From positions 62,001 to 126,000 of the forward strand of contig NZ_VJWE01000018.1 in assembly GCF_007993815.1 (NCBI RefSeq): a stretch of 64,000 bases of DNA. The letters run 5' to 3'. This DNA comes from Acidovorax delafieldii. GTDB taxonomy: Bacteria > Pseudomonadota > Gammaproteobacteria > Burkholderiales > Burkholderiaceae_C. Position numbers and translations under genes: made by a program. Positions 1-64,000 of this stretch are shown one piece after another (the stretch's first letter is position 1; each line of letters starts with the position of its first letter). The notes beneath the pieces are model-generated. The model searched no databases. It saw only the letters and a program-made list of their open reading frames with translations, and had not been told where the DNA came from.

Positions 1-268
1 ATTCGTTCGACACCTGGACTGTGCAGGTGTTCGGAGGGCCGTTGACACGACAGAAGGCCAGTAGCAGCTATTCGCGCTGGTAGGCATGACGTTTGTGTAT
101 TCGCGGGTGCAATCCAGAAGCACGCCACGTGCTTGGCCGCTCGTTCATGTTTTAGGCCTGTTTCCCGTCCTCCTTGACGAACTCTGAAAGGCCCCTTTTG
201 CCAATGAACTGCACAGTGCGAAACCAGGATGCGTAAGGGTGCCGCCAGCTAGAGCATTTCTATTTTCA
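1..268. other. Left-edge stretch with no recognisable gene
   Basis: I see no supported gene here. Short open frames run in from the left edge and stop within about 90 bases. None gives a product I recognise, and none has a ribosome binding site inside the window. The stretch separates whatever lies to the left from the copper-responsive promoter that starts at 269. A MerR-family regulator might be expected here, but none is encoded. Confidence 0.4.
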
Positions 269-302
269 GGCTTGACATTGCCACCGTGTTAAGCCCTATT
301 GT
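269..302 (+). promoter_or_regulatory. MerR-family (CueR-like) metal-responsive promoter
   Basis: The -35 hexamer TTGACA (272-277) and -10 hexamer TATTGT (297-302) are separated by 19 bp, the over-long spacing typical of promoters untwisted by MerR-family activators. An inverted repeat lies across the spacer: GGCTTGACA (269-277), nine bases, TGTTAAGCC (287-295), matching at eight of nine positions. It faces the DUF2933 and copper ATPase genes. Metal control is inference from this architecture and the downstream genes. The regulator is not in the window. Confidence 0.72.
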
Positions 303-350
303 TTTCACCGGGACCATCATTGTCTCGATGGCCACTTCTTGGAGATCGCC

Positions 351-590
351 ATGAACCACGACCACACCACAGGGCATGCAGAAGCTGCCAACGCCAGCGG
401 AGGCAGCCGCAAATTGATTGGCGCAGTGATCATGCTTGCACTCATCGGGGCATTCTTCTTGCTCAGGGAACACTGGTCGCACATTGCGGGTTATTGGCCC
501 TATCTGCTCTTGCTGGCTTGCCCGTTGATGCACCTCTTCCATGGGCACGGGGGGCACGGCTCTCACGAAGGCGATTCGAGCAAAAAGTAA
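351..590 (+). CDS. DUF2933-type small His-rich membrane protein
   Basis: A 79-residue protein with His-rich ends (MNHDHTTGH at the start, [12 protein letters not shown] near the end) around two hydrophobic segments (about residues 22-39 and 46-62). This matches the DUF2933 family, which is often found beside copper/silver efflux genes. Its role is unknown; the histidines suggest metal contact at the membrane. I chose ATG 351 because GGAGAT at 341-346 gives a well-spaced ribosome binding site; a TTG twelve bases upstream is less likely. It is the first gene after the MerR-type promoter and lies 38 bases before the copper ATPase, so the two are probably co-transcribed. Confidence 0.75.
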
Positions 591-628
591 TCTTGCAGGC
601 ACACAACACATTTGCAGGGAGGTCATTC

Positions 629-2998
629 ATGTCCAACGCGGAACCGCACGATCACACCCACCATGGCCAACAGCATCATGAGGGGGTCCACGGGGATACA
701 CCGCCGCCCATGACGAAACTGAAAGATCCAGTCTGCGGTATGGACGTGACGGAACAATCGCATCACTCGGCGGAGCATGAGGGGCTGCACTACTACTTCT
801 GTAGCGCCAAGTGCCAAACGAAGTTTGTTGAGGACCCGGACAAGTACGCTGTCACGCCTCCCGGTACCGACAAGGTTGCGCGTGAGCCAGAAACAGCTCA
901 GCCCGGCACCATCTACACCTGCCCCATGCACCCAGAGGTGCGGCAAGACCATCCCGGAAACTGCCCTAAATGCGGCATGACACTGGAACCCATGCTCCCC
1001 ACGCTGGATGAGGGAGAAAACGCCGAGCTCGTGGATTTCCGGCATCGCTTCTGGTGGACGCTGCCTCTCACTGTGGTGGTTACCGTCCTGGCCATGCTTG
1101 GGCACCGGTTGCAGTGGTTCGAGATGGTCACACAGAGCTGGATTGAACTGGTGCTGACGGTACCCATCGTCCTGTGGGCGGGCTGGCCCTTCTTCTTGCG
1201 CGGTGCGCAGTCGGTCGTGAACCGCAGTCCCAACATGTGGACGCTGATTGGTCTGGGAACGGGCGCAGCATTTGTCTATAGCGTGGTCGCGACCGTTGCG
1301 CCGGGGGTGTTTCCCGCCTCGTTCCAGGCCATGGGGCGCGTGGCGGTGTATTTCGAAGCTGCAGCGGTCATCATCTCGCTCACGCTGCTGGGTCAGATGC
1401 TGGAGCTCAAGGCGCGCTCGCAGACTTCGGCCGCCATCAAGTCGCTGCTGGGCCTGGCCCCCAAGACCGCGCGGCGTATTGACGCCAACGGTCAGGAGAG
1501 TGATGTTCCCTTGTCCCATGTCCATGTGGGAGACCTCTTGCGCGTGCGGCCTGGCGAGAAGGTTCCTGTGGATGGTGTGGTGGTCGAGGGGAGCAGCGCG
1601 GTGGACGAAGCCATGCTCACTGGCGAGCCGGTGCCCATCGTCAAAGGGCCTGGTGATGCCGTCATCGGTGCCACGCTCAATACCAACGGGGCACTGGTGA
1701 TCCGGTCCGAGCGGGTGGGCTCCGCCACCATGCTGTCGCAGATCGTTCAAATGGTTGCGCAGGCACAGCGCTCACGGGCCCCCATGCAGCGCATGGCCGA
1801 CCAGGTGGCGGGCTACTTCGTGATGGCTGTGGTGGGTATCGCGTTGCTCACACTCTTCGCGTGGGGCCTGTTCGGTCCGGAGCCACGCTGGGTCTACGGC
1901 CTGGTCAATGCAGTTGCGGTGCTGATCATCGCGTGCCCTTGTGCGTTGGGCCTGGCAACTCCCATGTCCATCATGGTGGCCACAGGCCGGGGGGCGACCA
2001 GCGGCGTGCTGTTCAGGGACGCGGCAGCCATCGAGAACCTGCGCAAGGTGGACACGCTGATCGTGGACAAAACAGGCACGCTCACCGAAGGCAAGCCCTC
2101 CTTCGAACGTGTAGTGGCCATGCCCGGTCTGTCCGAGGATGAGGTTCTGCGCCTGGCGGCCAGTCTGGACCAAGGCAGCGAGCATCCGCTGGCCGATGCC
2201 ATTGTCCAGGCAGCTCGCGCCAAGGGGCTCGCCCTGGACAAGCCCGAGGACTTTGAGTCCGGCTCGGGCATCGGTGTACGCGGGCGTGTCTCCGGGCGCC
2301 AACTCGCCCTGGGCAACACGGTCCTCATGGAGCAGGTGGGGGTTTCTGCAGATCCGCTGCTTTCGCAGGCAGAGGCCTTGCGCGCCACAGGCGCCAGCGT
2401 GATGTACCTGGCGGCCGATGGCCAGCTTCAAGGCCTGCTGGCGGTCTCGGATGCCATCAAGGCCAGCACGCCGGAAGCGCTGGCGACCTTGCATGCGGCG
2501 GGACTGCGCATTGTCATGGCCACGGGCGACGGCATGACCACCGCCAAGGCGGTGGGGGCCAAACTGGGGATTGATGAGGTCCATGGCGAAGTCAAGCCTG
2601 CGGACAAGCTGGCCCTGGTGTCGCGGCTGCAGGCCGAAGGCCGTGTTGTCGCCATGGCGGGGGACGGGATCAACGACGCGCCCGCCCTTGCCAAGGCGGA
2701 TGTGGGGATCGCGATGGGCACCGGCACCGACGTGGCGATGAACAGCGCACAGGTCACCCTGGTCAAGGGCGATCTGCGAGGGATTTCCACTGCGCGGGAA
2801 TTGTCGGAGGCGACGGTGGGCAATATGAAGCAGAACCTGATGTTTGCCTTCCTCTACAACGCGCTGGGCATCCCGATCGCCGCAGGGCTGCTGTATCCCT
2901 TCACCGGATGGCTGCTGTCGCCAATGATTGCGGCCCTGGCGATGAGCCTGAGTTCTGCGTCGGTGATCACCAACGCGCTGCGGCTGCGCAAGGGCTGA
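629..2998 (+). CDS. copA: Copper/silver-exporting P1B-1-type ATPase
   Basis: A 789-residue inner-membrane ATPase that would pump monovalent copper or silver out of the cytoplasm. In order it has a His-rich N-terminus (about 1-30), a YHS domain (DPVCGMD, about 38-80), a second heavy-metal-binding domain (YTCPMHPEV...CPKCGM, about 97-125), eight predicted membrane segments, the CPC metal site at 436-438, the phosphorylated Asp480 in DKTGTLTEG, and GDGIND near 678. The lack of a classical CxxC HMA domain together with YHS and CPMHP modules is typical of SilP/CopA-like enzymes of resistance islands. ATG 629 has GGGAGG just upstream; the frame is open further upstream but without such a site. Copper versus silver preference cannot be told from sequence. 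Confidence 0.92.
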
Positions 2999-3012
2999 GG
3001 AGGGGCCGCTTG

Positions 3013-3040
3013 CACGGACTTGATCTGGGTTAAGTCCGTG
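3013..3040. repeat. Perfect 9-bp inverted repeat between copA and the next gene
   Basis: CACGGACTT (3013-3021) and AAGTCCGTG (3032-3040) form a perfect inverted repeat around ten bases. No T-run follows on either strand, so it is not a textbook terminator. It contains TTGAT-CTGG-GTTAA (3020-3033), which matches eight of ten positions of the FNR/Anr consensus. It could be an operator for the gene starting at 3068 or a weak transcript end for the ATPase operon. Confidence 0.45.
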
Positions 3041-3067
3041 ACTGGCATTCTGGATACCATTCGCACC

Positions 3068-3523
3068 ATGATCGCTGTCAGGAACACCGTGTTGCGCCAA
3101 AGACGCTGGATAACCAGCGTTCTGGTCGCGGTGTTGCTTCTGATGCAGTTCGCGTTGGCGGCCTATGCCTGTCCCAAGCTGGACTCCGCAGCCCATGCGG
3201 CATCGATGCAAAAAGCGGGCATGGCCATGGAAGACTCAGTCGGCATGCCCTCCATGCCCGATTGCCACGCTATGGCGGGAACCATGGATGAGCAAGATCC
3301 TCAGCTGTGTCGAGCCCATTGTGATGGCGACAGCTTGTCCTCCCCCTCGCTACAAGGTCTCGATCTGCAGGCGCTCGCGGCTCACGCCATCTGGGTTGCT
3401 TATGTGCTGCCCGTGATCCTGGACTCAGAACGCCATATTGACCCTCGGGCTGTCTACGCAGAGCTGGACAGTCGAGCGGGCTCTCCCCCCATCTATCTGA
3501 CCCATCAGGTCTTTCGGAATTGA
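3068..3523 (+). CDS. Small secreted Cys/His/Met-containing protein of the copper locus
   Basis: A 151-residue protein with a basic start followed by a hydrophobic segment (about residues 17-35) ending near AAYACP, which reads as a signal peptide or N-terminal anchor. The mature part contains Cys, His and Met residues in a spaced pattern (HAASMQKAGMAMED, MPDCHAMAG, CRAHCDGD) that could bind copper. The second half is ordinary sequence. I do not recognise a firm family; it resembles the small DUF2946/CopL-like proteins that accompany copper efflux genes. ATG 3068 fits a normal signal peptide; the frame is open further upstream. It precedes the cusCBA genes and may be a periplasmic metal buffer. 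That function is inference. Confidence 0.6.
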   Translation: MIAVRNTVLRQRRWITSVLVAVLLLMQFALAAYACPKLDSAAHAASMQKAGMAMEDSVGMPSMPDCHAMAGTMDEQDPQLCRAHCDGDSLSSPSLQGLDLQALAAHAIWVAYVLPVILDSERHIDPRAVYAELDSRAGSPPIYLTHQVFRN

Positions 3524-3598
3524 ACGTGCACGGCGTGTGCGCTGCCTTGCAGCGTGCGCGCAGGTCTGACTTCGTGCCCCTTCATTTCGAGGACTATC

Positions 3599-4924
3599 AT
3601 GCCCAACATCTCCTTCGGCGCTCCCTGCGAGCGCCTGCCTGCGCAACTGCGCATTCATCCTCTCTCGCCGCGCATCCGTGTGCGCAACCTCAACCATCTG
3701 CGCCTTTGCGCTCTCGGATTCCTGCTGGCCGGCATCGGCCTTGCAGGCAACCAGGCCCACGCCCTGGGGTTTGCCGAAGCCTTGGATCTGGCGGAGCAGC
3801 ACAGCCCTCGTATCACGGCCCAGCGGCTGCAGATTGACGCAGCCAGCAGTACCCAGAAGTCGGCGGGAACTCTGCCGGATCCAAAGCTCTCGGTCGGGGT
3901 CGAGAACTTTCCCATCAGCGGCATGGATCGCTTCAGCCTTACGCGCGAGTCCATGACCATGCAACGCCTGGCGCTGATGCAGGAGGTTCCCAACCGTGCC
4001 AAACGAGATGCGCAGATCGCCAGCGCCCAGGCCAAGGTGGAGCGCGAACGCGCCACTCTGGGGGTCCAGCGTCTGCAGATCCGCCAGGAGCTGAGCCAAG
4101 CCTGGATCATGGCCCAGGCCATTGAACAGCGCGACCAGGTGCTTGCCGGTCTACTGAGTGAGAACCAGCGCCTGCAGGACAGCCTGCCTGCCCGCATCGC
4201 AGGGGGGACGGCCCAGGCGGGCGATCTTCTGATGGCCAAGCAGGAGGCTCTTGCGCTGTCGGACCGCAGGGACGATCTGCAGCGGGACCGATCCAAGGCC
4301 AGGGCGATGTTGCGGCGCTGGGTTGGCGCCCGCGCCGACGAGGCGCTGCAGGGAGTTCCCGGGCCGCTGAGCCGCCCTTTGGACCAGCTTCGGTCAGAGG
4401 TACACCGCCACGCGGAACTCGCGCAGTACCCCGCCATGCAAGCCATGGCCTTGGCGGAAACGCGCGAAGCCCAGGCAGAAACCAAGGGTGATTGGTCCTG
4501 GGAAGTCGCCTACAGCCGCCGCGACCGCCGCTGGGGCGACATGGTGTCTTTCCAGGTGACCTTTGATCTTCCCTGGCAACAGGAGCGGCGTCAGGGACCC
4601 CAGATCAAGGCCAAGCAGCTGGAGCTGCAGCGCCTGGAAGCCGAGCAGGAGGACGTGACCCGCAGGCACCTACAGGAGCTGGAGGACAGCGCCTCAGAGC
4701 TGGCGGCACTGAACAGTCAGATCGAGCGGCTGCAATCGGCTGGCATCGGCTTGGCACAAGGGCGCGCCGAACTCGCGTTGGCCAACTACCAGTCTGCCAA
4801 GGGCGATTTGAGCGCCGTGCTGGCTACAAGGGCCCAGGTGCGGGAGGCGCACTGGCGACTCATTGAGCTGCAGGCACAGCGGGACACCGTGATTGCCCGC
4901 CTGAACAGCCTGATCGCGGACTGA
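3599..4924 (+). CDS. cusC: CusC/CzcC-like outer-membrane efflux protein (TolC family)
   Basis: A 441-residue TolC-family protein forming the outer-membrane duct of a heavy-metal RND efflux system. An N-terminal hydrophobic stretch (about residues 34-55, ending in NQAHA) looks like a signal sequence after an unusually long basic leader. The remainder shows the two long alpha-helical hairpin repeats of the family, with heptad-rich Gln/Glu/Ala segments around residues 130-240 and 330-430. ATG 3599 has GAGGA just upstream; a GTG further upstream in frame is possible. Twelve bases separate it from the adaptor gene, so cusC, cusB and cusA form one operon. No lipobox is obvious. Confidence 0.87.
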   Translation: MPNISFGAPCERLPAQLRIHPLSPRIRVRNLNHLRLCALGFLLAGIGLAGNQAHALGFAEALDLAEQHSPRITAQRLQIDAASSTQKSAGTLPDPKLSVGVENFPISGMDRFSLTRESMTMQRLALMQEVPNRAKRDAQIASAQAKVERERATLGVQRLQIRQELSQAWIMAQAIEQRDQVLAGLLSENQRLQDSLPARIAGGTAQAGDLLMAKQEALALSDRRDDLQRDRSKARAMLRRWVGARADEALQGVPGPLSRPLDQLRSEVHRHAELAQYPAMQAMALAETREAQAETKGDWSWEVAYSRRDRRWGDMVSFQVTFDLPWQQERRQGPQIKAKQLELQRLEAEQEDVTRRHLQELEDSASELAALNSQIERLQSAGIGLAQGRAELALANYQSAKGDLSAVLATRAQVREAHWRLIELQAQRDTVIARLNSLIAD

Positions 4925-4936
4925 AGGGAGAACAAC

Positions 4937-6454
4937 ATGACCAATACCGTTTTCAGGAAAACAGTTGTGGCTGTGGCACTGGTTGCTGCAGGCATTGCCC
5001 TCGGCTGGGGAGTCTCCCAATGGCGCATCGCAAGCAGTCATGCACCTGGCGCTACGCCCGCATCTGCAGAAGCTGCGAAGACCGACCGCAAGGTGCTGTA
5101 CTGGTACGACCCCATGGTGCCGACGCAGAAATTCGACAAGCCTGGCAAATCGCCCTACATGGACATGGCCCTGGTTCCCAAGTACGCCGATGAGGACACT
5201 CAACAAGGCGCAGGATTGAGCGTCTCCGCCCAGGCGGTGCAAGCCCTCGGCCTGCGCACCGCCATGGTCGAGCAGCGCGACATTGGGTCCGATGTGGACG
5301 TGCTGGGCACGGTCCAGCTCAATGACCGGGATGTGAGCATCGTCCAGGCGCGCTCAGCCGGGTTCGTGGAGCGGGTCTACGCCCGGGCCCCGGGCGACGT
5401 GGTGGCCGCAGGCGCGCCATTGGCCGATCTACTGCTGCCAGAGTGGGTGGCTGCGCAGCGCGAGTTTCTCGCGGTCCGGGCGCTCAAGGACGAGTCGCTG
5501 ACGACAGCAGCGCGCCAGCGGCTGTCGCTGCTGGGCATGCCTGCCTCGCTCGTGGCCCAGGTGGAGCGCACGGGCGAACCTCAGGGCCGCTACACGGTGA
5601 CCTTCCCGCAGGCCGGCATGGTGGCTGAACTGATGGTGCGCCAGGGCATGACGGTCTCTTCGGGGGGCAGTCTGGTGCGCGTAAACGGCCTGGCCAGCGT
5701 CTGGATCGAAGCGGCCGTTCCTGAAGCGCAAAGCGGTCCCTTGCAACTGGGGCAGGACGCCCAGGTCCGATTGGCCGCGTTTCCGGGCGAAACCCTCAAC
5801 GCCCGGGTCGTGAGCATCCTCCCAGAGGCCAACCGGGACACCCGCACGGTGCGCGTGCGCCTGGAGCTTCCCAACCCCACCCAGCGCCTGAAGGCGGGCA
5901 TGTCCGGGCAGATCGTCCTGGCCGGACGCACACAACCAGCGCTGCTGGTGCCCAGCGAAGCGGTGATCCGCACCGGCAAGAGGGCGTTGGTCTACGTGGT
6001 GGACGGTCCTGGCAAGTACCACCCCGTCCAGGTGCAACTCGGCGGGGAAATCGATGACCGCCTCGTCATTCAAGGCGGCCTCACCGCAGGACAACAGGTG
6101 GTCGCCTCGGCACAGTTCCTGATCGACTCGGAAGCCAGCCTGCGAGGCATCATGCCCGCACAGCCTCCAGGCAGCAGCGCGCAACCCATCGCTGAACAGG
6201 GTTCCTCGGCCTCTGCGGCTCCGGCGTCCAAGAGCTTTACGGTGCGAGGGGTGGTCGATGAGGTCACGCCAACCGAGCTGACCCTTACCCACGAGGCCGT
6301 GCCTGAACTGAAGTGGCCCGGCATGACCATGCCATTCAAGTTGGCAAACCCAGAACTGGCAAAAGCACTGAAACCCGAGCAGCAGGTGAAGTTCACCTTC
6401 CAGCAGCAAGGCAAGGACTTCGTGATCACTGCCGTGGAAAGGATCAAGCCATGA
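4937..6454 (+). CDS. cusB: CusB-like periplasmic adaptor with fused CusF-like domain
   Basis: A 505-residue membrane-fusion protein linking the RND pump to the outer-membrane duct. After a signal or anchor segment (about 8-28) there is a metal-binding YWYDPM module (about 55-85), then the barrel-sandwich, alpha-hairpin and beta-barrel domains of the CusB family. The last 75 residues form a CusF-like copper chaperone domain: His452, Trp460, Met463 and Met465 have exactly the spacing of the CusF ligands His36, Trp44, Met47 and Met49. In Escherichia coli CusF is a separate protein; here it is tethered to the adaptor. AAGGGAG precedes ATG 4937. The stop overlaps the start of cusA in ATGA, indicating translational coupling. 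Confidence 0.92.
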
Positions 6455-9400
6455 TCGCGCGTCTGATCCGCTGGTCGGTGGCGAACCGACTCCTGGTTCT
6501 GCTGGCGACCGTGATGCTTACGGCCTGGGGCGTGTGGGGTGTGCGCAGCACCCCCGTGGACGCTCTTCCCGATTTGTCGGATGTCCAGGTCATCATTCGC
6601 ACTTCCTATCCCGGCCAAGCACCGCAGATAGTGGAGAACCAGGTCACATACCCGCTGTCCACCACCATGCTGTCCGTCCCGGGCGCCAAGACGGTGCGAG
6701 GTTTCTCGTTCTTTGGCGACTCATTCGTCTACATCCTGTTCGAGGATGGCACGGACCTGTACTGGGCGCGCTCGCGGGTGCTGGAGTACATGAACCAGGT
6801 GCAGGGACGACTACCCGCTACGGCCAAGTCGTCGTTGGGCCCAGATGCCACCGGGGTGGGCTGGATCTTCCAGTACGCCCTGGTAGATCGCACCGGCAAA
6901 AACGACCTGGCCCAGCTTCGCGCCTTGCAGGACTGGTTCCTGAAGTTCGAACTCAAGAGCTTACCCAACGTGGCCGAGGTGGCATCGGTCGGTGGCATGG
7001 TCAAGCAGTACCAGGTCGTGCTCGACCCCATCAAGCTTGCGTCCCAAGGCCTCACTCAGGGGCAGGTGCGCGAGGCCATCATGAATGCCAACCAGGAAAC
7101 GGGGGGATCGGTGCTGGAACTGTCCGGCGCCGAGTACATGGTGCGCGCCAGCGGCTATCTCAAGACGCTGGACGACTTCCGCGCCATCCCGTTGGTGTCG
7201 CGCGCAGGGGTGCCTGTGCGCCTGGGGGATGTCGCCACCGTCCAGATCGGGCCGGAAATGCGGCGCGGCATCGCTGAACTCGACGGCGAGGGGGAAGTGG
7301 CTGGAGGCGTGGTCGTGCTGCGATCTGGCAAGAACGCCCAGGAAACGATCCAGGCCGTAAAGGCCAAACTCAGCGAGCTGCAAAGCAGCCTGCCCCAGGG
7401 CGTGGAGATCGTCACCACCTACGACCGCAGCGCACTCATCGAGCGGGCGATCCAGAACCTCAGCACCAAACTCGTAGAGGAGTTCATTGTGGTGGCGGTG
7501 GTCTGTGTCTTGTTCCTCTGGCACCTGCGTTCTGCGCTGGTCGCCATCATTTCTCTGCCGCTGGGGATCATGGCGGCGTTTCTGGTGATGCGCTACCAGG
7601 GCATCAACGCCAACATCATGTCCCTGGGCGGGATTGCAATCGCCGTGGGCGCCATGGTCGATGCAGCAGTGGTGATGATCGAGAACGCCCACAAGAAGCT
7701 GGAGGCCTGGCAGCACAAGCATCCCGACCGCCAACTGGTGGGGGAAGAACGCTGGAAAGTGATCACCGAAGCTGCCGAGGAGGTGGGCCCCGCGCTGTTC
7801 TTCTCGCTGCTTATCATCACGTTGTCCTTTGTGCCCGTTTTTACGCTGGAAGCACAGGAAGGCCGCTTGTTTGGACCGCTGGCGTTCACGAAGACCTACG
7901 CGATGGCCGCAGCTGCGGCACTCTCGGTCACGCTGATCCCGGTCCTCATGGGCTACTGGATCCGGGGGCGTATCCCTGACGAGCAGAAAAACCCCATCAC
8001 CCGCGCGCTGATTGCCGTGTACCGACCTTGCCTTGAGTGGGTCTTGCATCGTCCCAAATCCACCCTGGTCATCGCCGTGCTGGCGCTGACGACCACGATC
8101 TGGCCCCTGTCGCGGTTGGGGGGCGAGTTCCTGCCCAGGCTGGATGAAGGCGATCTGCTGTACATGCCGTCAGCCCTGCCGGGCCTGTCGGCACAGCGAG
8201 CCACGGAGCTTCTGCAATTGAGCAACCGGATGATCAAGACGGTGCCCGAGGTCGAGCGCGTCTTCGGCAAGGCGGGCCGCGCAGAGACCGCCACCGATCC
8301 GGCCCCGCTGGAAATGTTCGAGACCACGGTGAAGCTCAAGCCCAGAGACCAATGGCGTCCAGGAATGACGCCCGAGGGCCTGATCGAAGAGTTGGACAAG
8401 GCCGTCAAGATCCCCGGCCTGTCCAACATCTGGATTCCACCCATTCGCAACCGAATCGACATGCTGGCAACCGGCATCAAGAGCCCCATCGGTGTCAAGG
8501 TGACGGGCAACGACCTGCAGGTGATCGATGGGATCGCGGCACAGGTCGAGCAGGTCGCCAAAGGCATTCCGGGAGTGGCCTCGTCACTGGCCGAGCGCCT
8601 GACAGGGGGCCGCTACGTCGATGTCCGCATCGATCGCACGGCCGCGGGGCGCTACGGGCTGAATGTGTCCGATATCCAGGCCGTGGTCTCCGGGGCCATC
8701 GGTGGAGAAAACGTCTCGGAAACGGTCGAGGGCTTGGCCCGCTTCCCGATCAACCTGCGCTATCCGCGTGAGTGGAGAGACTCGCCCGAACGCTTGGCCC
8801 AATTGCCCATCTCCACCCCCATGGGGCAGCAGATCACGCTGGGTACGGTGGCCAGCATCGCCATCACCGATGGGCCACCCATGCTCAAAAGCGAGAACGC
8901 CCGCCCATCGGGCTGGGTATATGTCGATGTGCGGGGACGAGATCTGGCATCGGTGGCCAATGACCTGCGCGACGCGGTGAGCCGACAGATCAAGCTGCAG
9001 CCAGGAGTCAGCATCACGTACTCTGGCCAGTTCGAGTACCTAGAGCGGGCCAATGCTCGCCTCAAGGTGGTGGTACCAGCCACCTTGCTGATCATTTTCG
9101 TGCTTTTGTACTTGACCTTCTCGCGCATGGGTGAGGCGGGACTGATCATGGCGACGTTGCCATTCGCGTTGACCGGGGGCATCTGGTTCCTCTACCTGAT
9201 GAACTACAACCTGTCCATCGCCACCGGTGTGGGCTTCATCGCCCTGGCGGGGGTCGCGGCAGAGTTCGGGGTGGTCATGCTCATCTACCTCAAGCAGGCA
9301 CTCGCAGAGAGATGTCCAGACGGCAGGCAGCCCACACTGGAAGAGCTGCTGGACGCGATTCGGGAAGGTGCCGTGCTGCGCGTGCGACCCAAGGCCATGA

Positions 9401-9597
9401 CCGTGGCAGTCATTCTGGCGGGCCTGGTGCCCATCGTGTGGAGCAGCGGGACAGGCTCGGAGGTCATGAGCCGCATCGCGGCTCCCATGCTGGGCGGTAT
9501 GGTGACCGCACCGCTGCTTTCTTTGTTCGTGATTCCTGCAGCCTATGTGCTGATGCGAAAGCCAAGGAGAGTGAAAACAGAGGCATCTGGAGGCTGA
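6451..9597 (+). CDS. cusA: CusA-like Cu(I)/Ag(I) RND efflux pump
   Basis: A 1048-residue inner-membrane proton-driven transporter of the heavy-metal RND family, the usual family length. It has the twelve-helix RND layout with two large periplasmic loops and the conserved [15 protein letters not shown] segment in the fourth helix region, which carries the proton-relay Asp. The methionines that coordinate copper in Escherichia coli CusA (573, 623, 672) are present here one position earlier: Met572 in LLYMPS, Met622 in PLEMFET and Met671 in RIDMLATG. This supports monovalent copper/silver rather than zinc or cobalt. The start overlaps the stop of cusB (ATGA); an upstream-extended frame lies inside cusB and is not the real start. 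Confidence 0.95.
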
Positions 9598-9737
9598 ACG
9601 CTGCGTTGCGCAAGCTGGTGCTAGCGATAAACCAGTTGTTTCTCACTCCCAATCGCGCACGCTTGCATGCTATTTTGCGCACGGTGCAAGCGTCAGGCGT
9701 GCAAAATCTGCGGACTGACCGCCCGGAAAGAACAACA

Positions 9738-10550
9738 GTGGAAATTCGTAAGCGCAACAACGTGCATGTGATCGATGCAATTCGCCCGGACGTCCCCGTG
9801 CTCGTCTATGCGCACGGCTTTGGGTGTAGCCAGCATATGTGGCGACACATCACTCCGGCCTTTGAAGGTAAGTGCCACCAGGTCTTGTTCGACTACGTCG
9901 GCTGCGGCCAATCAGACTTGGCCGCCTTTGACCCCGTGAAGTACGCAAGTCTGAAAGGCTACGTGCAAGATCTGCTGGATGTATGCGACGCATTGGGCAT
10001 CGAGCGCGGAGTGCATTTTGTTGGACATTCGGTCAGCGCCAGCATCGGCCTGCTGGCCTCCATCGAGCGACCTATGCTTTTTGATCGCCTGATTCTGGTC
10101 GGCCCGTCGCCTTGCTACATCAATCACGCTCCGGACTACCTTGGAGGGTTCGAGCGCCAGGATTTGGAGGGCCTATTGGACCTCATGGACCAGAACTTCA
10201 TGGGCTGGTCCAGCTACCTCGCACCCATTGTGGCGGGAGCGCCGCAGGCAGACAGTCTGGGCGGAGAGCTGTCCGAGAGTTTCTGCTCAACCGATCCTAC
10301 GATGGCTCGTATCTTTGCGCAGGCAACCTTCTTTGCGGATACCAGAGAGGAGCTGTCGCGCGTGACCCGGCCGAGTCTGATCTTGCAGCATGGCAACGAT
10401 GCGTTGGCGCCCCATTCGGTGGGGGAATACATGCACAAGAAGCTCAGGGACAGCACGCTGGAAGTGCTGGACGTGACCGGACACTGCGCCCACATGAGTC
10501 ATCCTCACTTGGTGACGGCCGCCATGCAGCGATATCTCTCCTTAGCGTGA
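9738..10550 (+). CDS. RsbQ-like alpha/beta hydrolase
   Basis: A 270-residue alpha/beta hydrolase closely resembling Bacillus subtilis RsbQ (269 residues), the partner of the PAS-domain phosphatase RsbP in energy-stress signalling and a relative of the plant karrikin/strigolactone receptors. Shared segments include GFGCSQHMW, LFDYVGCGQSDL, LVGPSPCY and SLILQHGND. The catalytic triad is Ser98 (GHSVSA), Asp221 and His249, each two positions after the RsbQ residues Ser96, Asp219 and His247. The GTG start at 9738 has GGAAAG seven bases upstream and gives the RsbQ length; the frame is open further upstream into cusA. It lies 21 bases before a PAS-GGDEF gene, its probable signalling partner. The natural substrate is unknown. 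Confidence 0.88.
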   Translation: MEIRKRNNVHVIDAIRPDVPVLVYAHGFGCSQHMWRHITPAFEGKCHQVLFDYVGCGQSDLAAFDPVKYASLKGYVQDLLDVCDALGIERGVHFVGHSVSASIGLLASIERPMLFDRLILVGPSPCYINHAPDYLGGFERQDLEGLLDLMDQNFMGWSSYLAPIVAGAPQADSLGGELSESFCSTDPTMARIFAQATFFADTREELSRVTRPSLILQHGNDALAPHSVGEYMHKKLRDSTLEVLDVTGHCAHMSHPHLVTAAMQRYLSLA

Positions 10551-10571
10551 GCGAAACCGAGAGGGCGGAAC

Positions 10572-11501
10572 ATGCTGGCGGTTGATGACATCCCTTGCGC
10601 GATGATGATCACGGACCCGGTGGGGCACATCGTGCGGATGAACAGGGAGTTCCTTGTCCTGATCGGGGGCACGGAGGCGTTTTGGCTCGGCCACTCCATG
10701 GATGAACTGTTGACACCAGCTTCTCGAATTTTCAGCCAGACCCACCTGTTTCCCACGCTGCATCACGCCAAGAGTGCGCGCGAAGTATTCCTCCACCTGC
10801 GCGGTGTTGGCGGCGAGACTGTTCCTGTCATGGTCAATGCGGTCAGCAAGCGCCTGGAGACGGGCGACCACATCGTATGGGCCTTTTTTGTGGCCCGCGA
10901 ACGCAGCCGTTTCGAAGGCGAGTTGATCAAGGCCCGTGCAGAGGCCCAGGGTCTTGCCCAGCGCTTGGCCGCCAGCAATGAACAGGTTGAATTGCAGAAT
11001 CGCCAGCTTTCGGAACTGAGTCTCTCTGATCCGCTTACAGGTCTTAAAAACCGCCGTGCGCTGGAATTGACCGTGCAAGAGTGGCAACGGACGGCCTCTC
11101 GACAGAGTTCCGTGTCGTTGTTGATGGTGGACGTGGACTACTTCAAACGGATCAACGATGCGCATGGCCATCCCGAGGGCGACCGGGTGCTGGTGAACTT
11201 TGCTCGCCAGTTACAGGCAGGCGCCCGTGGTTCGGACCTGGTGGCGCGATACGGCGGGGAAGAATTCGTCCTCTGGTTACCTGATGCGGACGCAGAAGCC
11301 GCTGCCCGAATCGCGGAGCGGGTGCACAAATGCGCCAGACGGGTTCGCTCATTGGCGGGGCCAGTAACGGTCAGTGTCGGGCTGGCATGTGCAGTACACC
11401 AAACCGGAGCGGATTTCCTCGCCCGGCTGCTAAAACGCTCTGATGAAGCTGTTTACAGGGCAAAGGCGCTCGGGCGCAACTGCACAGTGGTTAGTGACTG
11501 A
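10572..11501 (+). CDS. PAS-GGDEF diguanylate cyclase paired with the RsbQ-like hydrolase
   Basis: A 309-residue soluble protein: an N-terminal PAS domain (about 5-105), a coiled-coil linker (about 110-150) and a C-terminal GGDEF domain (about 150-309). The active-site motif is intact as GGEEF (228-232), and RGSD five residues before it is a classical I-site (RxxD) for product inhibition, so it should make c-di-GMP. In Bacillus the RsbQ partner is a PAS-PP2C phosphatase; here the PAS domain is joined to a cyclase instead. GAGGGCGG precedes the ATG. No membrane segment is seen, so sensing is cytoplasmic. What the PAS domain detects, presumably a product of the hydrolase, is inference. Confidence 0.88.
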   Translation: MLAVDDIPCAMMITDPVGHIVRMNREFLVLIGGTEAFWLGHSMDELLTPASRIFSQTHLFPTLHHAKSAREVFLHLRGVGGETVPVMVNAVSKRLETGDHIVWAFFVARERSRFEGELIKARAEAQGLAQRLAASNEQVELQNRQLSELSLSDPLTGLKNRRALELTVQEWQRTASRQSSVSLLMVDVDYFKRINDAHGHPEGDRVLVNFARQLQAGARGSDLVARYGGEEFVLWLPDADAEAAARIAERVHKCARRVRSLAGPVTVSVGLACAVHQTGADFLARLLKRSDEAVYRAKALGRNCTVVSD

Positions 11502-11576
11502 GTCACCAAGCCTCGCGCAGCTCACCAGCGTTTGGAATAGTGATAGCTTCCCCCGCAAAGAACGTTCGCGGTGAGA

Positions 11577-12080
11577 CTACTTGGATGGCATGGCTGCTTG
11601 GCGGTCCACCATCATTTGCATCATCTGCTCCATCATGGCCATACGGCGCTCCATTTGAGCGTGCATGCCCATCATGCCTCCCATACCCGAGTTTCCGGAG
11701 GCTGCAGGCATGGCAGGTTTGGTCTGCGCCCCTTGCTGCATCATTCCCATCCCCATGCCACCAGAACTAGCCGCGCCCATCGTGGCCATGCCTGACTGCA
11801 TGAGCTTCATGTGCTCCTCCATCAGCGCTGAGCGTTCGGCGGGAGTCTTGGCCGCCTGCATTTTTTTGTGCATTTCCTGCATCGCCTTCATCTGACGATC
11901 AAAGGCGTCCGGTGCAGACGCGGCAGTGGCTGCCGGGGCAGACTGGGTTGTGACGCCGCCGCTCTGTGCATCTCCGGGGTGGTGGCCTGCGTGTTCGTCC
12001 TCAGGTTTTGGCGATTGCGCGACGGCACAGCCTGCCACGAATAGGGTTGTCAACAGCCCAGCGACGATGTTCAGACGCAT
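11577..12080 (-). CDS. Met- and His-rich lipoprotein, putative copper-binding
   Basis: A 167-residue predicted lipoprotein: signal peptide MRLNIVAGLLTTLFVAGC with lipobox VAGC (Cys18), then a low-complexity region with HAGHH, an Ala/Pro/Ser linker, a charged helix (about 60-95) and a C-terminus rich in methionine (GGMGMGMMQQ, GMGGMMGMH, RRMAMMEQMMQMM). Methionine clusters of this kind bind Cu(I) or Ag(I) in periplasmic resistance proteins; no named family is certain. AAGGAG lies just upstream of ATG 12080. It follows the HMA chaperone gene with a gap of 18 bases on the same strand, so the two are probably one operon behind the promoter at 12453-12483. It converges with the PAS-GGDEF gene. Confidence 0.7.
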   Translation of the reverse strand: MRLNIVAGLLTTLFVAGCAVAQSPKPEDEHAGHHPGDAQSGGVTTQSAPAATAASAPDAFDRQMKAMQEMHKKMQAAKTPAERSALMEEHMKLMQSGMATMGAASSGGMGMGMMQQGAQTKPAMPAASGNSGMGGMMGMHAQMERRMAMMEQMMQMMVDRQAAMPSK

Positions 12081-12098
12081 GATGGTCTCCTTGGTAGT

Positions 12099-12422
12099 TC
12101 AACTGCAGCATGACGACGTCTGCCTTGCACCGTCTTGATCCACATCAACAGGGGTTACGGGCCGAGACGCACAGCAGCAGCCACCGGTTGTTCGGCGAGA
12201 TGCAGGACTCACCGCCGCGTCTGCTTTGTATCCAGCACGCTCAATTGCGGAGCGGACAAGCTCCACAGTGTCGTCTTCGGCTTGCCCAGGAACGCGGACC
12301 TGCCGCGCGGCCACATCGATTTCTACTTCGACGCCCGCTGGCATTTGAGCCTGAGCGATTGCCCGACGAATGCGCTTCGCGCAACCGCCGCATGTCATAT
12401 CAGGAACATTGAAATGGACCAT
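12099..12422 (-). CDS. HMA-domain copper chaperone with Cys-rich tail
   Basis: A 107-residue protein with one heavy-metal-associated domain (about residues 1-68). The metal site is MTCGGC, followed by the usual alpha-beta pattern ending in ERAGYKA. A cytoplasmic copper chaperone or MerP-like carrier role follows from the family. Unusually, the domain has a roughly 35-residue extension containing GGCCCAS and ending in SSCCS, giving two extra cysteine clusters. I chose ATG 12422 because AAAGGAGG lies five bases upstream; a GTG eight codons earlier lacks this. The CueR-type promoter 30 bases upstream supports induction by copper or silver. Confidence 0.82.
   Translation of the reverse strand: MVHFNVPDMTCGGCAKRIRRAIAQAQMPAGVEVEIDVAARQVRVPGQAEDDTVELVRSAIERAGYKADAAVSPASRRTTGGCCCASRPVTPVDVDQDGARQTSSCCS
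12135..12148. promoter_or_regulatory. Perfect FNR/Anr-type box inside the HMA gene
   Basis: TTGAT-CCAC-ATCAA matches the FNR consensus at all ten defined positions. It lies within the 3' end of the HMA gene, centred 61 bases before the start of the Met-rich lipoprotein gene on the minus strand. If used, transcription would start near 12100 and the site would sit near -41.5. The downstream -10 is weak (CATGCT), so function is uncertain. Confidence 0.4.
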
Positions 12423-12452
12423 GTGAGCCTCCTTTGGTTGATTCACTGTTTG

Positions 12453-12483
12453 ACTATGAACCTTTCCACGATGAGAAGGTCAA
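12453..12483 (-). promoter_or_regulatory. CueR-type promoter for the HMA/lipoprotein pair
   Basis: On the minus strand TTGACC (12483-12478) and CATAGT (12458-12453) are 19 bp apart, with the dyad ACCTT...AAGGT spanning 21 bp across the spacer. This is the layout of CueR/CopR-controlled promoters such as that of Escherichia coli copA. It lies 31 bases upstream of the HMA chaperone start. No MerR-family gene is next to it or elsewhere in the window. Confidence 0.78.
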
Positions 12484-12830
12484 GCTCATTCGCAAAGATC
12501 AACCGGGCATCAAGATCGAGAGCGGCACTCGCTCAGGCAGACAAGGCTATGCCGATTCGATCATGCTTGGCGAGCTGCATGCTGAGAGGCACTTAACGTC
12601 TTTCCGAGTCGACTGCGAAGCTCGCGAACCTGCTTGAACTGGCTTCAAGGCGCAACACGTGTCAGGAGCCAACGTATTGGTGTTCTCCATCTCCATCCAA
12701 AAAAATGGCCCACCGCTCCGAACGTCCGATGAGAGTTCGTCAGCGGACTTCCATGGTGGCTGGACGAGCGACCGCAACCGCTGCACTGCAGTCCATCACC
12801 CGCAAAGCGGCGCGTCTCTATCACCTCCAT
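12484..12830. other. Intergenic stretch between the copper block and the satellite-like region
   Basis: About 350 bases without a supported gene. Several short frames are open on both strands, but none has a ribosome binding site, a recognisable family or consistent codon use. This is where a divergent MerR-family regulator would normally sit; I looked for one on the plus strand and did not find it. Confidence 0.5.
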
Positions 12831-13841
12831 CTAAACACGCGCAGGAGGCAACACGAGTCCTGTCCTGAGCACTCGGCCCAACTGCGGCATAGCCACCCTC
12901 ACGAGCAGGTCTCGTTTGGCCAGATAGTCAGCAACCCGTTGGAACCCCGCAATCGTTGCATCATCAAGTCCGCTGAAAACGCCAACACCGCAGTAAGTAA
13001 AACGAGACTTGTATGTTGGCTCGTTGCAGTTGTGGTACAGCCCCGCTCCCTTCGTCACTTTGTTCTTCCACAGCTCCCCGATGAGTCGAGCGATCGTCAC
13101 ATCCTGGCGAACTTTCGATCCATTAAAGAGCAGCATCAGATGCATGTGCGGGCCCTTTCGTACCCCGTACTCAATCTTGGCGGCATAGCCAAGAAAGCTC
13201 GTTTCAAAACCCTCCTTGATGGCGTCCAACAGATCACTCCAGTGGTCTAGGATTTCGTGTCTTGAATCGACTTGGGCTGCGTATTGTTTACCGTAGCCCA
13301 CATCGAGTCTGATCACCATGAGCTTGGGGTATCTTCTTTTGAACGCGAGCATTCGTTTGACCAATGCCCCACAGGCACGTTCCCGCTCTCGTCGCGCGTT
13401 GTCAATTTTTGATCTGCCGAACCAGCTCCCATACACAACCATTAGCCCGTCAAGGATCTCCATTGCCAGAGTCAGTGCCGCACCACTCGACAAATGCTCA
13501 GTCATGCTTCTTCCAATTAAGACTGGCGGAAGCGCCCGATCCAGGCATGCGATGTGCGGATCGCTCTTTCCGAGTCGAACCCACTCGATCACCTCAGAGA
13601 GAGCCATACCCTCTAGAAGAGCTGCTAGCTTCTGGGCTCTTCGCACACGAGCATGAGGAGCCATAGAGAGCTTTTTCTTACCTCTTCCAATCGGGCAAGT
13701 GGATTGCAATGCCGATTGCAATTGCGTCATCCATACAAGCGATCCCTTGTCTACAGTGACCAAGCAATCTGATGTTTCGCTCACTCCACCAACATGTGAG
13801 TCCAATAGGTCTACAAACATTTCACTTACTCCATTGCTCAT
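12831..13841 (-). CDS. YagK/YfjJ (inovirus Gp2-like) replication-type protein
   Basis: A 336-residue protein whose C-terminal half (about 165-320) matches the YagK/YfjJ C-terminal domain, related to inovirus Gp2 replication proteins. Visible features are RLDVGYGKQY, the GPHMHLMLLFNG segment (an H-x-H motif of the HUH type), WKNKVTKGAGLYHNCN and the late VADYLAKRDLLV. Such proteins are found in filamentous phages and in P4/YfjI-type satellite elements, where a role in initiating replication is presumed. The N-terminal half has no clear match. It is read away from the AT-rich tandem-repeat region at 13842-14265, a possible origin. The real start could be a later ATG; none has a strong ribosome binding site. 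Confidence 0.75.
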   Translation of the reverse strand: MSNGVSEMFVDLLDSHVGGVSETSDCLVTVDKGSLVWMTQLQSALQSTCPIGRGKKKLSMAPHARVRRAQKLAALLEGMALSEVIEWVRLGKSDPHIACLDRALPPVLIGRSMTEHLSSGAALTLAMEILDGLMVVYGSWFGRSKIDNARRERERACGALVKRMLAFKRRYPKLMVIRLDVGYGKQYAAQVDSRHEILDHWSDLLDAIKEGFETSFLGYAAKIEYGVRKGPHMHLMLLFNGSKVRQDVTIARLIGELWKNKVTKGAGLYHNCNEPTYKSRFTYCGVGVFSGLDDATIAGFQRVADYLAKRDLLVRVAMPQLGRVLRTGLVLPPARV

Positions 13842-14265
13842 TCATTCGAATGAATATTGATTTGCCATTTCCAAGTCAACTACACTCACTGTACAGAAGA
13901 GAGATGAGAGACTTATCCGATATCGAACAATAGCCTTATGAGAGGTATCTCAGCACTGAGAGACTGACCTTATAGAGCAGTCAATAGATAACACAGATAC
14001 CACATCACCTATCACCTATCACATATCACATATCACATAACATATACTCCACCCATAAAAACTATCTACGCAATAAAAACCCCCAGCATATCCCGACGCT
14101 TTAGGCAAAAAAATTGAATTTAACTCATACAAATCGCATCTGAGTTACATCCGTTCGAAACCCGCTTTACGCACCCACAAGGCCTCTTGTCGAGATGCCC
14201 AGAGCTATTAACGAATCACAGAAGGCTGAGATGGTGTTCAGCCAATCATTCAATTAAACCCAGTC
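13842..14265. other. AT-rich intergenic region, candidate replication origin
   Basis: About 420 bases of conspicuously AT-rich, non-coding sequence between the Gp2-like gene and a divergent unknown gene. It contains five tandem 7-bp units (14004-14038), a TTATCCGAT resembling a degenerate DnaA box (about 13913-13921) and several short purine tracts. Position next to a Rep-like gene, AT richness and tandem repeats are typical of plasmid or phage origins; this remains inference. Confidence 0.4.
14004..14038. repeat. Five tandem 7-bp repeats (ATCACMT), iteron-like
   Basis: Two copies of ATCACCT (14004-14017) are followed by three of ATCACAT (14018-14038), with degenerate units on either side. 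The 7-bp period is direct and uninterrupted, without spacers, so it is not a CRISPR. It lies 162 bases upstream of the Rep-like gene start and could be a protein-binding array. Confidence 0.65.
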
Positions 14266-15219
14266 ATGTTCTTTCGCCAACTCGACAACAGCGACTCCAT
14301 TGCCAGGCCTTTCAAAAACTCCTCACCACGACTAGTGGAAGTACTGGCATGGGTACACGAAAGGTCACTACTCCTATCCCACGACTTCGAATCAAAGAAG
14401 TGGACCTATGCTGAGGCGATTGACGTTCTCCAAAAGATACTTTTTGATGGAGTGCCATTGCCTCCTTTTCTCTTCCTGCAAGAGAAGAGTTCAGAGCGCA
14501 ATGAACAAAACCCGGCAGTCGCTCTGAACGGATACCGATTACTCAATCTTCTCTATCAGGTTTTCTATCGAAGGTCACCGATAGACTGCATCGAAAGAGA
14601 GGGAGAGGGAGAGAAATCCATCGGCTTTCTCGCACTCGACTTGAAACATTGGAGGCAAAACAACCAGCGCTTTACCGGTGGCTCTATTGTTGATATCCCA
14701 TTCCTTCCGGACTCAGAACTAGAACCTACGTACAGCAGCAAACTAATTCCGGAGGAGGCAAGCTACCTGATTAGGCAAGGCCTTTTCCCATTACGAGCTC
14801 TTTGCCACCCAGGTGATCTATTGGCATGGCAGGTTGCGATGAAAGACTACTTGGAGTTGCGATCGCTTTTTGGCTACAAAAAAGACTTCTCATCTGGAGA
14901 TTTCTCTCCTTGGGAGCCTCGGGATTCGCACAATTCCGACCATTCAGACCCACAGGTTATTGCCAACGATTCCAAGCAGCCGCACTTGAATGAGAACGGA
15001 TTCGCAAGAGTGGACCTTCAGAACGATAGTGTTATTGGCAACTACTCGAAGCGGATCGCACTCATGGGCGACATGCTTGAATTGGTAGAGATCCGCACCA
15101 AGCAATGGATGGCCTTTCAGCAATACGAGCTCAATGTCGTCTGGGTCGCGTCTAGAGAAGTAGCAGCATCCATGCAACCATGGGAGCCGTTCGAAATCAA
15201 AGACGAAAGTGACAGGTGA
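14266..15219 (+). CDS. Unrecognised 317-residue protein, weakly DUF262-like
   Basis: I do not recognise this protein with confidence. It is soluble, with no signal peptide or membrane segment. Residues about 45-105 (WTYAEAIDVLQKILFDGVPL PPF..., then ALNGYRLLNLLYQVF) recall the start of DUF262/GmrSD-type proteins, where a short helix and IPPI strand precede a DGQQR motif. Here the DGQQR is replaced by LNGYR, so if related it would be catalytically altered. The middle is acidic and Ser/Asp-rich (about 210-255), and the end is ordinary helix. Codon use and composition are AT-richer than the flanking copper genes. No ribosome binding site is obvious before ATG 14266. It stands alone, divergent from the Rep-like gene. 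Confidence 0.55.
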   Translation: MFFRQLDNSDSIARPFKNSSPRLVEVLAWVHERSLLLSHDFESKKWTYAEAIDVLQKILFDGVPLPPFLFLQEKSSERNEQNPAVALNGYRLLNLLYQVFYRRSPIDCIEREGEGEKSIGFLALDLKHWRQNNQRFTGGSIVDIPFLPDSELEPTYSSKLIPEEASYLIRQGLFPLRALCHPGDLLAWQVAMKDYLELRSLFGYKKDFSSGDFSPWEPRDSHNSDHSDPQVIANDSKQPHLNENGFARVDLQNDSVIGNYSKRIALMGDMLELVEIRTKQWMAFQQYELNVVWVASREVAASMQPWEPFEIKDESDR

Positions 15220-15288
15220 CGCTCAAACGCAAGCCCCCTCTAAAGGAGGCATTGCGATGGCTTTTTCGGGGGGTGTGGTTCACCAAGC

Positions 15289-15657
15289 TCAGCTGATGAG
15301 GCACGCATCTGGGCCGTGCTGCATCAACCAATTGGGGCGCTTCCCATGGCCCGTCCAAATCTTTCCAGTTGTCGGATCACGGTAACTGCGGCGGGTAGTT
15401 GACCCAACCTTCTGAAATGAATTCGAGGGTGTCGGAAGCGGCAACACCTCTTTCAGGTCTTCAGCCGTTAGCTGATACCTCTCAATGCACTGAGCGACTA
15501 CTTTGAGTCCTTCCGCGACCATTGCTCTGCGTAGATTGGACAGCTTGTCATCCACATTTCGCTTCTCTTCAGCGACGGCCAAGTATTGGTCCAACACAGA
15601 TTGCTTGGGCGGGTTGGATTGAGCCGTGTGGGCTGCCAACATTTTTTCAATTGTCAT
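15289..15657 (-). CDS. H-NS family nucleoid protein (first of two)
   Basis: A 122-residue H-NS-like DNA-binding protein. The N-terminal two-thirds is a helical oligomerisation region (about 15-65), and the C-terminus carries the family signature YRDPTTGKIWTGHGKRPNWL (about 93-112), the AT-hook-like minor-groove motif. It would silence AT-rich, recently acquired DNA such as the flanking region. ATG 15657 is preceded by AGAGGATC at a suitable distance; six codons further upstream is another start without this. A second paralogue is at 25411-25686. It lies between the unknown 317-residue gene and the DUF3987 pair. Confidence 0.87.
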   Translation of the reverse strand: MTIEKMLAAHTAQSNPPKQSVLDQYLAVAEEKRNVDDKLSNLRRAMVAEGLKVVAQCIERYQLTAEDLKEVLPLPTPSNSFQKVGSTTRRSYRDPTTGKIWTGHGKRPNWLMQHGPDACLIS

Positions 15658-15749
15658 TTTGATCCTCTTTCTCAATCAGTTTTTTCGGGGAAGGCGATCT
15701 TTGCGGGCAGGGCGGAGGCCATATTTGTGACTTTTTTTGACGGAGGGGG

Positions 15750-15782
15750 CCTGCAAACCTGCTGAACTAGCGGGTTTGCAGG
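15750..15782. terminator. Hairpin downstream of the DUF3987 gene
   Basis: CCTGCAAACC (15750-15759) and GGTTTGCAGG (15773-15782) form a perfect 10-bp stem with a 13-base loop, 77 bases after the DUF3987 stop on the minus strand. No T-run directly follows on that strand (a run of seven A lies further along), so it may be a weak terminator or an RNA-stabilising structure. Confidence 0.45.
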
Positions 15783-15858
15783 GGGGTCTCCTATCAAATC
15801 GAAGCCACTTTCGTGATGGTGTTGACCGCCACCGATCCGCGGCAAGATTCACGGTGAC

Positions 15859-17106
15859 TTAAAACGACGGCCGGTAGCCCGTGAACGGCCCAAGCTGGCC
15901 AGGTTGCTGGAAGCCAAGGCCATTCGGCAAACTGGAGATTTGAGGTTCGTGCTGCGCCATGGAAAATGAATGGACCAAGGGCCTGAAGTACTCCCGCACC
16001 AATTGGATACGGGCGCCGCCCTTAACGCGCTCTTCAGTCAAGGCACCCTGGCGCACCAAATAGTCGATGGCTGCGTCAAAGCGCTTTGGCAAGCGCGATG
16101 CATTCGGCCCATAAGTACGGAGTTGACTCCTTGGAAAACTGCTCATCCGAAACCAGCCGTGCGCATTGATTTGCTCCACCAGAAAGTTCTGAAGCTTAAT
16201 TGCGTCCTCAAACGCATGCGAGTACTGGTTCGGCTCACCAAAGAGTCGCTTGTACTCCTCCAAGTGCCATCGCATGAGAGAGATTGCATCGTGCATCGTG
16301 CCCTCGTCGATGTCACCATCGAGCTGAAAGAAACAATGCATCACACCGGCCATTCGGGTTGCAATCTCGACTGCCTTCGATGCCTGATCACGAACATCCG
16401 CATAAGCGCCGTCCGGACGCAGACTCAACTCCATTTCAGCGGCAAACTGTTGCCGCAGACGAGTAGCCCCGGCTGTCAGTCGAAGAAGCCGTCGAGTCAC
16501 ATCAGGGTCCCGAAGAATCTCATTGCTGCGGGTTTCACCCTCATGTCTAAGACGCTGAAATCGCCTGACTGCCGAGTGAGACCTGTTGGGACTATGCCCC
16601 CCCACTCCTCGGTATCCTTGCGTGCTCTCCACATAAGCCCACACGCCTCTGCAAGCAAATCCCGATTCGCGCGCCATGTAGTGATTCTTCTCAAAGAAGC
16701 GCCGGAACGGCTCCGGTTGAATCGCGAGAAAGACCACAACCCTTGGGTTTTCGACAACGATGGATCCGCTACTCAATCGATCATGGTTTAAGGTGGTTCC
16801 ATCCCACGTCTTATTCCACACGGCAAGGTGTGCGAGCGTTTGACCGCCGGTAACAGTCCCCCCCTCGTCGGCCATGACGATAGCGGTGCCACCAGATGAT
16901 GCAAGCCCCTCCAAAAAGGCGGCTGTGGTCGTATCGCCAAATTCGCGAAGACCTGGCATAAATGGCTTGGGGCGTAATCCGACATGTAATCGGTACTGCT
17001 CCTGAAGCAGCTTGGCCTTTTCGTCACAAGAGGTCTTAGTGATCTTTTTCAGGAGGCGCTTGCATTCGGCCGCCCAAGCTGCTTGTTCCGGGCTTTTAGG
17101 CTTCAT
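15859..17106 (-). CDS. DUF3987 (YfjI-type) ATPase, C-terminal part as separate gene
   Basis: A 415-residue protein corresponding to the larger, C-terminal part of DUF3987/YfjI proteins, presumed primase/helicase-like ATPases of satellite elements. The Walker B-like segment AIVMADEGG is at about residues 74-82, followed by the family's WDG and conserved helical region. The Walker A part is missing here and is encoded by the preceding frame (17096-17404), which overlaps this gene by 11 bases. Its own start has GAGGAG seven bases upstream, so it is probably translated by coupling. Either the protein naturally works as two chains, or a frameshift split an ancestral single gene. The 3' end is followed by a hairpin at 15750-15782. 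Confidence 0.78.
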   Translation of the reverse strand: MKPKSPEQAAWAAECKRLLKKITKTSCDEKAKLLQEQYRLHVGLRPKPFMPGLREFGDTTTAAFLEGLASSGGTAIVMADEGGTVTGGQTLAHLAVWNKTWDGTTLNHDRLSSGSIVVENPRVVVFLAIQPEPFRRFFEKNHYMARESGFACRGVWAYVESTQGYRGVGGHSPNRSHSAVRRFQRLRHEGETRSNEILRDPDVTRRLLRLTAGATRLRQQFAAEMELSLRPDGAYADVRDQASKAVEIATRMAGVMHCFFQLDGDIDEGTMHDAISLMRWHLEEYKRLFGEPNQYSHAFEDAIKLQNFLVEQINAHGWFRMSSFPRSQLRTYGPNASRLPKRFDAAIDYLVRQGALTEERVKGGARIQLVREYFRPLVHSFSMAQHEPQISSLPNGLGFQQPGQLGPFTGYRPSF

Positions 17107-17404
17107 GGTTGGTCTCCTCGATCTTCTTCATCAAGATCTTCGTGACCGTGGTCTTGCGCTCTCCTTTGTCCGCAACTACTGCCACGATCAGGCTACAGGG
17201 TGTTGCCTCACCGGTCAGTCCTTCCACGTCGACCTGGGCTTGTGTCACTGACGCCATGACGGCCATCATTGCGCTGCCGATGAGCGGCGCAGGCGCTTGG
17301 GTCATGTCCATGACATCGTTAAAGATTTCGTTCAATTCTTGGTTAGCGAAGGCACCGAATGGATAAGCCTTCGTGTGCTCTGACTTGGGTGGAATAAAAA
17401 ACAT
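17096..17404 (-). CDS. DUF3987 (YfjI-type) ATPase, N-terminal part with Walker A
   Basis: A 102-residue protein matching the N-terminal part of DUF3987 ATPases: the start YPFGAF, a helical segment, and the nucleotide-binding segment VVADKGERKTTVTK (about 78-91), the family's Walker A variant GERKTTV. It stops about nine residues after this region, and the rest of the family domain continues in the next, overlapping frame (15859-17106). ATG 17404 has only a weak GAGA-type ribosome binding site. It follows alpA by 69 bases. Alone it could bind but not hydrolyse ATP; a complex with the second part is likely. Confidence 0.7.
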   Translation of the reverse strand: MFFIPPKSEHTKAYPFGAFANQELNEIFNDVMDMTQAPAPLIGSAMMAVMASVTQAQVDVEGLTGEATPCSLIVAVVADKGERKTTVTKILMKKIEETNHEA

Positions 17405-17431
17405 TTGTTGTCTCTGTGTGGGTCTATCGAT

Positions 17432-17449
17432 GGGGGACTTTTGTCCCCC
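17432..17449. repeat. Perfect hairpin between alpA and the DUF3987 genes
   Basis: GGGGGAC (17432-17438) and GTCCCCC (17443-17449) form a 7-bp stem with a TTTT loop. It lies 28 bases upstream of the DUF3987 N-part start and 25 after the alpA stop. It lacks a T-run on the minus strand, so it is more likely an mRNA processing or attenuation element than a terminator. Confidence 0.5.
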
Positions 17450-17473
17450 CGCTGGTTGAGTAGAAAAAAGAAG

Positions 17474-17728
17474 CTAGCTGTGGGCACCTCCTTTTCTGAC
17501 CGGCTGTCGCGACAAAGCAACCTGCTTTGCCAGCCAAACCCGGACTTCCTCCTCGATCCAGTAGTTGCCCCTGCCCATTCCCAACTTGATCGGCCGTGGG
17601 AAGTCGGGATCGAAGTACGGGCCTTTCGCATTGAGCGCGTTGTGGATGGAAGCTGGGCACTTGTGCGTCAGTTGCTGGACCGTCTTGCGGTCAATGAGCG
17701 TGCCTTCAAAAGCAGGAGAGTGGTTCAT
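17474..17728 (-). CDS. AlpA-family DNA-binding regulator/excisionase
   Basis: An 84-residue winged-helix protein of the AlpA type: RKTVQQLTHKCPASIHNAL as the helix-turn-helix, then FPRPIKLGMGRGNYWIEEEV and WLAKQ, the usual wing and closing helix. AlpA-like proteins act as regulators or excisionases of P4-like elements and commonly sit beside the integrase and YfjI-type genes. Here no integrase follows. GGAAG precedes ATG 17728. The gene contains one copy of the palindrome TGTCGCGACA (17505-17514) that recurs at 18317-18326. It probably starts the operon that continues into the DUF3987 pair. Confidence 0.8.
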   Translation of the reverse strand: MNHSPAFEGTLIDRKTVQQLTHKCPASIHNALNAKGPYFDPDFPRPIKLGMGRGNYWIEEEVRVWLAKQVALSRQPVRKGGAHS

Positions 17729-17778
17729 GGTGTCTTCCGTGTTGGGAAGACTGAACTTTCCTTTTTTGATTTCTTGGG

Positions 17779-17810
17779 TTCTATTGCTTTCTCACGCGAA
17801 AACAATAGAA
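17779..17810. promoter_or_regulatory. Inverted repeat upstream of alpA, putative operator
   Basis: TTCTATTG (17779-17786) and CAATAGAA (17803-17810) are perfect 8-bp arms 16 bases apart, about 50 bases upstream of the alpA start. The position suits a repressor or autoregulation site. No promoter hexamers are convincing enough to name. Confidence 0.45.
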
Positions 17811-18316
17811 GTTGTCACTCACTTTTTATAAAAACGCAGAAAAATGGGGCAATTTTTTGTGGCACAGCTTCACGATTTCGAATTCAGGGCCTCTTTTTGG
17901 GCGCAATTTGCGCGTGCAGAAGCCTATTGCTGAATAGCTTTAAAACAGCTGTTTTGACCACCTACGACAGGAGGCAGCGCAGTCGAAGCGCGCTCACAAT
18001 GGCCCTAGAGGCAGTCGATAGAGGTGCCTGCACTGGGCACTTGATGGGAGTGCATCGATTGCAGTGGTGTGTGAGAAATGCCAGTGAATGACACGGATCG
18101 CTAGCCCAAGCGAAGGTCATAGAGCAAACCTTTGTCGCAATGGCTATCGCTTTGCAACCAAAAGCGCCGACTGCACTGTGTTTGCGAACGCGCCAATGAT
18201 GAGAGGCGCCAGCGCAAAGATCTAGCCGTGTCTCAGCAGCAGACACAGGAGCGCTCTGCGCGTGAGAGCGCCAAGGGCGCAATTGATGCCCCCATAACCG
18301 AACCTTGTCGCCACTT

Positions 18317-18326
18317 GTCGCGACAG
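18317..18326. repeat. Palindrome TGTCGCGACA, second copy
   Basis: This 10-bp palindrome occurs here and within alpA (17505-17514). The two share 12 bases (TTGTCGCGACAG) when one is read on the opposite strand, about 810 bases apart. It may be a binding site for AlpA or a recombination protein; no function is shown. Confidence 0.45.
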
Positions 18327-18651
18327 GACGTTGGAGCCTTACCTAACGAACGGAGAGAAGCGCTTCTCGGAACGCCACTCCCCAACTCTGCTTGGGAACA
18401 AGGATCAACGCACCCGGAGAAGACTTTGCCGGAGGAGAAGCCAACAATTGACTGAAGCAGGTACCGTTTGAGCCCGAGTCCGAGTCAGTGAGAGCCGAAA
18501 GCCCAAGAGACACACTCAAAAACGAGGTTGGTTGAGTCAGTGCGCACTACCTCGTCTACTCCCGAAACCACGCTCGGCCCCCATCGAGAACATTGGGCGC
18601 GATTGGTGCGCGAAGCCGAGCTAAATCGACTTGCACCTTTCGGCCCTTCAC

Positions 18652-19917
18652 CTATGGAACAAAGAATTGCTTACCTGCTTTGGTTGGTTTAGGCCCGGTT
18701 GTCGCATCATGAAGCGCAAGTATTTTTTTAATGACCGGCATGTTGTTCGCTGAGATGCCGAGATCTATAAAGCTCTTATCTAGCACCGAGGCACTAACAG
18801 GGGAGTCCTGACCAATATATTCCGCAGCCACGGAAATAATGATAAGCAGACCTTTGCTCACCTGCAAATCATCAAGCTGCTTCATTATCCTCGTTCGAGC
18901 CAGATGGGTCCCGAGCCTTTTTCTATTTCCTTCGGCAAATACACTTTTTGCAATCAACACATGAAATAACTTGTGTTTGTAATTTGCGGAAAACTCCATT
19001 GCAGAGAAGCATCTCTCCTTGAATAAATATTCGTCAAAACGCTCAAAAGTTCTTGGTCCTTTCGGATAACGCACCATAAAACCGCAGTACACCTTGACCA
19101 ACTCTCGAAGGCCAGCTCCACGATCCACTGTAAAGTGCGATATCGAAGCAGTTTTCTTTTGATAAAGCAAATTTAGCAGTTCATCGACTAATTGGATAAC
19201 CTGCTGCGCCCATGGCTCGTCAAATGAAATCCGTCGGTTCGCTTCTTCCTGTTGTTGAGACGTTGGTGATTTACTCCCGCTCTTTGTCAAGAAATTATGG
19301 CGATCTCTGGGGAAGCGAGGGTACCGGCCGGTTGAATCGTAACCAGCATACCCCATCCACCTCGCTAGATCGGGACCCGAAACCAGAAGATGTGATTTTT
19401 TAATGACATAAAAATCGAGCGAATATTTTTCATCCAGACGAATGATCGGACTAATGAAGCAACCAGTGGCCTCATAGGTAGGATCTCTCCATCGAGCCTC
19501 ATCCTCAACGCTCTTGAAATCTGAATGAAACTCAGGTGCTGGAGCAGAGCGCCTGAAATCCCAGAAACGCTGTTGCCATGACACTCCGGATTGCTTTATT
19601 GCCCTCAGGACTTCAGATCCGACACGCAACTGAAAAGCGGCGCCGTAATAATTCAAACTGTACCCAGAGAAATTTCCATCTTCGGTCGCCAGAGCACCAA
19701 AATCATCGTGTTTGAACGCATCTAACGCACGCCTTGAGGAATTGAGATAAGTTGCCGCCAGTGGGGCACCAATAGGCACTTCGATGTAGATCCAAATATC
19801 GAAGCGGATCGCCTCATCGATGAATTTTGACGGGTCAATGTCAAGAAAACTTGCAGCCTCTTCGACAGTTACTGCCGACATCTTTTCCGCTGCGTCTACC
19901 GTAAAGCTGCTTTTCAT
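18652..19917 (-). CDS. Unrecognised 421-residue protein
   Basis: I do not recognise this protein. It is soluble, without signal peptide or membrane segments. The N-terminal 40 residues (TVEEAASFLDIDPSKFIDEAIRF) look like a small helix-turn-helix. A mixed alpha/beta middle region (about 45-200) with many aromatic residues follows, then a basic Ser/Gln-rich linker (about 215-235), and a mostly helical C-terminal half with several charged segments (RYPKGPRTFERFDEYLF, AEGNRKRLGTHLARTR). The gene is AT-richer than its surroundings, stands alone, and has a 12-bp palindrome 28 bases before its start. The setting between satellite-type and ICE-type modules fits an accessory cargo gene, possibly defence; that is only a guess from location. 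Confidence 0.6.
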   Translation of the reverse strand: MKSSFTVDAAEKMSAVTVEEAASFLDIDPSKFIDEAIRFDIWIYIEVPIGAPLAATYLNSSRRALDAFKHDDFGALATEDGNFSGYSLNYYGAAFQLRVGSEVLRAIKQSGVSWQQRFWDFRRSAPAPEFHSDFKSVEDEARWRDPTYEATGCFISPIIRLDEKYSLDFYVIKKSHLLVSGPDLARWMGYAGYDSTGRYPRFPRDRHNFLTKSGSKSPTSQQQEEANRRISFDEPWAQQVIQLVDELLNLLYQKKTASISHFTVDRGAGLRELVKVYCGFMVRYPKGPRTFERFDEYLFKERCFSAMEFSANYKHKLFHVLIAKSVFAEGNRKRLGTHLARTRIMKQLDDLQVSKGLLIIISVAAEYIGQDSPVSASVLDKSFIDLGISANNMPVIKKILALHDATTGPKPTKAGKQFFVP

Positions 19918-19944
19918 TTCTAGGGTTCTGGTGCTATTCGTCGA

Positions 19945-19956
19945 ATTCTTAAGAAT
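19945..19956. promoter_or_regulatory. 12-bp palindrome upstream of the 421-residue gene
   Basis: ATTCTTAAGAAT is a perfect palindrome 28 bases before the start of the unknown gene at 19917, in the region where its promoter should lie. It could be an operator bound by a dimeric repressor, perhaps the gene's own N-terminal helix-turn-helix. Confidence 0.4.
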
Positions 19957-20114
19957 CAGTGAAGGAATTACGAGCGACCGTTAAGAACAACGTGCTCAAT
20001 GCAATCCGATCACTTCTCTCAGCATGTTAGCCCCAATACTGTGAGTGGTTCACAGTAGACCGGGGCCACTCCGCTTGTTCAATGACAACGGTCCCCGCGA
20101 CCCGTGGAGTTCCC

Positions 20115-20465
20115 ATGCCATCCAGAATCCCCGTCCATATCGACGGCCAAGACTTTCCCAGCATCAACAAAGCCAGCCTCTTCTACCGAGAGATCCTGCA
20201 CCGCCATCAGCCTGGCCAATCGATCTCTGATCCCGATCAGCACGAGATCAGGCGCCTGATTCAGAGCGCCCAGCAAACCCCTCAGCATCCAGCATCTGAT
20301 GCACAGATCCGCGTGATCCAGGGCAAGTACGGCCGCCATTGCTTTGCCGTCCGCGATAAGGAACGGTCCTTGCAGACCATCTCCATCGTGCGTTCCGTGC
20401 GGCAATGCGTTTGCACCAAAGAGGTACCTTCATCAAACGCCCAGTCGCAGCCCTTCGTGGCTTGA
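20115..20465 (+). CDS. DUF3223-like small protein
   Basis: A 116-residue protein resembling DUF3223: an opening strand (IPVHIDGQDFPSINKA), a helix with FYREILHRH, the central EIRRLIQSAQQTPQHPASD, and IRVIQGKYGRHCFAVRDKE, corresponding to the family's HP...KIG..I..F.V pattern. The family occurs in bacteria, phages and plants with no settled function. ATG 20115 has GTGGAG six bases upstream; an ATG eleven codons earlier lacks such a site. It stands upstream of the strong terminator hairpin at 20602-20641. Confidence 0.6.
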   Translation: MPSRIPVHIDGQDFPSINKASLFYREILHRHQPGQSISDPDQHEIRRLIQSAQQTPQHPASDAQIRVIQGKYGRHCFAVRDKERSLQTISIVRSVRQCVCTKEVPSSNAQSQPFVA

Positions 20466-20601
20466 CTCCTTTTGGCAGAGTCCTTGGAAGGCCGCATTTG
20501 GGCCTGAGGAGATCTCCTTTCCTTCGATCCTAAATTTCTTCAGTCACATATCACCCCTGTGACCTGACCAACGTCTGCCCCTTGGCAGTCGCACAACGCC
20601 C

Positions 20602-20641
20602 ATAAAGCCCGGCACGCTCATCTCGAGCTGCCGGGCTTTAT
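20602..20641 (+). terminator. Strong 13-bp hairpin after the DUF3223-like gene
   Basis: ATAAAGCCCGGCA (20602-20614) and TGCCGGGCTTTAT (20629-20641) pair perfectly around a 14-base loop. The stem ends in an A/T-rich base, and the 3' arm itself supplies the T-rich end. It most likely ends transcription from the left, in either direction. Confidence 0.7.
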
Positions 20642-20704
20642 GCCGTCATGGTCGGAGTTTGCTGTCTTTCTGCTGGTCTGCTCTCCGGTCTACCGGCCCT
20701 CTTC

Positions 20705-20735
20705 AGCCCCGTGTGTTCACGCACCCGGGGCTTTT
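20705..20735 (+). terminator. Second hairpin with T-run ahead of the ICE-type module
   Basis: AGCCCCG (20705-20711) and CGGGGCT (20726-20732) form a 7-bp GC stem followed by TTTTGCTTT. It is the first of a series of similar GCCCCG/CGGGGC hairpins placed before successive genes in this module (also at 22418 and, less perfectly, 23603). Confidence 0.65.
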
Positions 20736-20812
20736 GCTTTGGTGCTGCCGGTTGGTCTTTCTGTCTCGGTTCCCTGGTTCTTCAACCCGCATGTTCTTTC
20801 AAGGAGATTTCC

Positions 20813-21142
20813 ATGCTCACCTGTCCCCAATGCCAATCCCCACGATTGGAATCCCGCGACCTCGGTCGCAATACCGGTTGTGCCGTCGGTGCTCTCGCAG
20901 GCGCTGCCAGCGGTGCAGCGAGTGCACTGCGCGGCGCCCGACTGGGCGCTACTTTCGGCGCATTCGCCGGTCCTGCAGGGTCCGTCCTTGGCGGTCTCGC
21001 CGGTGCCGCCCTCGGTGGCCTGGTGGGCGGCGCAATCGGTTGCGAAGTCGGCAGCAAGATCGGTGAAGCCGTCGATCAGAACTGCCTCGCCAACTACCGC
21101 TGCCTGGAGTGCGGACATACCTTTAGCCCTCCACGCGACTGA
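20813..21142 (+). CDS. Small glycine-zipper protein flanked by zinc-ribbon cysteines
   Basis: A 109-residue protein with three parts: an N-terminal CPQC pair (residues 4-7), a long glycine/alanine-rich segment (about 20-85) with repeated GxxxG-type spacing (GALAGAASG, GGLAGAALGG, GGAIGCEVG), and a C-terminal CLECG motif. The central part reads as a glycine-zipper membrane hairpin, and the paired cysteines at both ends could form a zinc ribbon. I know no function. AAGGAG lies just before ATG 20813. It is the first gene of the hairpin-separated module. Confidence 0.7.
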   Translation: MLTCPQCQSPRLESRDLGRNTGCAVGALAGAASGAASALRGARLGATFGAFAGPAGSVLGGLAGAALGGLVGGAIGCEVGSKIGEAVDQNCLANYRCLECGHTFSPPRD

Positions 21143-21328
21143 GGTGCATGGACGGTACTCGTCCTGCTGACTCCTCGGCCCCGCGCGTCCTTTCTCTCTT
21201 CCTCTCTCACCCCCCTCCCCTGGTTCCGTGCCCTTGCTGTGCGCTCTTCGGAGTCCGCAGTGGCGCAGCCGTGGGTGGGTGTTTCTTTCTCTTCTATCTC
21301 TTTCTTCAATTTCACAAGGAGTATTTCA

Positions 21329-22330
21329 ATGGCACATCTCGTTCAAACCATGGCCTATGTCGGTGAGACCCCTTGGCACAACCTGGGTCAGCAACTGCCC
21401 GCCAAACAACCCATCGATGTCTGGGCCCGTGAAGCGGGCATGGACTGGACCATCCGTGAGACCCCGGTGCGCTACATGGCCACGGAATCTGCTTCTGCAG
21501 CCGGTACGTCATCTTCCGTTTCAGACCTCTATGGCGAACCCATGGAGTTCCCCGATCAGAAGGTGCTGTACCGCAGCGATACCAAGGCCCCTCTCTCGGT
21601 GGTCAGTGCCCGCTACCAGGTGGTGCAGCCCAAGCAGGTGCTGGAGTTCTATCGGGATCTGACGGAAGTCTCTGGTTATGAACTGGAGACCGCCGGGGTT
21701 CTGAAGGCCGGGCGCAAGTTCTGGGCCCTGGCCCGTACCGGCAAGTCCTCGGCGCTCAAGGGCAACGATGTGGTCAATGGCTATCTGCTGCTGGCCACTT
21801 CCTGCGATGGGACGCTGGCCACCACGGCCACACCGACTACCGTTCGGGTGGTCTGCAACAACACGCTGTCTATTGCCCTGTCCGGAACATCGAGTGCGAT
21901 CAAGGTGCCCCACAGCACCAGCTTTGATGCGCAGGCGGTCAAGAAGCAGTTGGGCATTGCGGTCTCGCAATGGGACGGTTTCATGTACAGGATGAAGACC
22001 CTGTCCGAGCGCAAGGTCAAGAGCCATGAGTCCATGAACTACTTCCTCAAGGTGCTGTGCCAGACCGATGGGCATGCGGATGCGTCGGCAGGTCTGACCA
22101 ATGAACGCGCGCTCAAGAAGGTGCAGGCCATGTACGAGGGACAGGGCCGGGGCGCGGAGTTGGCTGCTGCGAAGGGCACGGCCTGGGGCCTGCTCTGCGC
22201 CGTCACCGAGTTCGTAGACCACGAGCGCCGGGCGCGCAGTCAGGAGTACAGGCTGGACAGTGCCTGGTTTGGCCAGGGGGCGACCCTCAAGCAGCGGGCA
22301 CTGGAGCAGGCGTTGCAGTTGGCGTCGTGA
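21329..22330 (+). CDS. DUF932 (phage/plasmid-like) protein
   Basis: A 333-residue protein of the DUF932 family (also called DUF945 or phage/plasmid-like TIGR03299 type). Visible hallmarks are the start MAYVGETPWHNLG, VLYRSDTKAPLSVVSARYQVVQPKQVLEFYRD, and the C-terminal AVTEFVDHERRARS...R. Proteins of this family are abundant on plasmids and integrative elements near recombination genes, but have no settled function. AAGGAG precedes ATG 21329. The preceding 180 bases hold only a pyrimidine-rich tract. It is followed by a hairpin terminator, so it seems to be expressed as its own unit. Confidence 0.87.
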   Translation: MAHLVQTMAYVGETPWHNLGQQLPAKQPIDVWAREAGMDWTIRETPVRYMATESASAAGTSSSVSDLYGEPMEFPDQKVLYRSDTKAPLSVVSARYQVVQPKQVLEFYRDLTEVSGYELETAGVLKAGRKFWALARTGKSSALKGNDVVNGYLLLATSCDGTLATTATPTTVRVVCNNTLSIALSGTSSAIKVPHSTSFDAQAVKKQLGIAVSQWDGFMYRMKTLSERKVKSHESMNYFLKVLCQTDGHADASAGLTNERALKKVQAMYEGQGRGAELAAAKGTAWGLLCAVTEFVDHERRARSQEYRLDSAWFGQGATLKQRALEQALQLAS

Positions 22331-22417
22331 GTTCGGGGCGAGGTTTTTTACAGAGAGAGTTCTTCTTCGTCTGGGTAGCCTTCTCTGCTATCGCTTCACT
22401 ATTTCCACGCGGCATAG

Positions 22418-22448
22418 GCCCCGGCTCCTTTGAGAACCGGGGCTTTTT
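22418..22448 (+). terminator. Terminator hairpin between DUF932 and yqaJ-type genes
   Basis: GCCCCGG (22418-22424) and CCGGGGC (22437-22443) form a 7-bp stem with a 12-base loop, directly followed by TTTTT. This is a canonical intrinsic terminator, 88 bases after the DUF932 stop. Confidence 0.82.
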
Positions 22449-22485
22449 GCTTTATGGGGTGTGAGGAGTGACGTGCGAGACGGCT

Positions 22486-22498
22486 TTCATTCATTTCA
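22486..22498. repeat. Direct repeat TTCATTCATTTCA, copy 1
   Basis: The same 13 bases occur at 23570-23582. Copy 1 lies 16 bases before the start of the yqaJ-type gene; copy 2 lies about 90 bases before the next one. Both are between a stop or hairpin and a Shine-Dalgarno site, so they may be shared leader elements of this module. Confidence 0.5.
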
Positions 22499-22514
22499 CA
22501 TTCAAGGAGTCAGC

Positions 22515-23528
22515 ATGGTTCAACCTGTTGTTTCACCGGTGGGAACTTCCTCCACCAAACCCCGCCCTGCCCTTCGGCTGGTCAAGACCCAAGACCTGGA
22601 TCGCGATCAGTGGTTGCAGGTGCGCAAGGGTGGTATCGGCAGTTCAGATGCGGCAGCGGCCGTGGGGCTCAACCCCTACCAGTCGCAGCTGGAACTGTGG
22701 ATGGAGAAGACCGGTCGTGCTCCCACCGCCCCACCAGGGGATGGGGGTGCGGATGATCTGAGTCCGATGTACTGGGGATCTCTCCTGGAGCCCATCGTGG
22801 CGGCGCACTACACCCGCCGCACAGGCAATCGGGTGCGGCGTATCAATGCGGTGTTGCAGCATCCCGAGCACCCATGGATGTTGGCCAACATCGACCGGGA
22901 GGTCCTTGGGGCACCCGATGTCCAGTTGCTGGAATGCAAGACCGCAGGCATTCAAGGCGCCTGGCTCTGGCGGGATGGGGTGCCGGAGTATGTGCAGTTG
23001 CAGGTGCAGCACCAGTTGGCCGTGACGGGCAAACAGGCTGCAGACGTGGCTGTGCTGCTCGGGGGGCAGGAGCTGCAGATTTTCCGGATCGAGCGGGATG
23101 AGGAGTTGATCACCCAGCTCATTACCCTGGAGCGGGAGTTCTGGGGCTATGTGGAGCGGGGCCAGGCGCCGCCTGCCGATGGGTCGGATTCGGCAGACCG
23201 GGCTTTGCGGGCGCTCTATCCCCGGGACACCGGCTTCACCCTGAACCTCAAACATGACCTGGTGATGGGAGCGGTGTTTTCTGACCTGTTGGCGGTGCGG
23301 GAGGTGTTGGCGACCAACACGGCTCTGGAAGCACAACTTAAGCAAACCATTCAGCAGCGCATGGGGGATTCGAGCCGGGCGGTGTTTGAGAACGGGGAGG
23401 TCAGCTTCAAACGCAGCCGGGATGGGACGCAGCTCGATACGGCGCGGCTGGCCAAGGAGCAGCCGGAGATCGTGAAGGCCTACACAGTGCCCAAACCTGG
23501 GAGTCGGAGGTTCTTGGTGCAGACCTGA
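22515..23528 (+). CDS. YqaJ-family phage-type exonuclease/recombinase
   Basis: A 337-residue protein of the YqaJ viral recombinase family, a lambda-exonuclease-like fold that resects double-stranded DNA ends for annealing-based recombination. Diagnostic segments are IGSSDAAAAVGLNPY, the catalytic-core region WMLANIDREV, and LLECKTA, which gives the E-x-K metal site, then VQHQLAVTG. The C-terminal third is an accessory domain with a helical stretch. AAGGAG precedes ATG 22515. No obvious single-strand annealing partner (Bet/RecT) is beside it in this window. It is followed by a Gp3-like directionality factor, a common pairing in integrative elements. Confidence 0.88.
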   Translation: MVQPVVSPVGTSSTKPRPALRLVKTQDLDRDQWLQVRKGGIGSSDAAAAVGLNPYQSQLELWMEKTGRAPTAPPGDGGADDLSPMYWGSLLEPIVAAHYTRRTGNRVRRINAVLQHPEHPWMLANIDREVLGAPDVQLLECKTAGIQGAWLWRDGVPEYVQLQVQHQLAVTGKQAADVAVLLGGQELQIFRIERDEELITQLITLEREFWGYVERGQAPPADGSDSADRALRALYPRDTGFTLNLKHDLVMGAVFSDLLAVREVLATNTALEAQLKQTIQQRMGDSSRAVFENGEVSFKRSRDGTQLDTARLAKEQPEIVKAYTVPKPGSRRFLVQT

Positions 23529-23569
23529 AGTGGGCTATCGAAGACATCTTGGCCATCTGCACCAACAGC

Positions 23570-23582
23570 TTCATTCATTTCA
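23570..23582. repeat. Direct repeat TTCATTCATTTCA, copy 2
   Basis: An identical 13-bp copy of the motif at 22486-22498, 1,084 bases away. Here it is followed by a partial further repeat TTCATTC and then the hairpin at 23603-23632 before the next gene. Confidence 0.5.
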
Positions 23583-23602
23583 ATTCATTCAGGCATCCCC
23601 AG

Positions 23603-23632
23603 ACGGGCTTCATCGGTGACGGTGAGGCCCGT
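23603..23632 (+). terminator. Hairpin before the directionality-factor gene
   Basis: ACGGGC (23603-23608) and GCCCGT (23627-23632) give a 6-bp stem around 18 bases, followed by TGTGTTTT. It is weaker than the neighbouring hairpins but has the same design, placed 42 bases before the gene at 23675. Confidence 0.5.
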
Positions 23633-23674
23633 TGTGTTTTGGGGAGTGTTTTCACAATCAACAAGGAGATTCAC

Positions 23675-24655
23675 ATGCTCAAAGGTTTGGCTTTGACACC
23701 GCCCGTGATCGGGCGCATTGCAATTGGACGGGTAGTCGAGAAGGCGGGACGACGTCTTCCCGAGAAGGACGATGAGTTCACGCTGACCAGCCAGGTTCAG
23801 AACAAGGAGGGGTGGGTTCCCCATCCGGTGGATGCCCAGTTGCGCAAGGATCCAGGGGCCAAGCTGCGCAGCATTCCGGTGCGGTTGCTGTTTGACGATC
23901 CGAGCCTGAGCCTCAGGGCGAACTACACGATGTTTGACCGGGCCACCGGAAGGCCTCTGTGTATAGGGGATGGGGAGAGCTGCAAACGAGTGACCATGTC
24001 GGGAATGCAGTCCCTGCCCTGCCCTTCGCCTGCGGTGTGTCCGCTCGCCCAGGATGGGAACTGCAAGCCGTATGGTCGGCTGCATGTGCGGGTGGAAGCA
24101 GAGGGGAGTATCGAAGCAGGTATGGAGGGTATGGCTGGCGACGAGTTGGGCAGCTTTGTGTTCAGGACCACCGGGTTCAACAGCATCCGGACCCTCTCAG
24201 CTCGGCTGCGGTATCTGTTTGCGGTGTCGGGTGGCCTGCTAGCCGGGTTGCCTCTGGAGCTCCGGTTGCGGGGCAAGTCCACGACGCTGTCGCACCGCAC
24301 GCCGATCTACTACGTGGATCTGACGCTGAGAGCGGGAAGCAGCCTGGCCCAGGTCGTCGCTTTGGCACGGCAGGAGCGGGAGCAGCAGGCGGCGTTGGGG
24401 CTGGATCAGGCAGCACTGGATGAAGCGGCGCGGCAGGGTTTGGCGCTGGGTGAGTTCGAGGAGTCGGAAGAGGAAGGTGTAGAGGTCGTCGAGGAGTTCT
24501 ATCCAGATGCGGGTGCGGATGGAGATAGCGATGGTGGAGCAGAGCAAGCACCTGCGCCGATCTCGCTGCGCGGCAAGCTACATCGCAAGCAGGAGGCAAT
24601 GGGCGTGCGTGCCACCGCAACAGGTGATCCAGGGGCTTCCCATGCGGGCACCTGA
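23675..24655 (+). CDS. Gp3-like recombination directionality factor family protein
   Basis: A 326-residue protein often annotated as a hydrolase or metal-binding protein; I place it in the Gp3-like recombination directionality factor family from memory of that family's pattern. Characteristic segments are TPPVIGRIAIGRVVEK at the start, LPEKDDEF, RSIPVRLLFDDP, a cysteine set (CIGDGESC, CPSPAVCPLAQ, about residues 90-125) and FVFRTTGFNSIRTLSARL. The C-terminal 70 residues are acidic and helical. Such factors switch a serine integrase from integration to excision, yet no integrase lies in this window. AAGGAG precedes ATG 23675. The stop overlaps the next gene by 14 bases. Confidence 0.72.
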   Translation: MLKGLALTPPVIGRIAIGRVVEKAGRRLPEKDDEFTLTSQVQNKEGWVPHPVDAQLRKDPGAKLRSIPVRLLFDDPSLSLRANYTMFDRATGRPLCIGDGESCKRVTMSGMQSLPCPSPAVCPLAQDGNCKPYGRLHVRVEAEGSIEAGMEGMAGDELGSFVFRTTGFNSIRTLSARLRYLFAVSGGLLAGLPLELRLRGKSTTLSHRTPIYYVDLTLRAGSSLAQVVALARQEREQQAALGLDQAALDEAARQGLALGEFEESEEEGVEVVEEFYPDAGADGDSDGGAEQAPAPISLRGKLHRKQEAMGVRATATGDPGASHAGT

Positions 24656-25355
24656 AGGGCTGGTTCGGCGCTATGCGATGGGACTGGTGATGGAAACGGT
24701 GCCGTGTTATCGATACGGTCCAGATGCAGAACCATGTGCCAAGGTCCTTCCCGGGATCCTGGTGAGGCATCGAGCACCACCCCATCGCACGGGGGCAGTG
24801 GTACTGCAGCAGGCGGTGGCCTTGCTCACTGGCCAGCGGGTGGCAGTACCCACGGTGACCAGAGCGGCCGGGGTGTTGCGCCATGCGCAGCAGCTTCTGC
24901 CGGGGTTTCATGCTCAGCTCGTCTGGGAGCAGGCGCCTTCGGACTTGCTGGCGTTGTGTCACGACATGGTTCACCGGGGTGGCCTGGTGCTGTTGCTATG
25001 GCAGTCGATTGCCAGGGAGTTGCGGGGCGTTCCTCGCAGGCCCTGCCCTCCTCCTCAATGGATGTTGGTAGTGGGGGTGGAGGGACCTTGGAGTCCGGTG
25101 GGCGATGGATCAGGCAATGCAGTGTGCACGGGGGCCGCAGGGCTTCTGATCCTGAATACCCAAGTGCATCCCGGGTGGGGATTGGGGCACAACCAGTGTC
25201 TGGTTCCGGGGGCCTATCCATTCCACGAGGCGGCTGTACGGGTGGCGGAGTGTCGTAGCGTGTGGTCGGCGCGTACGTTGGAGGGCAACCTGGACTGCGG
25301 GATCGTCCTCTCGGCGATCGCGCTGTCTCCCGGCAAGGCCCAGGGCGCCCGGTGA
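24642..25355 (+). CDS. Unrecognised protein coupled to the directionality-factor gene
   Basis: A 237-residue protein with no family I can name. It is soluble-looking, Pro/Gly- and Arg-rich, with two hydrophobic strands (LVLLLWQSI near 120 and WMLVVGVEGPW near 145). Conserved-looking residues include Cys22, His115 and Cys/His pairs in GWGLGHNQC; a cysteine-protease-like fold is conceivable but not supported by a clear motif. The ATG at 24642 lies 14 bases inside the preceding gene, with AGGGG just upstream, so the two are co-translated. It is followed convergently by the H-NS gene at 25411. Confidence 0.55.
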   Translation: MRAPEGLVRRYAMGLVMETVPCYRYGPDAEPCAKVLPGILVRHRAPPHRTGAVVLQQAVALLTGQRVAVPTVTRAAGVLRHAQQLLPGFHAQLVWEQAPSDLLALCHDMVHRGGLVLLLWQSIARELRGVPRRPCPPPQWMLVVGVEGPWSPVGDGSGNAVCTGAAGLLILNTQVHPGWGLGHNQCLVPGAYPFHEAAVRVAECRSVWSARTLEGNLDCGIVLSAIALSPGKAQGAR

Positions 25356-25410
25356 TCTTGCGGGATGTCAGGCAGTGTCTGCGCATTGCCTGGCTCTCTT
25401 GCGATGCCGA

Positions 25411-25686
25411 TCAGGCAATCACAAAGGGCGTGCGGTCCTTGCCTGCAATCCACTGGGGCGGCTTACCTCGGCCGGACCAGGTGGCACCGGTGTCGGGGTC
25501 CCGGTACTTGGCAGCGACCTTCTTGGGCTGGGGCTTCCAAGGGAAGACTTGCTGGGCGGTGAAGCCGAATTCCTGAACGAGTTGCAGGACGGTTTGGAGG
25601 GCCTGTTCGGACTCGGCCTTCTTGGCGTTGGCGATTTGTTCGTCGAGAAGTGTTTTCTGGGCGAGGAGTTCTGCGTAGCTGGACAT
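25411..25686 (-). CDS. H-NS family nucleoid protein (second of two)
   Basis: A 91-residue short H-NS-like protein. Residues 1-45 form a helical oligomerisation segment (SYAELLAQKTLLDEQIANA), and the DNA-binding signature YRDPDTGATWSGRGKPPQW is at about 61-79. It differs clearly from the 122-residue H-NS protein at 15289-15657, so it is not a recent duplicate. It would silence or organise AT-rich DNA of the element. The start at 25686 matches the family N-terminus; the frame is open upstream but the extension is unlike H-NS. It is transcribed against the flanking module. Confidence 0.87.
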   Translation of the reverse strand: MSSYAELLAQKTLLDEQIANAKKAESEQALQTVLQLVQEFGFTAQQVFPWKPQPKKVAAKYRDPDTGATWSGRGKPPQWIAGKDRTPFVIA

Positions 25687-25786
25687 GAGGGTGCGTTGGG
25701 AGTGAGTGCTGGGGTGTTGTGATTGGGTCCAAGGAGGACCTTTTAGGCACAGGAAGCACTCTACGCGAACCGGAGCCCAGGAATGC

Positions 25787-25993
25787 TCAGTTGGCAGTTG
25801 CAACGGGGGGAGTCGTGGCGTCTTGGGTGTCGCCCTGGCGCCATACCTGCAGGTTGGCGTATTCCCGGCCGCAACCGGTGCAACGCAGGGCTTCGGTGTA
25901 GCGCATGACTCCGGCGTCATCGCGTGCGAGCACGCGGTGGTAGCTGGTGGCCCGGCAGTAGCCGCAGCAGTTCCTGGCGGTGGACGGGTTCAT
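25787..25993 (-). CDS. Small zinc-ribbon-like protein
   Basis: A 68-residue protein with two cysteine pairs, CCGYC (about residues 9-13) and CTGC (about 38-41), spaced as in zinc ribbons, plus a central positive segment (YHRVLARDD). It may bind nucleic acid or support a partner protein; no function is known. An in-frame GTG at 26020 is an alternative start. It lies between the H-NS gene and a divergent lipoprotein gene, on the same strand as H-NS, about 100 bases upstream of it. Confidence 0.5.
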   Translation of the reverse strand: MNPSTARNCCGYCRATSYHRVLARDDAGVMRYTEALRCTGCGREYANLQVWRQGDTQDATTPPVATAN

Positions 25994-26298
25994 CGAGATG
26001 GAGGCGCTCAGGTTCTTCACTCAGGGGATCTGTTCTTGGTGGGGGGTTTCGTTCCGTGCGCTTGGGATCGTACCAAGGCAACGGAGTTTGTGCAGGTCCA
26101 CGGGGGGAGCTGGTCACGGGCAGGGATGTTCTCGCTCCATATGGAACATCTCACACGGTAGCGGCTGAGCTGCGGCAAAGATCTCGCAGCCACTTCCCCA
26201 TCCCTGCCCGTTCAGCAATCGGTCAACCGATGGTCTTTGGTTGGCGTTCAATTGATGCATTTGCATCACATATCATTTACCAACAGAGAGGGAGTTTT

Positions 26299-27183
26299 AT
26301 GCAATCCATGAGAGGAAGCTTGCGGCTTACGCGCAGCCTGGTGGCGGGTTCGTTGGTGGCGCTGGGTGTGGCAGGCGTGCTGGCCGGTTGCCAACGCAAG
26401 GAGGCCGAGGCGCCGGAGTTGCCGGTGCAGACGGTTTCCGGGTTCCTGGAGATCGCAGGGGTGCTGGATCGCCGGGGTGAGCAGGGGGCGGTGTTCGAGG
26501 TCAGCCCGGAGACGGGGGATCTCGTGGCGTTTGTGTTCGATCCAAAGAGTGCTCTGGGACTGCGGCTTTTGTCGCAGTGTGTGCAGAACATGCCGTGTCT
26601 GGTGGAGGGGGTACGGGCCAGACCACTGGATAGCCAGGCACCAGCCACGAAGGTGTTGACTGAACTGGGGTTCAGTGTGTCTCCGTCGGCTTGGCTGGGG
26701 ATGATCGATGCAGGCCCTGCCCGGGTGGAGTCGGCGCTCGAGGAGCCTGAGAAGCAGGTCAAGACCCGGTTTGGGGTGGTGGCTGTGCAGGAAGGGGATT
26801 CTTCGGTTGTTTTGAACGGGCAGACTGTTCTACCCGCTCAGGAAGAGCCTGTGAGCATCGTGCGTAATGCCCCGGTGGGTGCAGAGGATGTGCTGTTGCT
26901 CCAAAGCGGATCGGGGACCGCCTGCCCTGCCCTGTTCCAGATGCTGGTGGTGTCTGCGCAGGGGGTACAGGTGTCTCCGAAGTTTGGGTCCTGCTCGGAC
27001 CGGGTGTTTGCGGTAGTCGAGGAGAAGCCCAATCAGGCTCCCAGGCTGTCCATCCGGATGCTGGGGTTTGCCGGGCCGTTCGAGCCAGAGGAAGAGCAGC
27101 GCAAGGCGGCTCAGAAGCTGGTGGAGTTTGTCTACCAGCGGGGGGCGCTCACGCAGGATGGGAAGCCGGTGACTTCGCAATGA
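26299..27183 (+). CDS. Predicted lipoprotein of unknown function
   Basis: A 294-residue lipoprotein. The leader contains arginines followed by a hydrophobic core and lipobox LAGC (Cys near residue 33), so it should be attached to a membrane facing the periplasm. The mature part shows two similar beta-rich halves (about 50-120 and 150-230) with few cysteines (CVQNMPCLV, TACPAL, GSCSD). No known domain is evident. GAGGGAG is seven bases before ATG 26299. The leader is preceded by AT-rich sequence. It begins a run of small envelope genes that lie within the ICE-type module. Confidence 0.65.
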   Translation: MQSMRGSLRLTRSLVAGSLVALGVAGVLAGCQRKEAEAPELPVQTVSGFLEIAGVLDRRGEQGAVFEVSPETGDLVAFVFDPKSALGLRLLSQCVQNMPCLVEGVRARPLDSQAPATKVLTELGFSVSPSAWLGMIDAGPARVESALEEPEKQVKTRFGVVAVQEGDSSVVLNGQTVLPAQEEPVSIVRNAPVGAEDVLLLQSGSGTACPALFQMLVVSAQGVQVSPKFGSCSDRVFAVVEEKPNQAPRLSIRMLGFAGPFEPEEEQRKAAQKLVEFVYQRGALTQDGKPVTSQ

Positions 27184-27269
27184 AGGGGCTGGGCTCCTAT
27201 CTCTTGTCCGCAGGATCAAACCTTGGCGGGGGTCTTTCGGACGGCCTTGCGCGCTGGCTTGATCGCTTG

Positions 27270-27521
27270 CTATGGGGGTTTGAGCAGGGTCCAGGGCTCT
27301 ACCCCCAGGGCCTGCGCCAGGCGCTCGATGTTGGCCAGGGCGATGTTCCAGCGGCAGCGCTCTACGGCAGAGACGTAGGTGCGGTCGAGTTCGCATTCGT
27401 GGGCAAGACGCTCTTGGGACCAACCTTTTTCTACACGCAGTAGCCGAATCCAGTACGCGAGGACTTCGCGCACATTGCCCGAGTCGGGCAGATGGGTCGG
27501 GGGCGTGGGTTTGGCAGACAC
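27270..27521 (-). CDS. XRE-family transcriptional regulator
   Basis: An 83-residue protein made mostly of one XRE/Cro-type helix-turn-helix: LRVEKGWSQERLAHECELDRTYVSAVERCRWNIALANIERLAQALGVEPWTLL. It probably represses DNA next to its own gene. The 113 bases between it and the divergent small membrane-protein gene at 27635 would hold the shared promoter and operator; I see no convincing dyad there. No integrase or toxin lies beside it. Confidence 0.87.
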   Translation of the reverse strand: MSAKPTPPTHLPDSGNVREVLAYWIRLLRVEKGWSQERLAHECELDRTYVSAVERCRWNIALANIERLAQALGVEPWTLLKPP

Positions 27522-27634
27522 CGCAGGAGGATGCGGTTTTGCCTTCTTTGCATCTACGGAGTTTGCTTCACTTATGAAGCTCCTCCATGTAGGAATGGGG
27601 ATTTTTTAGTGCTTCAACTTTAGGAGGAATTGCC

Positions 27635-27856
27635 ATGAAGCGGGTTTCTTGGGGTCGTTGGGTGTTGGTGGGGTATTTCTTGATCGGGCTGCTGTATGCG
27701 GTGTATGCGAACAACTGGGGGGATGAGCCCTACCGGAGTTTTGCGTACCACCTGGGTCAGGGGCTGGTGTGGCCGGTGGTGGTCTTGCCGGGTCTGGGCA
27801 AGTTCATTGGGGGCTTGCTGATCGTGGCCATGGTGGCGTTTGTGATGGCCAGTTGA
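27635..27856 (+). CDS. Small membrane protein, 73 residues
   Basis: A 73-residue protein with two hydrophobic segments, about residues 8-24 and 45-72, separated by a short loop (ANNWGDEPYRSFAYH). It has no known family in my memory. AGGAGG lies at a good distance before ATG 27635. It is divergent from the XRE gene and is followed 22 bases later by an even smaller membrane-protein gene, so the two are likely one transcript. A role in holding the cell envelope or an accessory of an element membrane complex is only a guess. Confidence 0.7.
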   Translation: MKRVSWGRWVLVGYFLIGLLYAVYANNWGDEPYRSFAYHLGQGLVWPVVVLPGLGKFIGGLLIVAMVAFVMAS

Positions 27857-27878
27857 GAACCAGCAAGGAGCGAGTGCC

Positions 27879-28013
27879 ATGGCTTTCTTGGCTCAGCTGA
27901 TTCTGGGTGGGTTGATGGTCTATCTGTTCTTTGCCTCGCTGGGCTTCTGGTTTGGGCTGGGAGTGATCGTGCTTTGGCTGCTGATTGGGATGGCCAATAG
28001 TGGCAAGCGGTGA
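27879..28013 (+). CDS. Tiny 44-residue membrane protein
   Basis: A 44-residue, nearly all-hydrophobic protein (MAFLAQLILGGLMVYLFFAS..., then a charged GKR end), too short for most gene finders. It has AAGGAG at 27865-27870 and an in-frame stop TGA at 28011, and sits between two other small envelope genes with correct spacing. Two transmembrane segments (about 5-20 and 24-38) are likely. I know no function. The clear ribosome binding site and tight operon spacing make it a real gene more likely than chance. Confidence 0.6.
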   Translation: MAFLAQLILGGLMVYLFFASLGFWFGLGVIVLWLLIGMANSGKR

Positions 28014-28045
28014 GGGGCTTTGAGCGGGTAGGCAAAACGACGAGC

Positions 28046-28075
28046 GCGCCTGGGAGACCGGGTAGGCGCTTTTTT
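28046..28075 (+). terminator. Intrinsic terminator after the tiny membrane genes
   Basis: GCGCCT (28046-28051) and AGGCGC (28064-28069) form a 6-bp stem with a 12-base loop, immediately followed by TTTTTT (28070-28075). It separates the 27635-28013 unit from the lipoprotein genes. Confidence 0.82.
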
Positions 28076-28091
28076 GACACAAGGAGGGGTT

Positions 28092-28421
28092 ATGCGATTG
28101 GGAATGACGGGGACGAGGCTAGTGGGTCTGCAAAGCAGGGTCCGTGGGCCCAGGAGTGCAATCACAGCTGTCACCTTGGGTGCCGCACTGGCTTTGGCCG
28201 GGTGTTCTGGCTCCAAGACCGAACGGATGATGGTCAAGGGCTGTACCGATGGGGGTAACAGCAAGAAGACCTGTCAGTGCGCGGTGGACAAGATGGGCGA
28301 GCGCTACGACCTCAAGAACCTGGATGAGTTTGCGGAGAGCCGGGGTGGGATTCCGCTGCAGACCCTGCAGGCGGATTTTGTGAAGGCTTTGGTCGAGTGT
28401 GTGCAGAAACATGGGCGCTGA
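28092..28421 (+). CDS. Small Cys-containing lipoprotein
   Basis: A 109-residue lipoprotein: signal peptide with lipobox LAGC (Cys about residue 38), then a short mature part with CTDGG, CQCAVDKMGERYDLKNLDEFAESRGG and a closing CVQKHGR. The spacing of the cysteines suggests one or two disulphides. The ATG at 28092 has GGAGGGG just upstream; an in-frame ATG six codons earlier lacks this. It precedes the gene at 28446 by 24 bases and is probably co-transcribed. Function unknown. Confidence 0.65.
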   Translation: MRLGMTGTRLVGLQSRVRGPRSAITAVTLGAALALAGCSGSKTERMMVKGCTDGGNSKKTCQCAVDKMGERYDLKNLDEFAESRGGIPLQTLQADFVKALVECVQKHGR

Positions 28422-28445
28422 GGACGCGCAGAAAGGAGATACGCG

Positions 28446-28874
28446 ATGAAGGCAGTGAGGAATAACCAAGTACAAGGTCTTGGACTGGAAGCGCTCTCTG
28501 GGCACTTTCGGAGAGTCAGCCGCCCTCCCCTACGGTTGGCAGTCGGCCTTTTGTGTGCGGTGCTGGTGCAAGGCGCATGGGCGCAGTCACCGCAGCCACA
28601 GACATCAGCCTGCGTACGGCCACTGAGCAAGGAGGTGAAGAACCGTACGGTGTTTGTGGGCACGCGTGTGTATGACACGGCTGTACCGCACGAGGACACC
28701 AAGCCCAAGATGATCCTGATGAAAGGGTTCACCTTGCGGGTGGTGGGACGGTTTCAGGAGTGGGTGCAGTTGATGGGAGTCAATGACAAGGAGTTCGGTC
28801 CGGACTCGACCCTCGGGTGGGTTCACGAGTCGGAGCTCGTCAAGGTGAACATGGAGTTGTGCAGGCTGGGGTGA
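28446..28874 (+). CDS. Secreted SH3-like small protein
   Basis: A 142-residue protein with a hydrophobic segment (about 29-46, ending GAWAQS) that reads as a signal peptide after a long basic leader. The mature part (about 55-135) contains the beta-rich pattern TVFVGTRVYD, MILMKGFTLRVVGRF, WVQLMG and GWVHESELV, resembling bacterial SH3-like domains. It would act in the periplasm. AAGGAG precedes the ATG. The IS256 element starts 36 bases after its stop. Confidence 0.6.
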   Translation: MKAVRNNQVQGLGLEALSGHFRRVSRPPLRLAVGLLCAVLVQGAWAQSPQPQTSACVRPLSKEVKNRTVFVGTRVYDTAVPHEDTKPKMILMKGFTLRVVGRFQEWVQLMGVNDKEFGPDSTLGWVHESELVKVNMELCRLG

Positions 28875-28910
28875 AGCCTGGCGAATGTGGCGTTGGCCAC
28901 CACTGTGAAA

Positions 28911-30299
28911 GAGCCTGTCAGATGTTTTGTGTGTGAGGCATAGCATGTCAACAAGGAGCATGAATGCCACGCAAGACGAAGACAACCGCAGCAGCGGACA
29001 AGGCGGCGCAGCCGCAATTCTCAGCCGCAGCGCTTGAGCAACTGATCCCCGGGCCGGTGACGCCAGCCGAGCTTGAGGGCATCTTCCAGCAGTTCAAGAA
29101 GGCCGTATTGGAGCGCGCACTGGGCGCCGAGATGAGTCACCACCTGGGCTACGCGCCCGGTCAGGCCAAACCCGAAGGGGCTACCACCAATCACCGCAAT
29201 GGCAAGAGCGCCAAGACCGTTCTCACCGATGTCGGCGCTTTGCGCATCGACGTCCCCCGCGATCGCGAGGGCACCTTCGAGCCGCAACTCATTGGCAAGC
29301 ATGAGCGCCGCTTTACGGGCTTTGATGACAAGATCATCGCCATGTACGCGCGCGGCATGACGGTGCGCGAGATCCAGGGCTTTCTTTCCGAGATGTACTC
29401 GGTGGACGTCTCGCCCGACCTCATCAGCAGCGTCACTGACGCCGTGATGAGCGAGGTCACGGCCTGGCAGAGTCGCCCGCTGGAGTCGATGTACCCGGTC
29501 GTGTTCTTTGACGCGCTGCGGGTCAAGATCCGCGAGGAAGCCGTGGTTCGCTCCAAGGCCGTTTACCTGGCCCTGGGCGTACTACCCGATGGCAGCCGCG
29601 ACATCCTGGGCATCTGGATCGAAAACACCGAAGGAGCCAAGTTCTGGATGAAGGTCTTCAACGACCTGAAGACGCGCGGAGTCCATGACATCCTGATCGC
29701 CGTCACCGACGGGCTCAAGGGCATGCCAGAGGCGCTGGGCGCAGTGTTCCCGGCCACGACGCTGCAGACCTGCATCGTGCATCTGATCCGGGGCAGCCTG
29801 GACTTTGCGTCATGGAAGGACCGCAAGAGCCTGGCCACGGCCATCAAGCCGATCTACACGGCGGTGAGCGCCGAGGCCGCTGAGGCCGAGCTGACTGCGT
29901 TTGAAGCCGGGCCCTGGGGCCAGAAGTTCCCCACTGTCGTGGGCGCCTGGCGCAGGGTCTGGGACAAGGTCATACCGTTCTTTGCCTTCCCGCCCGAGGT
30001 GCGCCGCGTGATCTACACGACCAACGCGATTGAGAGCGTGAATGCGAGGCTGCGCAAGATCATCAAAACCCGAGGGCACTTCCCCAGCGACGATGCAGCC
30101 ACCAAGCTGATCTGGCTGGCACTGCGCAACATCACCGAAGACTGGGGGCGGGCTGCCAACAACTGGAAGTCAGCAATGAACCAATTTGCGATCCTCTACG
30201 AGGACCGGTTCACGAAATCGAGCACGTAAGATATTCATTCACCTTCGCCAAATCGGTGAAGGCTCAGTGAGCCTCACACACGGAAACTCGGACAGGCCC
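28911..30299 (+). mobile_element. Intact IS256-family insertion sequence, 1,389 bp
   Basis: Terminal inverted repeats of 29 bp (28911-28939 and 30271-30299) match at 23 positions, ending in GCCTCACACA on the inner right side. An 8-bp target duplication CTGTGAAA is present on both sides (28903-28910 and 30300-30307), as expected for this family. A single transposase gene fills the element. Its left end landed at the edge of a terminator hairpin, whose stem was preserved by the duplication on the right. Confidence 0.92.
28964..30229 (+). CDS. IS256-family transposase
   Basis: A 421-residue DDE transposase. The family pattern is complete: N-terminal DNA-binding part with PRDREGTFEPQ, then the three catalytic positions in VVFFDALRVKI, VTDGLKGM and TNAIESVNARL. 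The gene lies 24 bases inside the left terminal repeat and runs to 41 bases before the right one. AAGGAG is suitably spaced before ATG 28964. With intact ends and target duplication it should be capable of transposing its own element. The other IS256 remnant at 34491-34679 is a different, decayed relative. Confidence 0.95.
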   Translation: MPRKTKTTAAADKAAQPQFSAAALEQLIPGPVTPAELEGIFQQFKKAVLERALGAEMSHHLGYAPGQAKPEGATTNHRNGKSAKTVLTDVGALRIDVPRDREGTFEPQLIGKHERRFTGFDDKIIAMYARGMTVREIQGFLSEMYSVDVSPDLISSVTDAVMSEVTAWQSRPLESMYPVVFFDALRVKIREEAVVRSKAVYLALGVLPDGSRDILGIWIENTEGAKFWMKVFNDLKTRGVHDILIAVTDGLKGMPEALGAVFPATTLQTCIVHLIRGSLDFASWKDRKSLATAIKPIYTAVSAEAAEAELTAFEAGPWGQKFPTVVGAWRRVWDKVIPFFAFPPEVRRVIYTTNAIESVNARLRKIIKTRGHFPSDDAATKLIWLALRNITEDWGRAANNWKSAMNQFAILYEDRFTKSST

Positions 30300-30304
30300 C
30301 TGTG

Positions 30305-30336
30305 AAAGGGGACTGGGCTGGGGCCTGGTCCCCTTT
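30305..30336 (+). terminator. Terminator hairpin at the right side of the IS
   Basis: AAAGGGGAC (30305-30313) and GTCCCCTTT (30328-30336) form a perfect 9-bp stem. The first bases AAA also belong to the target duplication made by the IS. Before insertion it probably ended the operon containing the gene at 28446-28874. Confidence 0.72.
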
Positions 30337-30766
30337 ATGTTGTGGTTCCTTTTTTGGTCCAAGCAGATGTGAACGCGGCTTGCGTGCGGCATTCGGGCTA
30401 GTCGCATCCATAAAGCAAGGACACCCAGTGACGTGATTTGTTTGGATGGGATGATACGAATGAGTGCAGCTGAGCAAATGGCCTATACGGCTACTTCAGG
30501 CTGATCGGAGTCACTCAAGGTCGGCGGCTGGAGTGACTGCTTTGACTACTACCACCCCCCTCGACATTCTGGAGTAGGAGTTGAAAATGCCCAACAGGCA
30601 ACTTCCGCCTTCCTAGGCCGCAATTTTTTCGCACCTCATCAATCAGAACAACAGTACGGGGTATATGAGAACGCCATCGTTGACGTTCCATGTATAGGTG
30701 GCAACGTTTCACCATCGACGGTCCCTCAATGTCAGTAGTACTTGGCTCCGCTTGCGCGCTGGTAAA
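30337..30766. other. Intergenic stretch between the IS and the ietS-like gene
   Basis: About 430 bases with no supported gene. It contains a 7-bp inverted repeat GTCACTC...GAGTGAC (about 30509-30536). Short frames exist on both strands but lack family resemblance or ribosome binding sites. It may be the worn end of an older insertion, since it separates two unrelated modules. Confidence 0.4.
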
Positions 30767-33073
30767 TCAGACATGGATAGGCACATGCACAGGCAGGTTG
30801 GTGCGCACCCAGTTGGAGGCGTTAAGGGCCTGGATGCCCTGAGTGTGGACATTGGGGTTTCCGTCCAGTGCACGCAAGGTCACGATAATGGCTACGCGCA
30901 TGGTCTCGTCTGGCTTCAGCTCGAAAGCACGCTGCACCATCTTGGCCTGCAGCGCCCAGGTGTCACCGCCCTGTATGCCTTCGGCAAACACCTTTCGTTG
31001 AGTCTTCACGGGTGCCCACTTGCCACCGTGCTCCACCTGCTGGATCTCCAAGCCCGTCGTTCCTTTTTCGCCTTCCCAAGGCACGCGCCCTTTGAAGCTG
31101 TCTCCCTCCAGAAAGCCCCAGTTCAGCTCTAGGTTGGCGCGCACGTACTCGGCCCCGAAATTGCCATTGAGCGGCGGCGCATATGCGGCGGTGATAATGA
31201 CCTCGCCGCGAAACTTGCCTCCCGGCAGCAGTGCATTTGGCACCGGGTATGGCGCCTTACGCCAGCGCATGCGCCCTGGGGTGAGATGGGCTTCAAAGGC
31301 CAGCGTAAAGCTGTCGTCACGGTCGTACAGCACGTCCAGCACATTTTTCGGTAGGCCCGATCCATAGTACTTGCGCTCAATAGGGGTGAATTCGGGGCTG
31401 GTGATCTGCGCCGCATGGATGAGCAGCGCCTTCACCAAGTGCGGAGAAGGGGGTAGTGCCGCATTGTTTTGCAAGGCCGCCCAGGTGTGCGCTGCCATGG
31501 CAGACGCCAGCGGCGCGGCATAGCTGGTGCCATAGCCAAGCCCATAGGCATTGGCGGCTGTCAGCACCCCGGTGCTGGCCGGGCCTGCTTGCCAAGGTTC
31601 TGCCGGGTCGCCAGTGTGGTGCGCATTGCCACCAAAGTGAACAATATCCGGCTTGGACGTGAACACCGGGCCCATGCCACGCCTACTGTAGGGTGCGGGC
31701 TCCAAGGCTTTTACCACCGTGTCGTCGGCATCTGCGTGGGCTAGCGACCCCACGGTTAGTGCGCGCACCGAGTCGGCGGGGCTCGAAATGCGGTCCTCGC
31801 CCCCCGCCAGCTCCATGGGCCAGGCGCGTCGTGGATCCTTCAAATGGTTGCCGGCCGCCACGACAAATAGCACTTGGAAGCGGTCGCTAAGCTCGTCCAG
31901 CTTTTGGGCAAAGTCGCTGAATTGCTGTTCGGCACAGGGTATCTCTCCACCGAGGGACAAGTTCCACACCTTCACATCTGGCCGGTTGGTCACTGCGGCC
32001 TCCAAGTCAACCATCAGGTCACTGATTCTTGACTTGCTGGACTTCAGTCCGGGCACGTTGTGCACCAGGCATGGGTAGTGGGGAAAGTTCGGGTTCAGTG
32101 CGCCACCTCCCGCCACCAGCGAGGCCACGTTGCTGCCATGTTCAAAGTCTGTGTCTGGTGGCAGTACGTAGGTGTCGGTGCTGGCCACCCACGGCTGCAG
32201 GGTGGCATGGCCTGGTGCCACACCGGTGTCAAACACCGCCACCGTGGGCAGACCTGCCGGTGGTGGCGGGAAGTGAAAGGTGGCGGGTATCGCCGTGGCC
32301 GGAGTGCCGGTGGCCACAGCGCTCACCAGTGGGTCGGCACTCAGGGTGCGTACCGCTGGGTGCTCCAGCACCGCGTCCAAGCGTTCATCGTCCACAGCGT
32401 CCAGGTCTGGAAGTACCAGAACCTCAGACATGCCCAGCCGCACAGTACGCACCGTAACGTTCATATGCGCAAGCAGTTCGAGCACAGATGCGCGGGTTCG
32501 CAGGTTGGTTTCGCTGTCGTGAAAATAGTGCGGTCGTAGAAGGGCTCGGCCACGTTGGCGCAGGATTAGCGTCCCTTCTGGGTTGCGTCTAGCACGGCCC
32601 CAGGGTTCAATGCGCAGCAGTGTGCTCAGGTTGGCCTTGAACTTGCCAGCGGGGCCATCTGCAATCAGTTGGCGCAGTGTGGTCAGCGCTGCACTACTCG
32701 CGCCCACCAGCATTTCGTCAATGTCGGCGTGCCCCGCTGGTTGCAGGCCGGCGGCTTTCAGCAGGTTTAGGGGGCGGTGGCTTTTGGCAATACCGAGTTC
32801 CCGCAGCCGAAGTATCAAGCCGGCGGGCAGGCTTGGGTACCGTATCAGCGTGGGTGATAGTTCGGCACTGGTGGTCGCCAGGGTTTCGTTTAGCTCTGCG
32901 CAAAAGGCCTGATCTACAGGCACCAGTTCTTTGCTGGGGCCGCTGCCCCCGCCATGCCCCTGTAGATCGGTCGCCGCGTGCGAAATGACGATGAACGGGT
33001 TTTCAATGCTGGCGGAGAGGTTATTGGGGTTGCCGTTTCTTCTTTCCTGGTTGCGCTTTTTCTTTGATGCCAT
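30767..33073 (-). CDS. ietS: Subtilisin-like S8 peptidase, IetS of the ietAS anti-phage system
   Basis: A 768-residue S8 peptidase with the subtilisin catalytic triad Asp282 (VFDTGV), His312 (EHGSNVASLVAG) and Ser517 (GYGTSYAAPL), counted from the start at 33073. The first 270 residues form a helical, basic N-terminal region typical of IetS, and a C-terminal beta-rich domain follows the protease. No signal peptide is present, so it acts in the cytoplasm. It is encoded directly after, and overlaps by 53 bases, the AAA ATPase gene, the fixed arrangement of the ietAS defence system described from large-scale screens. The system name is from memory of that literature; the trigger and protease target are unknown. 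Confidence 0.85.
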   Translation of the reverse strand: MASKKKRNQERRNGNPNNLSASIENPFIVISHAATDLQGHGGGSGPSKELVPVDQAFCAELNETLATTSAELSPTLIRYPSLPAGLILRLRELGIAKSHRPLNLLKAAGLQPAGHADIDEMLVGASSAALTTLRQLIADGPAGKFKANLSTLLRIEPWGRARRNPEGTLILRQRGRALLRPHYFHDSETNLRTRASVLELLAHMNVTVRTVRLGMSEVLVLPDLDAVDDERLDAVLEHPAVRTLSADPLVSAVATGTPATAIPATFHFPPPPAGLPTVAVFDTGVAPGHATLQPWVASTDTYVLPPDTDFEHGSNVASLVAGGGALNPNFPHYPCLVHNVPGLKSSKSRISDLMVDLEAAVTNRPDVKVWNLSLGGEIPCAEQQFSDFAQKLDELSDRFQVLFVVAAGNHLKDPRRAWPMELAGGEDRISSPADSVRALTVGSLAHADADDTVVKALEPAPYSRRGMGPVFTSKPDIVHFGGNAHHTGDPAEPWQAGPASTGVLTAANAYGLGYGTSYAAPLASAMAAHTWAALQNNAALPPSPHLVKALLIHAAQITSPEFTPIERKYYGSGLPKNVLDVLYDRDDSFTLAFEAHLTPGRMRWRKAPYPVPNALLPGGKFRGEVIITAAYAPPLNGNFGAEYVRANLELNWGFLEGDSFKGRVPWEGEKGTTGLEIQQVEHGGKWAPVKTQRKVFAEGIQGGDTWALQAKMVQRAFELKPDETMRVAIIVTLRALDGNPNVHTQGIQALNASNWVRTNLPVHVPIHV

Positions 33074-34220
33074 CCCTCGGTCCTTTGTTTTCGTTTAAGG
33101 TGTTTTGAACCTGCCGCATAGACAGGTTGTACAAGGCAACTAGCGCACGCAAAGTAAAGTGCTTAGGCGCCCATACTCTGAGCCAACGAATTTCCTGTTC
33201 TGTGGTGGTCAGCCGTTCGCCCTTGGCAAGTGCCAGTGTCAGACCCAGCCTACGCAGCAAGTCGAGTTTTTGTGCATTCGCTTGGCCGGCCAGCACTGCT
33301 TTGCGTTTGGCGTCTTGGCTCACGTGCTCTATGGTGGCTCCAGTAGCGCCATCGGACAGTGCGGCCAGCTCCGACCAATCCAAGTCTTCAGGGGCAAAGC
33401 GGCCCAGTAGTTTGCGCCACAGCGCTTCACGCAGTGCGGCGTCGGGCAGTGGCAAGGGGATATGGAAGGGAAAGCGTCGGTCAATAGCCGGGTCCAGCAG
33501 TTGCTCGTGGTTAGTAGAGGCCACAAGCACAGTGCTGTCCGGCAATGCGTCCATGTTCTGCAGCAAGGCGATAACCACACGCTGCAATTCGCCTACGTCG
33601 CGCTCGTTGCCGCGAGCACCTGCTAGGGCGTCAAATTCATCCAAAAAAAGCACGCAGGGCAACTGCTGCGCATAGTCAAACACACGGCGAAGATTGCGGC
33701 TGGTCTGGCCCAGCAGGCTGCTCACCAGCGTGTCGCAGCGAACAGTGAGCAATGGACGCTTCAGACGAGAGGCGATCCAACGAGCCGTCTGCGTCTTACC
33801 GGTACCGGGGGGGCCGTAGATCAGGATCCGGCTGGCCACGGAGGCACCGGCACTTTGCAGAGCGTCGTGATGCTCCACGCACTGGATGAACTCATGCAGC
33901 CGTGCCTCTATAGCATCTGGAAGCAGTACTTCGCTGTTATCCAGAGTGGGCTGACTGTAGTCTACGGTGTTGAGTCGGCTGTCGTTGTCAGTGGGCATTT
34001 GCCCTAACAAGTGGCCATGGCCCGCACCTTGGGCACTGGCCACGGCCATGGGGGCGCGGGCCAGCCGCTCACGAATCAGGCGAGCTTGTTGCTTCTCGCC
34101 ATCACTCTCCAACTTGTCTGCCAGCAGCCCAGCATAGCTGGTGGCCATGCTGGAATTGGCCTTAAGAGCGCCGTCAAGAATTTTCAGGACTTCGGAGAGG
34201 TGTTGCACGTTCTGAAACAA
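33021..34220 (-). CDS. ietA: AAA ATPase, IetA of the ietAS anti-phage system
   Basis: A 399-residue AAA ATPase. The N-terminal helical part (about 1-85) is followed by Walker A GPPGTGKT (136-143), Walker B LFLDEFD (191-197), an arginine-finger region (DRRFPF, about 250-255) and a C-terminal lid. Its partner is the S8 peptidase encoded next, overlapping by 53 bases. In ietAS the ATPase is thought to sense infection and activate the protease; that mechanism is inference. The start is uncertain: TTG 34220 has no clear ribosome binding site, and a GTG four codons later is possible. The 60 bases upstream are AT-rich and may hold the promoter. Confidence 0.83.
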   Translation of the reverse strand: MFQNVQHLSEVLKILDGALKANSSMATSYAGLLADKLESDGEKQQARLIRERLARAPMAVASAQGAGHGHLLGQMPTDNDSRLNTVDYSQPTLDNSEVLLPDAIEARLHEFIQCVEHHDALQSAGASVASRILIYGPPGTGKTQTARWIASRLKRPLLTVRCDTLVSSLLGQTSRNLRRVFDYAQQLPCVLFLDEFDALAGARGNERDVGELQRVVIALLQNMDALPDSTVLVASTNHEQLLDPAIDRRFPFHIPLPLPDAALREALWRKLLGRFAPEDLDWSELAALSDGATGATIEHVSQDAKRKAVLAGQANAQKLDLLRRLGLTLALAKGERLTTTEQEIRWLRVWAPKHFTLRALVALYNLSMRQVQNTLNENKGPRDGIKEKAQPGKKKRQPQ

Positions 34221-34490
34221 AAAGAATAGAATTTATTTCAGTTTATCCTACTCCTGTTTCGGAAAATAAAGGTTCTGCACCGATTATTGGGCTTCTTGTT
34301 CCGTGGTTGCGCGTGGCCGCGTCATGGTTTCTGGACCGTCTGGTAGGTCTTGACGTTTGGATTCGTCGTAGGGTACGTCAGTAGTCCACAGCAGGGTAGA
34401 GCTCTCCAGCAAGCGACCAACCATGAAACTCCGGTAGCAGACCACGAAATCGGCGTCGGCTGTTTCTGAATTTTTGTATAGGCAGTTCGG

Positions 34491-34679
34491 ACTGATGTTA
34501 CGCAGAGCCTGATAGAACAGTTTAGGCCGCTTGCTTAGGCTCATATCGATGGCGTTGGTGGTGTAGGTGACTTTGCGGATGTGCGGTGGTAGTCGAAGAA
34601 CGTGATGAGCCGGCCCCAGTTCCTGCGTCAGGACTGGTCGATGGGCAGGTACTGCTCGTCTCACTTGGTCCTGAACTCA
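34491..34679 (-). pseudogene. Decayed IS256-family transposase fragment
   Basis: A short remnant of a transposase unrelated in detail to the intact one at 28964. On the minus strand the family sequence EFRT-K, then DEQYLPIDQS, RRNWGRLITFFDY, PPHIRKVTYTTNAI and ALRNIS can be followed across frames. Two Trp codons are replaced by TGA stops, one frameshift lies after FFDY, and the segment between TNAI and ALRNIS is deleted. No ends or target duplication are visible. Confidence 0.75.
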
Positions 34680-34696
34680 CCAGTTCACGCAATACC

Positions 34697-34720
34697 TGCT
34701 CTCCAATTGAGCTACGTGCG
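34697..34720 (-). other. Fragment resembling the 5' half of a tRNA
   Basis: Read on the minus strand, TAGCTCAATTGGAGAGCA (34714-34697) has the form of a tRNA D-arm, preceded by CGCACG as a possible acceptor strand. No anticodon stem or 3' half follows, so it is not a functional tRNA. It may be a leftover of an attachment site or chance similarity. Confidence 0.3.
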
Positions 34721-34827
34721 CGTGCGGCGAATGACTGCTAACCGTTGGTCACCTTGCTGTGGAAGCGCATTAGGGAACGGCGGCACCCGCTGCAGAGCCG
34801 ACCTCAAGCGTGCGAGTGCCCCCACTC

Positions 34828-36126
34828 TCAGGCCCTAGCCACCGGCACATCCTCCCACCGCGTCGTGTACTGCGGCGTGCGCCTCTCCTGCTTCATCCCC
34901 CAGTCCTTGCCCTTGTTGCTGCCGCCCGTGGCACCCGAATGCACGGTGCCCTTGCCATACCGCTGGTTGAGAGCATCCAGCGCCACCATCAGCTGCGTGC
35001 GATCCCGGTGGTCTTCATCCTCCAGATCCAGCTCGCCCTGCAGCACGTTTCCGGGCATCAGGTCCAGCAACATCACCCCGGCCTTGGCCATCTTGTAGCC
35101 AGGCTCATACACGCGGCGCATGCCGGCAGCTGCCGCCCACACCAGCTTGCCGGTGTCGGCCGTAGGCCGGCGCAGGGGCACCACCACCGACTTGTTGAAG
35201 CGCGGGCCGGGGCGGAAGGGGGAGGTGTGGCAGAACACCAGCAGCTGGCTGGCCAGACTGCCTTGCTTGCGCAGCTTCTCGGCCGCACGGCTGGCGAACT
35301 CGCTCACAGCCTCCACCAGCGGCGGCAGCTCGGTCACCGCCTGGCCGAACGAGCGCGTGCAGGCAATCTCTCTCTTGGGCTCGGGCGCGTCATCCAGCTC
35401 GATGCACTGCATTCCCTGCAGCTCGCGCACTGTGCGCTCCAGCACCACGCTCCAGCGCCTGCGTACCATGGCCGGGTCCAGCCGGGCCAGGTCCAGGACG
35501 GTATGCACTCCACACTGATGCAGCTGCGCGCCGATCTTGCGGCCCACACCCCAGACTTCTTCCACCAGCGTGCTGGCCAGCACGTCGTCCAGGTCCTGGG
35601 CAGGAAGTGCGGTCAGGTTGCACACCTGGGCCAGCTCGGCGGGATAGCTCCCCGGTTTGCGCTCGGCCGTCTTGGCGATGTGGTTGGCCAGCTTCGCCAG
35701 CGTCTTAGTGTGACCAATGCCGATACCGCAGGGGATGCCCGCCCATTGGTGGATGCGCGCACGGATGGCGTGGCTGCGGGTGGTCAGGTCGCCCCGCATA
35801 CCCTGCAGGCCGATGAACGACTCATCGATGCTGTAGATCTCCTGCGAGGGCCCCAGGCCCGCCGCCAGGCTCATCATCCGGTTGCTCATGTCGCCGTACA
35901 GGGTGAAGTTGGCACTCAAGGCCACCAGGCCGTGGGTCTCTTCCATGTGCCGTATCTGGAACCACGGCGCCCCCATCTTGATGCCCAGGGCCTTGGCCTC
36001 ATTGCTGCGGGCGATGGCACAGCCGTCGTTGTTGCTGAGCACCACCACCGGGCGGCCGTTCAGGCTGGGGCGGAACACTCGCTCACAGCTCACGTAAAAA
36101 TTGTTGCCATCCACCAGCGCATACAT
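34828..36126 (-). CDS. umuC: DNA polymerase V subunit UmuC
   Basis: A 432-residue Y-family translesion polymerase. It begins [18 protein letters not shown] with the first catalytic Asp and the YVSCER steric-gate region; YSIDESFI supplies the remaining metal-binding carboxylates. The thumb and little-finger domains follow, and the C-terminus carries the UmuC-type DUF4113-like tail ([11 protein letters not shown]...[16 protein letters not shown]). It lies 20 bases after umuD, the usual operon, and copies damaged DNA during the SOS response. The length is slightly above the 422 residues of Escherichia coli UmuC. Regulation is through the LexA box at 36586-36601. Confidence 0.96.
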
Positions 36127-36146
36127 GCTGGCCTCCGTCCATCAGA

Positions 36147-36593
36147 TCAGGTGAGAAACAACTTCACGCACCCACTCACCACGCCCCACACCTCAATGGT
36201 CTGGCTGTCGCGGGGAATGATGTCGGGATAGGTAGGGTTGGCCGCGCGCAGCTTGATGCGGCCGGCACGCTGGTGCAGAAACTTCACCGTGCATTCGCCG
36301 TCCACAATGGCCACGACGATGCTGTTGTGCTTGGGCTTGATCGCCCGGTCCACCGCGATGATGCTGCCGTCTTCAATGCCCGCATCGCGCATCGAGTCGC
36401 CCCGCACGCGCCAGAAGTAGGTAGCCTGGGGATGCTTCACCAAGAGCTTCATGATGTCCAGCCGCTCCACCACAAAGTCATCGGCAGGCGATGGAAACCC
36501 CGCACGCACGCTCACCCCACAGAGGGGCAAGGCGAGCGACTGCGCCGCCGTGTCGTACGGCACCGGTAGCGGGGAATTCCAAAGACTGTACAT
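36147..36593 (-). CDS. umuD: UmuD-like translesion polymerase V protease subunit
   Basis: A 148-residue LexA/UmuD-type protein. Hallmarks are the self-cleavage site Ala-Gly in VRAGFPSPA (about residue 30), the nucleophile Ser in RGDSMRDAGI (about 67) and the catalytic Lys in GECTVKFL (about 104). RecA-stimulated self-cleavage would give the active UmuD' that binds UmuC. The ATG at 36593 overlaps the LexA operator, and the nearest purine-rich ribosome binding site (AGGGAG) is 13 bases upstream, longer than usual. An in-frame region upstream is open but does not look like the family. Confidence 0.92.
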   Translation of the reverse strand: MYSLWNSPLPVPYDTAAQSLALPLCGVSVRAGFPSPADDFVVERLDIMKLLVKHPQATYFWRVRGDSMRDAGIEDGSIIAVDRAIKPKHNSIVVAIVDGECTVKFLHQRAGRIKLRAANPTYPDIIPRDSQTIEVWGVVSGCVKLFLT

Positions 36594-36601
36594 ATTTACA
36601 G
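36586..36601. promoter_or_regulatory. LexA (SOS) box between umuD and the SRAP gene
   Basis: CTGTACATATTTACAG is a perfect LexA consensus (CTGT-N8-ACAG). It overlaps the umuD start codon and lies 29 bases before the divergent SRAP gene, so one operator could control both directions. Confidence 0.9.
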
Positions 36602-36629
36602 TATAGCTCCCTGCTGCCAGAATGTTGCC

Positions 36630-37373
36630 ATGTGTACCTACTACGAGGTCCCGGGCCGTGAGCAGCTGGTGCTGCACTTCGGTGACGTTCCCGAGGAAGA
36701 GTGGCGCGACAAGATGAGCCCGCTGTACCGGGGACCGTTCCTGCGGGCCAAGGGCGAAGCTGGGCGAGAACTCGTGGTGGGACAGTGGGGCATGATCCCG
36801 CCACACTCCAAGACGCACATCCCCACCGGCAAGGACGGCAAACGCCTGAGCACCGTCAACGCTCGGCGCGAAGGGATGGCCAAGTCATGGACCTACGGCG
36901 GCCCCTGGCGCAAGGGGCAGCGCTGCATCATCCCGGCGCAGCGGTATGTCGAACCCTACTGGGGCACTGGCAAGCACATACCCTGGCAGTTTGAGCGCGC
37001 CGACGGCGAGCCTTGGGGCCTGGCAGGCCTGTGGAGCGATTGGACCGACCCGGCCACGGGCGAGGTGCTGCCCAGCTACACCATGATCACGCAGAACTGC
37101 GACGATGTGCCGGTGCTCAACCTCATGCACAGGCCCGACCCCAAGCGCGCGCCCGAGATGCAGGATAAACGCACTGTGGTGCCGCTGGAAAAGGGGGATT
37201 GGGATACCTGGCTGCACGGCACGATTGAGCAGGCGGAGGCGCTGGTCAAGGTGCCGCCACTGCAGCTGTTTGTGCACCGGGCGAAGGATCGGGCGCAGCA
37301 GGTAGCGTTATCGGTCGGGTCGGCGGGACGCATGAAAAAGCCCTCGCCCTTTGGCGAATTCAGCACCGCGTAA
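36630..37373 (+). CDS. yedK: SOS response-associated peptidase (YedK/HMCES-type SRAP)
   Basis: A 247-residue SRAP-domain protein that would form a protective crosslink with abasic sites in single-stranded DNA. After removal of Met1, Cys2 (MCTYYE) is the reactive residue. Asn in STVNARRE (about 74), Glu in RYVEPYWG (about 108) and His in NLMHRPDP (about 163) complete the active site. Length is typical. It is divergent from umuDC and shares the LexA box at 36586-36601, which fits SOS induction. GC-rich codon use is backbone-like. The next gene is 238 bases on, with a 9-bp inverted repeat (37384-37412) after its stop. Confidence 0.93.
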   Translation: MCTYYEVPGREQLVLHFGDVPEEEWRDKMSPLYRGPFLRAKGEAGRELVVGQWGMIPPHSKTHIPTGKDGKRLSTVNARREGMAKSWTYGGPWRKGQRCIIPAQRYVEPYWGTGKHIPWQFERADGEPWGLAGLWSDWTDPATGEVLPSYTMITQNCDDVPVLNLMHRPDPKRAPEMQDKRTVVPLEKGDWDTWLHGTIEQAEALVKVPPLQLFVHRAKDRAQQVALSVGSAGRMKKPSPFGEFSTA

Positions 37374-37383
37374 CTTGGTAGAC

Positions 37384-37412
37384 CAACTGCTTGAGTTGAC
37401 TTGAAGCAGTTG
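37384..37412 (+). repeat. 9-bp inverted repeat after the SRAP gene
   Basis: CAACTGCTT (37384-37392) and AAGCAGTTG (37404-37412) pair perfectly over an 11-base loop, ten bases after the SRAP stop. No T-run follows, so termination there is uncertain. Confidence 0.45.
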
Positions 37413-37611
37413 CTGGACTTCCCGCGGTGGTGGCACTTTGCATTTGCATTTGCGGGTGCTGCTGCCATGGAGTGCATCAACTGAACCGCAGGGGTGGGCA
37501 GTCAGACCGTACTCCCTTTTGGGGCCTTTTCTGTTTGTAGACCCCATCTCTGCAAGCAGGTGTAAAACCCTGCGACATCCGAGCATTCGGCTCATGAGAG
37601 AGACATGAACG

Positions 37612-38460
37612 GTGCTCCAATCGGGCTCCGTTTTGTTCGACCCCAATGCTCCTTCTGTGAATCGTTTGTTCTATTGGCCAGGCCGTGTGCGCCTGGCGGC
37701 TGTGCTGGCCCTGTCTCTTGCCAGTGTTGCTCTCCCGAATCTCTCCTGGGCGCGGTTTCCGCAGTTCGACAGTGCAGCCCTGCTCACACCAGAGCCCACC
37801 TCCTTTGCGCAATGCCCGCAGTTCTTTGCGAATGGCATACCACCGGCCATCACGCCCAGGCCGCAGCTGCGCGAGCTTTGCTATGAGGCCTTTGCGGTGC
37901 TGCACTCCGGCACCACCAAGACACCGGTGTTTGTAGCCCAACGGCTGAATCGGCAGATGCTGGATGGGGCCAACGAGAAACGGGCCAAGCGGTTCTTCGC
38001 GGATGCGCGCCTGCCCAGTGGCGAGCGTGCGGAGCTGGAGGACTACAAGAACTCAGGTTACTCCCGAGGCCACATGGCGCCTGCTGGAGATATGGCCACG
38101 CCCACTTCCATGGCCCAGAGCTTCAGTCTGGCGAACATGGTTCCGCAGAACGCTCAGCACAACGGTGGCGCCTGGAACAAGATCGAGCAGGACACGCGGC
38201 ACTATGTGAAGCGGGCCAAGGGAGACGTGTTTGTGATCACGGGGCCGGTGTTCACGGATGCGGGGCCACGCATTGGGGCCAATGGGGTGAAGGTGCCGAC
38301 CCATCTGTACAAGCTGGTCTATGACGCCACGACCAATAAGGCCTGGGCGCATTGGCAAGCGAACCGCGAGGGGGAGATGGTGGATCGGCCGATCAGCTAT
38401 CAGGAGCTGGTGAAAAGGACCGGAGTGGAGTTAATGCCGGTAGCAACTGTTCGGCACTGA
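37612..38460 (+). CDS. Secreted DNA/RNA non-specific endonuclease (NUC1 type)
   Basis: A 282-residue beta-beta-alpha metal nuclease. The active-site segment is SRGHMAPAGDM (about residues 150-160), where the family's DRGH is SRGH, with the general-base His conserved; NMVPQNAQHNGGAWNKIE (about 176-193) supplies the Asn metal ligand. A hydrophobic segment at about 25-45 (LAAVLALSLASVALP) is a signal peptide or anchor, so the enzyme should act in the periplasm or outside. The GTG at 37612 is a tentative start, with GAGAG upstream; a later in-frame GTG closer to the signal core is possible. It is the last clear gene before the tRNA-Ser edge. Confidence 0.83.
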   Translation: MLQSGSVLFDPNAPSVNRLFYWPGRVRLAAVLALSLASVALPNLSWARFPQFDSAALLTPEPTSFAQCPQFFANGIPPAITPRPQLRELCYEAFAVLHSGTTKTPVFVAQRLNRQMLDGANEKRAKRFFADARLPSGERAELEDYKNSGYSRGHMAPAGDMATPTSMAQSFSLANMVPQNAQHNGGAWNKIEQDTRHYVKRAKGDVFVITGPVFTDAGPRIGANGVKVPTHLYKLVYDATTNKAWAHWQANREGEMVDRPISYQELVKRTGVELMPVATVRH

Positions 38461-38670
38461 TTGCAGCCCTATGGCGTCGATTCCGAAAAGCGCTCACACC
38501 GAGTCGGCCGGCATCATTACTTGAGTCGCGACGGGGAGCCCACAACATGGCGTGCTGGGCAATGGTGAATGCAGCTAGGTCTTAGACGTTGTATGGGCTC
38601 CAACAATGCCCAAACAGATGTAAGAATAAACAATGCGCCATGGCATACCAGATGGCATACCGCACAGGGC
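38461..38670. other. Short stretch at the tRNA edge with a 10-bp direct repeat
   Basis: No supported gene. ATGGCATACC occurs twice, at 38640-38649 and 38652-38661, separated by two bases. The stretch lies directly beyond the 3' end of tRNA-Ser, where element attachment sites often occur. I find no second copy of the tRNA 3' end in this window. Confidence 0.4.
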
Positions 38671-38709
38671 AAAAAACAAAAAACCCCAAGTGAATCAATC
38701 ACTTGGGGT
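38671..38709 (-). terminator. Terminator downstream of tRNA-Ser
   Basis: On the minus strand ACCCCAAGTGA and TCACTTGGGGT form an 11-bp stem with a 5-base loop, followed by TTTTTTGTTTTTT. It lies 8 bases beyond the CCA end of the tRNA and ends its transcript. Confidence 0.88.
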
Positions 38710-38715
38710 CATGTA

Positions 38716-38806
<91 letters not shown>

Positions 38807-38839
38807 TATGTGTCGAAGCCTTCGATTATAGCCAGATTT

Positions 38840-40192
<1,353 letters not shown>

Positions 40193-40227
40193 TCAGAGCA
40201 ACGGCACAGCTGTCGCGCAGAGCCCTG

Positions 40228-40322
40228 GCAACTGGCACGCACCAGAGCAGGGCCCCCGCGCAAGGGCCGCCCCACCGCGCTGGGGGCGTCCGCCTTGAGG
40301 GGGAAGACGCGCAGCGGCTCAG
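40228..40322. repeat. GC-rich intergenic repeat of a type common in Comamonadaceae
   Basis: The stretch beginning at about 40228 contains the string GCCGCCCCACCGCGCTGGGG, then GGCGTCCGCCTTGAGGGGGA and GCGCAGCGGCTC. From memory such blocks recur between genes in Acidovorax and relatives; only one copy is seen in this window, so the repeat status is from memory and not shown here. Confidence 0.4.
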
Positions 40323-40325
40323 GGG

Positions 40326-41264
40326 CTATAGATTTGCCGGATCAAAGTTGGCGCCGCAGAGAATCAGGGTCACCGCTTCTTGTGGCTGGGGCTTGTAGGC
40401 GCCGGTTTGCAGTGCGGCCAGGCCCAGCGCGGCGGCGGGTTCCACAGCCAGTTTCAACTCCTTCCACAGCCACAACTGGGCAGCGCGGATGGCATCGTCG
40501 GGCAGCAGCAGTGCATCGTGCACATGGCGCTGGCTCACCTCCCAGCCAATGGCGCCGATGCGCTTCGCGCCCAGCGAGTCGGCAGCCACGCCGCCCACCT
40601 CCACATCCACCGGCTGGCCAGCAGCCCGCGCGGCGTACAGCGTGGGCGCGCGTTCGGGCTCCAGTGCCACCACATGGGCGCGACTCTCCACCCACGCGGC
40701 CACACCGCCAATGAGGCCGCCACCACCCACGCTGACCAGCACCGAGTCGGGCAGGCGGCCACCCTGCTCTTCCATCTCCAGCGCCAGCGTGCCCGCACCC
40801 GCTACCACTTCGGGCTGGTCGTAGGCATGGGCCTGCAGCGCACCCGTGGCCTTCTGGCGGGCCACGCAGGCTTCAAACGCTTCGGAATATGCGGCGCCAG
40901 TGACAACCACCTCGGCCCCCAGCGCGCGCAGGCGGGCACGTTTGGCCTCGGGCGAGACCTCGGGCACAAAGACCTCGCAGCGCACCCCCAGGGCCTGGGC
41001 GGCCGCCGCCACGGCAATGCCGGCGTTGCCGCCGGAGGCAATGATCACGCCGCTCTCGGGCACCGGGTTGGCCAGCAGGCGGTACAACATGCCCCGCGCC
41101 TTGAAGCTGCCGCCCACCTGCAAATGCTCCAGCTTGAGCCAGACCTCGGCACAGTCCACGCCCAAGGACTTGCCGGACAGGCGCATCAGCGGCGTGGTGC
41201 GCAGAAAGTCGGGCTGGGTGGCCAGTTGGCGGCGGGCAGCGGCAATGGCGGCGCGGTCGATCAT
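40326..41264 (-). CDS. Threonine/serine dehydratase-like PLP enzyme
   Basis: A 312-residue fold-type II pyridoxal-phosphate enzyme. The cofactor Lys lies in GSFKARG (about residue 56); GGNAGIA (about 80-86) and SVGGGGLIGG (about 175-184) bind the substrate carboxylate and the cofactor phosphate. It resembles short threonine ammonia-lyases/serine dehydratases lacking the C-terminal ACT regulatory domain, so it probably deaminates threonine or serine. Related racemases cannot be excluded. ATG 41264 fits the family N-terminus (MIDRAAI), and an extended frame upstream is unlikely. Confidence 0.83.
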   Translation of the reverse strand: MIDRAAIAAARRQLATQPDFLRTTPLMRLSGKSLGVDCAEVWLKLEHLQVGGSFKARGMLYRLLANPVPESGVIIASGGNAGIAVAAAAQALGVRCEVFVPEVSPEAKRARLRALGAEVVVTGAAYSEAFEACVARQKATGALQAHAYDQPEVVAGAGTLALEMEEQGGRLPDSVLVSVGGGGLIGGVAAWVESRAHVVALEPERAPTLYAARAAGQPVDVEVGGVAADSLGAKRIGAIGWEVSQRHVHDALLLPDDAIRAAQLWLWKELKLAVEPAAALGLAALQTGAYKPQPQEAVTLILCGANFDPANL

Positions 41265-41432
41265 GCAGGGGCTCCGAATGGCAGGTGATGTCAAAAGAAG
41301 GGGGCAGTGTAGGGGCTGCCCGCAACATGCAGACACAACGCTGACTGCACGCGCGCCGCACAACTGCCGATAACATGGGCAGAGCAGTCCCCACCCCACC
41401 GCGCTGGCCGGCCTGCGCGCAGGAGAAAAACC

Positions 41433-42161
41433 ATGTTCTTTGTGTTCGGCCCGTCAGGCCAGATGTACCGGGGCGGCCCCGAAAACCTGGCACGTATTTC
41501 TGCGGTGCGCAGCGTGCAGCGCCCGCAGGCCCTGCGCACGCGGGCCATGGACGCACAAGATGGCCAGCCAGGGCCCGTCTTCACGGCCCCGCCCCGCCCC
41601 ACTGCGGCCGACACCAACGCTGCTGCGCCTGCAGCCATCGTCAACCTGCGCATGCACGACGCGGTGAGCGCCTACGCACAGACAGAGCAAGGCCCCCAGG
41701 CCACCGCCCGCCAGCCGCTGACCAAGGTGAGCGACGTGATGACCACCGTCGGCGTGAGTGTGGCGCCCGGTGTGCGCGTGAACGATGCCTGGCAGACCCT
41801 GGCCGAGCACAAGGTGGCGCAGGCGCCGGTGGTGGATGCGCTGGGCCGCGTGATTGGCCTGCTGCTGCGGGCCGACATGGCGCCGCTGGACCTGCTGCCC
41901 GAGCCCGGCGCCGTCAAGCAGGCCATCGACCTGGCCCGCCGCCCGGTGGCCGAGGTGATGGTGAGCCCCGTGCCCACGGTGTCCCCAGACACCGAACTGC
42001 GCCGCGTGGCCGCCGTGCTGCTGGACACTGGCCTGCCCGGCCTGCCGGTGACGGACGAGGCGGGCGTGCTGTCGGGCTTTATCTCGCGCACCGACATCCT
42101 GCGCGCCGTGGCGGCAGACCCGCCGCTGGACCTGTGGAGTGGGCCCGCCGTGCCCTTGTAA
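41433..42161 (+). CDS. CBS-domain-pair protein
   Basis: A 242-residue soluble protein. The first 95 residues are Pro/Ala/Thr-rich and low in predicted structure; the rest is a tandem CBS pair (about 98-158 and 168-232), with VSDVMTTVGVSVAPGVRVNDA and VAEVMVSPVPTVSPDTELRR as the diagnostic starts. CBS pairs bind adenine nucleotides and regulate partner proteins; the partner is unknown. CAGGAG precedes the ATG. It converges with ispH over a terminator. Confidence 0.82.
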   Translation: MFFVFGPSGQMYRGGPENLARISAVRSVQRPQALRTRAMDAQDGQPGPVFTAPPRPTAADTNAAAPAAIVNLRMHDAVSAYAQTEQGPQATARQPLTKVSDVMTTVGVSVAPGVRVNDAWQTLAEHKVAQAPVVDALGRVIGLLLRADMAPLDLLPEPGAVKQAIDLARRPVAEVMVSPVPTVSPDTELRRVAAVLLDTGLPGLPVTDEAGVLSGFISRTDILRAVAADPPLDLWSGPAVPL

Positions 42162-42171
42162 GGGAATATTT

Positions 42172-42232
42172 GAATAAAAATGGCCGCTTGCGCTAAAAGA
42201 ATATGCGCCGGCCGCTATCGATTCAGGAGTAA
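42172..42232 (+). repeat. Dispersed intergenic repeat, copy 1
   Basis: The block AAAAATGGCCGCTTGCGCTA...GCGCCGGCCGCTATCGATTCAGGAG has the same layout as the blocks at 45265-45310 and 59765-59815: a run of A or G/C, a GCGCTT core, a second GCGC, then GCTAT-like and ATT(C/T) ending in AG. It lies 10 bases after the CBS-gene stop and can fold into a hairpin. Degenerate but recognisable. Confidence 0.55.
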
Positions 42233-42237
42233 ATAAA

Positions 42238-42259
42238 AAGGGCGCCTGTTGGCGCCCTT
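42238..42259 (-). terminator. Terminator between the CBS gene and ispH
   Basis: AAGGGCGCC (42238-42246) and GGCGCCCTT (42251-42259) pair perfectly with a 4-base loop. On the minus strand it is followed by TTTTTATTT, ending the ispH transcript; it may also work for the convergent CBS gene. Confidence 0.85.
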
Positions 42260-42290
42260 GCACGATCACCGGCTGCCCTTCACGCCACCG

Positions 42291-43286
42291 TCAGTGGGCC
42301 GATGGACCTGTCTCTGGCGTGCGCTCACGAATCTCCAGCCCCGTGGCCGCGTCGATCTTGAGCCCCTTGGGCAGCGGGAACTTGATGGTTTCCTCGATGC
42401 CCGCCATGGTGCGGACCGACACAGCGCCCAGCGCCTTGATGCGGTCGATGACCTGCTGCACCAGGATTTCAGGCGCGGAGGCACCCGCAGTGAGCCCCAC
42501 GCGCGAACGGCCCTTGAACCACTCGCCCTGCAGCTCGTCCGCACTGTCCACCATGTAGGCGGTGGTGCCCAGCTTGGCGGCCAGCTCGCGCAGGCGGTTG
42601 CTGTTGGAGCTGGTGGGGCTGCCCACCACAATCACCACATCCACCTGCGGGCTCAGCACCTTGACGGCGTCCTGCCGGTTCTGCGTGGCGTAGCAGATGT
42701 CCTGCTGTTTGGGTTCGCGCACATTCGGAAAGCGCGCCCGCACGGCGGCAGAGATTTCGGCAGCGTCGTCCACACTCAGCGTGGTCTGCGTGACCACCGC
42801 CAGCTTCTCGGTCTGCGCGGGCTGCACGCGGGCCACGTCCTCCACGTCTTCCACCAGGTGGATACCGTGGTCGAGCTGGCCCATGGTGCCCTCCACCTCG
42901 GGGTGGCCCTTGTGGCCGATCATGATGAACTCGTAGCCCTCTTTGGCGAGCTTGGCCACTTCGACATGTACCTTGGTCACCAGCGGGCAGGTTGCGTCAA
43001 AAATGCTGAAGCCACGCGCCTCGGCCTCCTGCTGCACGGCCTTGCTCACGCCGTGGGCGCTGAAGACCAGCGTGGCGCCGGGTGGCACGTCAGACAGCTC
43101 TTCGATGAAGATCGCGCCCTTGGCCTTGAGGTCGTTCACCACGTAGGTGTTGTGCACGATTTCGTGGCGCACATAGATGGGGGCGCCAAACTTCTGGATG
43201 GCGCGCTCCACGATCTCGATGGCGCGGTCCACACCGGCGCAAAAGCCACGCGGCTCGGCCAGCAGGATTTCTTTCGGCTCCAGCAT
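42291..43286 (-). CDS. ispH: 4-hydroxy-3-methylbut-2-enyl diphosphate reductase
   Basis: A 331-residue iron-sulphur enzyme that makes isopentenyl and dimethylallyl diphosphate in the last step of the MEP isoprenoid pathway. The three cluster cysteines are in GFCAGV (about 17), DATCPLV (about 100) and DICYAT (about 200). Substrate-binding His residues lie in SAHGVS and IGHKGHPE. It begins one base inside the stop of fkpB (TGATG), the conserved fkpB-ispH arrangement of proteobacteria. The start at 43286 fits this coupling better than a GTG one codon earlier. Confidence 0.97.
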
Positions 43287-43750
43287 CACAGGATCCCGAT
43301 CAGCTGCACTTCGAAAGTCACGGGCTGGCCCGCCAGCGGGTGGTTGAAGTCGAACAGCACGGCGCCGTCGTCACGCACCTGCATTACGGCCCCGGCGTAG
43401 CTGCCCTGGCCGTCGGGCGTGGGGAACTGCACCACGTCGCCCACGTTGTATTTTTCGTCGGGGTCACCCAGCTCGTTCATCAGCTTGCGCGCCACCCACT
43501 GCTGCATGTCGGGGTTGCGCTCGCCAAAGGCCTCGCCCGCGGGCAGCTCGAAGGTGGTGCGCGTGCCCTCGGCCAGGCCCAGCAGGCGCTGCTCCATGGC
43601 GGGCGACAGCTCGCCCGTGCCCAGCGACAGGGTGGCGGGTTTGTCGGTAAAAGTGTTGATCACATCCCCCGCCGGGCCGGCCAGGCGGTAGTGCAGCGTG
43701 AGGAAGGAGCCCGGCTGAACAGTGGGAAGGGAGGTGGAAATAGAGGTCAT
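43286..43750 (-). CDS. fkpB: FKBP-type peptidyl-prolyl isomerase (SlpA/FkpB)
   Basis: A 154-residue SlpA-type FKBP isomerase. The N-terminal part ([10 protein letters not shown], about 17-26) and C-terminal part ([20 protein letters not shown]) form the FKBP fold, and the insert-in-flap domain lies between them (about 75-125, with [11 protein letters not shown]). It accelerates proline isomerisation in folding proteins. It overlaps the ispH start by one base, the usual pair. It is divergent from radC, with a promoter region of 88 bases. Typical length and intact. Confidence 0.93.
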
Positions 43751-43838
43751 GAGAGTCCCGATAAACTGCCGCGATTGTAGAAAACCGGGCAAACCCCTAC
43801 CGCAGCCACCGCTGCTGGCGCGTTCCACCTCCTCTTCC

Positions 43839-44552
43839 ATGGCCATCAAAGACCTGCCCGCCGACGCCCAGCCCCGCGAAAAACTGCTGGCACGCGGCCC
43901 CGCCGCCCTGGCCGATGCCGAGCTGCTGGCCATCCTGCTGCGCACAGGCATCGTGGGCAAGGGCGTCCTGCAGATGGCGCAGGAGCTGCTGGACCCGCCC
44001 GGCATTGACCCGGACACGGGCGCCGTCACCGGCGGCTTTGGCGGCATTGCCGGGCTGTTGCACACCAGCGCGGCCGACCTGGAGCGCATCAAGGGCCTGG
44101 GCCCGGCCAAACGTGCCGAACTGGTGGCCGTGCTGGAGCTGGCGCGCCGCGCCCTGGCCCAGCAACTGCGCGAACGCGAGGTGTTTGACTCGCCCGACAC
44201 CGTCAAGCACTACCTGCAGCTGCACCTGGCCGCCAAGGGGCACGAGGTGTTTGCGGTGCTGTTCCTCGATGCGCAAAACCGCCTGCTGGCGCTGGAGGAG
44301 CTGTTTCGCGGCACGCTCACGCAGACCAGCGTGTACCCGCGCGAAGTGGTGCTGCGCGCCCTGCACCACCAGGCGGCCGCCGTGGTGCTGGCCCACAACC
44401 ACCCGAGCGGCAGCGTACAACCCAGCCGCGCCGACGAGGCGCTGACCCAGAGCCTGAAGACCACGCTGGCCCTGGTGGATGTGCGCGTGCTCGACCATGT
44501 GATCGTGGCGCCGGGCCAGGCGCTATCGATGGCAGAAAAGGGCCTGGTATGA
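43839..44552 (+). CDS. radC: DNA repair protein RadC (JAB-domain)
   Basis: A 237-residue RadC-family protein. The N-terminal helix-hairpin-helix (about 60-110, with [12 protein letters not shown]) is followed by the JAB/MPN metal-binding domain with [11 protein letters not shown]...D (about 184-197), the family's zinc-hydrolase site. A role in DNA repair is traditional but unclear. ATG 43839 is the start of the conserved MAIKDLPAD. The frame is open upstream but unlike the family. Its stop overlaps the start of the Smr gene in ATGA. Confidence 0.94.
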
Positions 44553-45265
44553 GCCCTCGGCCATCTCGTTCCTCCATCGCTGACACCTCGGTGACCAATG
44601 CTGCCAATGTCATACATTCGCTGCAAGACCTGAAGCAGATCCGCAAGCAACTGGAACAAGACCGCGCCGAGGCCGCCGCACACGAGAAGGCCCGTCAGGA
44701 GGCCGATCGCCGCGCCCGCGATGCCCACCGCTTTTTCGAACTGGCCGTGGGCCCGGTGCACCGCATGCGCCCCCCCGGCACCGTGGAGCATGAGCCCAAG
44801 TTGCCCCCTCCCATCCCCGTGCAACACCAGTTGGACGAACAGCGCGTGCTGCTCGAATCCATCAGCGACGACTTTGATGTGAGCTCTCTGCTCGAAACTG
44901 ACGAGGCCCTGAGCTTTCGCCGCCCCGGCGTGGGGCCAGACATCACGCGGCGGCTGCGCAAGGGAGAGTGGACACTGCAGGCCCAGCTGGACCTGCACGG
45001 GCTGCGCACCGACGAAGCCCGCGAGGCCCTGGGCCAGTTCCTGCGCGACGCGCAAAAGCAAGGCAAGCGCTGCGTGCGCGTGGTGCACGGCAAAGGCCTG
45101 GGTTCACCGGGGAAAAGTCCGGTGCTCAAAGGTCGGGTACACAGCTGGCTGGTGCAGAAAAACGAAGTCCTGGCCTTTGTGCAAGCCCGGGGGGATGAAG
45201 GTGGGGCAGGTGCGTTGGTGGTGCTGCTACGCTCAGCGCGGAAGATGTTGCGAAATAGGCCCTAG
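44549..45265 (+). CDS. Smr/MutS2-domain endonuclease-like protein
   Basis: A 238-residue protein with an N-terminal charged coiled coil (about 20-60), a linker, and a C-terminal Smr domain: [12 protein letters not shown] (about 149-160) and VRVVHGKG (about 177-184). Smr domains nick or cleave nucleic acid. It overlaps radC by four bases and is therefore translationally coupled to it. The stop codon TAG lies within a dispersed intergenic repeat. Typical of the YdaL-like group rather than the full MutS2. Confidence 0.9.
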
Positions 45266-45310
45266 CGCTTGCCATAAAAGCACTGATCGCTATATATTTC
45301 AGAGCAACCG
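45265..45310 (+). repeat. Dispersed intergenic repeat, copy 2
   Basis: TAGCGCTTGCC...AAGCACTGATCGCTATATATTTCAGAGC, the same layout as copies at 42172 and 59765. The end of the smr stop codon lies at its first bases, so it directly forms the 3' end of that transcript. Confidence 0.55.
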
Positions 45311-45362
45311 TACGGCATCACCCGCACGATACTCTTCTAAGATTTGACCGTAAAGCTTCCGC

Positions 45363-45890
45363 TTAAACCGGACCACCCTGAACCCGGACGTAGCAAAAGG
45401 GAATGGCGCTATGGGCTGGGATCTTCATTCCTACTTGGCATTGGGGCAGCGTATTGGGCGTCACGACCGTATAACCGGGAGTCGCCTGAATGCTCAGGAT
45501 AAACACATCTTTATCCCCGGCGTTGTAGACCACCTCGTCAATATTGGCCGGGAAGTTGTACGAGGACCCAATGTAGTTGGCAGCATTGATGCTGCCATTC
45601 GAGTAGGCATTGCGTGCGCCAAAGACACTACCCAATACCAGGGTCACCGCCACCGCCGCAGCCAACAGAGAGTAGAACTTGGCTCCGTGCCCCGCACGGC
45701 GGAAGGCATTCCAGGCAAACAGTCCCAAGGCACCGACCAAAGCCATCATCCCCCAATCCGACAAGGTGGGAATGGAGGAACCTAATCCGAAGCTGATGAC
45801 TCCGCCGGAAGCCGGCTGGGCCAGCACCGCAAACGAGGAAAACAGCCCCAACCCTGCGCAGGCCGATTGGCGGATGGCGATTCGGTTCAT
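45363..45890 (-). CDS. Midcut-by-XrtH type envelope protein
   Basis: A 175-residue protein with a signal peptide (about 1-26), a short Gly/Ser-rich mature start, then IPTLSDWGMMALVGALGLFAWNAFRR (about 41-66). This is the IPTL-CTERM sorting signal, but here it lies in the first half of the protein, followed by a second hydrophobic segment and a roughly 100-residue extracytoplasmic domain with two cysteines. That layout matches the midcut-by-XrtH family, thought to be cleaved mid-protein by an XrtH exosortase; the family name is from memory. GGAGTC precedes ATG 45890. No exosortase gene is in the window. Confidence 0.78.
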   Translation of the reverse strand: MNRIAIRQSACAGLGLFSSFAVLAQPASGGVISFGLGSSIPTLSDWGMMALVGALGLFAWNAFRRAGHGAKFYSLLAAAVAVTLVLGSVFGARNAYSNGSINAANYIGSSYNFPANIDEVVYNAGDKDVFILSIQATPGYTVVTPNTLPQCQVGMKIPAHSAIPFCYVRVQGGPV

Positions 45891-46152
45891 AGTGACTCCA
45901 AAAGAGAATGGCGGGAGACGGGCCCCGATGGGGAGCCATGGTTCACCCATGACAGTCACTCTAACACGTAACACTTTGTCTCCAAGATACGGTATTTGTG
46001 CCCATCATCAGCCGCCGCTGACAACACCGTCAAGGAGATTCCGTGCACCGAAGCTGCCGTTCGGCCACCCATAGGCAGTCGCAGAACAGCCCCGCCCTCG
46101 GCCAACCCGGAAAGCGGGAACTGTGGATAGCGCCCGCCCCTTAACTCCCGCA

Positions 46153-48219
<2,067 letters not shown>

Positions 48220-48339
48220 GAACAGTCCCGAATTGAAACAAGGGACCGAGTGTCTGGGCCGGGTTTGACAGCGGTGTGACGTGGCAACATGGCCGCAACA
48301 CTTGTGCCTCGTGCTGCGGTCAGTGCGCCTTGCTGCGAC

Positions 48340-48573
48340 TCAATCGATACGGTACACGTCGCCGTTGTGCGGCGAGGCGCTTTCGTGGAACAGGTCTTCC
48401 AGAAACTGTGCCAGCTCATGCTCTTGGACAAAGTCGGGGATCACAAAGCCCGACGGCGAGCGCTTGCCATCTGCGCCCACTCGGTAGGCCTGCCACAGCG
48501 CACCTTCGCGGCGCACTTCGACGATGCGGCCGAAAACATTAAAACGGGGGTGAGCGTTCAACGGTGCTGCCAT
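48340..48573 (-). CDS. Small conserved protein (DUF7661-like)
   Basis: A 77-residue soluble protein with no known role. The sequence shows FNVFGRIVEVRREGALWQAYRVGADGKRS as a short beta-sheet and a C-terminal helix (EHELAQFLEDLFHE). Similar proteins are common as single genes in proteobacteria (DUF7661-like, from memory). It is followed by the cpdB start 120 bases on and preceded by the GFA gene. Confidence 0.65.
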   Translation of the reverse strand: MAAPLNAHPRFNVFGRIVEVRREGALWQAYRVGADGKRSPSGFVIPDFVQEHELAQFLEDLFHESASPHNGDVYRID

Positions 48574-48584
48574 GGGGTACCGAT

Positions 48585-48998
48585 CTATCCTTCGGCCTCT
48601 TGCCGAAAACCATCACAGATCACTACCCATGCGGCTTTGGAGGCCACATGGATGTGCTTTTGGGGCGGGGTCTCGTAGGCGGTGTCCAAGGTACCCAGCG
48701 GCACGGCCACCCACTCGCTATAGGGGCCTTCGCTGTGCCACAGCAAGGGCGAGCCACACACCGAGCAAAACGTGCGCGTGACCAGGGGCGAAGACCGGTA
48801 GGTGCGCGTCAGCCCTTGCCCAGACACGAAGCGATGGTGCACACGCAAAACGCTGCCATAGCTGCCAAACGCCGCACCATGCGCCTTGCGGCACATCGAA
48901 CAGTGGCAGTGCGATGCACCCTGCAATGGCGCCGTGGTTTCGTAACGCACGCCTCCACACAGGCAGCTGCCTCGCTGCACAGCAGCAGGCGTCGTCAT
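48585..48998 (-). CDS. GFA-family (glutathione-dependent formaldehyde-activating-like) protein
   Basis: A 137-residue Gfa/CENP-V-like zinc protein. The zinc ligands are in CLCGGV (about 12-17), CHCSMC (about 31-36) and FCSVCG (about 78-83), all intact. The family is named after an enzyme that condenses formaldehyde with glutathione, but most members have unknown substrates. ATG 48998 overlaps the stop of the RidA gene by four bases (ATGA), so the two are translated together. Confidence 0.87.
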   Translation of the reverse strand: MTTPAAVQRGSCLCGGVRYETTAPLQGASHCHCSMCRKAHGAAFGSYGSVLRVHHRFVSGQGLTRTYRSSPLVTRTFCSVCGSPLLWHSEGPYSEWVAVPLGTLDTAYETPPQKHIHVASKAAWVVICDGFRQEAEG

Positions 48999-49474
48999 GG
49001 CGCCACCGACGCGATCAAGTCCACCTCCACCGTCGCGTTCTTGGGCAGCTGCAGCACACCCACCGAGGTGCGGGTGTGCGCACCAGCCTCGCCCAGCACG
49101 GCAAACAGCACCTCGGAGGCACCGTCGGCCACCTCGCTTTGCTGCGTGAAGGCAGGCGCCGACTGCACGTACACGGTGATGCGCAAAATGGATTGCACGG
49201 CATCGAGCGAACCCAGCGAGCGCTGCAGCAGGGCCAGCGCCCGCATCACACACACCTTCGCGGCTTTTTGCGCATCGGCCAGAGTGGCGACCGCCCCCGC
49301 AGCGCCCGTGACCATCACGGTATCGCCCACGCGCGGGATCTGCCCGCTCAGGTAGATGTGGTGGCCGTCCCGCACGAGCGGGACGTAGTTGCCACCAATC
49401 TTGATCTCGCCATCAAAGCGGTAGCCCAGCGCCTGGGCTTGTTCCTCAAAACGGGCATCGCGTGACATGGACAT
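48995..49474 (-). CDS. RidA-family protein
   Basis: A 159-residue RidA/YjgF-YER057c-family protein of the longer group. Conserved segments are YLSGQIPRVGD, the mid helix, RITVYVQSA and TRTSVGVLQLPKNATVEVDLIASV. Members hydrolyse reactive enamine/imine intermediates from PLP enzymes, and some have no such activity. The usual active-site Arg is not where the best-known members have it (TRTSVGV), so activity is uncertain. It is coupled to the following GFA gene by a four-base overlap. Confidence 0.88.
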   Translation of the reverse strand: MSMSRDARFEEQAQALGYRFDGEIKIGGNYVPLVRDGHHIYLSGQIPRVGDTVMVTGAAGAVATLADAQKAAKVCVMRALALLQRSLGSLDAVQSILRITVYVQSAPAFTQQSEVADGASEVLFAVLGEAGAHTRTSVGVLQLPKNATVEVDLIASVAP

Positions 49475-49509
49475 GGGTCTCCTGAAAAAACTGCGGCCTT
49501 CGCAGCGGG

Positions 49510-50601
49510 CTACATGAAGCGCGCAAAAGGGTCTACCAGCGAGGCGATCGACACGGTGCCGGGCGCCCCACCCTCGTCACGCCGCGCCGATTCATGCCCT
49601 GCATGTACGGGCACGGCGGGCAAAGGCTGCATGCGGCGGCCATACACGCGCTGCACGCGGTCGTCGAGCGTGGGGTGGGTATCCAGCCAGCGCTCCATGC
49701 GACTGCGGCCGGGTACGTCCACCAGCAGCATGTGTTGCACGGCCGGGTGGGCCAGGCCGGTGTGGACGGGGTTCTCGGCATACCCGGCCGGGGTGTCACG
49801 ACGCTGGGCCATGACCTTGCGCAGTACGCCACCCAGGCCATCGCGGCTGCGGGTCCATTGCACCGCGCGTGCGTCGGCCAGGTATTCGCGCTGTCGCGAT
49901 ACTGCGGCCTTGAGCATGCGGCCGGTGAGCCAGCCCGCAAAGCCCGCCACCATGATGGCCGACCCGAACCACCAGGCCAGGCCCCGACGCTCGCGCATCG
50001 TGTCGCCAAAGTTGTAGACCAGCTCCAGCCCGAACACCATGCCCGCCAGGCGCATCTTCAGGCGGGTGTCGCCCTCATGCAGATGGCTCAGCTCGTGCGC
50101 CACCATGCCCTGCATCTCTTCGCGGGTGAGGTAGTCCAGGGCACCCTGCGTCACGGCAATGACGGCGTCGCTCTCGTCCCACCCGGCAGCGAACGCATTG
50201 ATGGCATCGGTGCGCGGCATGACCATGATCTGCGGGCGCGGCATGTGCGCGGCAATGCACAGCTCGTCCACGATGTTGGACAGCCGCTGCTCGGCGTGCG
50301 ACAGCGACGGGCGCAACTCGCGCGCGCCCACACGCTGCGCCAGCTTGACACCGCCTGCGCGCAAGTTGGACGTCTCCACCCACCAGCCGCCCAGCACCAG
50401 CATCAGCGAGACCCCCACATTGGCGGCCAGAAAACCTTGTGGAAAGGGCAAGTGCACGGGCAGCACCGCCACCATCAGCCACCAGGCCAACGCCAAGGCA
50501 GCGTGCACAGCCGCTACCAGAACGACCACAGCGAAGGCAAAACCCAGCAGCAGGCGGCGCGTCTCGCTGCGCGCGTTGTGCTGGTGATCCCAGAACTTCA
50601 T
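49510..50601 (-). CDS. M48-family membrane metallopeptidase (HtpX-like)
   Basis: A 363-residue membrane zinc protease. HELSH in VAHELSHLHEGD (about 168-172) supplies the zinc ligands, with the third in the following conserved helix. Two hydrophobic segments at about 20-75 and two at about 195-225 anchor it to the inner membrane with the active site in the cytoplasm. The C-terminal 100 residues are soluble. It is followed immediately by, and probably co-transcribed with, lemA, a common pairing. HtpX-like quality control of membrane proteins is the expected role. Confidence 0.9.
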   Translation of the reverse strand: MKFWDHQHNARSETRRLLLGFAFAVVVLVAAVHAALALAWWLMVAVLPVHLPFPQGFLAANVGVSLMLVLGGWWVETSNLRAGGVKLAQRVGARELRPSLSHAEQRLSNIVDELCIAAHMPRPQIMVMPRTDAINAFAAGWDESDAVIAVTQGALDYLTREEMQGMVAHELSHLHEGDTRLKMRLAGMVFGLELVYNFGDTMRERRGLAWWFGSAIMVAGFAGWLTGRMLKAAVSRQREYLADARAVQWTRSRDGLGGVLRKVMAQRRDTPAGYAENPVHTGLAHPAVQHMLLVDVPGRSRMERWLDTHPTLDDRVQRVYGRRMQPLPAVPVHAGHESARRDEGGAPGTVSIASLVDPFARFM

Positions 50602-50620
50602 GCGAATGGAAGCGGAAGGG

Positions 50621-51214
50621 TCAGAACTTCACCCGGGGCGCGGCGCGCTCTTCGTCGGACTGCGTGGATGCCAGCATGGGCGCGGGCGCAAAACCCAGCA
50701 GGCGCGCGACGATGAGGTCCGGGAACTGCGCCGCCGCGTCGTTGAACTCCAGCGCCTGGTCGTTGTAGGCCTGACGTGCAAACCCCAGGCGGTTTTCGGT
50801 GCTGGTGATCTCTTCGGACAGCGACTGCATGGAGGCGTCGGCCTTGAGTTCAGGGTAACTCTCGGCCACCACCATCAGGCGGCCCAAGCTGCCGCCGAGT
50901 ACACCCTCTGCCGCCGCCAGCGCGCCCATGGCGCTGGCGCTTTGCGGTGCGGCACGCACCGCTGCAGCCGCGCCCTGCGCCTGACTGCGGGCCTTGATCA
51001 CGGCTTCCAGCGTGGCGGCCTCGTGCGCCAGATAGCCACGCGCCACCTCTACCAGGTTGGGGATCAGGTCATAACGGCGCTTGAGCTGCACGTCGATCTG
51101 GCCAAACGCATTGGCAATGCGGTTGCGCAACTGCACCAGCCGGTTATAGACCGCCACCGCCCACAAGCCCAACGCGACCAGCACAACGACCACGACCCAT
51201 GCGGTTGCCGACAT
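50621..51214 (-). CDS. LemA-family protein
   Basis: A 197-residue LemA-type protein: one N-terminal membrane segment (about 5-22), then the four-helix LemA domain starting VYNRLVQLRNRIANAFGQIDVQLKRR and containing LIPNLVEVARGYLAHEA. Its molecular role is unclear; it is usually found beside membrane metallopeptidases, as here (19 bases before the M48 gene). It is not fully certain whether the extreme N-terminus faces the outside. Confidence 0.93.
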   Translation of the reverse strand: MSATAWVVVVVLVALGLWAVAVYNRLVQLRNRIANAFGQIDVQLKRRYDLIPNLVEVARGYLAHEAATLEAVIKARSQAQGAAAAVRAAPQSASAMGALAAAEGVLGGSLGRLMVVAESYPELKADASMQSLSEEITSTENRLGFARQAYNDQALEFNDAAAQFPDLIVARLLGFAPAPMLASTQSDEERAAPRVKF

Positions 51215-51328
51215 ACCCCACCTCCTGTATTTGTTGGAGGGAGCATCTTAGAGCCTGTGGAGGCGGCTCCCAGGAAACATACCAGGGCGCCATTCAACGG
51301 CGCAAACGGGCACCACCTCGCGGGCGGG

Positions 51329-51751
51329 CTACACCCCTTTGTTGCGCATCCAGTCCGCCGTGCCCATGAAGCTTTCCTTCAGCCGCACGCGCAGGTCGGA
51401 GGGCACGCCGGTCTCGCCCATGGCCTGGTCCATGCAGGCCACCCATTGGTCGCGCTCCTTGATGCCGATGGCAAACGGCATGTGGCGCGCGCGCAGGCGC
51501 GGGTGGCCAAACTGGTCGGTGTAGTACGACGGCCCACCCAGCCATCCGCACAAAAACATGAACAGCTTTTGCCGCGCCTGGCCGAGGTCGTTGCCATGGG
51601 CGGCACGCAGCTCGGTGTAGCCGGGCTCCAGGTCCATCAGGTCATAGAAGCGCTCGGTCAAGGCGCGCACGCGTTCTTCGCCGCCGATCCATTCAAAAGG
51701 GGTGGTGGCCACGGGGGCATCTGCGGCGGAGGACGAGGGGGTGGATTCCAT
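51329..51751 (-). CDS. Group II truncated haemoglobin
   Basis: A 140-residue truncated globin of the trHbO type. The proximal heme His is in PRLRARHMPFAI (about 95), distal-pocket Tyr/Trp residues are in FYDLMDLEP and GPSYYTDQFG, and the C-terminal Trp-containing helix is GTADWMRNKG. Such proteins bind oxygen or detoxify reactive nitrogen species. A Ser/Ala-rich tail precedes the globin fold. It stands alone, transcribed away from the LemA gene. Confidence 0.9.
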   Translation of the reverse strand: MESTPSSSAADAPVATTPFEWIGGEERVRALTERFYDLMDLEPGYTELRAAHGNDLGQARQKLFMFLCGWLGGPSYYTDQFGHPRLRARHMPFAIGIKERDQWVACMDQAMGETGVPSDLRVRLKESFMGTADWMRNKGV

Positions 51752-51875
51752 GGGGTTGGCAAGGAGAGGTTGCCAGGCGGTGTCGGGAAGCCTTTGATTA
51801 TAGAAATCAAGGGCCCTTCATTCGCCTTGTGGGACCTTGGGACAGCCGCACTCCGACACCCGATGCCCTGCCCTG

Positions 51876-54065
51876 CTACTCCAGCACCGCCCGCAGCTGC
51901 CGCGTGGTCACCGCCAAGCGCCGGGCGCCAATCTGGGCCAGGTTGTTCATCACTGTGAGGGCCGCCTCGGGGTACTGCCTTGCCCAGGCATCAAAATGTG
52001 CGCGCGACAAACGCACCAGATGCGCCGGGCCACGTTCCGCACCCGCGCAGGCACTGCGGGCCGCACCATTGAGGAAGGCCATTTCGCCAAACGCCATGCC
52101 CGGACCGACGGTGGCCAGGCGCAAGCCTTTGTCGGGCGGCCACTGGGTGACCAGCGTGATGTGGCCGGACTTGACCACGAGGAGGTCATGGTCCGTATCC
52201 CCCGCATGGAACACTACGCCATGGGGCGGGACAGCCTGGGACACCAGCAGCGCCTGCAAGGCCTCGGCGGCGGCCTTGGGCACGCCCTCGCCCACCTCGC
52301 CCAACACATCGCGCTCGGGGTGCGCGGGGCGTTGCTCGATGGGTCGCTGCGACAGGATGCCCACCTCGGCCCATTCCAGCGCCCGGTCCAGGTCGGCAAA
52401 GGCGCGCACATGCTCCCCCGCATGCTCGGCGGCCATGGGGTCCAGGGCTGCCACGGCCGCGGCGATGCCCTGCTGGTCCAGATCGCGCACCAGCGCTCGC
52501 AGTTGGGCCATTGCCGTGCTGTCCCACGCGGGCACGCGGCCCGCGTCCAGAATGACCCAGCGATGGCGCGGCAGCAGCAGCATGCGCACCTGCTCGGCCA
52601 GGTGGGCAGCCACGCCAAAAGACATCACGCCTTGCAGTTCAAACACCGCCACCTGGTTCATGCGCGGCGTCAGCCAGCTGTCCGACCCGGCACGGCGCAA
52701 GCGCCGCGAGCGCAGCTCGCCATCCAGACGCACATGGCGCAGCACCGTGGCGGCAGAGTCGTGCAGCAGCACAAACGTGGCCACGACCAGGCCAGCCACC
52801 AGCGCCCCCACGCCCCCCATCACGGCAAACACCAGCGCCACCAGCCAGCTTTGCGCCCAGGTCACCCGGGACCGGCGGGCATAGCCCAACGACCACATGA
52901 GGCCCGGCACCTGCATCAGCCCCGCCAGCACCAGCCCCCCGGCAAGACAGGCCATGGGCACCCAGTGCAGCCACCACGCCCCGGTGACCGCCACCCCCAG
53001 CATGATGGCGGCGTGCCAGCGCGGGGCATCGCGCGAGGCCCCCGCCTGCGCCAGCACAATGCGCGAACGCGATGCGCTGGTGGATGCGGGAATCATGCCC
53101 ATCAGCCCACACAGCGCACCCAGCAAACTCTCGCGGCGCAGCGCCAGGTTGGCATTGCCACGCAGGCCATGGTCCAGCTCCAACTCCTGGTTGAATACCA
53201 GAATCTCCAGGCTGTTGACCAGCGCCATCAGCACCGCCAGCACCACCAGAGCGGAGCCCTGCTGCCGGGCCAGGGCCATCCAGGGAATGCCCGTCCAGTC
53301 GGGCAGCATGGGCCAGGCAAACACGCTGGGCCGCACGGCCGGCACAAACACACTGCCCAGCCCCACACCCCATACCCCCGCCAGCGCCACGGCCAGTGCC
53401 ACCAGGGCCACGGCCGACAGCAGCCCTGGCATGCGGGGCCAGCGCCGGCGCAGCCCCCAGGCCAGCCCCACCACGGCCAGCGCAGCCAGCAGGTGCCAGC
53501 CGGTGCGTGCGTCCCACAGCGCATCGGCACCCGCACCAAAGCCATTGCGCACCTGTCCCACCACCATCGACAAGCCCACACCGGCTGCAAACCCGTGGGT
53601 GACCGATATGGGAAGAAACCGCGCCACCGACGCCAGCCGCAACACCCCCAGCAGCCACTGGAACACAAAGGCCAAAGCCACCGTGGCACCGCTGACCGCC
53701 AGCACCTGGCGCGCGCTCAGGCCCAGGCTGGGGGCCGCACCGTGGGCAGTCGCCAGCACGGCGGCAAACAGCAGGGCCACCACCGTGGTCGGTGCATACA
53801 CCACCCCGGCACGGGGTGTCGCCAGGGTCAGCAGCAGGCCGGGCAATGCAGCCGACCACAAAGCCAGCGCGGCCAGCGAATGTTCGCCCGCCAGCGGCGC
53901 AAATGCCAGCAGCCCCAGCCCCACGGCGTGGGGTACGGTGACCGCTGCCGCAGACCACGCCGCCGCTGCGCCCGAGGGCTGCGGCGCCGAGGGCCCAACC
54001 TCAGCCCCCGCCGAAGGCCCGGCACGGCGATGCAGCGAGGCAGTCACGGGTGCGGTCGGCGGCAT
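51876..54065 (-). CDS. SulP transporter with STAS and cyclic-nucleotide-binding domains
   Basis: A 729-residue membrane protein. The first 430 residues are a SulP/SLC26 anion transporter with 10-14 hydrophobic segments (starting PHAVGLGLLAFAPLAGEHS...). A STAS domain follows (about 455-555, WVILDAGRVPAWDSTA), and a cyclic-nucleotide-monophosphate-binding domain (about 585-715) with MAFGEMAFLNGAARSA as the phosphate-binding cassette. SulP proteins move sulphate, bicarbonate or similar anions; the added cNMP domain would allow control by cAMP or cGMP. The transported ion cannot be told. The stop is 124 bases downstream of a truncated globin start on the same strand. Confidence 0.9.
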   Translation of the reverse strand: MPPTAPVTASLHRRAGPSAGAEVGPSAPQPSGAAAAWSAAAVTVPHAVGLGLLAFAPLAGEHSLAALALWSAALPGLLLTLATPRAGVVYAPTTVVALLFAAVLATAHGAAPSLGLSARQVLAVSGATVALAFVFQWLLGVLRLASVARFLPISVTHGFAAGVGLSMVVGQVRNGFGAGADALWDARTGWHLLAALAVVGLAWGLRRRWPRMPGLLSAVALVALAVALAGVWGVGLGSVFVPAVRPSVFAWPMLPDWTGIPWMALARQQGSALVVLAVLMALVNSLEILVFNQELELDHGLRGNANLALRRESLLGALCGLMGMIPASTSASRSRIVLAQAGASRDAPRWHAAIMLGVAVTGAWWLHWVPMACLAGGLVLAGLMQVPGLMWSLGYARRSRVTWAQSWLVALVFAVMGGVGALVAGLVVATFVLLHDSAATVLRHVRLDGELRSRRLRRAGSDSWLTPRMNQVAVFELQGVMSFGVAAHLAEQVRMLLLPRHRWVILDAGRVPAWDSTAMAQLRALVRDLDQQGIAAAVAALDPMAAEHAGEHVRAFADLDRALEWAEVGILSQRPIEQRPAHPERDVLGEVGEGVPKAAAEALQALLVSQAVPPHGVVFHAGDTDHDLLVVKSGHITLVTQWPPDKGLRLATVGPGMAFGEMAFLNGAARSACAGAERGPAHLVRLSRAHFDAWARQYPEAALTVMNNLAQIGARRLAVTTRQLRAVLE

Positions 54066-54099
54066 GGAGAAGGTCTAATAATCCCTGGGCATTGCGCGC

Positions 54100-54984
54100 C
54101 TACAGGCTGCGCGCCGCAAAGGTGTCGCAGGTCTTGACACTGCCACTTTGCAGGCCGCTGTTGAACCAGCGCTGCCGCTGGGCGCTCGTGCCATGCGTGA
54201 AGCTCTCGGGCACCACCGCGCCGCCATTGGCCCGCTGCAGCGCATCGTCACCAATCTTGGCGGCGGCGTTCATGGCTTCTTCCACGTCGCCCTGCTCCAG
54301 GATCTGGCGGGACTTCTGGGCGTGGTGGGCCCACACCCCCGCAAAGCAGTCGGCCTGCAGCTCCAGCCGCACCGACAGCGCGTTGTATTCCACCTTGCTC
54401 ACACGGCCCCGCATCTGGTCCACCTTGGCGCTGATGCCCAGCTGGTTCTGCACGTGGTGGCCCACCTCATGGGCAATCACGTAGGCCTGGGCAAAGTCGC
54501 CCGGGGCACCCAGCCGGGTCTTGAGAGTCTCGTAGAAACCCAGGTCGATGTAGACCTTCTGGTCAGCGGGGCAGTAAAACGGCCCCATGGCTGCCTGTCC
54601 CGTACCACATGCGGTGGGCGTAGCGCCCCGGAACAACACCAGCCGCGGGTCCTGGTAGCGCCCGCCGCCCTGGCGGAACACCTCGCCCCACACGTCCTCC
54701 GTGTCGGCAAGCACCGTGGACACAAAACGTGCCATGGTGTCATCGGCTGGTGGGCGGTGGGCCGGAGCATGGGGTTGCGTCTGCACCTGGGGCGCCGGAC
54801 CGCCGCCGCTGAGCAGCCCCAGGATGGTCAAGGGGTTGATGCCCAGCACCCAGCCCCCCACCAGCGCGATCACGATGGTGCCAATGCCGATGCTGCGCCC
54901 ACCAAACACCGGCGATCCACCGCCGCCGCCCTCGTCACGGCGGTCTTCCACGTTGTCGGACTCGCGATTGCCTTCCCATTTCAT
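54100..54984 (-). CDS. Neutral zinc metallopeptidase (YpfJ-like)
   Basis: A 294-residue membrane-anchored protein of the YpfJ/neutral zinc metallopeptidase family. A Gly-rich N-terminus and one hydrophobic segment (about 32-50) are followed by the soluble domain with HEVGHH (about 173-178) as the zinc site and the downstream ELQADCFAG motif (about 204-212). The HExxH arrangement suggests proteolysis, though substrate is unknown. ATG 54984 fits the family start MKWEG. It follows the SulP gene on the same strand. Confidence 0.9.
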
Positions 54985-55096
54985 TGCGTCTCTCCAGCGC
55001 CCTCCAGGTGGGGCGGCCAAGCCTGCATGTTACGCGCGGGGCCGCCCTGGCGCGGACGATTTACGATGTGTTCCACCCCGCTTTTGCCTGCCTTTC

Positions 55097-55771
55097 ATGA
55101 CATCTGCCGCACACCACAGCGCGCCCCATGCCGGGCCCACCATTCTTCTGACTGGTTTTGATCCGTTTGGTGGTGGCGCGCACAACCCCAGCTGGCTCAT
55201 TGCGCAAGCGCTGCACGGGCAGCGCATCGCAGGACACCAGGTGGTGGCCGCGCAATTGCCCACGGTGTTCGGGCAGTCGTTGCAGCGGCTGCAGTCGCTG
55301 TTGCTAGAACACCGGCCCACCGTCACGCTGTGCCTGGGCCTGGCAGGCGGTCGGGCAGCGCTGTCCATCGAGCGCATCGGCATCAACATCAACGATGCGC
55401 GCATTCCCGACAACGGTGGCGCACAGCCCATAGACACCCCGGTGCAACCCGGCGGACCTGCCGCCTACTTCGCCAGCCTGCCCATCAAGGCCATGCTGCG
55501 CGCCGTGCAACGCGCAGGCGTGCCCTGCGAGGTGTCGCAAACCGCTGGCACCTTTGTCTGCAATCATGTGCTGTACGGCCTGATGCATCTGCTGGCACAA
55601 GGCATAGGCCCAGAGGGCGCACGGGGTGGTTTTGTGCATGTGCCCTGGCTCAGTGGTCAGGGGGATCCCCATCTGCCCCTGCGCGACATGGTGCGCGGCA
55701 TGCATGCCGCCCTGTGGGCTGCGGCGCTGACGCCGCAGGACATCGCGCTGCAGGCGGGGGCCACGCATTGA
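55097..55771 (+). CDS. pcp: Pyrrolidone-carboxylate (pyroglutamyl) peptidase
   Basis: A 224-residue cysteine peptidase that removes N-terminal pyroglutamate. Family segments are ILLTGFDPFGGGAHNPSW (about 15-32), the Glu in LSIERIGIN (about 95), Cys in GTFVCNHVLYG (about 156) and the His in FVHVPWL (about 180). All three catalytic positions are intact. ATG 55097 matches the family start; the frame is open further upstream into the antisense of the metallopeptidase gene. Cytoplasmic. Divergent from the gene at 54100, with 112 bases between starts. Confidence 0.92.
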   Translation: MTSAAHHSAPHAGPTILLTGFDPFGGGAHNPSWLIAQALHGQRIAGHQVVAAQLPTVFGQSLQRLQSLLLEHRPTVTLCLGLAGGRAALSIERIGININDARIPDNGGAQPIDTPVQPGGPAAYFASLPIKAMLRAVQRAGVPCEVSQTAGTFVCNHVLYGLMHLLAQGIGPEGARGGFVHVPWLSGQGDPHLPLRDMVRGMHAALWAAALTPQDIALQAGATH

Positions 55772-55892
55772 TGGGCATGGCAGCCATGGCGAACCTGATC
55801 CCGCGCGCATCACACGCTGGGTTACCTTGGGCACTGCACAGGTGAGGGCTTCTCCGCTCCCACAAGAGCGGCATGCTGTGTACAGTCCGCCT

Positions 55893-56882
55893 ATGCTTTT
55901 TGCCCCCTCTTCAGCCCCCTCGGGCGTGCTGGACGCAGCAGCCACCGCTGCGCGGTTGCCCTGGTCCGATCTGGCTGACGAAATAGCGGCCTTGCTGAAG
56001 GACCCCACAGTCGTGGTGCCGCAACGCGCCGTGCTGCCGCTGGCGCAAGGCGGCAGCTTGTTTGTGATGCCCGCCACGGATCAATCGGTGGCCATGACCA
56101 AGCTCATCACCTTTACCCCGGGCAACGCGGGCACAGGACGCCCGTCGATCCAGGGCGATGTGGTGGTGTTTGACATCGCCACGGGCGAGCGTCGGCTGGT
56201 GCTGGACGGGCCCACTGTCACCGCACGTCGTACCGCCGCGGTCTCTCTGCTGGCCGCCCGGCATCTGGCGCAGGTGCCACAGGGCCCTTTGCTCATCGTC
56301 GGCGCAGGAGTGCAGGGCCTGGCACATGCCGAGGCATTCATCCACGGCCTGGGCGTGCGCGAGGTGTGGATTGCCTCGCGCAGCAGCGCCAGCGCCCAGG
56401 CCCTGGCAGCGCAGGTTCGCGACCTGGGCGTCGACGTGCAGGTGGTGGCCGATGCCGATGCCGCCGTGCCTCACTGCCCGCTGATAGCGACCTGCACCAC
56501 GGCCAGCGCACTGGTGCTGAGCGCCCCGCCCCGGCCCGACGCATTTTTGGCGGCCGTGGGCGCTTTCACGCCCGCCATGGCAGAGCTGGCCCCAGCCCTT
56601 TGCCAGCATGTGGCACGGCACGGACGCATCCTGGTGGACACCAGCGATGCACTCCATGAGGCAGGTGACCTGCTGCAGGCAGGCCTGGATGTGGCGGCGC
56701 TGCCGACGCTGGGTGAGATGGTCCGGAGCCCTGGTGCCGCAGCCCCCGAGCGGCGTTCGGGCCCGGTGCTGTTCAAGAGTTGCGGCTGGGCCGGCTGGGA
56801 CTTGGCAGCAGCCCGGCTGGCCCTGCGCCGCGCCAGCCCGGCACCGGCCGCGACGGCACACTGGGCAGACCCTTCCGCATGA
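55893..56882 (+). CDS. Pyrroline-carboxylate reductase-like (ornithine cyclodeaminase/mu-crystallin family)
   Basis: A 329-residue NAD(P)-dependent enzyme of the ornithine cyclodeaminase/mu-crystallin family. The Rossmann motif is GAGVQGLAHAEAF (about 131-143); AVSLLAARHLA (about 115-125) and the substrate region KLITFTPGNAG (about 67-77) match the subgroup that reduces delta-1-pyrroline-2-carboxylate or piperideine-2-carboxylate. Cyclodeaminase or alanine dehydrogenase activity cannot be ruled out. The stop overlaps the start of the following cyclase gene by four bases. Confidence 0.82.
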   Translation: MLFAPSSAPSGVLDAAATAARLPWSDLADEIAALLKDPTVVVPQRAVLPLAQGGSLFVMPATDQSVAMTKLITFTPGNAGTGRPSIQGDVVVFDIATGERRLVLDGPTVTARRTAAVSLLAARHLAQVPQGPLLIVGAGVQGLAHAEAFIHGLGVREVWIASRSSASAQALAAQVRDLGVDVQVVADADAAVPHCPLIATCTTASALVLSAPPRPDAFLAAVGAFTPAMAELAPALCQHVARHGRILVDTSDALHEAGDLLQAGLDVAALPTLGEMVRSPGAAAPERRSGPVLFKSCGWAGWDLAAARLALRRASPAPAATAHWADPSA

Positions 56883-58579
56883 TGCTCATCACACGTTTTT
56901 CAGACCACAGCCTGCGCATGCAGATCGCGCTGGTGTTTGGCACGCTGGTCGTGACCCTGTCAGTACTGCTGTCGCTGGGGTTTGGCGAGTTGCTCAAGCA
57001 CCGCATTCAGCGCGATGCAGGCAGTTCCTTGCAGGTGGTCGCCGAAAACGCAGGCAAGCTCCTGTCCCTGGGCCTCATGCAGCGCAGCCTGGAGGCCGAG
57101 GTGATGGCCAGTGCCGAAGTGGTGTGGTCCAAGGGGCTCGACTCTGCCGAGGCCCAGCACATGCTGGCCCGCAGCCAGGCCATGCAGCCCACCAACCTCT
57201 GGATCGGTGTGGCCGATGCGCAAGGCGTGGTGCGCAATGCCACACGCGGCCTGCTGGTGGGCCAGAGCGTGGCCCAGCGGCCCTGGTTTCAACACGGACT
57301 CGAAGGGGTGCATGTGGGCGACGTCCACCCCGCCAAGCTGCTGGAGTCCCTGCTGCCCCCCACCGCCACTGGCGAACCACACCGGTTTGTGGACTTTGCA
57401 GCGCCCATACGCATCGGCCCCACCACGGTGGGCGTGCTGGGCATCCACGGCAGCTGGCAGTGGACACGCGAGGTACTGGAGAGTCTGACCCCCGCATCAT
57501 CCGATGAAAGCGCGCTGGAACTGTTCATCTTTGACCGCGAAGGCCAGTTGATTTTTGCGCCTGGCGGACAGACCGAGGTGATGCGGTCTGCCGGGCAGCG
57601 ACTGCCCGAGGACATCAGTGTCAACAACAACCGTGATGGTGACCGCACGCAGACCACCGTGGTGCGGTGGAGGGATGGCAAGCGCTACCTGACCGCTGCC
57701 ACGCAGCTGCAGCCGCGCAATGCGGCCAGCGATCTGGGCTGGCGCATCGTGGCACGCCAGCCTGTGGAGCTGGCTTTTGCGGAGGCAGACAACACCGTGC
57801 AACTGGCACTGGTGATTGGCCTGACGGCCGCGCTGCTGGCATCGGCCCTGGCCTGGCTCGCCGCCCGGCGCCTGAGCGTGGACCTGTATGCACTGGCCGA
57901 CGCGGCCAGTGCGGTGGAGGCCGGGCTCCCCGGCAGCGACATTCCGACCATGCAAAGCAGCCGGGAGGTACAACAGCTGTCTCAGTCTCTGGGCCGCATG
58001 ACGCACCGCCTGCTGGCCGCCCGCGAGGCGATGGAAGAAAAAGTGCGCCTGCGTACGCTGGAGCTGGAGGCCGCGAACCGCGCGCTGGACCTGCAGGCGC
58101 GCACCGACGCCCTCACCGGGTTGCTGAACCGGCGCGGCTTCGAGACACAAATGGCCTTTGCGGTGGCGCTGGCTCGGCGCAGCAGCCGTCCGCTGAGCCT
58201 GATCACCGTGGACGTGGACCACTTCAAGCGGGTGAACGACACCTACGGGCATGAAGCCGGAGACGAGGTCCTGCGGCGACTGGCACGCACGCTGGAGTCC
58301 CGCCTGCGTGGCTCCGATGTGGTGGCGCGACTGGGGGGAGAAGAGTTCGTGGCGTTGCTGCCCGACACCGACCTGGACGGCGCCCAGTCCATTGCGCAGG
58401 CCCTGGTCACCGCCATGGCAGAGCAGCAGAACCCGGTCGTGGGCACCATCACCGTCAGCGCAGGTGTCGCAACCATGCGCAGCGCAGACGACAACGGCGC
58501 CGCCATGCTGCGTCGGGGCGATGCAGCGCTCTACGAGGCCAAGGGCCAGGGACGCAACAGGGTCTGCGTGGAGGCGTGA
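56879..58579 (+). CDS. Membrane diguanylate cyclase with extracytoplasmic sensor
   Basis: A 566-residue diguanylate cyclase. A transmembrane segment (about 16-36) is followed by a periplasmic dCache-like sensor region (about 45-305), a second membrane segment (about 310-335), HAMP (about 335-390), a coiled coil, and the GGDEF domain (about 415-565). The active site is GGEEF in ARLGGEEFVALLPD with the I-site RGSD just before it, so it should make c-di-GMP and be product-inhibited. It shares a four-base overlap with the preceding reductase gene. The ligand is unknown. The first ATG at 56879 overlaps; a second ATG follows immediately. Confidence 0.93.
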   Translation: MMLITRFSDHSLRMQIALVFGTLVVTLSVLLSLGFGELLKHRIQRDAGSSLQVVAENAGKLLSLGLMQRSLEAEVMASAEVVWSKGLDSAEAQHMLARSQAMQPTNLWIGVADAQGVVRNATRGLLVGQSVAQRPWFQHGLEGVHVGDVHPAKLLESLLPPTATGEPHRFVDFAAPIRIGPTTVGVLGIHGSWQWTREVLESLTPASSDESALELFIFDREGQLIFAPGGQTEVMRSAGQRLPEDISVNNNRDGDRTQTTVVRWRDGKRYLTAATQLQPRNAASDLGWRIVARQPVELAFAEADNTVQLALVIGLTAALLASALAWLAARRLSVDLYALADAASAVEAGLPGSDIPTMQSSREVQQLSQSLGRMTHRLLAAREAMEEKVRLRTLELEAANRALDLQARTDALTGLLNRRGFETQMAFAVALARRSSRPLSLITVDVDHFKRVNDTYGHEAGDEVLRRLARTLESRLRGSDVVARLGGEEFVALLPDTDLDGAQSIAQALVTAMAEQQNPVVGTITVSAGVATMRSADDNGAAMLRRGDAALYEAKGQGRNRVCVEA

Positions 58580-59007
58580 GGGCTGCCCGAGCCCGCAGTG
58601 GCTCCGTCCCCCGGTGTTGCGGGCCGTGGCTCCGGGCTTTCGGCTTGCAGCACGGGTGCCTCAAAATACGGCTGCAGCTGGGCTGACAGCTCTTGCAGGC
58701 CAGCGTCCGGCACGCCGGACGCCAACGCCAATCGCTCCAGGGCATAGGGCCGGTGGCCCAGCATCATCGACATGTTCACGCAGTGGCCGTGTGCTGCCAT
58801 GCGCAGCACAAAGGCATTGAGCAACTCACAGGGCCAGTAGGTGTGGTGTGCCTGGCAGTCGGCGTCTGCGGAATGCGGCGCAGCGTCTGGGCGTCGGGGC
58901 GGCGGGATGACAGAAGGCGCAGGGGCTGGAGCGGGATCGGCCAGCGCTGGCGCCAGAGCGCGGATGGGCGCAAAGAACAAGGTTGAGGCGGCAGCGGACA
59001 TCAGCAT
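58531..59007 (-). CDS. Conserved hypothetical protein of the Comamonadaceae type
   Basis: A 158-residue protein with no recognised domain. The N-terminal 25 residues look like a signal peptide (SAAASTLFFAPIRALAPALA), followed by a Pro/Ala linker and a conserved-looking segment CQAHHTYWPCELLNAFVLRMAAHGHC...MMLGHRPYALERLALASGVPDAG (about 50-110). The tail is low-complexity. GGAG lies seven bases before ATG 59007. Its 3' end overlaps the end of the diguanylate cyclase gene by 49 bases on the opposite strand, an unusual tail-to-tail overlap. Confidence 0.6.
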   Translation of the reverse strand: MLMSAAASTLFFAPIRALAPALADPAPAPAPSVIPPPRRPDAAPHSADADCQAHHTYWPCELLNAFVLRMAAHGHCVNMSMMLGHRPYALERLALASGVPDAGLQELSAQLQPYFEAPVLQAESPEPRPATPGDGATAGSGSPHASTQTLLRPWPLAS

Positions 59008-59142
59008 GGTGAAACTCCATCAGCCTCCATCTCCCGGGAGGCGTGTCACCGATGCTAGAAAACTTACCGATGCTTGCATTTCAGCCAAGGCGCATGGCGC
59101 GTGTAGGACACAACCCCTGCCACCGCCGGCCATGTGCGCCTG

Positions 59143-59715
<573 letters not shown>

Positions 59716-59764
59716 AGCAGAACTCCCTGCGCTGTGGCCCGCACAGTGGTGGACTGCCGGGCGC

Positions 59765-59815
59765 TATTAAATACGTAGCTGGTAGCGCATGAATATCAAG
59801 CGCTAGAGCCGTATT
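59765..59815 (-). repeat. Dispersed intergenic repeat, copy 3
   Basis: On the minus strand AAAATACGGCTCTAGCGCTTGATATTCATGCGCTACCAGCTACGTATTTAATAGC, the best-formed copy (described here only in part by its key positions: GCTCTAGCGCTTGA, ATGCGCTACCAGCTA). It starts within the last codons of guaD, whose stop TGA belongs to the repeat, so the repeat provides that protein's C-terminus. Confidence 0.6.
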
Positions 59816-61094
59816 TTGCTTGAGAAATCACCGTTTGCTGCACCACACGGTCGTCGCCGAGTACGATCAGCGCAAACAAAAGCTCATCGAGGTTGCGCGC
59901 CTGGCGGGTCTTGCGCGCCAAAAGCGGCGTGGCTTCGGGGTTCAGCACCACAAAATCGGCCTCGCAGCCTGGCTGCAGATTGCCGACCACACCCGCCAAG
60001 CCCAGCGCCCTGGCCGCGCCCGCCGTGTGTTGCCACCACAGCTGCTGGGGTGACAGACTCAGGCCCTGCTTGGTCTGGCCCTCACGCCCCACGTAGTACG
60101 CCGCCAGCATGGTGTGAAAGGGGCTGAAGCTGGTGCCCCCGCCCACGTCGCTGGCCAGGCCATAGCCAAACCCCACGCGGTCGGCACCGGCGTAGTCGAA
60201 AAACCCGCTGCCCAGAAAGAGGTTGCTGGTGGGGCTGACCGCCGCCACCGCGCCGGTGTCGCGCATCAGCGCGCGGTCGTCGTCATCGAAGTGGATGCAG
60301 TGCGCATACACCGCACGTTCGCGCATCAGGCCAAAGTCGTCGTACACGCCCAGGTAGCTGCGCGCGGCGGGGAACAGCTCGCGCGCCCAGCGGATCTCGT
60401 CGCGGTTCTCGGCCACGTGGGACTGGATCCACACATCGGGGTAGCGAGCAGCCAACTCGCCCGCGCCGCGCAATTGTTCATGCGTGCTGGTGGGCGCAAA
60501 ACGCGGGGTGATGGCATACCCCAGGCGGTCCACGCCGTGCCAGCGCTGGATCAGCGCCTCGGTGTCGATGAGGCTCTGCTCGGTGTCGTCGCGAACGCCA
60601 TCGGGCGAGTGGCGATCCTGCAGCACCTTACCGGTGATGAGGCGCATCCGCTGGCGCTGGGCCTCGGTGAACAGGGCATCCACCGACGCGGGGTGTGACG
60701 TCGAAAACGCCAAGGCTGTGGTCACGCCGTTGCGCAGCAGCTCGGCCACAAAAAATTCGGCCACCTGTGCGCTGTAGCCGGGGTCTACAAATCGGGATTC
60801 GTGGGGAAAGGTGTAGTTCTCGAGCCAGGGCAGCAGGCCATCGGCTGGCGAGCCGATCACGTCCGTCTGCGGGAAGTGGATGTGCATGTCCACAAACCCC
60901 GGCGCCAGGATGCGCCCCGGCAGATGCACCACAGGCTCCCCGGCAAGTTGTGGCGCGAGAGTCTGCCAAGCGCCTGCCGCCAGCACACGCTGGCAGCCCT
61001 GAGCGTCAGGGCCAACGGCCAGCAGGCCATCTTCGTCATAGAGGGCGCTGCCGTCGTCGGCAAAACGCAAAAGGGCGGAACGGTAAACAGGCAT
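59796..61094 (-). CDS. guaD: Guanine deaminase
   Basis: A 432-residue amidohydrolase that converts guanine to xanthine. Metal and substrate residues lie in GFVDMHIHFPQTDVIG (about 70-84), HVAENRDE (His about 225), YAHCIHFDDDD (His about 265) and ASDVGGGTSFSP (Asp about 318). All key residues are intact. The ATG at 61094 matches the family start MPVYRSALLRF. The last five or so residues are encoded within the dispersed repeat at 59765-59815. It follows dcd on the same strand. Confidence 0.93.
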   Translation of the reverse strand: MPVYRSALLRFADDGSALYDEDGLLAVGPDAQGCQRVLAAGAWQTLAPQLAGEPVVHLPGRILAPGFVDMHIHFPQTDVIGSPADGLLPWLENYTFPHESRFVDPGYSAQVAEFFVAELLRNGVTTALAFSTSHPASVDALFTEAQRQRMRLITGKVLQDRHSPDGVRDDTEQSLIDTEALIQRWHGVDRLGYAITPRFAPTSTHEQLRGAGELAARYPDVWIQSHVAENRDEIRWARELFPAARSYLGVYDDFGLMRERAVYAHCIHFDDDDRALMRDTGAVAAVSPTSNLFLGSGFFDYAGADRVGFGYGLASDVGGGTSFSPFHTMLAAYYVGREGQTKQGLSLSPQQLWWQHTAGAARALGLAGVVGNLQPGCEADFVVLNPEATPLLARKTRQARNLDELLFALIVLGDDRVVQQTVISQAKYGSSA

Positions 61095-61206
61095 GGCGGC
61101 AAGCTTAGCGGCAGGGGGCGCCGTTTGTATATGCAGCACCCCATAGTGGCTATGGGGTTCGGGGAGCGCCGATCAGTGGAAACGATGGGCGATGTGCCCT
61201 GCAGGA

Positions 61207-62307
61207 TCAGCGGGACAACCTGCCCACCACGCCTTCCACCAGCCAGTTCATCTGCAATATCTGTGCATCCGACAGTGCCTGGCCAGCAGCAATGCGCTCC
61301 TGCCCTTCGTTGTCGCGCACCGGCACTTTGCCCGCACGGAAGGGCGCGAGCTTGCCCGCGCCCACGGCCTTTTGGGCATTCAGCACCTCCTGCTGGACGG
61401 CGGCTGGCACCCGGGTGCCAAAGTCACCGACGCGGATCATGCCCTCGCGCACGCCGCCCCACAGGTTGGCACTTTTCCAGGTACCGTTTTGCACGGCGCG
61501 CACGCGCTCGGTGTAGTAGCTGCCCCACTCGTGCGTCACGGCCACGATCTGCGCGTCCGGGCCCGTCTTGCGCATGTCCGAGTGATAGGCCACGGCCATC
61601 TTGCCGCGCTCTTGCGCAGCCGCCATCACGGCGGTGGAGCCAGTATGGAAAGCAATCACATCCACGTCCTGGTTGAACAGTGCCATGGCGGCATCCCGCT
61701 CCTTGGGCGGGTCGAACCATACGTTGAGCCACACCACCTTGACAGTGGCCTTGGGGTTGACCGAGCGCATGCCCAGCGTGAAGGCGTTGATGCCCTGCAG
61801 CACTTCGGGGATGGGAAACCCGGCCACGAACCCTGCCACGCCGGTCTTGCTCATGCGGCCTGCGGCGATGCCCGCCAGGTAACGCCCCTCGTAGTAGCGC
61901 GCATTGGCGGCGGCCACATTGGGGGTGGTCTTGTAGCCGGTGATGGACTCGAACTTCACCTGCGGATAGTCCTGCGCCACCTTGAGCGTGGGCTCCATGT
62001 AGCCAAAGCTGGGGGTGAAGATGATCTGGTGGCCGGTGGCGGCCAGGTCGCGGATCACGCGTTCGGCATCGGCGCCTTCTGCCACGTTCTCGACAAACGT
62101 GGTCTTCACCTGGTTGCCCAGCGCGGCCTCGACGGCCTTGCGGCCTTCGTCATGCTGGCGCGTCCAGCCCGCCTCGGTGATGGGCGAAACATAGACAAAA
62201 CCGGCTTTGACCGGCTCGGCTGTATGACCCTTGGCGGGTGAGGTCTGGGAAAAAGCGGGGGAGAAAAAACAGGCGGCCACGAGCGTGGCAGCGAGGTTTT
62301 TGTACAT
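61207..62307 (-). CDS. BMP-family ABC transporter substrate-binding protein
   Basis: A 366-residue periplasmic binding protein of the BMP/PnrA family, which usually captures nucleosides or purines. The signal peptide (MYKNLAATLVAACFFSPAFS) is followed by the family's ETEAGWTRQHDEGRK-type start (here SPITEAGWTRQHDEG), IIFTPSFGYMEP and HTGSTAVMAAAQERGKMAVAYHSDMR. It lacks a lipobox. With guaD and dcd on the same strand just downstream, purine uptake and breakdown are a plausible theme; the permease genes are not in the window. Confidence 0.9.
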   Translation of the reverse strand: MYKNLAATLVAACFFSPAFSQTSPAKGHTAEPVKAGFVYVSPITEAGWTRQHDEGRKAVEAALGNQVKTTFVENVAEGADAERVIRDLAATGHQIIFTPSFGYMEPTLKVAQDYPQVKFESITGYKTTPNVAAANARYYEGRYLAGIAAGRMSKTGVAGFVAGFPIPEVLQGINAFTLGMRSVNPKATVKVVWLNVWFDPPKERDAAMALFNQDVDVIAFHTGSTAVMAAAQERGKMAVAYHSDMRKTGPDAQIVAVTHEWGSYYTERVRAVQNGTWKSANLWGGVREGMIRVGDFGTRVPAAVQQEVLNAQKAVGAGKLAPFRAGKVPVRDNEGQERIAAGQALSDAQILQMNWLVEGVVGRLSR

Positions 62308-62486
62308 GGTGTTCCTCTACATGGCCCTGATGGAATGGACCGGAAGCACCGCAGGACGACGGTGCCACCGGGACGGTCAGACTGTGCGAAAACTACATGG
62401 AGTGGTGTTGCAAAGACTGCCGGGTTAAAAACAGGATTCAAGTGCGGGCGTGCGCTGCAGCAGCGCGCAGAGCCCCGTGAGCAATT

Positions 62487-64000
62487 TCAATTCAGCCGCA
62501 GCGCCTGTGGGCCCGCGCCCAGGCGGAAGGCACCCACCACTTCGGCCAGGCGCGACGCCTGATCCTTCAGGCTCTCGGCGGCGGCGGTGGATTCTTCCAC
62601 CAGGGCTGCATTTTGCTGGGTCATCTGGTCCAGCTGGGTCACTGCCACATTCACCTGGCCAATGCCCTGGCTCTGCTCCGAAGCGGCTGCGCTGATCTCG
62701 CCAATGATGTCGGTCACGCGGCGCACGGAACTCACGATCTCGCCCATGGTGGTGCCGGCGTTCTGCACCAGGGCAGCACCCGACTCAACCTTTTCCACGG
62801 ACACGCCGATCAGCGTCTTGATTTCCTTGGCCGCCTGGGCCGAGCGCTGGGCCAGCGAGCGCACTTCGCTGGCCACCACGGCAAAGCCACGGCCCTGCTC
62901 GCCCGCACGGGCGGCTTCCACGGCGGCGTTGAGGGCCAGGATGTTGGTCTGGAACGCGATGCCGTCGATGGTGCCGATGATGTCGGCAATCTTCTTACTG
63001 CTGGTGTTGATCTCGTCCATGGTGGTCACCACCTGTGCCACCACATCGCCACCGCGCTGGGCCACCTGCGCCGCCGACACTGCCAGCTGGTTGGCCTGAA
63101 CGGCCGAATCGGCGCTCTGACGCACGGTACTGGTCAGCTCTTCCATCGAGCTGGCGGTCTCCTGCAGGCTGCTGGCTGTCTGCTCGGTGCGCGCGCTCAG
63201 GTCCTGGTTACCAATCGCGATCTGGGTGCTGGCGGTGGAGATGCTGTCCACCACGCCCCGCACTTGCTGCAGCGAACGGTGCAGCGCGCTGCGCATGGCA
63301 TCCAGCGCGCGCAGCAGGTGGCCGGTTTCGTCATTGGCGTAGCTCGCCTGGGGGGCACCCGTCAGGTCCATGTTGGCGATGGTCTCTGCAATGGCCTCGG
63401 CCTTGCGCAGCGGACGCGTGATGCTGGTGGTCAGCAGCCAGGCCAGCAAGGCGCCCAGCAGCAGCGACACGCCGGTGCAGATCTGCAGCAGCAGCGTGGT
63501 CTGGGCACGCAGCTCTTCGCTGCGCTTGCCGGCAGCATCGAGCTCGGCGCGCTGGCCATCCACCATCTGCTGCACACCCGCCAGATAGCTGCGGGAGGTG
63601 GGCTCAAACCGCTCGGTGAAAACCTTGTTGGCGTTCTCGGCATCGCCCGCCTGCTTGAACTTGCTCACTTCCTCGCGGGCCGCCAGGTAGTCCTTGCGCA
63701 AGTCTCCCACCTTGGCAAAAAGCTGCTTCTTCTCCGGCGTGTCCATCTTGGACTCGATGAATTTCTGCAGCTCGTTGGTATCGCGGATCGACGCGGCCGT
63801 GGCGGGCGCAAAGTAGGGGATCAGGCTCGCGTCGCTGCTCTTGGCAATGGCTGCCGCGCGCTGCACGCCCGATGTGGTGTGGCGCAGCCAGTCCGAGCCA
63901 GCACGCTCGGTCTTGATGTTGTCGTTGACCATGGCGTCGATCTCCCTGCCCAGCTGGCTGAGCTTGACCACGGCCACCACGCTGCTGGCAAAAAACAGCG
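62487..64000 (-). CDS. Methyl-accepting chemotaxis protein, cut by the window edge
   Basis: The C-terminal 504 or so residues of a chemoreceptor; the start lies beyond 64000. A four-helix-bundle sensor region (about the first 180 residues seen) ends at a membrane segment ([21 protein letters not shown]), followed by HAMP and the signalling domain with the conserved hairpin tip region ([40 protein letters not shown]). It reports to CheA and the flagellar motor. The ligand is unknown. No CheR-binding pentapeptide is obvious at the C-terminus. Confidence 0.95.

Follow-up and report, generated by a model that had tools for sequence, protein, structure and literature searches.

Two genes, for an RsbQ-like hydrolase and a PAS-GGDEF diguanylate cyclase, lie at the 3' end of a copper efflux block in the window, the whole 64,000-nucleotide stretch of Acidovorax delafieldii DNA analysed here. 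The features at this locus are as follows.

629-2998, plus strand: copper-type P-type ATPase (CopA-like)
3554-4924, plus strand: outer-membrane-factor-like gene in the CusC position, named by reading (no NCBIfam match at 1e-15)
4937-6454, plus strand: CusB-type membrane fusion protein (adaptor; NCBIfam)
6448-9597, plus strand: CusA/CzcA-family RND pump (NCBIfam)
9567-11560, plus strand: stretch unique to the pair-carrying copies of the copper locus, from locus comparison
9738-10550, plus strand: RsbQ-like alpha/beta hydrolase, 270 aa, GTG start, triad Ser98/Asp221/His249
10572-11501, plus strand: PAS-(42-residue helix)-GGDEF diguanylate cyclase, 309 aa
10572-10900, plus strand: RsbP-type PAS domain with C9, L47, R52, F54, H58, P61, E71 and P85, without a DIT ending
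11253-11267, plus strand: GGEEF active site, residues 228-232, with the inhibitory-site motif RGSD (RxxD) just upstream at residues 219-222
11577-12080, minus strand: small Met-rich protein, secreted-looking by reading, with no Pfam or NCBIfam family
12099-12446, minus strand: HMA-domain protein, metallochaperone-like (Pfam)

The ATPase, outer-membrane-factor-like, CusB and cusA genes and the pair thus run in this order on one strand, and the Met-rich and HMA genes follow on the other. The hydrolase gene starts 140 nt 3' of cusA on the cusA strand, which bears out the sequence-only reading that had placed the pair directly after cusA inside a copper block. When the DNA was scanned for consensus signals, the 140-nt gap gave no terminator-like site and 9400-12800 no promoter-like one. 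Shuffled sequence yields at least as many such sites (means of 1.0 promoter-like and 3.1 terminator-like, against 0 and 2 here), and a scan of this kind is weak evidence. Judged from this arrangement, the pair may be co-transcribed with cusA. Adjoining the copper block, 12831-30229 holds mobile-element-like genes, namely a YagK/YfjJ C-terminal domain protein, DUF3987, H-NS-like and DUF932 proteins, a YqaJ recombinase, a Gp3-like recombination directionality factor and a Mutator-family transposase. Further along, a subtilase (768 aa) and an AAA ATPase (399 aa) at 30767-34220 on the minus strand match the models of IetS and IetA, an anti-phage defence pair (E 1.1e-263 and 1.1e-142), and a tRNA-Ser lies at 38717-38806.

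The hydrolase is assigned by its sequence to the RsbQ/KAI2 clade of Ser-Asp-His triad proteins. The closest solved structure by sequence is Bacillus subtilis RsbQ (1wom, E 7.3e-85), followed by Olei00960 of Oleispira antarctica (3qvm, E 8e-75), a member of the same clade deposited merely as a hydrolase, and then by plant KAI2 and D14 proteins. An AlphaFold2 model (pLDDT 92.9) matches both 1wom chains at TM 0.94-0.95 and 50% identity, and a fold search with this model places RsbQ within the top two. The plant KAI2/D14 receptors share the fold and the triad at 30-39% identity among the matches listed by the fold search; their partners in plants are F-box proteins. Ser98, Asp221 and His249 align with the triad residues of RsbQ, each standing two positions above the native RsbQ numbering (Ser96, Asp219 and His247). 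Together with conservation in 28 sequences, the 1wom alignment confirms the triad that had been read from the sequence: Asp221 and His249 show no variation and Ser98 is at least 90% conserved in alignment A2, which covers 28 of the 65 loci described below, window included. Within its own genome the hydrolase is the single close RsbQ homologue, the next matches being 27% and 22% identical, and NCBIfam models of metabolic families score far under their cut-offs on it. At one of the other loci (L108, 9758-10540, minus strand), the nucleophile motif reads GHL in place of GHS, so that hydrolase may signal without hydrolysis.

The cyclase gene starts 21 nt past the hydrolase stop on the same strand, and Pfam assigns its product a PAS domain (residues 4-106 of 309, E 1.7e-5) and a GGDEF domain (152-303, E 4.1e-42). 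A PAS protein following the hydrolase, as in RsbQ-RsbP, had been expected from the letters alone and is what this arrangement holds; the further expectation of a GGDEF output with intact active and inhibitory sites is likewise matched by the GGEEF and RGSD motifs. The GGEEF A-site and a metal-binding Asp (DVDYFK at 187) fit a predicted active diguanylate cyclase. In a monomer model (pLDDT 96), an uninterrupted helix spans residues 109-150 between the two domains; members of the module described below have a coiled coil of at least 21 residues between PAS and output. The PAS domain terminates in WAFFVARERSRFE, and the DIT motif is absent. When RsbP class residues are placed by spacing at a constant shift of -1, C9, L47, F54, E71 and P85 are identical to C10, L48, F55, E72 and P86 of B. 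subtilis RsbP (five of nine, the F55 position included), and the four other class positions (L13, Q53, C56 and Y59) are occupied in the window by M12, R52, S55 and H58. H58, at the Y59 position, would fit the H/Y class of PMC3183031, and R52, at the Q53 position, its basic class, provided that these classes belong to those columns. Conservation is at least 90% at P61 and E71 in the unfiltered alignment A1, whose 58 proteins come from 58 of the 65 loci, with L062-L068 left out.

These features identify the pair, by sequence, as a further member of a published signaling module with a diguanylate cyclase output. Nadezhdin, Brody and Price (2011; PMC3183031) describe 45 pairs of RsbQ with an RsbP-type PAS domain and three outputs behind them: PPM phosphatase, histidine kinase and diguanylate cyclase. 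They report that F55A in the PAS F-alpha helix of B. subtilis inhibited the RsbP-RsbQ interaction, propose a direct RsbQ-PAS contact and leave the signal unidentified. A 2025 eLife study (PMC12143880) likewise describes the RsbQ-PAS module as coupled to kinases and to GGDEF cyclases, and it models the RsbP-RsbQ complex with AlphaFold2. As in the module of PMC3183031, the hydrolase gene in the window lies directly upstream, the PAS domain is the most N-terminal, and a predicted helical linker leads to a GGDEF output; five of the nine PAS class residues match by spacing. Unlike that module, the window copy sits in a copper locus; the word 'copper' is absent from the paper's main text. Compared with B. 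subtilis RsbQ-RsbP, the hydrolase is about 50% identical, retains the triad and has its PAS partner downstream, whereas RsbP bears a PPM phosphatase serving sigma-B and the window cyclase bears GGDEF. The route suggested by the sequence-only reading, from an RsbQ-like hydrolase through PAS to c-di-GMP, gains support from membership in the module, and because the pair belongs to a published module, the route is not new. The suggestion that its signal would be a small hydrophobic molecule is carried over from RsbQ/KAI2 kinship. By their titles, papers retrieved in a literature search on RsbQ ligands mainly concern plant KAI2/D14 receptors.

Homology, intact sites, gene order and the predicted helix are observed at this locus, and co-variation and locus history are described below. 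We regard it as highly probable that the pair is a module member with diguanylate cyclase output, that its hydrolase gates the cyclase via PAS and that it owes its place to one recent arrival. On this reading, the hydrolase would bind, and perhaps cleave, a small molecule in the Ser-His-Asp pocket and, by analogy with the B. subtilis prototype, would contact the F-alpha face of the PAS domain. From there the change would travel through the 42-residue helix, reach the GGDEF dimer and alter c-di-GMP output, the signaling step again being modeled on B. subtilis, and feedback on the cyclase could act through the RxxD site. The pair would have arrived once, recently, in an Acidovorax copper locus and spread among such loci by recombination in flanking DNA.

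The hydrolase is present in 18 of 47 genus genomes (own included; E <= 1e-40) and in 44 of the 349 family genomes that were sampled (again with the own genome; E <= 1e-60). The 65 loci compared comprise the window, seven near-identical copies (94-100%) and 57 others spanning 12.4-20 kb each. This set takes in 40 of the 53 non-own family places and all 20 non-own genus places; of nine loci from named records, four were included, and four of the remaining five match genus copies that the set already contains. Acidovorax supplies the nearest copies among named records; Acidovorax sp. Leaf191 (L025) is one strain with the locus intact. A PAS domain lies directly 3' of the hydrolase in 48 of the 57 other loci. 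Seven of the nine loci lacking a PAS match have a next protein with a histidine-kinase motif; in L078 the next is probably an IS66-type fragment, and in L081, whose hydrolase is 35% identical, the next protein has a GGEEL motif. Pfam finds HisKA in 31, GGDEF in 24 and EAL in 15 of 58 downstream proteins. The nearest outside relative is a Thiomonas MAG (hydrolase 76%), where the gene stands among RecG, LysR and mechanosensitive-channel genes and the partner has an N-terminal PAS domain (tblastn), two further PAS domains and GGDEF.

Hydrolase and PAS distances correlate across 42 loci (r 0.85, with a maximum of 0.31 in 2000 permutations), as do those of the domains at 19 GGDEF loci (0.91 for hydrolase-PAS and 0.75 each for hydrolase-GGDEF and PAS-GGDEF, values that none of 2000 permutations attained); these values carry no control for shared species history, and the 42 rows were picked by a PAS motif, which is present in 47 of the 65 loci. 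Because the motif selected the rows, PAS conservation values of the 42-locus set are inflated at motif residues. On a hydrolase tree of 55 of the 65 loci (L031, L062-L066, L068, L073, L078 and L081 left out), histidine-kinase output requires 8 changes against a shuffled mean of 18.5, and well-supported branches force 4. Output labels on the tree derive from motifs and undercount EAL (6 of 55, against 15 of 58 by Pfam), so only the distinction between kinase and c-di-GMP is safe there. The 8 changes against 18.5 indicate that outputs have been swapped while the hydrolase-PAS pair stayed constant, a pattern already proposed in PMC3183031. In the Comamonadaceae-type genomes searched, the module occurs in many versions that differ by such swaps of output.

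Hydrolase frames are free of stops in 63 of the 65 loci. The two exceptions are L067, with a premature stop at codon 75, and L087, with premature stops at 21 and 66 of the translated match; the cyclase frame beside each is still open. These broken hydrolases are among the rows of the 42-locus correlation and the tree, and L087 alone is in the GGDEF-locus set. In both loci the cyclase may outlive its partner, which argues against a cyclase that strictly depends on its hydrolase. The sequence-only reading had named unrelated contexts without co-evolution as grounds against its proposal. Unrelated contexts are indeed found, but hydrolase and PAS co-vary, so the pairing itself stands.

The family survey is less kind to the suggested link with metal stress. 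Probes made from the window CopA, CusA/B/C, Met-rich, HMA and YagK/YfjJ-like proteins found the copper block in none of the 57 other hydrolase loci, each 12.4-20 kb long. Three of them (L029, L100 and L101) have distant RND matches at 25-35%, 6.7-9.8 kb off, one with a 27% adaptor match. Conversely, 38 of the best 46 cusA loci have no pair in the available sequence; seven have it (window included) and one ends too early. These 46 are the best matches kept as loci, of which L154 stops inside cusA and L145 and L132 reach 304 and 828 nt beyond it. The copper block therefore does not recur around the hydrolase in the spans searched at other loci, and a general metal link is rejected as a family feature.

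The near-identical copies bear on how the pair reached the copper locus. Eight occur in the 47 genus genomes, seven behind cusA and one as an orphan hydrolase (L068). In six of the 38 pairless cusA loci (L125, L126, L153, L158, L160 and L161), the Met-rich and HMA genes come directly after cusA, and in L169 and L170 the empty site is seen directly, with homology breaking at 9566 and restarting at 11566 or 11559. Relative to the window, L063, L065 and L066 are 91-92% identical in cusA and about 90% in the HMA gene, against 99.6-100% in the pair and in the noncoding gap ahead of it and 99.6-99.8% in the Met-rich gene. This difference between pair and cusA indicates that 9567 to about 12080 recently recombined into existing copper loci. 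The same identity step is found in L024 (Acidovorax sp. FJL06) and in L067, where the pair is slightly less similar (98.2 and 99.4%). L062 and L064 are closer in cusA (99.2 and 95.6%), with the pair at 100%; L064 matches window 453-20000 at 93.6%. The Met-rich gene moved along with the pair between copper loci. Other parts of the block vary around the pair; L067 gave no match for the CusC gene and only part of CopA.

Several other accounts of this history were set aside. Selection alone as the cause of near-identity is rejected, since the noncoding 9567-9737 is 99.4-100% identical as well. A self-moving element is rejected because two ORFs fill the stretch and its edges have no terminal repeats, a repeat search returning short internal or chance-like pairs only. 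Plasmid origin is rejected because 9400-12000 has no near match in 72,556 plasmid records. The hydrolase has 184 plasmid matches, all below 60% identity; for the upstream copper block (299-9600, pair excluded) there are matches in 69 plasmid records, 58 at 60-80% and 11 at 80-90%, none covering 80% of the query.

Some copies have lost or altered parts. L068 (Acidovorax benzenivorans; hydrolase 94%) retains 44 nt of the cusA end and lies by an efflux operon of TetR-ABC type, named by reading; homology is lost 16 nt past the hydrolase, which has no cyclase next to it, and the contig ends shortly beyond. Its positions 19869-20000 have no match to the cyclase and may be an insertion-element edge. 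L062 has an insertion of about 1.4 kb (~7091-8481) at the cyclase gene end, whose flanks overlap by 8 window bases (11491-11498), like an IS target duplication, and its cyclase frame is 320 rather than 309 aa. From the stops in L067 and L087, the orphan in L068 and the insertion in L062, either partner may persist or disappear without the other, or else these copies are in decay.

What the pair does in the copper locus can be read in several ways. We think it likely that it answers a general, non-metal signal, as in the rest of the family, and merely rides with the locus. The varied gene contexts across the family favor this, as do the recent single arrival, with DNA near-identical down to the noncoding gap, and the decay in two of the eight near-identical copies; against it, inter-locus transfer could reflect selection on the pair there, or equally on the adjoining Met-rich gene. 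An unlikely reading is that the pair forms the tail of the cus operon and is copper-induced, coupling metal stress to sessile growth through c-di-GMP. The shared strand, the 140-nt spacing, the order kept in seven copies and the scan, with neither a terminator-like site in the gap nor a promoter-like site nearby (counts no higher than in shuffles), are consistent with it; the copper-free loci, the pairless cusA loci and the fact that one of the eight copies lacks the cyclase and sits next to an unrelated efflux operon while another has a broken hydrolase argue the other way. Chance juxtaposition of a metabolic alpha/beta hydrolase with an unrelated PAS cyclase is extremely improbable: both alpha/beta hydrolases and GGDEF proteins are common, but this hydrolase is kin to RsbQ/KAI2 and not to metabolic families, PAS adjoins it in 48 of the 57 loci, and the PAS matches class residues by spacing.

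On the preferred reading, the pair is a module member whose hydrolase gates the diguanylate cyclase through PAS. The copper link looks like one recent event in one lineage. From the gene arrangement, copper induction of the pair via read-through from cusA is possible. That the c-di-GMP sensor pair acts as a strain-to-strain cassette at the cusA 3' end, copper-induced by read-through, is quite unlikely; if true, a ligand-gated c-di-GMP switch would have been rewired in nature to respond to metal stress. By their titles, none of the papers listed in literature searches tied a diguanylate cyclase or RsbQ to copper, and in two Listeria plasmid papers (PMC2932693 and PMC8508797) RsbQ is present in a reference title only. 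The copper setting offers a concrete induction hypothesis rather than evidence of a metal sensor. The pair is of an ordinary kind, and its mobile copy in a copper locus is mildly interesting. It is also small (270 and 309 aa), its sites are intact and its read-out, c-di-GMP, is simple, which makes it a convenient test case for the RsbQ-type signal.
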